From NCBI RefSeq assembly GCF_051014685.1, contig NW_027478790.1:372001-436000 (forward strand): a stretch of 64,000 nucleotides of DNA, in the 5' to 3' direction. Both the position numbers and the translations under genes were made by a program. This document shows, piece by piece, positions 1 to 64,000 of the stretch (the first letter of the stretch is position 1; the number at the start of each line of letters is the position of its first letter). The notes under the pieces were generated by a model that saw nothing but the letters and a program-made list of their open reading frames with translations, made no database searches and had not been told where the DNA came from. The DNA is from Ptiloglossa arizonensis (lineage: Eukaryota; Arthropoda; Insecta; Hymenoptera; Colletidae).

Positions 1-448
1 GCATCTGAAAGTAGACACTCGCCCGATTACAACGGTATGCGTAGTTCTCCCCTAGGCCGTTCTAGTCATACGTTTCGAGCATCAGAACTGCGAAAATTTC
101 GAGTTTCCCAAGCGTTTCTTACATCCAAACTGCCATATCTCGCGAACGGATTGACCGATCCGCAAAATTTCTGTTGCATCTGAAAGTAGAACCTCGCCCG
201 ATTACAACGGTATGCCCACTTTTCCCCTATGCCGTTCTAGTTATTCGTTTCGAGCATCAGAACTGCGAAAATTTTGAGTTTCTAAAGCGTTTCTTATCTC
301 CAAACTGCCATGTCTCGCGAACGGATTGGTCAATCCGCAAAATTTCTGTTGCTTGTGAAAGTAGAAACTCGCCCGATTACAACGGTATGCGTACTTCTCC
401 CCTAGGCCGTTCTAGTCATTCGTTTCGAGCATCAGAACTGCGAAAATT

Positions 449-461
449 TTGAGTTTCTCAA
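449..461. repeat. 13-bp inverted repeat TTGAG-TTT-CTCAA (example copy)
   Basis: Monomer positions 99-111 hold five-base arms around a TTT centre, immediately after the AAAATTTT tract. The arms are intact in K, M, N, Q, R, W, X and Y types. O, S, U and V types read TTTCCCAAG, which breaks one arm pair. L types read GAGGTTCTC and keep only the inner three pairs. It is the second dyad per monomer besides the one at 147-162. Confidence 0.7.
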
Positions 462-496
462 GCGTTTCTTATCTCCAAACTGCCATATCTCGCGAA

Positions 497-512
497 CGGA
501 TTGATCAATCCG
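497..512. repeat. Perfect 16-bp palindrome in the monomer (example copy)
   Basis: CGGATTGATCAATCCG reads the same on both strands. Here it lies at monomer positions 147-162. The equivalent site in most monomers is CGGATTGACCAATCCG, which keeps both 7-bp arms and mismatches only the central two bases. M, T, U and W types carry CGGATTGACCGATCCG, which breaks one arm pair. L carries GAACGATCC. The fully symmetric GATC form is seen at the 3' end of several left-zone monomers and of Q and R monomers. A dyad in every copy could be a binding site for a dimeric protein or form a cruciform; neither is shown by sequence alone. Confidence 0.8.
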
Positions 513-3500
513 CAAAATTTCTGTTGCGTCTGATAGTAGACACTCGCCCGATTACAACCGTATGCGGACTTTTCCCCTAGGCCGTTCTAGTTACTCGTTT
601 CTAGCATCAGAACTGCGAAAATTTCGTGTTTCTCAAGCGTTTCTTACATCCAAACTGCCATATCTCGCGAACGGATTGACCGATCCGCAAAATTTCTGTT
701 GCTTGTGAAAGTAGAAACTCGCTCGATTACAACGGTATGCGTACTTCTCCCCTAGGCCGTTCTAGTCATTCGTTTCGAGCATCAGAACTGCGAAAATTTT
801 GAGTTTCTCAAGCGTTTCTTATCTCCAAACTGCCATATCTCGCGAACGGATTGATCAATCCGCAAAATTTCTGTTGCGTCTGGAAGTAGACACTCGCCCG
901 ATTACAACCGTATGCGGACTTTTCCCCTAGGCCGTTCTAGTTACTCGTTTCTAGCATCAGAACTGCGAAAATTTCGAGTTTCTCAAGCGTTTCTTACATC
1001 CAAACTGCCATATCTCGCGAACGGATTGACCGATCCGCAAAATTTCTGTTGCATCTGAAAGTAGAAACTCGCCCGATTACAACGGTATGCCCACTTTTCC
1101 CCTAGGCCGTTCTAGTTATTCGTTTCAAGCATCAGAACTGCGCAAATTTTGAGTTTATCAAGCGTTTGTTACCTTCAAACCGCCATATCTCGCGAACGGA
1201 ACGATCAATCCGCAAAATTTCAGCTGCATCTGAAAGTAGACACTCGCCCGATTACAACGGTATGCGTATTTCTCCCCTAGGCCGTTCTAGTCATACGTTT
1301 CGAGCATCAGAACTGCGAAAATTTCGAGTTTCCCAAGCGTTTCTTACATCCAAACTGCCATATCTCGCGAACGGATTGACCGATCCGCAAAATTTCTGTT
1401 GCATCTGAAAGTAGAACCTCGCCCGATTACAACGGTATGCCCACTTTTCCCCTATGCCGTTCTAGTTATTCGCTTCGACCATCAGAACGGCGAAAATTTT
1501 GAGTTTCCCAAGCGTTTCTTACCTCCAAACTGCCATATCTCGCGAACGGATTGACCAATCCGCAAAATTTCTGTTGCATCTGAAAGTAGAAACTCGCCCG
1601 ATTACAAAGGTATGCGCACTTTTCCCCTAGGCGGTTCTAGTTACTCGTTTCTAGCATCAGAACTGCGAAAATTTTGAGTTTCTCAAGCGTTTCTTACCTC
1701 CAAACTGCCATATCTCGCGAACGGATTGACCAATCCGCAAAATTTCGGTTGCATCTGAAAGTAGAGACTCGCCCGATTACAACGGTATGTGTAGTTTTCC
1801 CCTAGGCCGTTCCAGTTATTCGTTTCGAGCATCAGAACTGCGAAAATTTCGAGGTTCTCAAGCGTTTCTTGCATCCAAACTGCCATATCTCGCGTACGGA
1901 TTGAACGATCCGCAAAATTTCTGTTGCGTCTGAAAGTAGAAACTCGCCCGATTACAACGGTTTGCGCACTTTTCCCCTAGGCGGTTCTAGTTATTCGTTT
2001 CAAGCATCAGAACTGCGCAAATTTTGAGTTTCTCAAGCGTTTCTTACCTTCAAACTGCCATATCTCGCGAACAGATTGACCGATCCGCAAAATTTCTGTT
2101 GCATCTGAAAGTAGACACTCGCCCGATTACAACGGTATGCGCACTTTTTCCCTAGGCCGTTCTAGTTATTCGCTTCGACCATCAGAACGGCGAAAATTTT
2201 GAGTTTCCCAAGCGTTTCTTACCTCCAAACTGCCATATCTCGCGAACGGATTGACCAATCCGCAAAATTTCTGTTGCATCTGAAAGTAGAAACTCGCCCG
2301 ATTACAAAGGTATGCGCACTTTTCCCCTAGGCGGTTCTAGTTACTCGTTTCTAGCATCAGAACTGCGAAAATTTTGAGTTTCTCAAGCGTTTCTTACCTC
2401 CAAACTGCCATATCTCGCGAACGGATTGACCAATCCGCAAAATTTCGGTTGCATCTGAAAGTAGAGACTCGCCCGATTACAACGGTATGTGTAGTTTTCC
2501 CCTAGGCCGTTCCAGTTATTCGTTTCGAGCATCAGAACTGCGAAAATTTCGAGGTTCTCAAGCGTTTCTTGCATCCAAACTGCCATATCTCGCGAACGGA
2601 TTGAACGATCCGCAAAATTTCTGTTGCGTCTGAAAGTAGAAACTCGCCCGATTAAAACGGTATGCGAACTTTTTCCCTAGGCCGTTCTAGTTATTCGCTT
2701 CGACCATCAGAACGGCGAAAATTTTGAGTTTCCCAAGCGTTTCTTACCTCCAAACTGCCATATCTCGCGAACGGATTGACCAATCCGCAAAATTTCTGTT
2801 GCATCTGAAAGTAGAAACTCGCCCGATTACAAAGGTATGCGCACTTTTTCCCTAGGCCGTTCTAGTTATTCGCTTCGACCATCAGAACGGCGAAAATTTT
2901 GAGTTTCCCAAGCGTTTCTTACCTCCAAACTGCCATATCTCGCGAACGGATTGACCAATCCGCAAAATTTCTGTTGCATCTGAAAGTAGAAACTCGCCCG
3001 ATTACAAAGGTATGCGCACTTTTCCCCTAGGCGGTTCTAGTTACTCGTTTCTAGCATCAGAACTGCGAAAATTTTGAGTTTCTCAAGCGTTTCTTACCTC
3101 CAAACTGCCATATCTCGCGAACGGATTGACCAATCCGCAAAATTTCGGTTGCATCTGAAAGTAGAGACTCGCCCGATTACAACGGTATGTGTAGTTTTCC
3201 CCTAGGCCGTTCCAGTTATTCGTTTCGAGCATCAGAACTGCGAAAATTTCGAGGTTCTCAAGCGTTTCTTGCATCCAAACTGCCATATCTCGCGAACGGA
3301 TTGAACGATCCGCAAAATTTCTGTTGCGTCTGAAAGTAGAAACTCGCCCGATTACAACGGTTTGCGCACTTTTCCCCTAGGCGGTTCTAGTTATTCGTTT
3401 CAAGCATCAGAACTGCGCAAATTTTGAGTTTCTCAAGCGTGTCTTACCTTCAAACTGCCATATCTCGCGAACGGATTGACCGATCCGCAAAATTTCTGTT

Positions 3501-5075
3501 GCATCTGAAAGTAGACACTCGCCCGATTACAACGGTATGCGAACTTCTCCCCTAGGCCGTTCTAGTCATTCGTTTCGAGCATCAGAACTGCGAAAATTTT
3601 GAGTTTCTCAAGCGTTTCTTACCTCCAAACTGCCATATCTCGCGAACGGATTGACCAATCCGCAAAATTTCTCTTGCTTCTGAAAGTAGAAACTCGCCCG
3701 ATGACAACGGTATGCGCACTTTGTCCCTAGGCCGTTCTAGTTATTCGCTTCGACCATCAGAACGGCGAAAATTTTGAGTTTCCCAAGCGTTTCTTACCTC
3801 CAAACTGCCATATCTCGCGAACGGATTGACCAATCCGCAAAATTTCTGTTGCATCTGAAAGTAGAAACTCGCCCGATTACAAAGGTATGCGCACTTTTCC
3901 CCTAGGCGGTTCTAGTTACTCGTTTCTAGCATCAGAACTGCGCAAATTTTGAGTTTCTCAAGCGTTTCTTACCTTCAAACTGCCATATCTCGCGAACGGA
4001 TTGACCGATCCGCAAAATTTCTGTTGCATCTGAAAGTAGACACTCGCCCGATTACAACGGTATGCGAACTTCTCCCCTAGGCCGTTCTAGTCATTCGTTT
4101 CGAGCATCAGAACTGCGAAAATTTTGAGTTTCTCAAGCGTTTCTTACCTCCAAACTGCCATATCTCGCGAACGGATTGACCAATCCGCAAAATTTCGGTT
4201 GCATCTGAAAGTAGAGACTCGCCCGATTACAACGGTATGTGTAGTTTTCCCCTAGGCCGTTCCAGTTATTCGTTTCGAGCATCAGAACTGCGAAAATTTC
4301 GAGGTTCTCAAGCGTTTCTTGCATCCAAACTGCCATATCTCGCGTACGGATTGAACGATCCGCAAAACTTCTGTTGCGTCTGAAAGTAGAAACTCGCCCG
4401 ATTACAACGGTTTGCGCACTTTTCCCCTAGGCGGTTCTAGTTATTCGTTTCAAGCATCAGAACTGCGCAAATTTTGAGTTTCTCAAGCGTTTCTTACCTT
4501 CAAACTGCCATATCTCGCGAACAGATTGACCGATCCGCAAAATTTCTGTTGCATCTGAAAGTAGACACTCGCCCGATTACAACGGTATGCGCACTTTTTC
4601 CCTAGGCCGTTCTAGTTATTCGCTTCGACCATCAGAACGGCGAAAATTTTGAGTTTCCCAAGCGTTTCTTTCCTCCAAACTGCCATATCTCGCGAACGGA
4701 TTGACCAATCCGCAAAATTTCTGTTGCATCTGAAAGTAGAAACTCGCCCGATTACAAAGGTATGCGCACTTTTCCCCTAGGCGGTTCTAGTTACTCGTTT
4801 CTAGCATCAGAACTGCGAAAATTTTGAGTTTCTCAAGCGTTTCTTACCTCCAAACTGCCATATCTCGCGAACGGATTGACCAATCCGCAAAATTTCGGTT
4901 GCATCTGAAAGTAGAGACTCGCCCGATTACAAAGGTATGCGCACTTTTCCCCTAGGCGGTTCTAGTTACTCGTTTCTAGCATCAGAACTGCGCAAATTTT
5001 GAGTTTCTCAAGCGTTTCTTACCTCCAAACTGCCATATCTCGCGAACGGATTGACCAATCCGCAAAATTTCTGTT

Positions 5076-7875
5076 GCATCTGAAAGTAGAAACTCGCCCG
5101 ATTACAAAGGTATGCGCACTTTTCCCCTAGGCCGTTCCAGTTATTCGTTTCGAGCATCAGAACTGCGAAAATTTCGAGGTTCTCAAGCGTTTCTTGCATC
5201 CAAACTGCCATATCTCGCGAACGGATTGAACGATCCGCAAAATTTCTGTTGCGTCTGAAAGTAGAAACTCGCCCGATTACAACGGTTTGCGCACTTTTCC
5301 CCTAGGCGGTTCTAGTTATTCGTTTCAAGCATCAGAACTGCGCAAATTTTGAGTTTCTCAAGCGTGTCTTACCTTCAAACTGCCATATCTCGCGAACGGA
5401 TTGACCGATCCGCAAAATTTCTGTTGCATCTGAAAGTAGACACTCGCCCGATTACAACGGAATGCGAACTTCTCCCCTAGGCCGTTCTACTCATTCGTTT
5501 CGAGCATCAGAACTGCGAAAATTTTGAGTTTCTCAAGCGTTTCTTACCTCCAAACTGCCATATCTCGCGAACGGATTGACCAATCCGCAAAATTTCTGTT
5601 GCTTCTGAAAGTAGAAACTCGCCCGATTACAACGGTATGCGCACTTTTTCCCTAGGCCGTTCTAGTTATTCGCTTCGACCATCAGAACGGCGAAAATTTT
5701 GAGTTTCCCAAGCGTTTCTTACCTCCAAACTGCCATATCTCGCGAACGGATTGACCAATCCGCAAAATTTCTGTTGCATCTGAAAGTAGAAACTCGCCCG
5801 ATTACAAAGGTATGCGCACTTTTCCCCTAGGCGGTTCTAGTTACTCGTTTCGAGCATCAGAACTGCGAAAATTTTGAGTTTCCCAAGCGTTTCTTAGTTC
5901 CAAACTGCCATATCTCGCGAACGGATTGACCAATCCGCAAAATTTCTGTTGCATCTGAAAGTAGAAACTCGCCCGATTACAAAGGTATGCGCACTTTTCC
6001 CCTAGGCGGTTCTAGTTACTCGTTTCTAGCATCAGAACTGCGCAAATTTTGAGTTTCTCAAGCGTTTCTTACCTCCAAACTGCCATATCTCGCGAACGGA
6101 TTGACCAATCCGCAAAATTTCGGTTGCATCTGAAAGTAGAGACTCGCCCGATTACAACGGTATGTGTAGTTTTCCCCTAGGCCGTTCCAGTTATTCGTTT
6201 CGAGCATCAGAACTGCGAAAATTTCGAGGTTCTCAAGCGTTTCTTGCATCCAAACTGCCATATCTCGCGTACGGATTGAACGATCCGCAAAATTTCTGTT
6301 GCGTCTGAAAGTAGAAACTCGCCCGATTACAACGGTTTGCGCACTTTTCCCCTAGGCGGTTCTAGTTATTCGTTTCAAGCATCAGAACTGCGCAAATTTT
6401 GAGTTTCTCAAGCGTTTCTTACCTCCAAACTGCCATATCTCGCGAACGGATTGACCAATCCGCAAAATTTCTGTTGCATCTGAAAGTAGAAACTCGCCCG
6501 ATTACAAAGGTATGCGCACTTTTCCCCTAGGCCGTTCTAGTTATTCGTTTCGAGCATCAGAACTGCGAAAATTTCGAGGTTCTCAAGCGTTTCTTGCATC
6601 CAAACTGCCATATCTCGCGAACGGATTGAACGATCCGCAAAATTTCTGTTGCGTCTGAAAGTAGAAACTCGCCCGATTACAACGGTTTGCGCACTTTTCC
6701 CCTAGGCGGTTCTAGTTATTCGTTTCAAGCATCAGAACTGCGCAAATTTTGAGTTTCTCAAGCGTGTCTTACCTTCAAACTGCCATATCTCGCGAACGGA
6801 TTGACCGATCCGCAAAATTTCTGTTGCATCTGAAAGTAGACACTCGCCCGATTACAACGGTATGCGAACTTCTCCCCTAGGCCGTTCTACTCATTCGTTT
6901 CGAGCATCAGAACTGCGAAAATTTTGAGTTTCTCAAGCGTTTCTTACCTCCAAACTGCCATATCTCGCGAACGGATTGACCAATCCGCAAAATTTCTGTT
7001 GCTTCTGAAAGTAGAAACTCGCCCGATTACAACGGTATGCGCACTTTTTCCCTAGGCCGTTCTAGTTATTCGCTTCGACCATCAGAACGGCGAAAATTTT
7101 GAGTTTCCCAAGCGTTTCTTACCTCCAAACTGCCATATCTCGCGAACGGATTGACCAATCGGCAAAATTTCTGTTGCATCTGAAAGTAGAAACTCGCCCG
7201 ATTACAGAGGTATGCGCACTTTTCCCCTAGGCCGTTCCAGTTATTCGTTTCGAGCATCAGAACTGCGAAAATTTCGAGGTTCTCAAGCGTTTCTTGCATC
7301 CAAACTGCCATATCTCGCGAACGGATTGAACGATCCGCAAAATTTCTGTTGCGTCTGAAAGTAGAAACTCGCCCGATTACAACGGTTTGCGCACTTTTCC
7401 CCTAGGCGGTTCTAGTTATTCGTTTCAAGCATCAGAACTGCGCAAATTTTGAGTTTCTCAAGCGTGTCTTACCTTCAAACTGCCATATCTCGCGAACGGA
7501 TTGACCGATCCGCAAAATTTCTGTTGCATCTGAAAGTAGACACTCGCCCGATTACAACGGTATGCGAACTTCTCCCCTAGGCCGTTCTAGTCATTCGTTT
7601 CGAGCATCAGAACTGCGAAAATTTTGAGTTTCTCAAGCGTTTCTTACCTCCAAACTGCCATATCTCGCGAACGGATTGACCAATCCGCAAAATTTCTGTT
7701 GCTTCTGAAAGTAGAAACTCGCCCGATTACAACGGTATGCGCACTTTTTCCCTAGGCCGTTCTAGTTATTCGCTTCGACCATCAGAACGGCGAAAATTTT
7801 GAGTTTCCCAAGCGTTTCTTACCTCCAAACTGCCATATCTCGCGAACGGATTGACCAATCCGCAAAATTTCTGTT
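5076..7875. repeat. Two related 1400-bp (8-monomer) blocks
   Basis: The blocks starting at 5076 and 6476 share the order KL-M-N-O. The N monomers at 5426 and 6826 both carry a private TTCTACTCATTC (C in place of the usual G after TTCTA), while the next N at 7526 has the usual base. The shared private base exactly eight units apart indicates a recent 1400-bp duplication. The copies have since diverged at the third and later monomers, where 5776-6300 contains K-K-L-type units and the second copy has a KL hybrid at 7176. Confidence 0.65.
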
Positions 7876-8575
7876 GCATCTGAAAGTAGAAACTCGCCCG
7901 ATTACAAAGGTATGCGCACTTTTCCCCTAGGCGGTTCTAGTTACTCGTTTCGAGCATCAGAACTGCGAAAATTTTGAGTTTCTCAAGCGTTTCTTACCTC
8001 CAAACTGCCATATCTCGCGAACGGATTGACCAATCCGCAAAATTTCGGTTGCATCTGAAAGTAGAGACTCGCCCGATTACAACGGTATGTGTAGTTTTCC
8101 CCTATGCCGTTCCAGTTATTCGTTTCGAGCATCAGAACTGCGAAAATTTCGAGGTTCTCAAGCGTTTCTTGCATCCAAACTGCCATATCTCGCGTACGGA
8201 TTGAACGATCCGCAAAATTTCTGTTGCGTCTGAAAGTAGAAACTCGCCCGATTACAACGGTTTGCGCACTTTTCCCCTAGGCGGTTCTAGTTATTCGTTT
8301 CAAGCATCAGAACTGCGCAAATTTTGAGTTTCTCAAGCGTTTCTTACCTTCAAACTGCCATATCTCGCGAACAGATTGACCGATCCGCAAAATTTCTGTT
8401 GCATCTGAAAGTAGACACTCGCCCGATTACAACGGTATGCGAACTTCTCCCCTAGGCCGTTCTAGTCATTCGTTTCGAGCATCAGAACTGCGAAAATTTT
8501 GAGTTTCTCAAGCGTTTCTTACCTCCAAACTGCCATATCTCGCGAACGGATTGACCAATCCGCAAAATTTCTGTT

Positions 8576-9450
8576 GCTTCTGAAAGTAGAAACTCGCCCG
8601 ATTACAACGGTATGCGCACTTTTTCCCTAGGCCGTTCTAGTTATTCGCTTCGACCATCAGAACGGCGAAAATTTTGAGTTTCCCAAGCGTTTCTTACCTC
8701 CAAACTGCCATATCTCGCGAACGGATTCACCAATCCGCAAAATTTCTGTTGCATCTGAAAGTAGAAACTCGCCCGATTACAAAGGTATGCGCACTTTTCC
8801 CCTAGGCGGTTCTAGTTACTCGTTTCTAGCATCAGAACTGCGCAAATTTTGAGTTTCTCAAGCGTTTCTTATCTTCAAACTGCCATATCTCGCGAACGGA
8901 TTGACCGATCCGCAAAATTTCTGTTGCATCTGAAAGTAGACACTCGCCCGATTACAACGGTATGCGCACTTTTTCCCTAGGCCGTTCTAGTTATTCGCTT
9001 CGACCATCAGAACGGCGTAAATTTTGAGTTTCCCAAGCGTTTCTTACCTCCAAACTGCCATATCTCGCGAACGGATTGACCAATCCGCAAAATTTCTGTT
9101 GCATCTGAAAGTAGAAACTCGCCCGATTACAAAGGTATGCGCACTTTTCCCCTAGGCGGTTCTAATTACTCGTTTCTAGCATCAGAACTGCGAAAATTTT
9201 GAGTTTCTCAAGCGTTTCTTACCTCCAAACTGCCATATCTCGCGAACGGATTGACCAATCCGCAAAATTTCGGTTGCATCTGAAAGTAGAGACTCGCCCG
9301 ATTACAACGGTATGTGTAGTTTTCCCCTAGGCCGTTCCAGTTATTCGTTTCGAGCATCAGAACTGCGAAAATTTCGAGGTTCTCAAGCGTTTCTTGCATC
9401 CAAACTGCCATATCTCGCGTACGGATAGAACGATCCGCAAAATTTCTGTT
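8576..9450. repeat. Marker block O-KM-NO-K-L (copy 1 of 5)
   Basis: This five-monomer signature is an O with GGATTCACC in place of GGATTGACC, then a K/M hybrid with CTTATCTTC, then an N/O hybrid with CGGCGTAAATTTT, then a K with TTCTAATTACT, then L. The same run starts again at 12076, 17326, 21351 and 29576. Offsets from this copy are 3500, 8750, 12775 and 21000 bp, all whole numbers of monomers. The copies are related by descent, not by parallel mutation, since four independent private variants travel together. Confidence 0.8.
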
Positions 9451-12425
9451 GCGTCTGAAAGTAGAAACTCGCCCGATTACAACGGTTTGCGCACTTTTCC
9501 CCTAGGCGGTTCTAGTTATTCGTTTCAAGCATCAGAACTGCGCAAATTTTGAGTTTCTCAAGCGTTTCTTACCTTCAAACTGCCATATCTCGCGAACGGA
9601 TTGACCGATCCGCAAAATTTCTGTTGCATCTGAAAGTAGACACTCGTCCGATTACAACAGTATGCGAACTTCTCCCCTAGGCCGTTCTAGTCATTCGTTT
9701 CGAGCATCAGAACTGCGAAAATTTTGAGTTTCTCAAGCGTTTCTTACCTCCAAACTGCCATATCTCGCGAACGGATTGACCAATCCATAAAATTTCTGTT
9801 GCTTCTGAAAGTTGAAACTCGCCCGATTACAACGGTATGCGCACTTTTTCCCTAGGCCGTTCTAGTTATTCGCTTCGACCATCAGAACGGCGAAAATTTT
9901 GAGTTTCCCAAGCGTTTCTTACCTCCAAACTGCCATATCTCGCGAACGGATTGACCAATCCGCAAAATTTCTGTTGCATCTGAAAGTAGAAACTCGCCCG
10001 ATTACAAAGGTATGCGCACTTTTCCCCTAGGCCGTTCCAGTTATTCGTTTCGAGCATCAGAACTGCGAAAATTTCGAGGTTCTCAAGCGTTTCTTGCATC
10101 CAAACTGCCATATCTCGCGAACGGATTGAACGATCCGCAAAATTTCTGTTGCGTCTGAAAGTAGAAACTCGCCCGATTACAACGGTTTGCGCACTTTTCC
10201 CCTAGGCGGTTCTAGTTATTCGTTTCAAGCATCAGAACTGCGCAAATTTTGAGTTTCTCAAGCGTGTCTTACCTTCAAACTGCCATATCTCGCGAACGGA
10301 TTGACCGATCCGCAAAATTTCTGTTGCATCTGAAAGTAGACACTCGCCCGATTACAACGGTATGCGAACTTCTCCCCTAGGCCGTTCTAGTCATTCGTTT
10401 CGAGCATCAGAACTGCGAAAATTTTGAGTTTCTCAAGCGTTTCTTACCTCCAAACTGCCATATCTCGCGAACGGATTGACCAATCCGCAAAATTTCTGTT
10501 GCTTCTGAAAGTAGAAACTCGCCCGATTACAACGGTATGCGCACTATTTCCCTAGGCCGTTCTAGTTATTCGCTTCGACCATCAGAACGGCGAAAATTTT
10601 GAGTTTCCCAAGCGTTTCTTACCTCCAAACTGCCATATCTCGCGAACGGATTGACCAATCCGCAAAATTTCTGTTGCATCTGAAAGTAGAAACTCGCCCG
10701 ATTACAAAGGTATGCGCACTTTTCCCCTAGGCGGTTCTAGTTACTCGTTTCGAGCATCAGAACTGCGAAAATTTTGAGTTTCTCAAGCGTTTCTTACCTC
10801 CAAACTGCCATATCTCGCGAACGGATTGACCAATCCGCAAAATTTCGGTTGCATCTGAAAGTAGAGACTCGCCCGATTACAACGGTATGTGTAGTTTTCC
10901 CCTAGGCCGTTCCAGTTATTCGTTTCGAGCATCAGAACTGCGAAAATTTCGAGGTTCTCAAGCGTTTCTTGCATCCAAACTGCCATATCTCGCGTACGGA
11001 TAGAACGATCCGCAAAATTTCTGTTGCGTCTGAAAGTAGAAACTCGCCCGATTACAACGGTTTGCGCACTTTTCCCCTAGGCGGTTCTAGTTATTCGTTT
11101 CAAGCATCAGAACTGCGCAAATTTTGAGTTTCTCAAGCGTTTCTTACCTTCAAACTGCCATATCTCGCGAACGGATTGACCGATCCGCAAAATTTCTGTT
11201 GCATCTGAAAGTAGACACTCGTCCGATTACAACAGTATGCGAACTTCTCCCCTAGGCCGTTCTAGTCATTCGTTTCGAGCATCAGAACTGCGAAAATTTT
11301 GAGTTTCTCAAGCGTTTCTTACCTCCAAACTGCCATATCTCGCGAACGGATTGACCAATCCATAAAATTTCTGTTGCTTCTGAAAGTTGAAACTCGCCCG
11401 ATTACAACGGTATGCGCACTTTTTCCCTAGGCCGTTCTAGTTATTCGCTTCGACCATCAGAACGGCGAAAATTTTGAGTTTCCCAAGCGTTTCTTACCTC
11501 CAAACTGCCATATCTCGCGAACGGATTGACCAATCCGCAAAATTTCGGTTGCATCTGAAAGTAGAGACTCGCCCGATTACAACGGTATGTGTAGTTTTCC
11601 CCTAGGCCGTTCCAGTTATTCGTTTCGAGCATCAGAACTGCGAAAATTTCGAGGTTCTCAAGCGTTTCTTGCATCCAAACTGCCATATCTCGCGTACGGA
11701 TTGAACGATCCGCAAAATTTCTGTTGCGTCTGAAAGTAGAAACTCGCCCGATTACAACGGTTTGCGCACTTTTCCCCTAGGCGGTTCTAGTTATTCGTTT
11801 CAAGCATCAGAACTGCGCAAATTTTGAGTTTCTCAAGCGTTTCTTACCTTCAAACTGCCATATCTCGCGAACAGATTGACCGATCCGCAAAATTTCTGTT
11901 GCATCTGAAAGTAGACACTCGCCCGATTGCAACGGTATGCGAACTTCTCCCCTAGGCCGTTCTAGTCATTCGTTTCGAGCATCAGAACTGCGAAAATTTT
12001 GAGTTTCTCAAGCGTTTCTTACCTCCAAACTGCCATATCTCGCGAACGGATTGACCAATCCGCAAAATTTCTGTTGCTTCTGAAAGTAGAAACTCGCCCG
12101 ATTACAACGGTATGCGCACTTTTTCCCTAGGCCGTTCTAGTTATTCGCTTCGACCATCAGAACGGCGAAAATTTTGAGTTTCCCAAGCGTTTCTTACCTC
12201 CAAACTGCCATATCTCGCGAACGGATTCACCAATCCGCAAAATTTCTGTTGCATCTGAAAGTAGAAACTCGCCCGATTACAAAGGTATGCGCACTTTTCC
12301 CCTAGGCGGTTCTAGTTACTCGTTTCTAGCATCAGAACTGCGCAAATTTTGAGTTTCTCAAGCGTTTCTTATCTTCAAACTGCCATATCTCGCGAACGGA
12401 TTGACCGATCCGCAAAATTTCTGTT

Positions 12426-12600
12426 GCAGCTGAAAGTAGAAACTCGCCCGATTACAACGGTATCCCCACTTTTCCCCTAGGCCGATCTAGTTATTCGCTT
12501 CGACCATCAGAACGGCGTAAATTTTGAGTTTCCCAAGCGTTTCTTACCTCCAAACTGCCATATCTCGCGAACGGATTGACCAATCCGCAAAATTTCTGTT
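12426..12600. repeat. Chimeric monomer with V-like front and O-like back
   Basis: In the marker block this position is an N/O hybrid, but here the front half reads GCAGCTGAAAG followed by GTATCCCCAC and GGCCGATCTAG. CCCAC resembles the V type of the right half and of the left-edge monomers. The back half returns to CGCTTCGACC and CGGCGTAAATTTT as in the other copies. It looks like a short gene-conversion tract from a V-like donor; the donor is inferred. Confidence 0.6.
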
Positions 12601-13475
12601 GCATCTGAAAGTAGAAACTCGCCCGATTACAAAGATATGCGCACTTTTCCCCTAGGCGGTTCTAATTACTCGTTTCTAGCATCAGAACTGCGAAAATTTT
12701 GAGTTTCTCAAGCGTTTCTTACCTCCAAACTGCCATATCTCGCGAACGGACTGACCAATCCGCAAAATTTCGGTTGCATCTGAAAGTAGAGACTCGCCCG
12801 ATTACAACGGTATGTGTAGTTTTCCCCTAGGCCCTTCCAGTTATTCGTTTCGAGCATCAGAACTGCGAAAATTTCGAGGTTCTCAAGCGTTTCTTGCATC
12901 CAAACTGCCATATCTCGCGTACGGATAGAACGATCCGCAAAATTTCTGTTGCGTCTGAAAGTAGAAACTCGCCCGATTACAACGGTTTGCGCACTTTTCC
13001 CCTAGGCGGTTCTAGTTATTCGTTTCAAGCATCAGAACTGCGCAAATTTTGAGTTTCTCAAGCGTTTCTTACCTTCAAACTGCCATATCTCGCGAACGGA
13101 TTGACCGATCCGCAAAATTTCTGTTGCTTCTGAAAGTAGACACTCGTCCGATTACAACAGTATGCGAACTTCTCCCCTAGGCCGTTCTAGTCATTCGTTT
13201 CGAGCATCAGAACTGCGAAAATTTTGAGTTTCTCAAGCGTTTCTTACCTCCAAACTGCCATATCTCGCGAACGGATTGACCAATCCATAAAATTTCTGTT
13301 GCTTCTGAAAGTTGAAACTCGCCCGATTACAACGGTATGCGCACTTTTTCCCTAGGCCGTTCTAGTTATTCGCTTCGACCATCAGAACGGCGAAAATTTT
13401 GAGTTTCCCAAGCGTTTCTTACCTCCAAACTGCCATATCTCGCGAACGGATTGACCAATCCGCAAAATTTCTGTT

Positions 13476-14350
13476 GCATCTGAAAGTAGAAACTCGCCCG
13501 ATTACAAAGGTATGCGCACTTTTCCCCTAGGCGGTTCTAGTTACTCGTTTCTAGCATCAGAACTGCGAAAATTTTGAGTTTCTCAAGCGTTTCTTACCTC
13601 CAAACTGCCATATCTCGCGAACGGATTGACCAATCCGCAAAATTTCTGTTGCATTTGAAAGTAGAAACTCGCCCGATTACAACGGTATGCGCACTTTTCC
13701 CCTGGGCCGTTCTAGTTATTCGTTTCGAGCATCAGAACTGCGAAAATTTTGAGTTTCTAAAGCGTTTCTTATCTCCAAACTGCCATGCCTCGCGAACGGA
13801 TTGATCAATCCGCAAAATTTCTGTTGCATCTGAAAGTAGAAACTCGCCCGATTACAACGGTATGCGTACTTCTCCCCTAGGCCGTTCTAGTTATTCATTT
13901 CGAGCATCAGAACTGCGAAAATTTTGAGTTTCTCAAGCGTTTCTTACCTCCAAACTGCCATATCTCGCGAACGGATTGATCAATCCGCAAAATTTCTGTT
14001 GCATCTGAAAGTAGAAACTCGCCCGATTACAAAGGTATGCGCACTTTTCCCCTAGGCGGTTCTAGTTACTCGTTTCTAGCATCAGAACTGCGAAAATTTT
14101 GAGTTTCTCAAGCGTTTCTTACCTCCAAACTGCCATATCTCGCGAACGGATTGACCAATCCGCAAAATTTCGGTTGCATCTGAAAGTAGAGACTCGCCCG
14201 ATTACAACGGTATGTGTAGTTTTCCCCTAGGCCGTTCCAGTTATTCGTTTCGAGCATCAGAACTGCGAAAATTTCGAGGTTCTCAAGCGTTTCTTGCATC
14301 CAAACTGCCATATCTCGCGTACGGATTGAACGATCCGCAAAATTTCTGTT
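13476..14350. repeat. K-Q-R-K-L block (first copy)
   Basis: Q is recognised by a GCATTTG start, CCTGGGCC in place of CCTAGGCC, CTAAAGCG and CATGCCTCGCG. R is recognised by GCGTACTTCTCC and TTATTCATTTCG. Q and R both end with the symmetric ATTGATCAAT. The same five monomers reappear at 30801-31675, 17325 bp (99 units) away, with the same private bases. The monomer after it (14351) is an M/K/L hybrid with CAAAGG, whereas the distal copy is followed by a normal M, so the shared tract ends near 14.38 kb. Confidence 0.85.
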
Positions 14351-17325
14351 GCGTCTGAAAGTAGAAACTCGCCCGATTACAAAGGTATGCGCACTTTTCC
14401 CCTAGGCCGTTCCAGTTATTCGTTTCGAGCATCAGAACTGCGAAAATTTCGAGGTTCTCAAGCGTTTCTTGCATCCAAACTGCCATATCTCGCGAACGGA
14501 TTGAACGATCCGCAAAATTTCTGTTGCGTCTGAAAGCAGAAACTCGCCCGATTACAACGGTTTGCGCACTTTTCCCCTAGGCGGTTCTAGTTATTCGTTT
14601 CAAGCATCAGAACTGCGCAAATTTTGAGTTTCTCAAGCGTGTCTTACCTTCAAACTGCCATATCTCGCGAACGGATTGACCGATCCGCAAAATTTCTGTT
14701 GCATCTGAAAGTAGACACTCGCCCGATTACAACGGTATGCGAACTTCTCCCCTAGGCCGTTCTAGTCATTCGTTTCGAGCATCAGAACTGCGAAAATTTT
14801 GGGTTTCTCAAGCGTTTCTTACCTCCAAACTGCCATATCTCGCGAACGGATTGACCAATCCGCAAAATTTCTGTTGCTTCTGAAAGTAGAAACTCGCCCG
14901 ATTACAACGGTATGCGCACTTTTTCCCTAGGCCGTTCTAGTTATTCGCTTCGACCATCAGAACGGCGAAAATTTTGAGTTTCCCAAGCGTTTCTTACCTC
15001 CAAACTGCCATATCTCGCGAACGGATTGACCAATCCGCAAAATTTCTGTTGCATCTGAAAGTAGAAACTCGCCCGATTACAAAGGTATGCGCACTTTTCC
15101 CCTAGGCGGTTCTAGTTACTCGTTTCGAGCATCAGAACTGCGAAAATTTTGAGTTTCTCAAGCGTTTCTTACCTCCAAACTGCCATATCTCGCGAACGGA
15201 TTGACCAATCCGCAAAATTTCGGTTGCATCTGAAAGTAGAGACTCGCCCGATTACAACGGTATGTGTAGTTTTCCCCTAGGCCGTTCCAGTTATTCGTTT
15301 CGAGCATCAGAACTGCGAAAATTTCGAGGTTCTCAAGCGTTTCTTGCATCCAAACTGCCATATCTCGCGTACGGATTGAACGATCCGCAAAATTTCTGTT
15401 GCGTCTGAAAGTAGAAACTCGCCCGATTACAACGGTTTGCGCACTTTTCCCCTAGGCGGTTCTAGTTATTCGTTTCAAGCATCAGAACTGCGCAAATTTT
15501 GAGTTTCTCAAGCGTTTCTTACCTTCAAACTGCCATATCTCGCGAACAGATTGACCGATCCGCAAAATTTCTGTTGCATCTGAAAGTAGACACTCGCCCG
15601 ATTACAACGGTATGCGCACTTTTCCCCTAGGCCGTTCTAGTTATTCGCTTCGACCATCAGAACGGCGAAAATTTTGAGTTTCCCAAGCGTTTCTTACCTC
15701 CAAACTGCCATATCTCGCGAACGGATTGACCAATCCGCAAAATTTCTGTTGCATCTGAAAGTAGAAACTCGCCCGATTACAAAGGTATGCGCACTTTTCC
15801 CCTAGGCCGTTCCAGTTATTCGTTTCGAGCATCAGAACTGCGAAAATTTCGAGGTTCTCAAGCGTTTCTTGCATCCAAACTGCCATATCTCGCGAACGGA
15901 TTGAACGATCCGCAAAATTTCTGTTGCGTCTGAAAGTAGAAACTCGCCCGATTACAACGGTTTGCGCACTTTTCCCCTAGGCGGTTCTAGTTATTCGTTT
16001 CATGCATCAGAACTGCGCAAATTTTGAGTTTCTCAAGCGTGTCTTACCTTCAAACTGCCATATCTCGCGAACGGATTGACCGATCCGCAAAATTTCTGTT
16101 GCATCTGAAAGTAGAAACTCGCCCGATTACAACGGTATGCGCACTTTTTCCCTAGGCCGTTCTAGTTATTCGCTTCGACCATCAGAACGGCGAAAATTTT
16201 GAGTTTCCCAAGCGTTTCTTACCTCCAAACTGCCATATCTCGCGAACGGATTGACCAATCCGCAAAATTTCTGTTGCATCTGAAAGTAGAAACTCGCCCG
16301 ATTACAAAGGTATGCGCACTTTTTCCCTAGGCCGTTCTAGTTATTCGCTTCGACCATCAGAACGGCGAAAATTTTGAGTTTCCCAAGCGTTTCTTACCTC
16401 CAAACTGCCATATCTCGCGAACGGATTGACCAATCCGCAAAATTTCTGTTGCGTCTGAAAGTAGAAACTCGCCCGATTACAAAGGTATGCGCACTTTTCC
16501 CCTAGGCCGTTCCAGTTATTCGTTTCGAGCATCAGAACTGCGAAAATTTCGAGGTTCTCAAGCGTTTCTTGCATCCAAACTGCCATATCTCGCGAACGGA
16601 TTGAACGATCCGCAAAATTTCTGTTGCATCTGAAAGTAGAAACTCGCCCGATTACAAAGGTATGCGCACTTTTCCCCTAGGCCGTTCCAGTTATTCGTTT
16701 CGAGCATCAGAACTGCGAAAATTTCGAGGTTCTCAAGCGTTTCTTGCATCCAAACTGCCATATCTCGCGAACGGATTGAACGATCCGCAAAATTTCTGTT
16801 GCGTCTGAAAGTAGAAACTCGCCCGATTACAACGGTATGCGAACTTCTCCCCTAGGCCGTTCTAGTCATTCGTTTCGAGCATCAGAACTGCGAAAATTTT
16901 GAGTTTCTCATGCGTTTCTTACATCCAAACTGCCATATCTCGCGAACGGATTGACCAATCCGCAAAATTTCTGTTGCTTCTGAAAGTAGAAACTCGCCCG
17001 ATTACAACGGTATGCGCACTTTTTCCCTAGGCCGTTCTAGTTATTCGCTTCGACCATCAGAACGGCGAAAATTTTGAGTTTCCCAAGCGTTTCTTACCTC
17101 CAAACTGCCATATCTCGCGAACGGATTGACCAATCCGCAAAATTTCTGTTGCATCTGAAAGTAGAAACTCGCCCGATTACAAAGGTATGCGCACTTTTCC
17201 CCTAGGCGGTTCTAGTTACTCGTTTCGAGCATCAGAACTGCGAAAATTTTGAGTTTCTCAAGCGTTTCTTACCTCCAAACTGCCATATCTCGCGAACGGA
17301 TTGACCAATCCGCAAAATTTCTGTT

Positions 17326-20300
17326 GCTTCTGAAAGTAGAAACTCGCCCGATTACAACGGTATGCGCACTTTTTCCCTAGGCCGTTCTAGTTATTCGCTT
17401 CGACCATCAGAACGGCGAAAATTTTGAGTTTCCCAAGCGTTTCTTACCTCCAAACTGCCATATCTCGCGAACGGATTCACCAATCCGCAAAATTTCTGTT
17501 GCATCTGAAAGTAGAAACTCGCCCGATTACAAAGGTATGCGCACTTTTCCCCTAGGCGGTTCTAGTTACTCGTTTCTAGCATCAGAACTGCGCAAATTTT
17601 GAGTTTCTCAAGCGTTTCTTATCTTCAAACTGCCATATCTCGCGAACGGATTGACCGATCCGCAAAATTTCTGTTGCATCTGAAAGTAGACACTCGCCCG
17701 ATTACAACGGTATGCGCACTTTTTCCCTAGGCCGTTCTAGTTATTCGCTTCGACCATCAGAACGGCGTAAATTTTGAGTTTCCCAAGCGTTTCTTACCTC
17801 CAAACTGCCATATCTCGCGAACGGATTGACCAATCCGCAAAATTTCTGTTGCATCTGAAAGTAGAAACTCGCCCGATTACAAAGGTATGCGCACTTTTCC
17901 CCTAGGCGGTTCTAATTACTCGTTTCTAGCATCAGAACTGCGAAAATTTTGAGTTTCTCAAGCGTTTCTTACCTCCAAACTGCCATATCTCGCGAACGGA
18001 TTGACCAATCCGCAAAATTTCGGTTGCATCTGAAAGTAGAGACTCGCCCGATTACAACGGTATGTGTAGTTTTCCCCTAGGCCGTTCCAGTTATTCGTTT
18101 CGAGCATCAGATCTGCGAAAATTTCGAGGTTCTCAAGCGTTTCTTGCATCCAAACTGCCATATCTCGCGTACGGATAGAACGATCCGCAAAATTTCTGTT
18201 GCGTCTGAAAGTAGAAACTCGCCCGATTACAACGGTTTGCGCACTTTTCCCCTAGGCGGTTCTAGTTATTCGTTTCAAGCATCAGAACTGCGCAAATTTT
18301 GAGTTTCTCAAGCGTTTCTTACCTTCAAACTGCCATATCTCGCGAACGGATTGACCGATCCGCAAAATTTCTGTTGCATCTGAAAGTAGACACTCGTCCG
18401 ATTACAACAGTATGCGAACTTCTCCCCTAGGCCGTTCTAGTCATTCGTTTCGAGCATCAGAACTGCGAAAATTTTGAGTTTCTCAAGCGTTTCTTACCTC
18501 CAAACTGCCATATCTCGCGAACGGATTGACCAATCCATAAAATTTCTGTTGCTTCTGAAAGTTGAAACTCGCCCGATTACAACGGTATGCGCACTTTTTC
18601 CCTAGGCCGTTCTAGTTATTCGCTTCGACCATCAGAACGGCGAAAATTTTGAGTTTCCCAAGCGTTTCTTACCTCCAAACTGCCATATCTCGCGAACGGA
18701 TTGACCAATCCGCAAAATTTCTGTTGCATCTGAAAGTAGAAACTCGCCCGATTACAAAGGTATGCGCACTTTTCCCCTAGGCCGTTCCAGTTATTCGTTT
18801 CGAGCATCAGAACTGCGAAAATTTTGAGGTTCTCAAGCGTTTCTTGCATCCAAACTGCCATATCTCGCGAACGGATTGAACGATCCGCAAAATTTCTGTT
18901 GCGTCTGAAAGTAGAAACTCGCCCGATTACAACGGTTTGCGCACTTTTCCCCTAGGCGGTTCTAGTTATTCGTTTCAAGCATCAGAACTGCGCAAATTTT
19001 GAGTTTCTCAAGCGTGTCTTACCTTCAAACTGCCATATCTCGCGAACGGATTGACCGATCCGCAAAATTTCTGTTGCATCTGAAAGTAGACACTCGCCCG
19101 ATTACAACGGTATGCGAACTTCTCCCCTAGGCCGTTCTAGTCATTCGTTTCGAGCATCAGAACTGCGAAAATTTTGAGTTTCTCAAGCGTTTCTTACCTC
19201 CAAACTGCCATATCTCGCGAACGGATTGACCAATCCGCAAAATTTCTGTTGCTTCTGAAAGTAGAAACTCGCCCGATTACAACGGTATGCGCACTTTTTC
19301 CCTAGGCCGTTCTAGTTATTCGCTTCGACCATCAGAACGGCGAAAATTTTGAGTTTCCCAAGCGTTTCTTACCTCCAAACTGCCATATCTCGCGAACGGA
19401 TTGACCAATCCGCAAAATTTCTGTTGCATCTGAAAGTAGAAACTCGCCCGATTACAAAGGTATGCGCACTTTTCCCCTAGGCGGTTCTAGTTACTCGTTT
19501 CGAGCATCAGAACTGCGAAAATTTTGAGTTTCTCAAGCGTTTCTTACCTCCAAACTGCCATATCTCGCGAACGGATTGACCAATCCGCAAAATTTCGGTT
19601 GCATCTGAAAGTAGAGACTCGCCCGATTACAACGGTATGTGTAGTTTTCCCCTAGGCCGTTCCAGTTATTCGTTTCGAGCATCAGAACTGCGAAAATTTC
19701 GAGGTTCTCAAGCGTTTCTTGCATCCAAACTGCCATATCTCGCGTACGGATAGAACGATCCGCAAAATTTCTGTTGCGTCTGAAAGTAGAAACACGCCCG
19801 ATTACAACGGTTTGCGCACTTTTCCCCTAGGCGGTTCTAGTTATTCGTTTCAAGCATCAGAACTGCGCAAATTTTGAGTTTCTCAAGCGTTTCTTACCTT
19901 CAAACTGCCATATCTCGCGAACGGATTGACCGATCCGCAAAATTTCTGTTGCATCTGAAAGTAGACACTCGTCCGATTACAACAGTATGCGAACTTCTCC
20001 CCTAGGCCGTTCTAGTCATTCGTTTCGAGCATCAGAACTGCGAAAATTTTGAGTTTCTCAAGCGTTTCTTACCTCCAAACTGCCATATCTCGCGCACGGA
20101 TTGACCAATCCATAAAATTTCTGTTGCTTCTGAAAGTAGAAACTCGCCCGATTACAACGGTATGCGCACTTTTTCCCTAGGCCGTTCTAGTTATTCGCTT
20201 CGACCATCAGAACGGCGAAAATTTTGAGTTTCCCAAGCGTTTCTTACCTCCAAACTGCCATATCTCGCGAACGGATTGACCAATCCGCAAAATTTCTGTT

Positions 20301-20630
20301 GCATCTGAAAGTAGAAACTCGCCCGATTACAAAGGTATGCGCACTTTTCCCCTAGGCCGTTCCAGTTATTCGTTTCGAGCATCAGAACTGCGAAAATTTC
20401 GAGGTTCTCAAGCGTTTCTTGCATCCAAACTGCCATATCTCGCGAACGGATTGAACGATCCGCAAAATTTCTGTTGCGTCTGAAAGTAGAAACTCGCCCG
20501 ATTACAACGGTTTGCGCACTTTTCCCCTAGGCGGTTCTAGTTATTCGTTTCAAGCATCAGAACTGCGCAAATTTTGAGTTTCTCAAGCGTGTCTTACCTT
20601 CAAACTGCCATATCTCGCGAACGGATTGAC
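17326..20630. repeat. Large duplicated segment, copy A (about 3.3 kb)
   Basis: The monomer order O-KM-NO-K-L-M-N-O-KL-M-N-O-K-L-M-N-O-KL-M is the same as at 21351-24655, offset by 4025 bp (23 units). Both copies carry a private CAGATCTGCG (usually CAGAACTGCG) in the L monomer, at about 18111 and 22136. Small differences include GTTGAAAC versus GTAGAAAC in the O at 18551/22576, and TTTTGAGG versus TTTCGAGG in the KL at 18726/22751. Beyond about 20630 this copy continues with a K type while copy B continues with N. Confidence 0.8.
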
Positions 20631-21350
20631 CAATCCGCAAAATTTCTGTTGCATCTGAAAGTAGAAACTCGCCCGATTACAAAGGTATGCGCACTTTTCC
20701 CCTAGGCGGTTCTAGTTACTCGTTTCGAGCATCAGAACTGCGAAAATTTTGAGTTTCTCAAGCGTTTCTTACCTCCAAACTGCCATATCTCGCGAACGGA
20801 TTGACCAATCCGCAAAATTTCGGTTGCATCTGAAAGTAGAGACTCGCCCGATTACAACGGTATGTGTAGTTTTCCCCTAGGCCGTTCCAGTTATTCGTTT
20901 CGAGCATCAGAACTGCGAAAATTTCGAGGTTCTCAAGCGTTTCTTGCATCCAAACTGCCATATCTCGCGTACGGATTGAACGATCCGCAAAATTTCTGTT
21001 GCGTCTGAAAGTAGAAACTCGCCCGATTACAACGGTTTGCGCACTTTTCCCCTAGGCGGTTCTAGTTATTCGTTTCAAGCATCAGAACTGCGCAAATTTT
21101 GAGTTTCTCAAGCGTTTCTTACCTTCAAACTGCCATATCTCGCGAACAGATTGACCGATCCGCAAAATTTCTGTTGCATCTGAAAGTAGACACTCGCCCG
21201 ATTACAACGGTATGCGAACTTCTCCCCTAGGCCGTTCTAGTCATTCGTTTCGAGCATCAGAACTGCGAAAATTTTGAGTTTCTCAAGCGTTTCTTACCTC
21301 CAAACTGCCATATCTCGCGAACGGATTGACCAATCCGCAAAATTTCTGTT

Positions 21351-24300
21351 GCTTCTGAAAGTAGAAACTCGCCCGATTACAACGGTATGCGCACTTTTTC
21401 CCTAGGCCGTTCTAGTTATTCGCTTCGACCATCAGAACGGCGAAAATTTTGAGTTTCCCAAGCGTTTCTTACCTCCAAACTGCCATATCTCGCGAACGGA
21501 TTCACCAATCCGCAAAATTTCTGTTGCATCTGAAAGTAGAAACTCGCCCGATTACAAAGGTATGCGCACTTTTCCCCTAGGCGGTTCTAGTTACTCGTTT
21601 CTAGCATCAGAACTGCGCAAATTTTGAGTTTCTCAAGCGTTTCTTATCTTCAAACTGCCATATCTCGCGAACGGATTGACCGATCCGCAAAATTTCTGTT
21701 GCATCTGAAAGTAGACACTCGCCCGATTACAACGGTATGCGCACTTTTTCCCTAGGCCGTTCTAGTTATTCGCTTCGACCATCAGAACGGCGTAAATTTT
21801 GAGTTTCCCAAGCGTTTCTTACCTCCAAACTGCCATATCTCGCGAACGGATTGACCAATCCGCAAAATTTCTGTTGCATCTGAAAGTAGAAACTCGCCCG
21901 ATTACAAAGGTATGCGCACTTTTCCCCTAGGCGGTTCTAATTACTCGTTTCTAGCATCAGAACTGCGAAAATTTTGAGTTTCTCAAGCGTTTCTTACCTC
22001 CAAACTGCCATATCTCGCGAACGGATTGACCAATCCGCAAAATTTCGGTTGCATCTGAAAGTAGAGACTCGCCCGATTACAACGGTATGTGTAGTTTTCC
22101 CCTAGGCCGTTCCAGTTATTCGTTTCGAGCATCAGATCTGCGAAAATTTCGAGGTTCTCAAGCGTTTCTTGCATCCAAACTGCCATATCTCGCGTACGGA
22201 TAGAACGATCCGCAAAATTTCTGTTGCGTCTGAAAGTAGAAACTCGCCCGATTACAACGGTTTGCGCACTTTTCCCCTAGGCGGTTCTAGTTATTCGTTT
22301 CAAGCATCAGAACTGCGCAAATTTTGAGTTTCTCAAGCGTTTCTTACCTTCAAACTGCCATATCTCGCGAACGGATTGACCGATCCGCAAAATTTCTGTT
22401 GCATCTGAAAGTAGACACTCGTCCGATTACAACAGTATGCGAACTTCTCCCCTAGGCCGTTCTAGTCATTCGTTTCGAGCATCAGAACTGCGAAAATTTT
22501 GAGTTTCTCAAGCGTTTCTTACCTCCAAACTGCCATATCTCGCGAACGGATTGACCAATCCATAAAATTTCTGTTGCTTCTGAAAGTAGAAACTCGCCCG
22601 ATTACAACGGTATGCGCACTTTTTCCCTAGGCCGTTCTAGTTATTCGCTTCGACCATCAGAACGGCGAAAATTTTGAGTTTCCCAAGCGTTTCTTACCTC
22701 CAAACTGCCATATCTCGCGAACGGATTGACCAATCCGCAAAATTTCTGTTGCATCTGAAAGTAGAAACTCGCCCGATTACAAAGGTATGCGCACTTTTCC
22801 CCTAGGCCGTTCCAGTTATTCGTTTCGAGCATCAGAACTGCGAAAATTTCGAGGTTCTCAAGCGTTTCTTGCATCCAAACTGCCATATCTCGCGAACGGA
22901 TTGAACGATCCGCAAAATTTCTGTTGCGTCTGAAAGTAGAAACTCGCCCGATTACAACGGTTTGCGCACTTTTCCCCTAGGCGGTTCTAGTTATTCGTTT
23001 CAAGCATCAGAACTGCGCAAATTTTGAGTTTCTCAAGCGTGTCTTACCTTCAAACTGCCATATCTCGCGAACGGATTGACCGATCCGCAAAATTTCTGTT
23101 GCATCTGAAAGTAGACACTCGCCCGATTACAACGGTATGCGAACTTCTCCCCTAGGCCGTTCTAGTCATTCGTTTCGAGCATCAGAACTGCGAAAATTTT
23201 GAGTTTCTCAAGCGTTTCTTACCTCCAAACTGCCATATCTCGTGAACGGATTGACCAATCCGCAAAATTTCTGTTGCTTCTGAAAGTAGAAACTCGCCCG
23301 ATTACAACGGTATGCGCACTTTTTCCCTAGGCCGTTCTAGTTATTCGCTTCGACCATCAGAACGGCGAAAATTTTGAGTTTCCCAAGCGTTTCTTACCTC
23401 CAAACTGCCATATCTCGCGAACGGATTGACCAATCCGCAAAATTTCTGTTGCATCTGAAAGTAGAAACTCGCCCGATTACAAAGGTATGCGCACTTTTCC
23501 CCTAGGCGGTTCTAGTTACTCGTTTCGAGCATCAGAACTGCGAAAATTTTGAGTTTCTCAAGCGTTTCTTACCTCCAAACTGCCATATCTCGCGAACGGA
23601 TTGACCAATCCGCAAAATTTCGGTTGCATCTGAAAGTAGAGACTCGCCCGATTACAACGGTATGTGTAGTTTTCCCCTAGGCCGTTCCAGTTATTCGTTT
23701 CGAGCATCAGAACTGCGAAAATTTCGAGGTTCTCAAGCGTTTCTTGCATCCAAACTGCCATATCTCGCGTACGGATAGAACGATCCGCAAAATTTCTGTT
23801 GCGTCTGAAAGTAGAAACTCGCCCGATTACAACGGTTTGCGCACTTTTCCCCTAGGCGGTTCTAGTTATTCGTTTCAAGCATCAGAACTGCGCAAATTTT
23901 GAGTTTCTCAAGCGTTTCTTACCTTCAAACTGCCATATCTCGCGAACGGATTGACCGATCCGCAAAATTTCTGTTGCATCTGAAAGTAGACACTCGTCCG
24001 ATTACAACAGTATGCGAACTTCTCCCGTAGGCCGTTCTAGTCATTCGTTTCGAGCATCAGAACTGCGAAAATTTTGAGTTTCTCAAGCGTTTCTTACCTC
24101 CAAACTGCCATATCTCGCGAACGGATTGACCAATCCATAAAATTTCTGTTGCTTCTGAAAGTAGAAACTCGCCCGATTACAACGGTATGCGCACTTTTTC
24201 CCTAGGCCGTTCTAGTTATTCGCTTCGACCATCAGAACGGCGAAAATTTTGAGTTTCCCAAGCGTTTCTTACCTCCAAACTGCCATATCTCGCGAACGGA

Positions 24301-24655
24301 TTGACCAATCCGCAAAATTTCTGTTGCACCTGAAAGTAGAAACTCGCCCGATTACAAAGGTATGCGCACTTTTCCCCTAGGCCGTTCCAGTTATTCGTTT
24401 CGAGCATCAGAACTGCGAAAATTTCGAGGTTCTCAAGCGTTTCTTGCATCCAAACTGCCATATCTCGCGAACGGATTGAACGATCCGCAAAATTTCTGTT
24501 GCGTCTGAAAGTAGAAACTCGCCCGATTACAACGGTTTGCGCACTTTTCCCCTAGGCGGTTCTAGTTATTCGTTTCAAGCATCAGAACTGCGCAAATTTT
24601 GAGTTTCTCAAGCGTGTCTTACCTTCAAACTGCCATATCTCGCGAACGGATTGAC
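21351..24655. repeat. Large duplicated segment, copy B (about 3.3 kb)
   Basis: This partner of 17326-20630 shares order and the private CAGATCTGCG base in the L monomer at 22051. It starts after an N monomer, whereas copy A starts after a K, which places the left breakpoint at or near 17326/21351. Between the copies lies about 720 bp of the K-L-M-N series (20651-21350). Confidence 0.8.
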
Positions 24656-25200
24656 CGATCCGCAAAATTTCTGTTGCATCTGAAAGTAGACACTCGCCCG
24701 ATTACAACGGTATGCGAACTTCTCCCCTAGGCCGTTCTAGTCATTCGTTTCGAGCATCAGAACTGCGAAAATTTTGAGTTTCTCAAGCGTTTCTTACCTC
24801 CAAACTGCCATATCTCGTGAACGGATTGACCAATCCGCAAAATTTCTGTTGCTTCTGAAAGTAGAAACTCGCCCGATTACAACGGTATGCGCACTTTTTC
24901 CCTAGGCCGTTCTAGTTATTCGCTTCGACCATCAGAACGGCGAAAATTTTGAGTTTCCCAAGCGTTTCTTACCTCCAAACTGCCATATCTCGCGAACGGA
25001 TTGACCAATCCGCAAAATTTCTGTTGCATCTGAAAGTAGAAACTCGCCCGATTACAAAGGTATGCGCACTTTTCCCCTAGGCGGTTCTAGTTACTCGTTT
25101 CGAGCATCAGAACTGCGAAAATTTTGAGTTTCTCAAGCGTTTCTTACCTCCAAACTGCCATATCTCGCGAACGGATTGACCAATCCGCAAAATTTCGGTT
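22051..25200. repeat. 9-monomer higher-order repeat of 1575 bp (two clean copies)
   Basis: The order L-M-N-O-KL-M-N-O-K is repeated at 22051-23625 and 23626-25200. The two M positions differ: the second has AAGCGTGTCTT, the first AAGCGTTTCTT. The two N positions differ too: the first carries CGTCCG, CAACAG and CCATAAAA, the second the usual bases. This confirms a true 9-unit period and not a 4- or 5-unit one. The same 9-mer recurs with variation at 18026-19600 and 27476-29050. Confidence 0.9.
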
Positions 25201-25725
25201 GCATCTGAAAGTAGAGACTCGCCCGATTACAACGGTATGTGTAGTTTTCCCCTAGGCCGTTCCAGTTATTCGTTTCGAGCATCAGAACTGCGAAAATTTC
25301 GAGGTTCTCAAGCGTTTCTTGCATCCAAACTGCCATATCTCGCGTACGGATTGAACGACCCGCAAAATTTCTGTTGCGTCTGAAAGTAGACACTCGCCCG
25401 ATTACAACGGTTTGCGCACTTTTCCCCTAGGCGGTTCTACTTATTCGTTTCAAGCATCAGAACTGCGCAAATTTTGAGTTTCTCAAGCGTTTCTTACCTT
25501 CAAACTGCCATATCTCGCGAACAGATTGACCGATCCGCAAAATTTCTGTTGCATCTGAAAGTAGACACTCGCCCGATTACAACGGTATGCGAACTTCTCC
25601 CCTAGGCCGTTCTAGTCATTCGTTTCGAGCATCAGAACTGCGAAAATTTTGAGTTTCTCAAGCGTTTCTTACCTCCAAACTGCCATATCTCGCGAACGGA
25701 TTGACCAATCCGCAAAATTTCTGTT

Positions 25726-27125
25726 GCTTCTGAAAGTAGAAACTCGCCCGATTACAACGGTATGCGCACTTTTTCCCTAGGCCGTTCTAGTTATTCGCTT
25801 CGACCATCAGAACGGCGAAAATTTTGAGTTTCCCAAGCGTTTCTTACCTCCAAACTGCCATATCTCGCGAACGGATTCACCAATCCGCAAAATTTCTGTT
25901 GCATCTGAAAGTAGAAACTCGCCCGATTACAAAGGTATGCGCACTTTTCCCCTAGGCCGTTCCAGTTATTCGTTTCGAGCATCAGAACTGCGAAAATTTT
26001 GAGGTTCTCAAGCGTTTCTTGCATCCAAACTGCCATATCTCGCGAACGGATTGAACGATCCGCAAAATTTCTGTTGCGTCTGAAAGTAGAAACTCGCCCG
26101 ATTACAACGGTTTGCGCACTTTTCCCCTAGGCGGTTCTAGTTATTCGTTTCAAGCATCAGAACTGCGCAAATTTTGAGTTTCTCAAGCGTGTCTTACCTT
26201 CAAACTGCCATATCTCGCGAACGGATTGACCGATCCGCAAAATTTCTGTTGCATCTGAAAGTAGACACTCGCCCGATTACAACGGTATGCGAACTTCTCC
26301 CCTAGGCCGTTCTAGTCATTCGTTTCGAGCATCAGAACTGCGAAAATTTTGAGTTTCTCAAGCGTTTCTTACCTCCAAACTGCCATATCTCGCGAACGGA
26401 TTGACCAATCCGCAAAATTTCTGTTGCTTCTGAAAGTAGAAACTCGCCCGATTACAACGGTATGCGCACTTTTTCCCTAGGCCGTTCTAGTTATTCGCTT
26501 CGACCATCAGAACGGCGAAAATTTTGAGTTTCCCAAGCGTTTCTTACCTCCAAACTGCCATATCTCGCGAACGGATTCACCAATCCGCAAAATTTCTGTT
26601 GCATCTGAAAGTAGAAACTCGCCCGATTACAAAGGTATGCGCACTTTTCCCCTAGGCCGTTCCAGTTATTCGTTTCGAGCATCAGAACTGCGAAAATTTT
26701 GAGGTTCTCAAGCGTTTCTTGCATCCAAACTGCCATATCTCGCGAACGGATTGAACGATCCGCAAAATTTCTGTTGCGTCTGAAAGTAGAAACTCGCCCG
26801 ATTACAACGGTTTGCGCACTTTTCCCCTAGGCGGTTCTAGTTATTCGTTTCAAGCATCAGAACTGCGCAAATTTTGAGTTTCTCAAGCGTGTCTTACCTT
26901 CAAACTGCCATATCTCGCGAACGGATTGACCGATCCGCAAAATTTCTGTTGCATCTGAAAGTAGACACTCGCCCGATTACAACGGTATGCGAACTTCTCC
27001 CCTAGGCCGTTCTAGTCATTCGTTTCGAGCATCAGAACTGCGAAAATTTTGAGTTTCTCAAGCGTTTCTTACCTCCAAACTGCCATATCTCGCGAACGGA
27101 TTGACCAATCCGCAAAATTTCTGTT
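25726..27125. repeat. Tandem duplication of a 700-bp four-monomer unit
   Basis: The unit O-KL-M-N at 25726-26425 is followed by an apparently identical O-KL-M-N at 26426-27125. Both O copies have GGATTCACC and both KL copies have TTTTGAGGTTC, a rare pair. The next O (27126) has the usual GGATTGACC. The duplication turns one 9-mer into a 13-mer (25201-27475). Confidence 0.85.
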
Positions 27126-30100
27126 GCTTCTGAAAGTAGAAACTCGCCCGATTACAACGGTATGCGCACTTTTTCCCTAGGCCGTTCTAGTTATTCGCTT
27201 CGACCATCAGAACGGCGAAAATTTTGAGTTTCCCAAGCGTTTCTTACCTCCAAACTGCCATATCTCGCGAACGGATTGACCAATCCGCAAAATTTCTGTT
27301 GCATCTGAAAGTAGAAACTCGCCCGATTACAAAGGTATGCGCACTTTTCCCCTAGGCGGTTCTAGTTACTCGTTTCGAGCATCAGAACTGCGAAAATTTT
27401 GAGTTTCTCAAGCGTTTCTTACCTCCAAACTGCCATATCTCGCGAACGGATTGACCAATCCGCAAAATTTCGGTTGCATCTGAAAGTAGAGACTCGCCCG
27501 ATTACAACGGTATGTGTAGTTTTCCCCTAGGCCGTTCCAGTTATTCGTTTCGAGCATCAGAACTGCGAAAATTTCGAGGTTCTCAAGCGTTTCTTGCATC
27601 CAAACTGCCATATCTCGCGTACGGATAGAACGATCCGCAAAATTTCTGTTGCGTCTGAAAGTAGAAACTCGCCCGATTACAACGGTTTGCGCACTTTTCC
27701 CCTAGGCGGTTCTAGTTATTCGTTTCAAGCATCAGAACTGCGCAAATTTTGAGTTTCTCAAGCGTTTCTTACCTTCAAACTGCCATATCTCGCGAACGGA
27801 TTGACCGATCCGCAAAATTTCTGTTGCATCTGAAAGTAGACACTCGCCCGATTACAACGGTATGCGAACTTCTCCCCTAGGCCGTTCTAGTCATTCGTTT
27901 CGAGCATCAGAACTGCGAAAATTTTGAGTTTCTCAAGCGTTTCTTACCTCCAAACTGCCATATCTCGCGAACGGATTGACCAATCCATAAAATTTCTGTT
28001 GCTTCTGAAAGTAGAAACTCGCCCGATTACAACGGTATGCGCACTTTTTCCCTAGGCCGTTCTAGTTATTCGCTTCGACCATCAGAACGGCGAAAATTTT
28101 GAGTTTCCCAAGCGTTTCTTACCTCCAAACTGCCATATCTCGCGAACGGATTGACCAATCCGCAAAATTTCTGTTGCATCTGAAAGTAGAAACTCGCCCG
28201 ATTACAAAGGTATGCGCACTTTTCCCCTAGGCCGTTCCAGTTATTCGTTTCGAGCATCAGAACTGCGAAAATTTCGAGGTTCTCAAGCGTTTCTTGCATC
28301 CAAACTGCCATATCTCGCGAACGGATTGAACGATCCGCAAAATTTCTGTTGCGTCTGAAAGTAGAAACTCGCCCGATTACAACGGTTTGCGCACTTTTCC
28401 CCTAGGCGGTTCTAGTTATTCGTTTCAAGCATCAGAACTGCGCAAATTTTGAGTTTCTCAAGCGTGTCTTACCTTCAAACTGCCATATCTCGCGAACGGA
28501 TTGACCGATCCGCAAAATTTCTGTTGCATCTGAAAGTAGACACTCGCCCGATTACAACGGTATGCGAACTTCTCCCCTAGGCCGTTCTAGTCATTCGTTT
28601 CGAGCATCAGAACTGCGAAAATTTTGAGTTTCTCAAGCGTTTCTTACCTCCAAACTGCCATATCTCGTGAACGGATTGACCAATCCGCAAAATTTCTGTT
28701 GCTTCTGAAAGTAGAAACTCGCCCGATTACAACGGTATGCGCACTTTTTCCCTAGGCCGTTCTAGTTATTCGCTTCGACCATCAGAACGGCGAAAATTTT
28801 GAGTTTCCCAAGCGTTTCTTACCTCCAAACTGCCATATCTCGCGAACGGATTGACCAATCCGCAAAATTTCTGTTGCATCTGAAAGTAGAAACTCGCCCG
28901 ATTACAAAGGTATGCGCACTTTTCCCCTAGGCGGTTCTAGTTACTCGTTTCGAGCATCAGAACTGCGAAAATTTTGAGTTTCTCAAGCGTTTCTTACCTC
29001 CAAACTGCCATATCTCGCGAACGGATTGACCAATCCGCAAAATTTCGGTTGCATCTGAAAGTAGAGACTCGCCCGATTACAACGGTATGTGTAGTTTTCC
29101 CCTAGGCCGTTCCAGTTATTCGTTTCGAGCATCAGAACTGCGAAAATTTCGAGGTTCTCAAGCGTTTCTTGCATCCAAACTGCCATATCTCGCGTACGGA
29201 TTGAACGATCCGCAAAATTTCTGTTGCGTCTGAAAGTAGAAACTCGCCCGATTACAACGGTTTGCGCACTTTTCCCCTAGGCGGTTCTACTTATTCGTTT
29301 CAAGCATCAGAACTGCGCAAATTTTGAGTTTCTCAAGCGTTTCTTACCTTCAAACTGCCATATCTCGCGAACAGATTGACCGATCCGCAAAATTTCTGTT
29401 GCATCTGAAAGTAGACACTCGCCCGATTACAACGGTATGCGAACTTCTCCCCTAGGCCGTTCTAGTCATTCGTTTCGAGCATCAGAACTGCGAAAATTTT
29501 GAGTTTCTCAAGCGTTTCTTACCTCCAAACTGCCATATCTCGCGAACGGATTGACCAATCCGCAAAATTTCTGTTGCTTCTGAAAGTAGAAACTCGCCCG
29601 ATTACAACGGTATGCGCACTTTTTCCCTAGGCCGTTCTAGTTATTCGCTTCGACCATCAGAACGGCGAAAATTTTGAGTTTCCCAAGCGTTTCTTACCTC
29701 CAAACTGCCATATCTCGCGAACGGATTCACCAATCCGCAAAATTTCTGTTGCATCTGAAAGTAGAAACTCGCCCGATTACAAAGGTATGCGCACTTTTCC
29801 CCTAGGCGGTTCTAGTTACTAGTTTCTAGCATCAGAACTGCGCAAATTTTGAGTTTCTCAAGCGTTTCTTATCTTCAAACTGCCATATCTCGCGAACGGA
29901 TTGACCGATCCGCAAAATTTCTGTTGCATCTGAAAGTAGACACTCGCCCGATTACAACGGTATGCGCACTTTTTCCCTAGGCCGTTCTAGTTATTCGCTT
30001 CGACCATCAGAACGGCGTAAATTTTGAGTTTCCCAAGCGTTTCTTACCTCCAAACTGCCATATCTCGCGAACGGATTGACCAATCCGCAAAATTTCTGTT

Positions 30101-30800
30101 GCATCTGAAAGTAGAAACTCGCCCGATTACAAAGATATGCGCACTTTTCCCCTAGGCGGTTCTAATTACTCGTTTCTAGCATCAGAACTGCGAAAATTTT
30201 GAGTTTCTCAAGCGTTTCTTACCTCCAAACTGCCATATCTCGCGAACGGATTGACCAATCCGCAAAATTTCGGTTGCATCTGAAAGTAGAGACTCGCCCG
30301 ATTACAACGGTATGTGTAGTTTTCCCCTAGGCCGTTCCAGTTATTCGTTTCGAGCATCAGAACTGCGAAAATTTCGAGGTTCTCAAGCGTTTCTTGCATC
30401 CAAACTGCCATATCTCGCGTACGGATAGAACGATCCGCAAAATTTCTGTTGCGTCTGAAAGTAGAAACTCGCCCGATTACAACGGTTTGCGCACTTTTCC
30501 CCTAGGCGGTTCTAGTTATTCGTTTCAAGCATCAGAACTGCGCAAATTTTGAGTTTCTCAAGCGTTTCTTACCTTCAAACTGCCATATCTCGCGAACGGA
30601 TTGACCGATCCGCAAAACTTCTGTTGCATCTGAAAGTAGACACTCGTCCGATTACAACAGTATGCGAACTTCTCCCCTAGGCCGTTCTAGTCATTCGTTT
30701 CGAGCATCAGAACTGCGAAAATTTTGAGTTTCCCAAGCGTTTCTTACCTCCAAACTGCCATATCTCGCGAACGGATTGACCAATCCGCAAAATTTCTGTT

Positions 30801-32200
30801 GCATCTGAAAGTAGAAACTCGCCCGATTACAAAGGTATGCGCACTTTTCCCCTAGGCGGTTCTAGTTACTCGTTTCTAGCATCAGAACTGCGAAAATTTT
30901 GAGTTTCTCAAGCGTTTCTTACCTCCAAACTGCCATATCTCGCGAACGGATTGACCAATCCGCAAAATTTCTGTTGCATTTGAAAGTAGAAACTCGCCCG
31001 ATTACAACGGTATGCGCACTTTTCCCCTGGGCCGTTCTAGTTATTCGTTTCGAGCATCAGAACTGCGAAAATTTTGAGTTTCTAAAGCGTTTCTTATCTC
31101 CAAACTGCCATGCCTCGCGAACGGATTGATCAATCCGCAAAATTTCTGTTGCATCTGAAAGTAGAAACTCGCCCGATTACAACGGTATGCGTACTTCTCC
31201 CCTAGGCCGTTCTAGTTATTCATTTCGAGCATCAGAACTGCGAAAATTTTGAGTTTCTCAAGCGTTTCTTACCTCCAAACTGCCATATCTCGCGAACGGA
31301 TTGATCAATCCGCAAAATTTCTGTTGCATCTGAAAGTAGAAACTCGCCCGATTACAAAGGTATGCGCACTTTTCCCCTAGGCGGTTCTAGTTACTCGTTT
31401 CTAGCATCAGAACTGCGAAAATTTTGAGTTTCTCAAGCGTTTCTTACCTCCAAACTGCCATATCTCGCGAACGGATTGACCAATCCGCAAAATTTCGGTT
31501 GCATCTGAAAGTAGAGACTCGCCCGATTACAACGGTATGTGTAGTTTTCCCCTAGGCCGTTCCAGTTATTCGTTTCGAGCATCAGAACTGCGAAAATTTC
31601 GAGGTTCTCAAGCGTTTCTTGCATCCAAACTGCCATATCTCGCGTACGGATTGAACGATCCGCAAAATTTCTGTTGCGTCTGAAAGTAGAAACTCGCCCG
31701 ATTACAACGGTTTGCGCACTTTTCCCCTAGGCGGTTCTAGTTATTCGTTTCAAGCATCAGAACTGCACAAATTTTGAGTTTCTCAAGCGTTTCTTACCTT
31801 CAAACTGCCATATCTCGCGAACGGATTGACCGATCCGCAAAATTTCTGTTGCATCTGAAAGTAGACACTCGTCCGATTACAACGGTATGCGAACTTCTCC
31901 CCTAGGCCGTTCTAGTCATTCGTTTCGAGCATCAGAACTGCGAAAATTTTGAGTTTCTCAAGCGTTTCTTACCTCCAAACTGCCATATCTCGCGAACGGA
32001 TTGACCAATCCGCAAAATTTCTGTTGCTTCTGAAAGTAGAAACTCGCCCGATTACAACGGTATGCGCACTTTTTCCCTAGGCCGTTCTAGTTATTCGCTT
32101 CGACCATCAGAACGGCGAAAATTTTGAGTTTCCCAAGCGTTTCTTACCTCTAAACTGCCATATCTCGCGAACGGATTGACCAATCCGCAAAATTTCTGTT
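30801..32200. repeat. 8-monomer block K-Q-R-K-L-M-N-O (1400 bp), clean copy
   Basis: The order is K 30801, Q 30976, R 31151, K 31326, L 31501, M 31676, N 31851, O 32026. Private bases are TGCACAAATTTT in M, CGTCCG with the usual CAACGG in N, and ACCTCTAAACTG in O. The block is repeated immediately to the right at 32201-33597 with the same private bases. The first five monomers match 13476-14350. Confidence 0.88.
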
Positions 32201-33597
32201 GCATCTGAAAGTAGAAACTCGCCCGATTACAAAGGTATGCGCACTTTTCCCCTAGGCGGTTCTAGTTACTCGTTTCTAGCATCAGAACTGCGAAAATTTT
32301 GAGTTTCTCAAGCGTTTCTTACCTCCAAACTGCCATATCTCGCGAACGGATTGACCAATCCGCAAATTCTTCTGTTGCATTTGAAAGTAGAAACTCGCCC
32401 GATTACAACGGTATGCGCACTTTTCCCCTGGGCCGTTCTAGTTATTCGTTTCGAGCATCAGAACTGCGAAAATTTGAGTTTCTAAAGCGTTTCTTATTCC
32501 AAACTGCCATGCCTCGCGAACGGATTGATCAATCCGCAAAATTTCTGTTGCATCTGAAAGTAGAAACTCGCCCGATTACAACGGTATGCGTACTTCTCCC
32601 TAGGCCGTTCTAGTTATTCATTTCGAGCATCAGAACTGCGAAAATTTTGAGTTTCTCAAGCGTTTTCTTACCTCCAAACTGCCATATCTCGCGAACGGAT
32701 TGATCAATCCGCAAAATTTCTGTTGCATCTGAAAGTAGAAACTCGCCCGATTACAAAGGTATGCGCACTTTTCCTAGGCGGTTCTAGTTACTCGTTCTAG
32801 CATCAGAACTGCGAAAATTTTGAGTTTCTCAAGCGTTTTCTTACCTCCAAACTGCCATATCTCGCGAACGGATTGACCAATCCGCAAAATTTCGGTTGCA
32901 TCTGAAAGTAGAGACTCGCCCGATTACAACGGTATGTGTAGTTTTCCCCTAGGCCGTTCCAGTTTATTCGTTTCGAGCATCAGAACTGCGAAAATTTCGA
33001 GGTTCTCAAGCGTTTCTTGCATCCAAACTGCCATATCTCGCGTACGGATTGAACGATCGCAAAATTTCTGTTGCGTCTGAAAGTAGAAACTCGCCCGATT
33101 ACAACGGTTTGCGCACTTTCCCCTAGGCGGTTCTAGTTATTCGTTTCAAGCATCAGAACTGCACAAATTTTGAGTTTCTCAAGCGTTTCTTACCTTCAAA
33201 CTGCCATATCTCGCGAACGGATTGACCGATCCGCAAAATTTCTGTTGCATCTGAAAGTAGACACTCGTCCGATTACAACGGTATGCGAACTTCTCCCCTA
33301 GGCCGTTCTAGTCATTCGTTTCGAGCATCAGAACTGCGAAAATTTTGAGTTTCTCAAGCGTTTCTTACCTCCAAACTGCCATATCTCGCGAACGGATTGA
33401 CCAATCCGCAAAATTTCTGTTGCTTCTGAAAAGTAGAAACTCGCCCGATTACAACGGTATGCGCACTTTTTCCCTAGGCCGTTCTAGTTATTCGCTTCGA
33501 CCATCAGAACGGCGAAAATTTTGAGTTTCCCAAGCGTTTCTTACCTCTAAACTGCCATATCTCGCGAACGGATTGACCAATCCGCAAAATTTCTGTT
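32201..33597. repeat. Second copy of the 8-monomer block, with 12 small indels
   Basis: It has the same order and private bases as 30801-32200 (TGCACAAATTTT near 33150, CGTCCG near 33268, ACCTCTAAACTG near 33542), but is 1397 bp long instead of 1400. By hand alignment I count 12 indels from about 32365 to 33430, netting -3. Examples are TTTT to TTT near 32473, CCCC to CC near 32774, TTT to TTTT near 32662 and 32836, and AAA to AAAA near 33430. Substitutions against the clean copy are nearly absent. The pattern looks like uncorrected long-read sequence, not natural divergence. Confidence 0.85.
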
Positions 33598-35800
33598 GCA
33601 TCTGAAAGTAGAAACTCGCCCGATTACAAAGGTATGCGCACTTTTCCCCTAGGCGGTTCTAGTTACTCGTTTCTAGCATCAGAACTGCGAAAATTTTGAG
33701 TTTCTCAAGCGTTTCTTACCTCCAAACTGCCATATCTCGCGAACGGATTGACCAATCCGCAAAATTTCTGTTGCATTTGAAAGTAGAAACTCGCCCGATT
33801 ACAACGGTATGCGCACTTTTCCCCTGGGCCGTTCTAGTTATTCGTTTCGAGCATCAGAACTGCGAAAATTTTGAGTTTCTAAAGCGTTTCTTATCTCCAA
33901 ACTGCCATGTCTCGCGAACGGATTGATCAATCCGCAAAATTTCTGTTGCATCTGAAAGTAGAAACTCGCCCGATTACACGGTATGCATACTTCTCCCTAG
34001 GCCGTTCTAGTTATTCATTTCGAGCATCAGAACTGCGAAAATTTTGAGTGTCTCAAGCGTTTCTTACCTCCAAACTGCCATATCTCGCGAACGGATTGAC
34101 CAATCCGCAAAATTTCTGTTGCTTCTGAAAAGTAGAAACTCGCCCGATTACAACGGTATGCGCACTTGCCCCCTAGGCCGTTCTAGTTACTCGTTTCTAG
34201 CATCAGAACTGCGAAAATTTTGAGTTCCCAAGCGTTTCTTACCTCCAAACTGCCATATCTCGCGAACGGATTGACCAATCCGCAAAATTTCTGTTGCATC
34301 TGAAAGTAGAAAACTCGCCCGATTACAAAGGTATGCGCACTTTTTCCCTAGGCCGTTCTAGTTATTCGCTTCGACCATCAGAACGGCGAAAATTTTGAGT
34401 TTCCCAAGCGTTTCTTACCTCTAAACTGCCATATCTCGCGAACGGATTGACCAATCCGCAAAATTTCTGTTGCATCTGAAAGTAGAACTCGCCCGATTAC
34501 AAAGGTATGCGCACTTTTCCCCTAGGCGGTTCTAGTTACTCGTTTCTAGCATCAGAACTGTGAAAATTTTGAGTTTCTCAAGCGTTTCTTACCTCCAAAC
34601 TGCCATATCTCGCGAACGGATTGACCAATCCGCAAAATTTCTGTTGCATTTGAAAGTAGAAACTCGCCCGATTACAACGGTATGCGCACTTTTCCCCTGG
34701 GCCGTTCTAGTTATTCGTTTCGAGCATCAGAACTGCGAAATTTTGAGTTTCTAAAGCGTTTCTTATCTCCAAACTGCCATGTCTCGCGAACGGATTGATC
34801 AATCCGCAAAATTTCTGTTGCATCTGAAAGTAGAAACTCGCCCGATACAACGGTATGCGTACTTCTTCCCTAGGCCGTTCTAGTTATTCATTTCGAGCAC
34901 CAGAACTGCGAAAATTTTGAGTGTCTCAAGCGTTTCTTACCTCCAAACTGCCATATCTCGCGAACGGATTGACCAATCCGCAAAAATTTCTGTTGCTTCT
35001 GAAAGTAGAAACTCGCCCGATTACAACGGTATGCGCACTTGCCCCCTAGGCCGTTCTAGTTACTCGTTTCTAGCATCAGAACTGCGAAAATTTGAGTTTC
35101 CAAGCGTTTCTTACCTCCAAACTGCCATATCTCGCGAACGGATTGACCAATCCGCAAAATTTCTGTTGCTTCTGAAAGTAGAAACTCGCCGATTACAAAG
35201 GTATGCGCACTTTTCCCCTAGGCGGTTCTAGTTACTCGTTTTCTAGCATCAGAACTGCGCAAATTTTGAGTTTCTCAAGCGTTTCTTACCTTCAAACTGC
35301 CATATCTCGCGAACGGATTGACCAATCCGCAAAATTTCTATTGCATTTGAAAGTAGAAACTCGCCCGATTACAACGGTATGCGCACTTTTCCCCTAGGCC
35401 GTTCTAGTCATTCGTTTCGAGCATCAGAACTGCGAAAATTTTGAGTTTCTCAGCGTTTCTTACCTCCAAACTGCCATATCTCGCGAACGGATTGACCAAT
35501 CCGCAAAATTTCTGTTGCTTCTGAAAGTAGTAGAAACTCGCCCGATTACAACGTATGCGCACTTTTCCCTAGGCCGTTCTAGTTATTCGCTTCGACCATC
35601 AGAACGGCGAAAATTTTGAGTTTCCCAAGCGTTTCTTACCTCCAAACTGCCATATCTCACGAACGGATTGACCAATCCGCACAAAATTTCTGTTGCATCT
35701 GAAAGTAGAAACTCGCCCGATTACAAAGGTATGCGCACTTTCCCCTAGGCGGTTCTAGTTACTCGTTTCTAGCATCAGAACTGCGAAAATTTTGAGTTTT
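33598..35800. repeat. Domain junction, indel-rich K-Q-R-S monomers
   Basis: The order is K, Q, R, S, K/O, K, Q, R, S, K/M, Y, O, K. S (GCACTTGCCCCC) appears here for the first time and then belongs to the right-half HOR. I count about 20 indels between 33977 and 35797, netting -3. Most are in homopolymers, for example ACAACGG to ACACGG near 33977, CCC to CC near 35188, and AAAA to AAAAA near 34982. Two are longer: an extra TAG near 35530 and an extra CA near 35679. After about 35800 the 175-bp phase is stable again. Confidence 0.82.
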
Positions 35801-36219
35801 CTCAAGCGTTTCTTACCTCCAAACTGCCATATCTCGCGAACGGATTGACCAATCCGCAAAATTTCGGTTGCATCTGAAAGAAGAGACTCGCCCGATTACA
35901 ACGGTATGTGTAGTTTTCCCCTAGGCCGTTCCAGTTATTCGTTTCGAGCATCAGAACTGCGAAAATTTCGAGGTTCTCAAGCGTTTCTTGCATCCAAACT
36001 GCCATATCTCGCGTACGGATTGAACGATACGCAAAATTTCTGTTGCGTCTGAAAGTAGAAACTCGCCCGATTACAAAGGTATGCGCACTTTTCCCCTAGG
36101 CGGTTCTAGTTACTCGTTTCTAGCATCAGAACTGCGAAAATTTTGAGTTTCTCAAGCGTTTCTTACCTCCAAACTGCCATATCTCGCGAACGGATTGACC
36201 AATCCGCAAAATTTCGGTT

Positions 36220-39200
36220 GCATCTGAAAGAAGAGACTCGCCCGATTACAACGGTATGTGTAGTTTTCCCCTAGGCCGTTCCAGTTATTCGTTTCGAGCA
36301 TCAGAACTGCGAAAATTTCGAGGTTCTCAAGCGTTTCTTGCATCCAAACTGCCATATCTCGCGTACGGATTGAACGATCCGCAAAATTTCTGTTGCGTCT
36401 GAAAGTAGAAACTCGCCCGATTACAACGGTTTGCGCACTTTTCCCCTAGGCGGTTCTAGTTATTCGTTTCAAGCATCAGAACTGCGCAAATTTTGAGTTT
36501 CTCAAGCGTTTCTTACCTTCAAACTGCCATATCTCGCGAACGGATTGACCGATCCGCAAAATTTCTGTTGCATCTGAAAGTAGACACTCGCCCGATTACA
36601 ACGGTATGCGAACTTCTCCCCTAGGCCGTTCTAGTCATTCGTTTCGAGCATCAGAACTGCGAAAATTTTGAGTTTCTCAAGCGTTTCTTACCTCCAAACT
36701 GCCATATCTCGCGAACGGATTGACCAATCCGCAAAATTTCTGTTGCTTCTGAAAGTAGAAACTCGCCCGATTACAACGGTATGCGCACTTTTTCCCTAGG
36801 CCGTTCTAGTTATTCGCTTCGACCATCAGAACGGCGAAAATTTTGAGTTTCCCAAGCGTTTCTTACCTCCAAACTGCCATATCTCGCGAACGGATCGACC
36901 AATCCGCAAAATTTCTGTTGCATCTGAAAGTAGAAACTCGCCCGATTACAAAGGTATGCGCACTTTTCCCCTAGGCGGTTCTAGTTACTCGTTTCTAGCA
37001 TCAGAACTGCGAAAATTTTGAGTTTCTCAAGCGTTTCTTACCTCCAAGCTGCCATATCTCGCGAACGGATTGACCAATCCGCAAAATTTCTGTTGCATTT
37101 GAAAGTAGAAACTCGCCCGATTACAACGGTATGCGCACTTTTCCCCTGGGCCGTTCTAGTTATTCGTTTCGAGCATCAGAACTGCGAAAATTTTGAGTTT
37201 CTAAAGCGTTTCTTATCTCCAAACTGCCATGTCTCGCGAACGGATTGATCAATCCGCAAAATTTCTGTTGCATCTGAAAGTAGAAACTCGCCCGATTACA
37301 ACGGTATGCGTACTTCTCCCCTCGGCCGTTCTAGTTATTCATTTCGAGCATCAGAACTGCGAAAATTTTGAGTTTCTCAAGCGTTTCTTACCTCCAAACT
37401 GCCATATCTCGCGAACGGATTGACCAATCCGCAAAATTTCTGTTGCTTCTGAAAGTAGAAACTCGCCCGATTACAACGGTATGCGCACTTGCCCCCTAGG
37501 CCGTTCTAGTTACTCGTTTCTAGCATCAGAACTGCGAAAATTTTGAGTTTCCCAAGCGTTTCTTACATCCAAACTGCCATACCTCGCGAACGGATTGACC
37601 AATCCGCAAAATTTCTGTTGCATCTGAAAGTAGAGACTCGCCCGATTACAACGGTATGTGTAGTTTTCCCCTAGGCCGTTCCAGTTATTCGTTTCGAGCA
37701 TCAGAACTGCGAAAATTTCGAGTTTCTCAAGCGTTTCTTACATCCAAACCGCCATATCTCGCGAACGGATTGACCGATCCGCAAAATTTTTGTTGCATCT
37801 GAAAGTAGAAACTCGCCCTATTACAACGGTATGCGTACTTTTCCCCTAGGCCGTGCTAGTTACTCGTTTCTAGCATCAGAACTGCGAAAATTTTGAGTTT
37901 CCCAAGCGTTTCTTACCTCCAAACTGCCATATCTCGCGAACGGATTGACCGATCCGCAAAACTTCTGTTGCATCTGAAAGTAGAAACTCGCCCGATTACA
38001 ACGGTATGCCCACTTTTCCCCTAGGCCGTTCTAGTTATTCGCTTCGACCATCAGAACGGCGCAAATTTTGAGTTTCCCAAGCGTTTCTTACCTCCAAACT
38101 GCCATATCTCGCGAACGGATTGACCAATCCGCAAAATTTCTGTTGCATCTGAAAGTAGAGACACGCCCGATTACAGCGGTATGTGTAGTTTTCCCCTAGG
38201 CCGTTCCAGTTATTCGTTTCGAGCATCAGAACTGCGAAAATTTTGAGTTTCTCAAGCGTTTCTTACCTCCAAACTGCCATATCTCGCGAACGGATTGACC
38301 GATCCGCAAAATTTCTGTAGCATCTGAAAGTAGACACTCGCCCGATTACATCGGTATGCGTACTTCTCTCCTAGGCCGTTCTAGTCATTCGTTTCGAGCA
38401 TCAGAACTGCGAAAATTTTGAGTTTCTCAAGCGTTTCTTACCTCCAAACTGCCATATCTCGCGAACGGATTGACCAATCCGCAAAATTTCTGTTGCATTT
38501 GAAAGTAGAAACTCGCCCGATTACAACGGTATGCGCACTTTTCCCCTAGGCCGTTCTAGTCATTCGTTTCGAGCATCAGAACTGCGAAAATTTTGAGTTT
38601 CTCAAGCGTTTCTTACCTCCAAACTGCCATATCTCGCGAACGGATTGACCAATCCGCAAAATTTCTGTTGCTTCTGAAAGTAGAAACTCGCCCGATTACA
38701 AAGGTATGCGCACTTTTCCCCTAGGCGGTTCTAGTTACTCGTTTCTAGCATCAGAACTGCGCAAATTTTGAGTTTCTCAAGCGTTTCTTACCTTCAAACT
38801 GCCATATCTCGCGAACGGATTGACCGATCCGCAAAATTTCTGTTGCATCTGAAAGTAGACACTCGCCCGATTACAACGGTATGCGAACTTCTCCCCTAGG
38901 CCGTTCTAGTCATTCGTTTCGAGCATCAGAACTGCGAAAATTTTGAGTTTCTCAAGCGTTTCTTACCTCCAAACTGCCATATCTCGCGAACGGATTGACC
39001 AATCCGCAAAATTTCTGTTGCTTCTGAAAGTAGAAACTCGCCCGACTACAACGGTATGCGCACTTTTTCCCTAGGCCGTTCTAGTTATTCGCTTCGACCA
39101 TCAGAACGGCGAAAATTTTGAGTTTCCCAAGCGTTTCTTACCTCCAAACTGCCATATCTCACGAACGGATTGACCAATCCGCAAAATTTCTGTTGCATCT

Positions 39201-39369
39201 GAAAGTAGAAACTCGCCCGATTACAAAGGGATGCGCACTTTTCCCCTAGGCGGTTCTAGTTACTCGTTTCTAGCATCAGAACTGCGAAAATTTTGAGTTT
39301 CTCAAGCGTTTCTTACCTCCAAACTGCCATATCTCGCGAACGGATTGACCAATCCGCAAAATTTCGGTT
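36220..39369. repeat. 18-monomer higher-order repeat of 3150 bp, copy 1
   Basis: The order is L, M, N, O, K, Q, R, S, T, U, V, W, X, Y, KM, N, O, K. Right-half types are: S (GCACTTGCCCCC, CATACCTCGCG); T (GAGACTC with CATCCAAACCGCC and AATTTTTGTT); U (CGCCCTATTAC, AAAACTTCTG); V (TATGCCCAC, GGCGCAAATTTT); W (GAGACACGCCC, ACAGCGG, CTGTAGC); X (ACATCGG, TTCTCTCC); and Y (GCATTTG with TAGTCATTC). L here reads GAAAGAAGAGACTC, a mark of the right half. The next L starts at 39370. Confidence 0.9.
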
Positions 39370-42300
39370 GCATCTGAAAGAAGAGACTCGCCCGATTACA
39401 ACGGTATGTGTAGTTTTCCCCTAGGCCGTTCCAGTTATTCGTTTCGAGCATCAGAACTGCGAAATTTCGAGGTTCTCAAGCGTTTCTTGCATCCAAACTG
39501 CCATATCTCGCGTACGGATTGAACGATCCGCAAAATTTCTGTTGCGTCTGAAAGTAGAAACTCGCCCGATTACAACGGTTTGCGCACTTTTCCCCTAGGC
39601 GGTTCTAGTTATTCGTTTCAAGCATCAGAACTGCGCAAATTTTGAGTTTCTCAAGCGTTTCTTACCTTCAAACTGCCATATCTCGCGAACGGATTGACCG
39701 ATCCGCAAAATTTCTGTTGCATCTGAAAGTAGACACTCGCCCGATTACAACGGTATGCGAACTTCTCCCCTAGGCCGTTCTAGTCATTCGTTTCGAGCAT
39801 CAGAACTGCGACAATTTTGAGTTTCTCAAGCGTTTCTTACCTCCAAACTGCCATATCTCGCGAACGGATTGACCAATCCGCAAAATTTCTGTTGCTTCTG
39901 AAAGTAGAAACTCGCCCGATTACAACGGTATGCGCACTTTTTCCCTAGGCCGTTCTAGTTATTCGCTTCGACCATCAGAACGGCGAAAATTTTGAGTTTC
40001 CCAAGCGTTTCTTACCTCCAAACTGCCATATCTCGCGAACGGATCGACCAATCCGCAAAATTTCTGTTGCATCTGAAAGTAGAAACTCGCCCGATTACAA
40101 AGGTATGCGCACTTTTCCCCTAGGCGGTTCTAGTTACTCGTTTCTAGCATCAGAACTGCGAAAATTTTGAGTTTCTCAAGCGTTTCTTACCTCCAAGCTG
40201 CCATATCTCGCGAACGGATTGACCAATCCGCAAAATTTCTGTTGCATTTGAAAGTAGAAACTCGCCCGATTACAACGGTATGCGCACTTTTCCCCTGGGC
40301 CGTTCTAGTTATTCGTTTCGAGCATCAGAACTGCGAAAATTTTGAGTTTCTAAAGCGTTTCTTATCTCCAAACTGCCATGTCTCGCGAACGGATTGATCA
40401 ATCCGCAAAATTTCTGTTGCATCTGAAAGTAGAAACTCGCCCGATTACAACGGTATGCGTACTTCTCCCCTAGGCCGTTCTAGTTATTCATTTCGAGCAT
40501 CAGAACTGCGAAAATTTTGAGTTTCTCAAGCGTTTCTTACCTCCAAACTGCCATATCTCGCGAACGGATTGACCAATCCGCAAAATTTCTGTTGCTTCTG
40601 AAAGTAGAAACTCGCCCGATTACAACGGTATGCGCACTTGCCCCCTAGGCCGTTCTAGTTACTCGTTTCTAGCATCAGAACTGCGAAAATTTTGAGTTTC
40701 CCAAGCGTTTCTTACCTCCAAACTGCCATACCTCGCGAACGGATTGACCAATCCGCAAAATTTCTGTTGCATCTGAAAGTAGAGACTCGCCCGATTACAA
40801 CGGTATGTGTAGTTTTCCCCTAGGCCGTTCCAGTTATTCGTTTCGAGCATCAGAACTGCGAAAATTTCGAGTTTCTCAAGCGTTTCTTACATCCAAACCG
40901 CCATATCTCGCGAACGGATTGACCGATCCGCAAAATTTTTGTTGCATCTGAAAGTAGAAACTCGCCCTATTACAACGGTATGCGTACTTTTCCCCTAGGC
41001 GGTTCTAGTTACTCGTTTCTAGCATCAGAACTGCGAAAATTTTGAGTTTCCCAAGCGTTTCTTACCTCCAAACTGCCATATCTCGCGAACGGATTGACCG
41101 ATCCGCAAAACTTCTGTTGCATCTGAAAGTAGAAACTCGCCCGATTACAACGGTATGCCCACTTTTCCCCTAGGCCGTTCTAGTTATTCGCTTCGACCAT
41201 CAGAACGGCGCAAATTTTGAGTTTCCCAAGCGTTTCTTACCTCCAAACTGCCATATCTCGCGAACGGATTGACCAATCCGCAAAATTTCTGTTGCATCTG
41301 AAAGTAGAGACACGCCCGATTACAGCGGTATGTGTAGTTTTCCCCTAGGCCGTTCCAGTTATTCGTTTCGAGCATCAGAACTGCGAAAATTTTGAGTTTC
41401 TCAAGCGTTTCTTACCTCCAAACTGCCATATCTCGCGAACGGATTGACCGATCCGCAAAATTTCTGTAGCATCTGAAAGTAGACACTCGCCCGATTACAT
41501 CGGTATGCGTACTTCTCTCCTAGGCCGTTCTAGTCATTCGTTTCGAGCATCAGAACTGCGAAAATTTTGAGTTTCTCAAGCGTTTCTTACCTCCAAACTG
41601 CCATATCTCGCGAACGGATTGACCAATCCGCAAAATTTCTGTTGCATTTGAAAGTAGAAACTCGCCCGATTACAACGGTATGCGCACTTTTCCCCTAGGC
41701 CGTTCTAGTCATTCGTTTCGAGCATCAGAACTGCGAAAATTTTGAGTTTCTCAAGCGTTTCTTACCTCCAAACTGCCATATCTCGCGAACGGATTGACCA
41801 ATCCGCAAAATTTCTGTTGCTTCTGAAAGTAGAAACTCGCCCGATTACAAAGGTATGCGCACTTTTCCCCTAGGCGGTTCTAGTTACTCGTTTCTAGCAT
41901 CAGAACTGCGCAAATTTTGAGTTTCTCAAGCGTTTCTTACCTTCAAACTGCCATATCTCGCGAACGGATTGACCGATCCGCAAAATTTCTGTTGCATCTG
42001 AAAGTAGACACTCGCCCGATTACAACGGTATGCGAACTTCTCCCCTAGGCCGTTCTAGTCATTCGTTTCGAGCATCAGAACTGCGAAAATTTTGAGTTTC
42101 TCATGCGTTTCTTACCTCCAAACTGCCATATCTCGCGAACGGATTGACCAATCCGCAAAATTTCTGTTGCATTTGAAAGTAGAAACTCGCCCGATTACAA
42201 CGGTATGCGCACTTTTCCCCTAGGCCGTTCTAGTCATTCGTTTCGAGCATCAGAACTGCGAAAATTTTGAGTTTCCCAAGCGTTTCTTACCTCCAAACTG

Positions 42301-44093
42301 CCATATCTCACGAACGGATTGACCAATCCGCAAAATTTCTGTTGCATCTGAAAGTAGAAACTCGCCCGATTACAAAGGGATGCGCACTTTTCCCCTAGGC
42401 GGTTCTAGTTACTCGTTTCTAGCATCAGAACTGCGAAAATTTCGAGTTTCTCAAGCGTTTCTTACATCCAAACCGCCATATCTCGCGAACGGATTGACCG
42501 ATCCGCAAAATTTTTGTTGCATCTGAAAGTAGAAACTCGCCCTATTACAACGGTATGCGTACTTTTCCCCTAGGCGGTTCTAGTTACTCGTTTCTAGCAT
42601 CAGAACTGCGAAAATTTTGAGTTTCCCAAGCGTTTCTTACCTCCAAACTGCCATATCTCGCGAACGGATTGACCGATCCGCAAAACTTCTGTTGCATCTG
42701 AAAGTAGAAACTCGCCCGATTACAACGGTATGCCCACTTTTCCCCTAGGCCGTTCTAGTTATTCGCTTCGACCATCAGAACGGCGCAAATTTTGAGTTTC
42801 CCAAGCGTTTCTTACCTCCAAACTGCCATATCTCGCGAACGGATTGACCAATCCGCAAAATTTCTGTTGCATCTGAAAGTAGAGACACGCCCGATTACAG
42901 CGGTATGTGTAGTTTTCCCCTAGGCCGTTCCAGTTATTCGTTTCGAGCATCAGAACTGCGAAAATTTTGAGTTTCTCAAGCGTTTCTTACCTCCAAACTG
43001 CCATATCTCGCGAACGGATTGACCGATCCGCAAAATTTCTGTAGCATCTGAAAGTAGACACTCGCCCGATTACATCGGTATGCGTACTTCTCTCCTAGGC
43101 CGTTCTAGTCATTCGTTTCGAGCATCAGAACTGCGAAAATTTTGAGTTTCTCAAGCGTTTCTTACCTCCAAACTGCCATATCTCGCGAACGGATTGACCA
43201 ATCCGCAAAATTTCTGTTGCATTTGAAAGTAGAAACTCGCCCGATTACAACGGTATGCGCACTTTTCCCCTAGGCCGTTCTAGTCATTCGTTTCGAGCAT
43301 CAGAACTGCGAAAATTTTGAGTTTCTCAAGCGTTTCTTACCTCCAAACTGCCATATCTCGCGAACGGATTGACCAATCCGCAAAATTTCTGTTGCTTCTG
43401 AAAGTAGAAACTCGCCCGATTACAAAGGTATGCGCACTTTTCCCCTAGGCGGTTCTAGTTACTCGTTTCTAGCATCAGAACTGCGCAAATTTTGAGTTTC
43501 TCAAGCGTTTCTTACCTTCAAACTGCCATATCTCGCGAACGGATTGACCGATCCGCAAAATTTCTGTTGCATCTGAAAGTAGACACTCGCCCGATTACAA
43601 CGGTATGCGAACTTCTCCCCTAGGCCGTTCTAGTCATTCGTTTCGAGCATCAGAACTGCGAAAATTTTGAGTTTCTCATGCGTTTCTTACCTCCAAACTG
43701 CCATATCTCGCGAACGGATTGACCAATCCGCAAAATTTCTGTTGCATTTGAAAGTAGAAACTCGCCCGATTACAACGGTATGCGCACTTTTCCCCTAGGC
43801 CGTTCTAGTCATTCGTTTCGAGCATCAGAACTGCGAAAATTTTGAGTTTCCCAAGCGTTTCTTACCTCCAAACTGCCATATCTCACGAACGGATTGACCA
43901 ATCCGCAAAATTTCTGTTGCATCTGAAAGTAGAAACTCGCCCGATTACAAAGGTATGCGCACTTTTCCCCTAGGCGGTTCTAGTTACTCGTTTCTAGCAT
44001 CAGAACTGCGAAAATTTTGAGTTTCTCAAGCGTTTCTTACCTCCAAACTGCCATATCTCGCGAACGGATTGACCAATCCGCAAAATTTCGGTT
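39370..44093. repeat. 18-mer HOR copy 2, expanded to 27 monomers
   Basis: It begins with the same order as copy 1 but contains a doubled 9-monomer stretch. U-V-W-X-Y-KM-N-Y/O-K/T at 40944-42518 is followed by U-V-W-X-Y-KM-N-Y/O-K at 42519-44093. Both stretches carry TCTCATGCG in N and CTCACGAACGG in Y/O. The junction monomer at 42344 is a K front joined to a T back. The L at 39370 has a one-base deletion near 39463, which shifts the phase for everything to the right. Confidence 0.88.
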
Positions 44094-47000
44094 GCATCTG
44101 AAAGAAGAGACTCGCCCGATTACAACGGTATGTGTAGTTTTCCCCTAGGCCGTTCCAGTTATTCGTTTCGAGCATCAGAACTGCGAAAATTTCGAGGTTC
44201 TCAAGCGTTTCTTGCATCCAAACTGCCATATCTCGCGTACGGATTGAACGATCCGCAAAATTTCTGTTGCGTCTGAAAGTAGAAACTCGCCCGATTACAA
44301 CGGTTTGCGCACTTTTCCCCTAGGCGGTTCTAGTTATTCGTTTCAAGCATCAGAACTGCGCAAATTTTGAGTTTCTCAAGCGTTTCTTACCTTCAAACTG
44401 CCATATCTCGCGAACGGATTGACCGATCCGCAAAATTTCTGTTGCATCTGAAAGTAGACACTCGCCCGATTACAACGGTATGCGAACTTCTCCCCTAGGC
44501 CGTTCTAGTCATTCGTTTCGAGCATCAGAACTGCGAAAATTTTGAGTTTCTCAAGCGTTTCTTACCTCCAAACTGCCATATCTCGCGAACGGATTGACCA
44601 ATCCGCAAAATTTCTGTTGCTTCTGAAAGTAGAAACTCGCCCGATTACAACGGTATGCGCACTTTTTCCCTAGGCCGTTCTAGTTATTCGCTTCGACCAT
44701 CAGAACGGCGAAAATTTTGAGTTTCCCAAGCGTTTCTTACCTCCAAACTGCCATATCTCGCGAACGGATCGACCAATCCGCAAAATTTTTGTTGCATCTG
44801 AAAGTAGAAACTCGCCCGATTACAAAGGTATGCGCACTTTTCCCCTAGGCGTTTCTAGTTACTCGTTTCTAGCATCAGAACTGCGAAAATTTTGAGTTTC
44901 TCAAGCGTTTCTTACCTCCAAGCTGCCATATCTCGCGAACGGATTGACCAATCCGCAAAATTTCTGTTGCATTTGAAAGTAGAAACTCGCCCGATTACAA
45001 CGGTATGCGCACTTTTCCCCTGGGCCGTTCTAGTTATTCGTTTCGAGCATCAGAACTGCGAAAATTTTGAGTTTCTAAAGCGTTTCTTATCTCCAAACTG
45101 CCATGTCTCGCGAACGGATTGATCAATCCGCAAAATTTCTGTTGCATCTGAAAGTAGAAACTCGCCCGATTACAACGGTATGCGTACTTCTCCCCTAGGC
45201 CGTTCTAGTTATTCATTTCGAGCATCAGAACTGCGAAAATTTTGAGTTTCTCAAGCGTTTCTTACCTCCAAACTGCCATATCTCGCGAACGGATTGACCA
45301 ATCCGCAAAATTTCTGTTGCTTCTGAAAGTAGAATCTCGCCCGATTACAACGGTATGCGCACTTGCCCCCTAGGCCGTTCTAGTTACTCGTTTCTAGCAT
45401 CAGAACTGCGAAAATTTTGAGTTTCCCAAGCGTTTCTTACCTCCAAACTGCCATACCTCGCGAACGGATTGACCAATCCGCAAAATTTCTGTTGCATCTG
45501 AAAGTAGAGACTCGCCCGATTACAACGGTATGTGTAGTTTTCCCCTAGGCCGTTCCAGTTATTCGTTTCGAGCATCAGAACTGCGAAAATTTCGAGTTTC
45601 TCAAGCGTTTCTTACATCCAAACCGCCATATCTCGCGAACGGATTGACCGATCCGCAAAATTTTTGTTGCATCTGAAAGTAGAAACTCGCCCTATTACAA
45701 CGGTATGCGTACTTTTCCCCTAGGCGGTTCTAGTTACTCGTTTCTAGCATCAGAACTGCGAAAATTTTGAGTTTCCCAAGCGTTTCTTACCTCCAAACTG
45801 CCATATCTCGCGAACGGATTGACCGATCCGCAAAACTTCTGTTGCATCTGAAAGTAGAAACTCGCCCGATTACAACGGTATGCCCACTTTTCCCCTAGGC
45901 CGTTCTAGTTATTCGCTTCGACCATCAGAACGGCGCAAATTTTGAGTTTCCCAAGCGTTTCTTACCTCCAAACTGCCATATCTCGCGAACGGATTGACCA
46001 ATCCGCAAAATTTCTGTTGCATCTGAAAGTAGAGACACGCCCGATTACAGCGGTATGTGTAGTTTTCCCCTAGGCCGTTCCAGTTATTCGTTTCGAGCAT
46101 CAGAACTGCGAAAATTTTGAGTTTCTCAAGCGTTTCTTACCTCCAAACTGCCATATCTCGCGAACGGATTGACCGATCCGCAAAATTTCTGTAGCATCTG
46201 AAAGTAGACACTCGCCCGATTACATCGGTATGCGTACTTCTCTCCTAGGCCGTTCTAGTCATTCGTTTCGAGCATCAGAACTGCGAAAATTTTGAGTTTC
46301 TCAAGCGTTTCTTACCTCCAAACTGCCATATCTCGCGAACGGATTGACCAATCCGCAAAATTTCTGTTGCATTTGAAAGTAGAAACTCGCCCGATTACAA
46401 CGGTATGCGCACTTTTCCCCTAGGCCGTTCTAGTCATTCGTTTCGAGCATCAGAACTGCGAAAATTTTGAGTTTCTCAAGCGTTTCTTATCTCCAAACTG
46501 CCATACCTCGCGAACGGATTGACCAATCCGCAAAATTTCTGTTGCATCTGAAAGTAGAGACTCGCCCGATTACAACGGTATGTGTAGTTTTCCCCTAGGC
46601 CGTTCCAGTTATTCGTTTCGAGCATCAGAACTGCGAAAATTTCGAGTTTCTCAAGCGTTTCTTACATCCAAACCGCCATATCTCGCGAACGGATTGACCG
46701 ATCCGCAAAATTTTTGTTGCATCTGAAAGTAGAAACTCGCCCTATTACAACGGTATGCGTACTTTTCCCCTAGGCGGTTCTAGTTACTCGTTTCTAGCAT
46801 CAGAACTGCGAAAATTTTGAGTTTCCCAAGCGTTTCTTACCTCCAAACTGCCATATCTCGCGAACGGATTGACCGATCCGCAAAACTTCTGTTGCATCTG
46901 AAAGTAGAAACTCGCCCGATTACAACGGTATGCCCACTTTTCCCCTAGGCCGTTCTAGTTATTCGCTTCGACCATCAGAACGGCGCAAATTTTGAGTTTC

Positions 47001-48468
47001 CCAAGCGTTTCTTACCTCCAAACTGCCATATCTCGCGAACGGATTGACCAATCCGCAAAATTTCTGTTGCATCTGAAAGTAGAGACACGCCCGATTACAG
47101 CGGTATGTGTAGTTTTCCCCTAGGCCGTTCCAGTTATTCGTTTCGAGCATCAGAACTGCGAAAATTTTGAGTTTCTCAAGCGTTTCTTACCTCCAAACTG
47201 CCATATCTCGCGAACGGATTGACCGATCCGCAAAATTTCTGTAGCATCTGAAAGTAGACACTCGCCCGATTACATCGGTATGCGTACTTCTCTCCTAGGC
47301 CGTTCTAGTCATTCGTTTCGAGCATCAGAACTGCGAAAATTTTGAGTTTCTCAAGCGTTTCTTACCTCCAAACTGCCATATCTCGCGAACGGATTGACCA
47401 ATCCGCAAAATTTCTGTTGCATTTGAAAGTAGAAACTCGCCCGATTACAACGGTATGCGCACTTTTCCCCTAGGCCGTTCTAGTCATTCGTTTCGAGCAT
47501 CAGAACTGCGAAAATTTTGAGTTTCTCAAGCGTTTCTTACCTCCAAACTGCCATATCTCGCGAACGGATTGACCAATCCGCAAAATTTCTGTTGCTTCTG
47601 AAAGTAGAAACTCGCCCGATTACAAAGGTATGCGCACTTTTCCCCTAGGCGGTTCTAGTTACTCGTTTCTAGCATCAGAACTGCGCAAATTTTGAGTTTC
47701 TCAAGCGTTTCTTACCTTCAAACTGCCATATCTCGCGAACGGATTGACCGATCCGCAAAATTTCTGTTGCATCTGAAAGTAGACACTCGCCCGATTACAA
47801 CGGTATGCGAACTTCTCCCCTAGGCCGTTCTAGTCATTCGTTTCGAGCATCAGAACTGCGAAAATTTTGAGTTTCTCAAGCGTTTCTTACCTCCAAACTG
47901 CCATATCTCGCGAACGGATTGACCAATCCGCAAAATTTCTGTTGCATTTGAAAGTAGAAACTCGCCCGATTACAACGGTATGCGCACTTTTCCCCTAGGC
48001 CGTTCTAGTCATTCGTTTCGAGCATCAGAACTGCGAAAATTTTGAGTTTCTCAAGCGTTTCTTACCTCCAAACTGCCATATCTCGCGAACGGATTGACCA
48101 ATCCGCAAAATTTCTGTTGCTTCTGAAAGTAGAAACTCGCCCGATTCCAACGGTATGCGCACTTTTTCCCTAGGCCGTTCTAGTTATTCGCTTCGACCAT
48201 CAGAACGGCGAAAATTTTGAGTTTCCCAAGCGTTTCTTACCTCCAAACTGCCATATCTCACGAACGGATTGACCAATCCGCAAAATTTCTGTTGCATCTG
48301 AAAGTAGAAACTCGCCCGATTACAAAGGTATGCGCACTTTTCCCCTAGGCGGTTCTAGTTACTCGTTTCTAGCATCAGAACTGCGAAAATTTTGAGTTTC
48401 TCAAGCGTTTCTTACCTCCAAACTGCCATATCTCGCGAACGGATTGACCAATCCGCAAAATTTCGGTT
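44094..48468. repeat. 18-mer HOR copy 3, expanded to 25 monomers
   Basis: It has the same order as copy 1 with a doubled six-monomer stretch: T-U-V-W-X-Y/S at 45494-46543, then T-U-V-W-X-Y at 46544-47593. The junction Y/S monomer (46369) ends with CTTATCTCC and CATACCTCGCG, the S ending, and so leads into T as S normally does. An additional Y is present before the final O (47944). Confidence 0.88.
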
Positions 48469-51400
48469 GCATCTGAAAGAAGAGACTCGCCCGATTACAA
48501 CGGTATGTGTAGTTTTCCCCTAGGCCGTTCCAGTTATTCGTTTCGAGCATCAGAACTGCGAAAATTTCGAGGTTCTCAAGCGTTTCTTGCATCCAAACTG
48601 CCATATCTCGCGTACGGATTGAACGATCCGCAAAATTTCTGTTGCGTCTGAAAGTAGAAACTCGCCCGATTACAACGGTTTGCGCACTTTTCCCCTAGGC
48701 GGTTCTAGTTATTCGTTTCAAGCATCAGAACTGCGCAAATTTTGAGTTTCTCAAGCGTTTCTTACCTTCAAACTGCCATATCTCGCGAACGGATTGACCG
48801 ATCCGCAAAATTTCTGTTGCATCTGAAAGTAGACACTCGCCCGATTACAACGGTATGCGAACTTCTCCCCTAGGCCGTTCTAGTCATTCGTTTCGAGCAT
48901 CAGAACTGCGAAAATTTTGAGTTTCTCAAGCGTTTCTTACCTCCAAACTGCCATATCTCGCGAACGGATTGACCAATCCGCAAAATTTCTGTTGCTTCTG
49001 AAAGTAGAAACTCGCCCGATTACAACGGTATGCGCACTTTTTCCCTAGGCCGTTCTAGTTATTCGCTTCGACCATCAGAACGGCGAAAATTTTGAGTTTC
49101 CCAAGCGTTTCTTACCTCCAAACTGCCATATCTCGCGAACGGATTGACCAATCCGCAAAATTTCTGTTGCATCTGAAAGTAGAAACTCGCCCGATTACAA
49201 AGGTATGCGCACTTTTCCCCTAGGCGGTTCTAGTTACTCTTTTCTAGCATCAGAACTGCGAAAATTTTGAGTTTCTCAAGCGTTTCTTACCTCCAAGCTG
49301 CCATATCTCGCGAACGGATTGACCAATCCGCAAAATTTCTGTTGCATTTGAAAGTAGAAACTCGCCCGATTACAACGGTATGCGCACTTTTCCCCTGGGC
49401 CGTTCTAGTTATTCGTTTCGAGCATCAGAACTGCGAAAATTTTGAGTTTCTAAAGCGTTTCTTATCTCCAAACTGCCATGTCTCGCGAACGGATTGATCA
49501 ATCCGCAAAATTTCTGTTGCATCTGAAAGTAGAAACTCGCCCGATTACAACGGTATGCGTACTTCTCCCCTAGGCCGTTCTAGTTATTCATTTCGAGCAT
49601 CAGAACTGCGAAAATTTTGAGTTTCTCAAGCGTTTCTTACCTCCAAACTGCCATATCTCGCGAACGGATTGACCAATCCGCAAAATTTCTGTTGCTTCTG
49701 AAAGTAGAAACTCGCCCGATTACAACGGTATGCGCACTTGCCCCCTAGGCCGTTCTAGTTACTCGTTTCTAGCATCAGAACTGCGAAAATTTTGAGTTTC
49801 CCAAGCGTTTCTTACCTCCAAACTGCCATACCTCGCGAACGGATTGACCAATCCGCAAAATTTCTGTTGCATCTGAAAGTAGAGACTCGCCCGATTACAA
49901 CGGTATGTGTAGTTTTCCCCTAGGCCGTTCCAGTTATTCGTTTCGAGCATCAGAACTGCGAAAATTTCGAGTTTCTCAAGCGTTTCTTACATCCAAACCG
50001 CCATATCTCGCGAACGGATTGACCGATCCGCAAAATTTTTGTTGCATCTGAAAGTAGAAACTCGCCCTATTACAACGGTATGCGTACTTTTCCCCTAGGC
50101 CGTTCTAGTTACTCGTTTCTAGCATCAGAACTGCGAAAATTTTGAGTTTCCCAAGCGTTTCTTACCTCCAAACTGCCATATCTCGCGAACGGATTGACCG
50201 ATCCGCAAAACTTCTGTTGCATCTGAAAGTAGAAACTCGCCCGATTACAACGGTATGCCCACTTTTCCCCTAGGCCGTTCTAGTTATTCGCTTCGACCAT
50301 CAGAACGGCGCAAATTTTGAGTTTCCCAAGCGTTTCTTACCTCCAAACTGCCATATCTCGCGAACGGATTGACCAATCCGCAAAATTTCTGTTGCATCTG
50401 AAAGTAGAGACACGCCCGATTACAGCGGTATGTGTAGTTTTCCCCTAGGCCGTTCCAGTTATTCGTTTCGAGCATCAGAACTGCGAAAATTTTGAGTTTC
50501 TCAAGCGTTTCTTACCTCCAAACTGCCATATCTCGCGAACGGATTGACCGATCCGCAAAATTTCTGTAGCATCTGAAAGTAGACACTCGCCCGATTACAT
50601 CGGTATGCGTACTTCTCTCCTAGGCCGTTCTAGTCATTCGTTTCGAGCATCAGAACTGCGAAAATTTTGAGTTTCTCAAGCGTTTCTTACCTCCAAACTG
50701 CCATATCTCGCGAACGGATTGACCAATCCGCAAAATTTCTGTTGCATTTGAAAGTAGAAACTCGCCCGATTACAACGGTATGCGCACTTTTCCCCTAGGC
50801 CGTTCTAGTCATTCGTTTCGAGCATCAGAACTGCGAAAATTTTGAGTTTCTCAAGCGTTTCTTACCTCCAAACTGCCATATCTCGCGAACGGATTGACCA
50901 ATCCGCAAAATTTCTGTTGCTTCTGAAAGTAGAAACTCGCCCGATTACAAAGGTATGCGCACTTTTCCCCTAGGCGGTTCTAGTTACTCGTTTCTAGCAT
51001 CAGAACTGCGCAAATTTTGAGTTTCTCAAGCGTTTCTTACCTTCAAACTGCCATATCTCGCGAACGGATTGACCGATCCGCAAAATTTCTGTTGCATCTG
51101 AAAGTAGACACTCGCCCGATTACAACGGTATGCGAACTTCTCCCCTAGGCCGTTCTAGTCATTCGTTTCGAGCATCAGAACTGCGAAAATTTTGAGTTTC
51201 TCAAGCGTTTCTTACCTCCAAACTGCCATATCTCGCGAACGGATTGACCAATCCGCAAAATTTCTGTTGCATTTGAAAGTAGAAACTCGCCCGATTACAA
51301 CGGTATGCGCACTTTTCCCCTAGGCCGTTCTAGTCATTCGTTTCGAGCATCAGAACTGGGAAAATTTTGAGTTTCTCAAGCGTTTCTTACCTCCAAACTG

Positions 51401-52318
51401 CCATATCTCGCGAACGGATTGACCAATCCGCAAAATTTCTGTTGCTTCTGAAAGTAGAAACTCGCCCGATTACAACGGTATGCGCACTTTTTCCCTAGGC
51501 CGTTCTAGTTATTCGCTTCGACCATCAGAACGGCGAAAATTTTGAGTTTCCCAAGCGTTTCTTACCTCCAAACTGCCATATCTCACGAACGGATTGACCA
51601 ATCCGCAAAATTTCTGTTGCATCTGAAAGTAGAAACTCGCCCGATTACAAAGGTATGCGCACTTTTCCCCTAGGCGGTTCTAGTTACTCGTTTCTAGCAT
51701 CAGAACTGCGAAAATTTTGAGTTTCTCAAGCGTTTCTTACCTCCAAACTGCCATATCTCGCGAACGGATTGACCAATCCGCAAAATTTCGGTTGCATCTG
51801 AAAGAAGAGACTCGCCCGATTACAACGGTATGTGTAGTTTTCCCCTAGGCGGTTCTAGTTATTCGTTTCAAGCATCAGAACTGCGCAAATTTTGAGTTTC
51901 TCAAGCGTTTCTTACCTTCAAACTGCCATATCTCGCGAACGGACTGACCGATCCGCAAAATTTCTGTTGCATCTGAAAGTAGACACTCGCCCGATTACAA
52001 CGGTATGCGAACTTCTCCCCTAGGCCGTTCTAGTCATTCGTTTCGAGCATCAGAACTGCGAAAATTTTGAGTTTCTCAAGCGTTTCTTACCTCCAAACTG
52101 CCATATCTCGCGAACGGATTGACCAATCCGCAAAATTTCTGTTGCTTCTGAAAGTAGAAACTCGCCCGATTACAACGGTATGCGCACTTTTTCCCTAGGC
52201 CGTTCTAGTTATTCGCTTCGACCATCAGAACGGCGAAAATTTTGAGTTTCCCAAGCGTTTCTTACCTCCAAACTGCCATATCTCGCGAACGGATTGACCA
52301 ATCCGCAAAATTTCTGTT
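48469..52318. repeat. 18-mer HOR copy 4 with a shortened right end
   Basis: The order L-M-N-O-K-Q-R-S-T-U-V-W-X-Y-KM-N-Y-O-K runs from 48469 to 51793. An L/M hybrid at 51794 (GAAAGAAGAGACTC front, GCGCAAATTTT back) then leads to N and O. K-Q-R are missing before the next S at 52319, so the 18-mer register is lost after this copy. Confidence 0.85.
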
Positions 52319-55300
52319 GCTTCTGAAAGTAGAAACTCGCCCGATTACAACGGTATGCGCACTTGCCCCCTAGGCCGTTCTAGTTACTCGTTTCTAGCAT
52401 CAGAACTGCGAAAATTTTGAGTTTCCCAAGCGTTTCTTACCTCCAAACTGCCATACCTCGCGAACGGATTGACCAATCCGCAAAATTTCTGTTGCATCTG
52501 AAAGTAGAGACTCGCCCGATTACAACGGTATGTGTAGTTTTCCCCTAGGCCGTTCCAGTTATTCGTTTCGAGCATCAGAACTGCGAAAATTTCGAGTTTC
52601 TCAAGCGTTTCTTACATCCAAACCGCCATATCTCGCGAACGGATTGACCGATCCGCAAAATTTTTGTTGCATCTGAAAGTAGAAACTCGCCCTATTACAA
52701 CGGTATGCGTACTTTTCCCCTAGGCCGTTCTAGTTACTCGTTTCTAGCATCAGAACTGCGAAAATTTTGAGTTTCCCAAGCGTTTCTTACCTCCAAACTG
52801 CCATATCTCGCGAACGGATTGACCGATCCGCAAAACTTCTGTTGCATCTGAAAGTAGAAACTCGCCCGATTACAACGGTATGCCCACTTTTCCCCTAGGC
52901 CGTTCTAGTTATTCGTTTCAAGCATCAGAACTGCGCAAATTTTGAGTTTCCCAAGCGTTTCTTACCTCCAAACTGCCATATCTCGCGAACGGATTGACCA
53001 ATCCGCAAAATTTCTGTTGCATCTGAAAGTAGAGACACGCCCGATTACAGCGGTATGTGTAGTTTTCCCCTAGGCCGTTCCAGTTATTCGTTTCGAGCAT
53101 CAGAACTGCGAAAATTTTGAGTTTCTCAAGCGTTTCTTACCTCCAAACTGCCATATCTCGCGAACGGATTGACCGATCCGCAAAATTTCTGTAGCATCTG
53201 AAAGTAGACACTCGCCCGATTACATCGGTATGCGTACTTCTCTCCTAGGCCGTTCTAGTCATTCGTTTCGAGCATCAGAACTGCGAAAATTTTGAGTTTC
53301 TCAAGCGTTTCTTACCTCCAAACTGCCATATCTCGCGAACGGATTGACCAATCCGCAAAATTTCGGTTGCATCTGAAAGTAGAGACTCGCCCGATTACAA
53401 CGGTATGTGTAGTTTTCCCCTAGGCCGTTCCAGTTATTCGTTTCGAGCATCAGAACTGCGAAAATTTCGAGGTTCTCAAGCGTTTCTTGCATCCAAACTG
53501 CCATATCTCGCGAACGGATTGAACGATCCGCAAAATTTCTGTTGCGTCTGAAAGTAGAAACTCGCCCGATTACAACGGTTTGCGCACTTTTCCCCTAGGC
53601 GGTTCTAGTTATTCGTTTCAAGCATCAGAACTGCGCAAATTTTGAGTTTCTCAAGCGTGTCTTACCTTCAAACTGCCATATCTCGCGAACGGATTGACCG
53701 ATCCGCAAAATTTCTGTTGCATCTGAAAGTAGACACTCGCCCGATTACAACGGTATGCGAACTTTTTCCCTAGGCCGTTCTAGTTATTCGCTTCGACCAT
53801 CAGAACGGCGAAAATTTTGAGTTTCCCAAGCGTTTCTTACCTCCAAACTGCCATATCTCGCGAACGGATTGACCCATCCGCAAAATTTCGGTTGCATCTG
53901 AAAGTAGAGACTCGCCCGATTACAACGGTATGTGTAGTTTTCCCCTAGGCCGTTCTAGTCATTCGTTTCGAGCATCAGAACTGCGAAAATTTTGAGTTTC
54001 TCAAGCGTTTCTTACCTCCAAACTGCCATATCTCGCGAACGGATTGACCAATCCGCAAAATTTCTGTTGCTTCTGAAAGTAGAAACTCGCCCGATTACAA
54101 CGGTATGCGCACTTTTTCCCTAGGCCGTTCTAGTTATTCGCTTCGACCATCAGAACGGCGAAAATTTTGAGTTTCCCAAGCGTTTCTTACCTCCAAACTG
54201 CCATATCTCGCGAACGGATTGACCAATCCGCAAAATTTCTGTTGCATCTGAAAGTAGAAACTCGCCCGATTACAAAGGTATGCGCACTTTTCCCCTAGGC
54301 GGTTCTAGTTACTCGTTTCTAGCATCAGAACTGCGCAAATTTTGAGTTTCTCAAGCGTTTCTTACCTTCAAACTGCCATATCTCGCGAACGGATTGACCG
54401 ATCCGCAAAATTTCTGTTGCATCTGAAAGTAGACACTCGCCCGATTACAACAGTATGCGAACTTCTCCCCTAGGCCGTTCTAGTCATTCGTTTCGAGCAT
54501 CAGAACTGCGAAAATTTTGAGTTCCTCAAGCGTTTCTTACCTCCAAACTGCCATATCTCGCGAACGGATTGACCAATCCGCAAAATTTCTGTTGCATTTG
54601 AAAGTAGAAACTCGCCCGATTACAGCGGTATGCGCACTTTTCCCCTAGGCCGTTCTAGTCATTCGTTTCGAGCATCAGAACTGCGAAAATTTTGAGTTTC
54701 CCAAGCGTTTCTTACCTCCAAACTGCCATACCTCGCGAACGGATTGACCAATCCGCAAAATTTCTGTTGCATCTGAAAGTAGAGACTCGCCCGATTACAA
54801 CGGTATGTGTAGTTTTCCCCTAGGCCGTTCCAGTTATTCGTTTCGAGCATCAGAACTGCGAAAATTTCGAGTTTCTCAAGCGTTTCTTACATCCAAACCG
54901 CCATATCTCGCGAACGGATTGACCGATCCGCAAAATTTTTGTTGCATCTGAAAGTAGAAACTCGCCCTATTACAACGGTATGCGTACTTTTCCCCTAGGC
55001 CGTTCTAGTTACTCGTTTCTAGCATCAGAACTGCGAAAATTTTGAGTTTCCCAAGCGTTTCTTACCTCCAAACTGCCATATCTCGCGAACGGATTGACCG
55101 ATCCGCAAAACTTCTGTTGCATCTGAAAGTAGAAACTCGCCCGATTACAACGGTATGCCCACTTTTCCCCTAGGCCGTTCTAGTTATTCGTTTCAAGCAT
55201 CAGAACTGCGCAAATTTTGAGTTTCCCAAGCGTTTCTTACCTCCAAACTGCCATATCTCGCGAACGGATTGACCAATCCGCAAAATTTCTGTTGCATCTG

Positions 55301-56868
55301 AAAGTAGAGACACGCCCGATTACAGCGGTATGTGTAGTTTTCCCCTAGGCCGTTCCAGTTATTCGTTTCGAGCATCAGAACTGCGAAAATTTTGAGTTTC
55401 TCAAGCGTTTCTTACCTCCAAACTGCCATATCTCGCGAACGGATTGACCGATCCGCAAAATTTCTGTAGCATCTGAAAGTAGACACTCGCCCGATTACAT
55501 CGGTATGCGTACTTCTCTCCTAGGCCGTTCTAGTCATTCGTTTCGAGCATCAGAACTGCGAAAATTTTGAGTTTCTCAAGCGTTTCTTACCTCCAAACTG
55601 CCATATCTCGCGAACGGATTGACCAATCCGCAAAATTTCGGTTGCATCTGAAAGTAGAGACTCGCCCGATTACAACGGTATGTGTAGTTTTCCCCTAGGC
55701 CGTTCCAGTTATTCGTTTCGAGCATCAGAACTGCGAAAATTTCGAGGTTCTCAAGCGTTTCTTGCATCCAAACTGCCATATCTCGCGAACGGATTGAACG
55801 ATCCGCAAAATTTCTGTTGCGTCTGAAAGTAGAAACTCGCCCGATTACAACGGTTTGCGCACTTTTCCCCTAGGCGGTTCTAGTTATTCGTTTCAAGCAT
55901 CAGAACTGCGCAAATTTTGAGTTTCTCAAGCGTGTCTTACCTTCAAACTGCCATATCTCGCGAACGGATTGACCGATCCGCAAAATTTCTGTTGCATCTG
56001 AAAGTAGACACTCGCCCGATTACAACGGTATGCGAACTTTTTCCCTAGGCCGTTCTAGTTATTCGCTTCGACCATCAGAACGGCGAAAATTTTGAGTTTC
56101 CCAAGCGTTTCTTACCTCCAAACTGCCATATCTCGCGAACGGATTGACCAATCCGCAAAATTTCGGTTGCATCTGAAAGTAGAGACTCGCCCGATTACAA
56201 CGGTATGTGTAGTTTTCCCCTAGGCCGTTCCAGTCATTCGTTTCGAGCATCAGAACTGCGAAAATTTTGAGTTTCTCAAGCGTTTCTTACCTCCAAACTG
56301 CCATATCTCGCGAACGGATTGACCAATCCGCAAAATTTCTGTTGCTTCTGAAAGTAGAAACTCGCCCGATTACAACGGTATGCGCACTTTTTCCCTAGGC
56401 CGTTCTAGTTATTCGCTTCGACCATCAGAACGGCGAAAATTTTGAGTTTCCCAAGCGTTTCTTACCTCCAAACTGCCATATCTCGCGAACGGATTGACCA
56501 ATCCGCAAAATTTCTGTTGCATCTGAAAGTAGAAACTCGCCCGATTACAAAGGTATGCGCACTTTTCCCCTAGGCGGTTCTAGTTACTCGTTTCGAGCAT
56601 CAGAACTGCGAAAATTTTGAGTTTCTCAAGCGTTTCTTACCTCCAAACTGCCATATCTCGCGAACGGATTGACCAATCCGCAAAATTTCTGTTGCTTCTG
56701 AAAGTAGAAACTCGCCCGATTACAACGGTATGCGCACTTTTCCCCTAGGCCGTTCTAGTTACTCGTTTCGAGCATCAGAACTGCGAAAATTTTGAGTTTC
56801 TCAAGCGTTTCTTACCTCCAAACTGCCATATCTCGCGAACGGATTGACCAATCCGCAAAATGTCTGTT
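52319..56868. repeat. Mosaic zone with 13- and 12-monomer repeats
   Basis: A T-led unit, T-U-V-W-X-L-M-NO-LN-O-KM-N-Y, occupies 52494-54768 (2275 bp). The next one, T-U-V-W-X-L-M-NO-LN-O-K followed by a Y-like unit, occupies 54769-56868 (2100 bp). V at 52844 and 55119 has CGTTTCAAGC in place of CGCTTCGACC, so it is a V/M hybrid. L here is the left-half form (GTAGAGACTC), so the two repertoires are mixed in this zone. Confidence 0.82.
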
Positions 56869-59318
56869 GCATCTGAAAGTAGAGACTCGCCCGATTACAA
56901 CGGTATGTGTAGTTTTCCCCTAGGCCGTTCCAGTTATTCGTTTCGAGCATCAGAACTGCGAAAATTTCGAGTTTCTCAAGCGTTTCTTACATCCAAACCG
57001 CCATATCTCGCGAACGGATTGACCGATCCGCAAAATTTTTGTTGCATCTGAAAGTAGAAACTCGCCCTATTACAACGGTATGCGTACTTTTCCCCTAGGC
57101 CGTTCTAGTTACTCGTTTCTAGCATCAGAACTGCGAAAATTTTGAGTTTCCCAAGCGTTTCTTACCTCCAAACTGCCATATCTCGCGAACGGATTGACCG
57201 ATCCGCAAAACTTCTGTTGCATCTGAAAGTAGAAACTCGCCCGATTACAAAGGTATGCGCACTTTTCCCCTAGGCGGTTCTAGTTACTCGTTTCTAGCAT
57301 CAGAACTGCGCAAATTTTGAGTTTCTCAAGCGTTTCTTACCTTCAAACTGCCATATCTCGCGAACGGATTGACCGATCCGCAAAATTTCTGTTGCATCTG
57401 AAAGTAGACACTCGCCCGATTACAACAGTATGCGAACTTCTCCCCTAGGCCGTTCTAGTCATTCGTTTCGAGCATCAGAACTGCGAAAATTTTGAGTTCC
57501 TCAAGCGTTTCTTACCTCCAAACTGCCATATCTCGCGAACGGATTGACCAATCCGCAAAATTTCTGTTGCATTTGAAAGTAGAAACTCGCCCGATTACAG
57601 CGGTATGCGCACTTTTCCCCTAGGCCGTTCTAGTCATTCGTTTCGAGCATCAGAACTGCGAAAATTTTGAGTTTCTCAAGCGTTTCTTACCTCCAAACTG
57701 CCATATCTCGCGAACGGATTGACCAATCCGCAAAATTTCTGTTGCTTCTGAAAGTAGAAACTCGCCCGATTACAACGGTATGCGCACTATTCCCCTAGGC
57801 CGTTCTAGTTACTCGTTTCGAGCATCAGAACTGCGAAAATTTTGAGTTTCTCAAGCGTTTCTTACCTCCAAACTGCCATATCTCGCGAACGGATTGACCA
57901 ATCCGCAAAATTTCTGTTGCATCTGAAAGTAGAGACTCGCCCGATTACAACGGTATGTGTAGTTTTCCCCTAGGCCGTTCCAGTTATTCGTTTCGAGCAT
58001 CAGAACTGCGAAAATTTCGAGTTTCTCAAGCGTTTCTTACATCCAAACCGCCATATCTCGCGAACGGATTGACCGATCCGCAAAATTTTTGTTGCATCTG
58101 AAAGTAGAAACTCGCCCTATTACAACGGTATGCGTACTTTTCCCCTAGGCCGTTCTAGTTACTCGTTTCTAGCATCAGAACTGCGAAAATTTTGAGTTTC
58201 CCAAGCGTTTCTTACCTCCAAACTGCCATATCTCGCGAACGGATTGACCGATCCGCAAAACTTCTGTTGCATCTGAAAGTAGAAACTCGCCCGATTACAA
58301 AGGTATGCGCACTTTTCCCCTAGGCGGTTCTAGTTACTCGTTTCTAGCATCAGAACTGCGCAAATTTTGAGTTTCTCAAGCGTTTCTTACCTTCAAACTG
58401 CCATATCTCGCGAACGGATTGACCGATCCGCACAATTTCTGTTGCATCTGAAAGTAGACACTCGCCCGATTACAACAGTATGCGAACTTCTCCCCTAGGC
58501 CGTTCTAGTCATTCGTTTCGAGCATCAGAACTGCGAAAATTTTGAGTTCCTCAAGCGTTTCTTACCTCCAAACTGCCATATCTCGCGAACGGATTGACCA
58601 ATCCGCAAAATTTCTGTTGCATTTGAAAGTAGACACTCGCCCGATTACATCGGTATGCGTACTTCTCTCCTAGGCCGTTCTAGTCATTCGTTTCGAGCAT
58701 CAGAACTGCGAAAATTTTGAGTTTCTCAAGCGTTTCTTACCTCCAAACTGCCATATCTCGCGAACGGATTGACCAATCCGCAAAATTTCTGTTGCTTCTG
58801 AAAGTAGAAACTCGCCCGATTACAACGGTATGCGCACTTTTCCCCTAGGCCGTTCTAGTTACTCGTTTCGAGCATCAGAACTGCGAAAATTTTGAGTTTC
58901 TCAAGCGTTTCTTACCTCCAAACTGCCATATCTCGCGAACGGATTGACCAATCCGCAAAATTTCTGTTGCATCTGAAAGTAGAGACTCGCCCGATTACAA
59001 CGGTATGTGTAGGTTTCCCCTAGGCCGTTCCAGTTATTCGTTTCGAGCATCAGAACTGCGAAAATTTCGAGTTTCTCAAGCGTTTCTTACATCCAAACCG
59101 CCATATCTCGCGAACGGATTGACCGATCCGCAAAATTTTTGTTGCATCTGAAAGTAGAAACTCGCCCTATTACAACGGTATGCGTACTTTTCCCCAAGGC
59201 CGTTCTAGTTACTCGTTTCTAGCATCAGAACTGCGAAAATTTTGAGTTTCCCAAGCGTTTCTTACCTCCAAACTGCCATATCTCGCGAACGGATTGACCG
59301 ATCCGCAAAACTTCTGTT
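56869..59318. repeat. Six-monomer 1050-bp repeat T-U-KM-N-Y-Z
   Basis: T starts at 56869, 57919 and 58969, exactly 1050 bp apart. Each unit is T, U, K/M, N (with CAACAG and GAGTTCCTC), Y or X/Y, then a monomer I call Z (GCTTCTG start with TTACTCGTTTCGAGC). The third copy stops after U at 59318. In the second copy the Y position is a Y/X hybrid at 58619 (GCATTTG front, ACATCGG and TTCTCTCC after). Confidence 0.85.
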
Positions 59319-60017
59319 GCATCTGAAAGTAGAAACTCGCCCGATTACAACGGTATGCCCACTTTTCCCCTAGGCCGTTCTAGTTATTCGTTTCAAGCAT
59401 CAGAACTGCGCAAATTTTGAGTTTCCCAAGCGTTTCTTACCTCCAAACTGCCATATCTCGCGAACGGATTGACCGATCCGCAAAACTTCTGTTGCATCTG
59501 AAAGTAGAAACTCGCCCGATTACAACGGTATGCCCACTTTTCCCCTAGGCCGTTCTAGTTATTCGTTTCAAGCATCAGAACTGCGCAAATTTTGAGTTTC
59601 CCAAGCGTTTCTTACCTCCAAACTGCCATATCTCGCGAACGGATTGACCAATCCGCAAAATTTCTGTTGCATCTGAAAGTAGAGACACGCCCGATTACAG
59701 CGGTATGTGTAGTTTTCCCCTAGGCCGTTCCAGTTATTCGTTTCGAGCATCAGAACTGCGAAAATTTTGAGTTTCTCAAGCGTTTCTTACCTCCAAACTG
59801 CCATATCTCGCGAACGGATTGACCGATCCGCAAAATTTCTGTAGCATCTGAAGTAGACACTCGCCCGATTACATCGGTATGCGTACTTCTCTCCTAGGCC
59901 GTTCTAGTCATTCGTTTCGAGCATCAGAACTGCGAAAATTTTGAGTTTCTCAAGCGTTTCTTACCTCCAAACTGCCATATCTCGCGAACGGATTGACCAA
60001 TCCGCAAAATTTCGGTT

Positions 60018-62642
60018 GCATCTGAAAGTAGAGACTCGCCCGATTACAACGGTATGTGTAGTTTTCCCCTAGGCCGTTCCAGTTATTCGTTTCGAGCATC
60101 AGAACTGCGAAAATTTCGAGGTTCTCAAGCGTTTCTTGCATCCAAACTGCCATATCTCGCGAACGGATTGAACGATCCGCAAAATTTCTGTTGCGTCTGA
60201 AAGTAGAAACTCGCCCGATTACAACGGTTTGCGCACTTTTCCCCTAGGCGGTTCTAGTTATTCGTTTCAAGCATCAGAACTGCGCAAATTTTGAGTTTCT
60301 CAAGCGTGTCTTACCTTCAAACTGCCATATCTCGCGAACGGATTGACCGATCCGCAAAATTTCTGTTGCTTCTGAAAGTAGAAGCTCGCCCGATTACAAC
60401 GGTATGCGCACTTTTTCCCTAGGCCGTTCTAGTTATTCGCTTCGACCATCAGAACGGCGAAAATTTTGAGTTTCCCAAGCGTTTCTTACCTCCAAACTGC
60501 CATATCTCACGAACGGATTGACCAATCCGCAAAATTTCTGTTGCATCTGAAAGTAGAAACTCGCCCGATTACAAAGGTATGCGCACTTTTCCCCTAGGCG
60601 GTTCTAGTTACTCGTTTCTAGCATCAGAACTGCGAAAATTTTGAGTTTCTCAAGCGTTTCTTACATCCAAACTGCCATATCTCGCGAACGGATTGACCAA
60701 TCCGCAAAATTTCGGTTGCATCTGAAAGAAGAGACTCGCCCGATTACAACGGTATGTGTAGTTTTCCCCTAGGCCGTTCCAGTTATTCGTTTCGAGCATC
60801 AGAACTGCGAAAATTTCGAGGTTCTCAAGCGTTTCTTGCATCCAAACTGCCATATCTCGCGTACGGATTGAACGATCCGCAAAATTTCTGTTGCGTCTGA
60901 AAGTAGAAACTCGCCCGATTACAACGGTTTGCGCACTTTTCCCCTAGGCGGTTCTAGTTATTCGTTTCAAGCATCAGAACTGCGCAAATTTTGAGTTTCT
61001 CAAGCGTTTCTTACCTTCAAACTGCCATATCTCGCGAACGGATTGACCGATCCGCAAAATTTCTGTTGCATCTGAAAGTAGACACTCGCCCGATTACAAC
61101 GGTATGCGAACTTCTCCCCTAGGCCGTTCTAGTCATTCGTTTCGAGCATCAGAACTGCGAAAATTTTGAGTTTCTCAAGCGTTTCTTACCTCCAAACTGC
61201 CATATCTCGCGAACGGATTGACCAATCCGCAAAATTTCTGTTGCTTCTGAAAGTAGAAACTCGCCCGATTACAACGGTATGCGCACTTTTTCCCTAGGCC
61301 GTTCTAGTTATTCGCTTCGACCATCAGAACTGCGAAAATTTCGAGTTTCTCAAGCGTTTCTTACATCCAAACCGCCATATCTCGCGAACGGATTGACCGA
61401 TCCGCAAAATTTTTGTTGCATCTGAAAGTAGAAACTCGCCCTATTACAACGGTATGCGTACTTTTCCCCTAGGCCGTTCTAGTTACTCGTTTCTAGCATC
61501 AGAACTGCGAAAATTTTGAGTTTCCCAAGCGTTTCTTACCTCCAAACTGCCATATCTCGCGAACGGATTGACCGATCCGCAAAACTTCTGTTGCATTTGA
61601 AAGTAGAAACTCGCCCGATTACAACGGTATGCCCACTTTTCCCCTAGGCCGTTCTAGTCATTCGTTTCGAGCATCAGAACTGCGAAAATTTTGAGTTTCT
61701 CAAGCGTTTCTTACCTCCAAACTGCCATATCTCGCGAACGGATTGACCAATCCGCAAAATTTCTGTTGCTTCTGAAAGTAGAAACTCGCCCGATTACAAC
61801 GGTATGCGCACTTTTCCCCTAGGCCGTTCTAGTTACTCGTTTCGAGCATCAGAACTGCGAAAATTTTGAGTTTCTCAAGCGTTTCTTACCTCCAAACTGC
61901 CATATCTCGCAAACGGATTGACCAATCCGCAAAATTTCTGTTGCATCTGAAAGTAGAGACTCGCCCGATTACAACGGTATGTGTAGTTTTCCCCTAGGCC
62001 GTTCCAGTTATTCGTTTCGAGCATCAGAACTGCGAAAATTTTGAGTTTCCCAAGCGTTTCTTACCTCCAAACTGCCATATCTCGCGAACGGATTGACCGA
62101 TCCGCAAAACTTCTGTTGCATTTGAAAGTAGAAACTCGCCCGATTACAACGGTATGCCCACTTTTCCCCTAGGCCGTTCTAGTTATTCGTTTCAAGCATC
62201 AGAACTGCGCAAATTTTGAGTTTCCCAAGCGTTTCTTACCTCCAAACTGCCATATCTCGCGAACGGATTGACCAATCCGCAAAATTTCTGTTGCATCTGA
62301 AAGTAGAGACACGCCCGATTACAGCGGTATGTGTAGTTTTCCCCTAGGCCGTTCCAGTTATTCGTTTCGAGCATCAGAACTGCGAAAATTTTGAGTTTCT
62401 CAAGCGTTTCTTACCTCCAAACTGCCATATCTCGCGAACGGATTGACCGATCCGCAAAATTTCTGTAGCATCTGAAAGTAGACACTCGCCCGATTACATC
62501 GGTATGCGTACTTCTCTCCTAGGCCGTTCTAGTCATTCGTTTCGAGCATCAGAACTGCGAAAATTTTGAGTTTCTCAAGCGTTTCTTACCTCCAAACTGC
62601 CATATCTCGCGAACGGATTGACCAATCCGCAAAATTTCGGTT
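60018..62642. repeat. 15-monomer block between two L-M starts
   Basis: L at 60018 and L at 62643 are 2625 bp apart, and both are followed by the GTGTCTT form of M. In between lie O, K, right-half L, M, N, an O/T hybrid at 61243, U, V/Y, Z, T/U, V, W and X. The block mixes left and right repertoires and contains at least three hybrid monomers. Confidence 0.75.
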
Positions 62643-64000
62643 GCATCTGAAAGTAGAGACTCGCCCGATTACAACGGTATGTGTAGTTTTCCCCTAGGCC
62701 GTTCCAGTTATTCGTTTCGAGCATCAGAACTGCGAAAATTTCGAGGTTCTCAAGCGTTTCTTGCATCCAAACTGCCATATCTCGCGAACGGATTGAACGA
62801 TCCGCAAAATTTCTGTTGCGTCTGAAAGTAGAAACTCGCCCGATTACAACGGTTTGCGCACTTTTCCCCTAGGCGGTTCTAGTTATTCGTTTCAAGCATC
62901 AGAACTGCGCAAATTTTGAGTTTCTCAAGCGTGTCTTACCTTCAAACTGCCATATCTCGCGAACGGATTGACCGATCCGCAAAATTTCTGTTGCATCTGA
63001 AAGTAGACACTCGCCCGATTACAACGGTATGCGAACTTCTCCCCTAGGCCGTTCTAGTCATTCGTTTCGAGCATCAGAACTGCGAAAATTTTGAGTTTCT
63101 CAAGCGTTTCTTACCTCCAAACTGCCATATCTCGCGAACGGATTGACCAATCCGCAAAATTTCTGTTGCTTCTGAAAGTAGAAACTCGCCCGATTACAAC
63201 GGTATGCGCACTTTTTCCCTAGGCCGTTCTAGTTATTCGCTTCGACCATCAGAACGGCGAAAATTTTGAGTTTCCCAAGCGTTTCTTACCTCCAAACTGC
63301 CATATCTCGCGAACGGATTGACCAATCCGCAAAATTTCTGTTGCATTTGAAAGTAGAAACTCGCCCGATTACAACGGTATGCGCACTTTTCCCCTAGGCC
63401 GTTCTAGTCATTCGTTTCGAGCATCAGAACTGCGAAAATTTTGAGTTTCTCAAGCGTTTCTTACCTCCAAACTGCCATATCTCGCGAACGGATTGACCAA
63501 TCCGCAAAATTTCTGTTGCTTCTGAAAGTAGAAGCTCGCCCGATTACAACGGTATGCGCACTTTTTCCCTAGGCCGTTCTAGTTATTCGCTTCGACCATC
63601 AGAACGGCGAAAATTTTGAGTTTCCCAAGCGTTTCTTACCTCCAAACTGCCATATCTCACGAACGGATTGACCAATCCGCAAAATTTCTGTTGCATCTGA
63701 AAGTAGAAACTCGCCCGATTACAAAGGTATGCGCACTTTTCCCCTAGGCGGTTCTAGTTACTCGTTTCTAGCATCAGAACTGCGAAAATTTTGAGTTTCT
63801 CAAGCGTTTCTTACCTCCAAACTGCCATATCTCGCGAACGGATTGACCAATCCGCAAAATTTCGGTTGCATCTGAAAGAAGAGACTCGCCCGATTACAAC
63901 GGTATGTGTAGTTTTCCCCTAGGCCGTTCCAGTTATTCGTTTCGAGCATCAGAACTGCGAAAATTTCGAGGTTCTCAAGCGTTTCTTGCATCCAAACTGC
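62643..64000. repeat. Right end of window: L-M-N-O-Y-O-K-L, cut inside the last monomer
   Basis: The order is L 62643, M 62818, N 62993, O 63168, Y 63343, O 63518 (GTAGAAGCTCG, CTCACGAACGG), K 63693 and L 63868. The O at 63518 matches the O at 60368, which has the same GTAGAAGCTCG. The final L ends at about its base 133, so the array continues to the right. Confidence 0.85.

What the first reader, a model, noticed from the sequence alone, without database searches (positions are those of the whole stretch)
32365..35800. About 32 small indels packed in 3.4 kb at the junction of two satellite domains
I count 12 indels in 32365-33430 and 20 in 33977-35797 by aligning monomers by eye. Their net values (-3 and -3) agree exactly with the phase shift of the 175-bp register. 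In the other 60.5 kb I find only two. Most sit in runs of A, C or T, and substitutions are not raised: 32201-33597 keeps the private bases of its clean twin at 30801-32200. This is the signature of unpolished long-read sequence used to bridge a gap, and it sits exactly where the repertoire changes from the left-half to the right-half HOR. The join itself, and the number of copies bridged, may be wrong. The biological alternative is a relaxed or mutagenic patch.
Basis: partly seen in the sequence, partly recalled or inferred. Interest (0 to 1): 0.8.

Follow-up and report, generated by a model that had tools for sequence, protein, structure and literature searches.

The report
Uncorrected read errors in satellite array
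A 3.4-kb stretch of a repeated-DNA array carries small insertions and deletions that look like uncorrected sequencing-read errors at an assembly join, probably with one repeat block counted twice, so it should not be read as biology.

Summary
The window is one array of 366 head-to-tail 175-bp monomers. Of 34 indel events, 32 lie at 32369-35797 and 2 elsewhere; net shifts are -3 and -3. Substitutions are not raised: 4 credible singletons in 21 monomers, about 2.9 expected. 28 of 32 indels are length changes of homopolymers of 2-5 bases, and they are not shared between local duplicates that share a private substitution. This is a read-level error spectrum, closer to PacBio HiFi/CCS than to a substitution-rich raw nanopore read, though nanopore is not excluded. 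The patch spans the point (33773) where the repertoire changes.

New here: the noise begins at the only place in the window (362 of 64,050 positions) where the next 1,400 bp exactly repeat the preceding 1,400 bp. The first part of the patch is therefore probably an untrimmed overlap, a false duplication of one 8-mer. The transition itself lies in the remaining noisy 2 kb and rests on that weak sequence. An artefact of a known kind; a real indel-mutagenic patch is unlikely. No reads were available; the organism is unidentified.

The parts
1..32364 (+). Left satellite domain: 175-bp monomers, best HOR lag 9 monomers, 0 indels
30801..32200 (+). Clean 8-mer (monomers 176-183), twin of the noisy block
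32369..33429 (+). Noisy block 1: 12 indel events, net -3, no substitution needed against its twin
32365..33761 (+). Probable false duplication (untrimmed overlap) of 30965-32364, 3 bases shorter through indels; the substitution-free match at a lag of 8 monomers runs from 32152 to 33909
   Evidence: the false duplication is inference
33430..33976 (+). Interval without indels inside the patch (chance for evenly spread events, P 0.16)
33773..33773 (.). Point of repertoire change from left to right (monomers 192/193)
33977..35797 (+). Noisy block 2: 20 indel events, net -3; overlaps a partial local duplication (monomers 193-195 and 198-200) whose indels are not shared
35798..64000 (+). Right satellite domain: best HOR lag 18 monomers, 2 single-base deletions (39461, 59850)

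Best explanation
The patch is assembled from one or very few long reads whose errors were never corrected by consensus, placed where the assembly passes from the left to the right HOR domain. Shown: the indels, their restriction to 3.43 kb, their homopolymer bias, the lack of raised substitutions. Inferred (about 0.93): sequencing-read origin. Inferred (about 0.6): chemistry like PacBio HiFi/CCS, at about Q20. Inferred (about 0.6): the first ~1.4 kb is an untrimmed overlap with the end of the left contig, so one 8-mer (monomers 184-191) is counted twice. The remaining ~2 kb carries the transition and rests on that low-support sequence.
For: 32 of 34 indels in 3.43 of 64 kb. Indels against substitutions to the nearest monomer: 32 and 10 in 21 patch monomers, 2 and 145 in 343 outside, P 4e-25. 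0 mismatches needed against the clean twin. 28 of 32 events are homopolymer length changes; 4 indel events remain after homopolymer compression. Indel bases per run rise over lengths 1 to 5: 2/1744, 6/406, 13/179, 10/83, 1/5. Repeated hits at one site are no more than run context predicts (10 pairs seen, 15.2 expected). Indels differ between monomers 193-195 and 198-200, while a private G at position 104 is shared by 194 and 199. The noise onset falls in the only exact adjacent duplication of 5 or more monomers, 362 of 64,050 positions. Passages seen: most HiFi errors are small indels in homopolymers and simple repeats (PMC9186530; similarly PMC7545148); false homotype duplications arise from overlapping sequence at contig boundaries and show differing consensus quality (PMC8081667).
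Against: No reads or coverage could be seen. The patch has about 0.93% indel events, some ten times the error rate given for HiFi reads (>99.9% accuracy, abstract passage of PMC7545148), so only a poor HiFi read would fit; a review passage (PMC12257948) puts nanopore near Q20 and prone to wrong indels, which fits the rate. The right edge shows no untrimmed overlap. The overlap test was devised after the twin was known, and the 5-monomer threshold was chosen on seeing the result; exact adjacent duplications of any size from 1 monomer exist at 788 of 64,050 positions (1.2%). Monomer orders without a like are not enriched in the patch (3 of 22 adjacencies, against 41 of 363 overall), so the order gives no sign of a bad join. 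Four indel events are not homopolymer changes.
Confidence: 0.92

Rival explanations
1. Raw or thinly polished nanopore sequence filled the gap.
For: Deletions outnumber insertions 20 to 12. The ~0.93% rate fits the Q20 and indel errors that a review gives for nanopore (PMC12257948, passages). Nanopore reads are used to fill gaps (PMC12621783, passages).
Against: If substitutions made up 30% of errors, 4 or fewer of 36 would have P 0.007; at 20% it would be 0.13. The excess of singleton substitutions over background is about one. Hits rise steeply with run length already at 2-4 bases. That raw nanopore reads have 30-40% substitutions is recalled; a search for a source found none. A nanopore consensus is not excluded.
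Confidence: 0.3
2. The 8-mer duplication is real and recent; only the indels are artefact.
For: The copies keep the usual order of monomers: the 183/184 adjacency is matched by 22 clean ones. One other pair of blocks 8 monomers long without substitutions occurs, 234-241 and 243-250.
Against: No other exact adjacent duplication of 5 or more monomers occurs, and the noise onset falls just there (362 of 64,050 positions). That a 1.4-kb exact repeat should not defeat reads of 10 kb or more is general knowledge, not tested.
Confidence: 0.4
3. A biological patch of relaxed or mutagenic repair made indels after the last local duplication.
For: It lies at a HOR domain border; private indels are expected if it is recent.
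Against: The ratio of indels to substitutions is inverted against the rest of the array, with substitutions at background; edges are abrupt. Mutational slippage is expected mainly in runs longer than the 2-5 bases hit here (recalled).
Confidence: 0.05

Closest known systems
Homotype false duplication at a contig boundary (Vertebrate Genomes Project, PMC8081667; passages seen)
   Same: A sequence duplicated in tandem at an assembly boundary, with one copy of lower consensus quality
   Different: [quoted passage not shown] here 1.4 kb, no gap, inside a satellite; no depth or k-mer test possible
Uncorrected HiFi/CCS read sequence (error mode in PMC7545148 and PMC9186530; passages seen)
   Same: Small indels in homopolymers, few substitutions
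   Different: About 0.93% indel events here against >99.9% accuracy given for HiFi reads; the source read is not available
HOR domain border in a satellite array
   Same: Left and right halves differ in best HOR lag (9 and 18) and monomer repertoire
   Different: The border itself lies in low-support sequence, so its exact form is not secure

Membership tests
Uncorrected long-read sequence | Indels in excess with substitutions at background | tested here: met
   32 indels; 5 singleton substitutions of which 1 is an alignment artefact, against about 2.9 expected
Uncorrected long-read sequence | Errors concentrate in homopolymers and vanish on compression | tested here: met
   28 of 32 events
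Uncorrected long-read sequence | Low read support; other reads lack the indels | not testable with these tools
   no reads available
HiFi/CCS read error | Error rate of a typical HiFi read (>99.9% accuracy) | tested here: not met
   about 0.93% indel events against the figure in PMC7545148; only an unusually poor HiFi read would fit, so the chemistry stays open
Homotype false duplication | Sequence after the boundary repeats the sequence before it | tested here: met
   1,400 bp without substitutions, columns within 4 of an indel masked; only such place in the window at 5 or more monomers. Left edge only; none at the right edge
Homotype false duplication | One copy of lower consensus quality | tested here: met
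   indels only in the second copy
Homotype false duplication | Reduced read depth or excess k-mer copy number in the assembly | not testable with these tools
   no reads; the genome search did not complete (8 tries)
Biological indel-mutation patch | Indels inherited by later local duplicates, or substitutions also raised | tested here: not met
   no shared indels between 193-195 and 198-200; substitutions not raised. Indels younger than the duplication are not excluded by this

The most novel reading that the evidence does not exclude
A real, recent, indel-only mutational event (for example error-prone break-repair synthesis) marked the border where two HOR domains were joined, leaving about 1% small indels in 3.4 kb with no extra substitutions.
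Probability: 0.04. Interest if true: 0.8.

Novelty: not a real feature. Interest (0 to 1): 0.2.

Why it matters
The array length, the copy number at the border and the exact form of the left-to-right HOR transition cannot be trusted here without reads. The two sequence-only tests used (indels without substitutions, and noise that begins at an exact self-overlap) could flag such joins in other satellite assemblies when no reads are at hand.

Tried and rejected
Recurrent indels as a sign of real variants: rejected; repeats at the same site are no more than run context predicts (10 pairs, 15.2 expected, P of 10 or more 0.77). In that simulation simulated hits are keyed to the start of a run and observed ones to the aligned column, so it is approximate.

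Two separate noisy contig ends with a clean overlap between them: not needed; the 547-bp gap has P 0.16.

An enrichment of unmatched monomer orders at the join: not found (3 of 22 in the patch, 41 of 363 overall at the 3-substitution threshold).

Raised substitutions in monomers 193-204: 8 to the nearest monomer over 12 monomers, reached by 19% of clean 12-monomer windows; not significant.

An untrimmed overlap at the right edge: none.

Identity of the organism: exact scans of viral and prokaryote contigs with one 25-base piece found nothing (both outputs warn that the window's own genome may be left out); Rfam gave 0 matches at gathering thresholds; paper searches for a 175-bp satellite or a 16-base piece found none or one irrelevant listing. 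Paper searches for error rates by platform found none or a listing of four papers, of which I saw passages of one, background only.

Full report
Check of the observation. The window is a single tandem array of period 175 from end to end. I aligned it to the cyclic consensus and cut it into 366 monomers (the last is cut by the window end). There are 34 indel events: 12 at 32369-33429, 20 at 33977-35797, one at 39461 and one at 59850. In 20,000 random placements of 34 events no 3,430-bp window held more than 12. Alignment choices matter at two complex sites (near 32369 and 32496), where implies an indel plus a mismatch. Aligned to the twin with cheap gaps these need no mismatch (0 mismatches, 7 insertion and 9 deletion gaps in 1,583 columns, gaps being split more finely there). 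With stricter scoring the first still shows one mismatch.

Substitutions. Singleton bases (seen in one monomer only) number 53; 5 are in the 21 patch monomers, one of them the artefact beside an indel, against 48 in the other 345 monomers, 0.139 each. Substitutions to the nearest other monomer sum to 10 in the 21 patch monomers and 145 in 343 outside monomers (the first and the last of the window left out), while indels are 32 and 2 (Fisher P 4e-25). Monomers 193-204 lie slightly further from their nearest relatives (8 in 12 monomers), but 19% of clean windows of that size are as distant.

Kind of error. 28 of the 32 events lie in, or lengthen, a run of two or more equal bases (one search list); such runs make up 49% of the bases (P 8e-6). 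Counted by indel base (36 bases, of which 4 could not be assigned to a run and single bases of the two multi-base insertions are counted), runs of length 1, 2, 3, 4, 5 were hit 2/1744, 6/406, 13/179, 10/83 and 1/5 times. After homopolymer compression of each of the 21 monomers and its nearest clean monomer, 14 differences remain: 4 are the non-homopolymer indels and 10 sit at substitution sites. Passages that I saw say that most HiFi errors are small indels in homopolymers and simple repeats (PMC9186530) and that homopolymer length is the primary HiFi error mode (PMC7545148). Against HiFi: the same paper gives >99.9% accuracy, ten times better than this patch, and a review passage puts nanopore near Q20 with wrong indels (PMC12257948). 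If 30% of errors were substitutions, as I recall for raw nanopore reads, so few would be unlikely (P 0.007), at 20% not (P 0.13). I favour, without proof, a single poor HiFi-like read; a nanopore consensus or an accurate nanopore read is not excluded.

Not inherited. Monomers 193-195 and 198-200 are local duplicates (0, 2 and 0 substitutions apart). A private G at position 104 occurs in 194 and 199 and in no other of the 366 monomers, yet the indels of the pairs all differ. Indels that recur at the same position in the patch are no more than expected from run context. So the indels are either younger than this duplication or not in the genome at all.

Border. The best HOR lag is 9 monomers on the left and 18 on the right. 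Nearest-relative scores switch from left to right at monomer 192/193 (33773), with two left-like monomers (196, 197) beyond it (the noisy 8-mer's own clean twin is in the left set, which helps it look left). The switch keeps a usual order of monomers: the adjacency 192/193 is matched by 6 clean ones. Unmatched adjacencies are not enriched in the patch (3 of 22, against 41 of 363). Since the switch lies inside the noisy stretch, with noise on both sides, I infer that the sequence which carries it is one molecule's; the transition may well be real, though weakly supported.

False duplication. Noisy 32201-33597 equals clean 30801-32200 apart from indels. If a bridging read or contig was appended without trimming its overlap O, the O bases after the onset of noise must equal the O bases before it. 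I tested every position of the array for O of 1 to 60 monomers, masking columns within 4 of an indel. Exact matches with O of 5 or more exist at 362 of 64,050 positions, all in one interval, 32152-32512, where O is 8 monomers; a further 355 positions have O of 4 and 71 have O of 1. The first indel, at 32369, and the 216 clean bases before it lie in that interval. Allowing 2 or 5 substitutions at O of 5 or more, the share of positions is 1.2% or 2.6%. Without its twin, the nearest relative of the 8-mer 176-183 differs by 30 substitutions and that of 184-191 by 28; of 168 8-mer blocks of the clean left domain none has a partner without substitutions, of 152 right-hand blocks 2 have. The test was framed after the twin was known, so the 0.6% is not a clean P value. 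The right edge shows no such overlap. The pattern matches the homotype false duplications at contig boundaries of the Vertebrate Genomes Project (PMC8081667, passages) and the link between such duplications and read errors (PMC9516828, passages).

Limits. No reads, coverage or assembly records were available; the own-genome search did not complete (8 tries). The organism is unknown. All inference on mechanism is from the sequence alone.

Noticed in passing
window 39461 and 59850: The only two indels outside the patch, both single-base deletions in A runs of monomers otherwise without substitutions to their nearest relatives. The one at 39461 hits the same run position (92) as the patch event at 34737. 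Residual consensus errors or true variants.
   Followed up: partly
window 30801: The adjacency of monomers 175 and 176, at the left end of the clean 8-mer, has no like elsewhere in the window; one of 41 of 363 such unmatched adjacencies.
   Followed up: partly
window 351-1576 and 61243-63343: Unmatched monomer adjacencies seem to gather near both window ends (6 and 6 of the 41; not tested), perhaps because their likes lie outside the window.
   Followed up: no
window 1-64000: A pure 175-bp satellite with HOR order and no Rfam match, of which one 25-base piece gave no exact hit in viral or prokaryote contigs; host organism not identified.
   Followed up: partly
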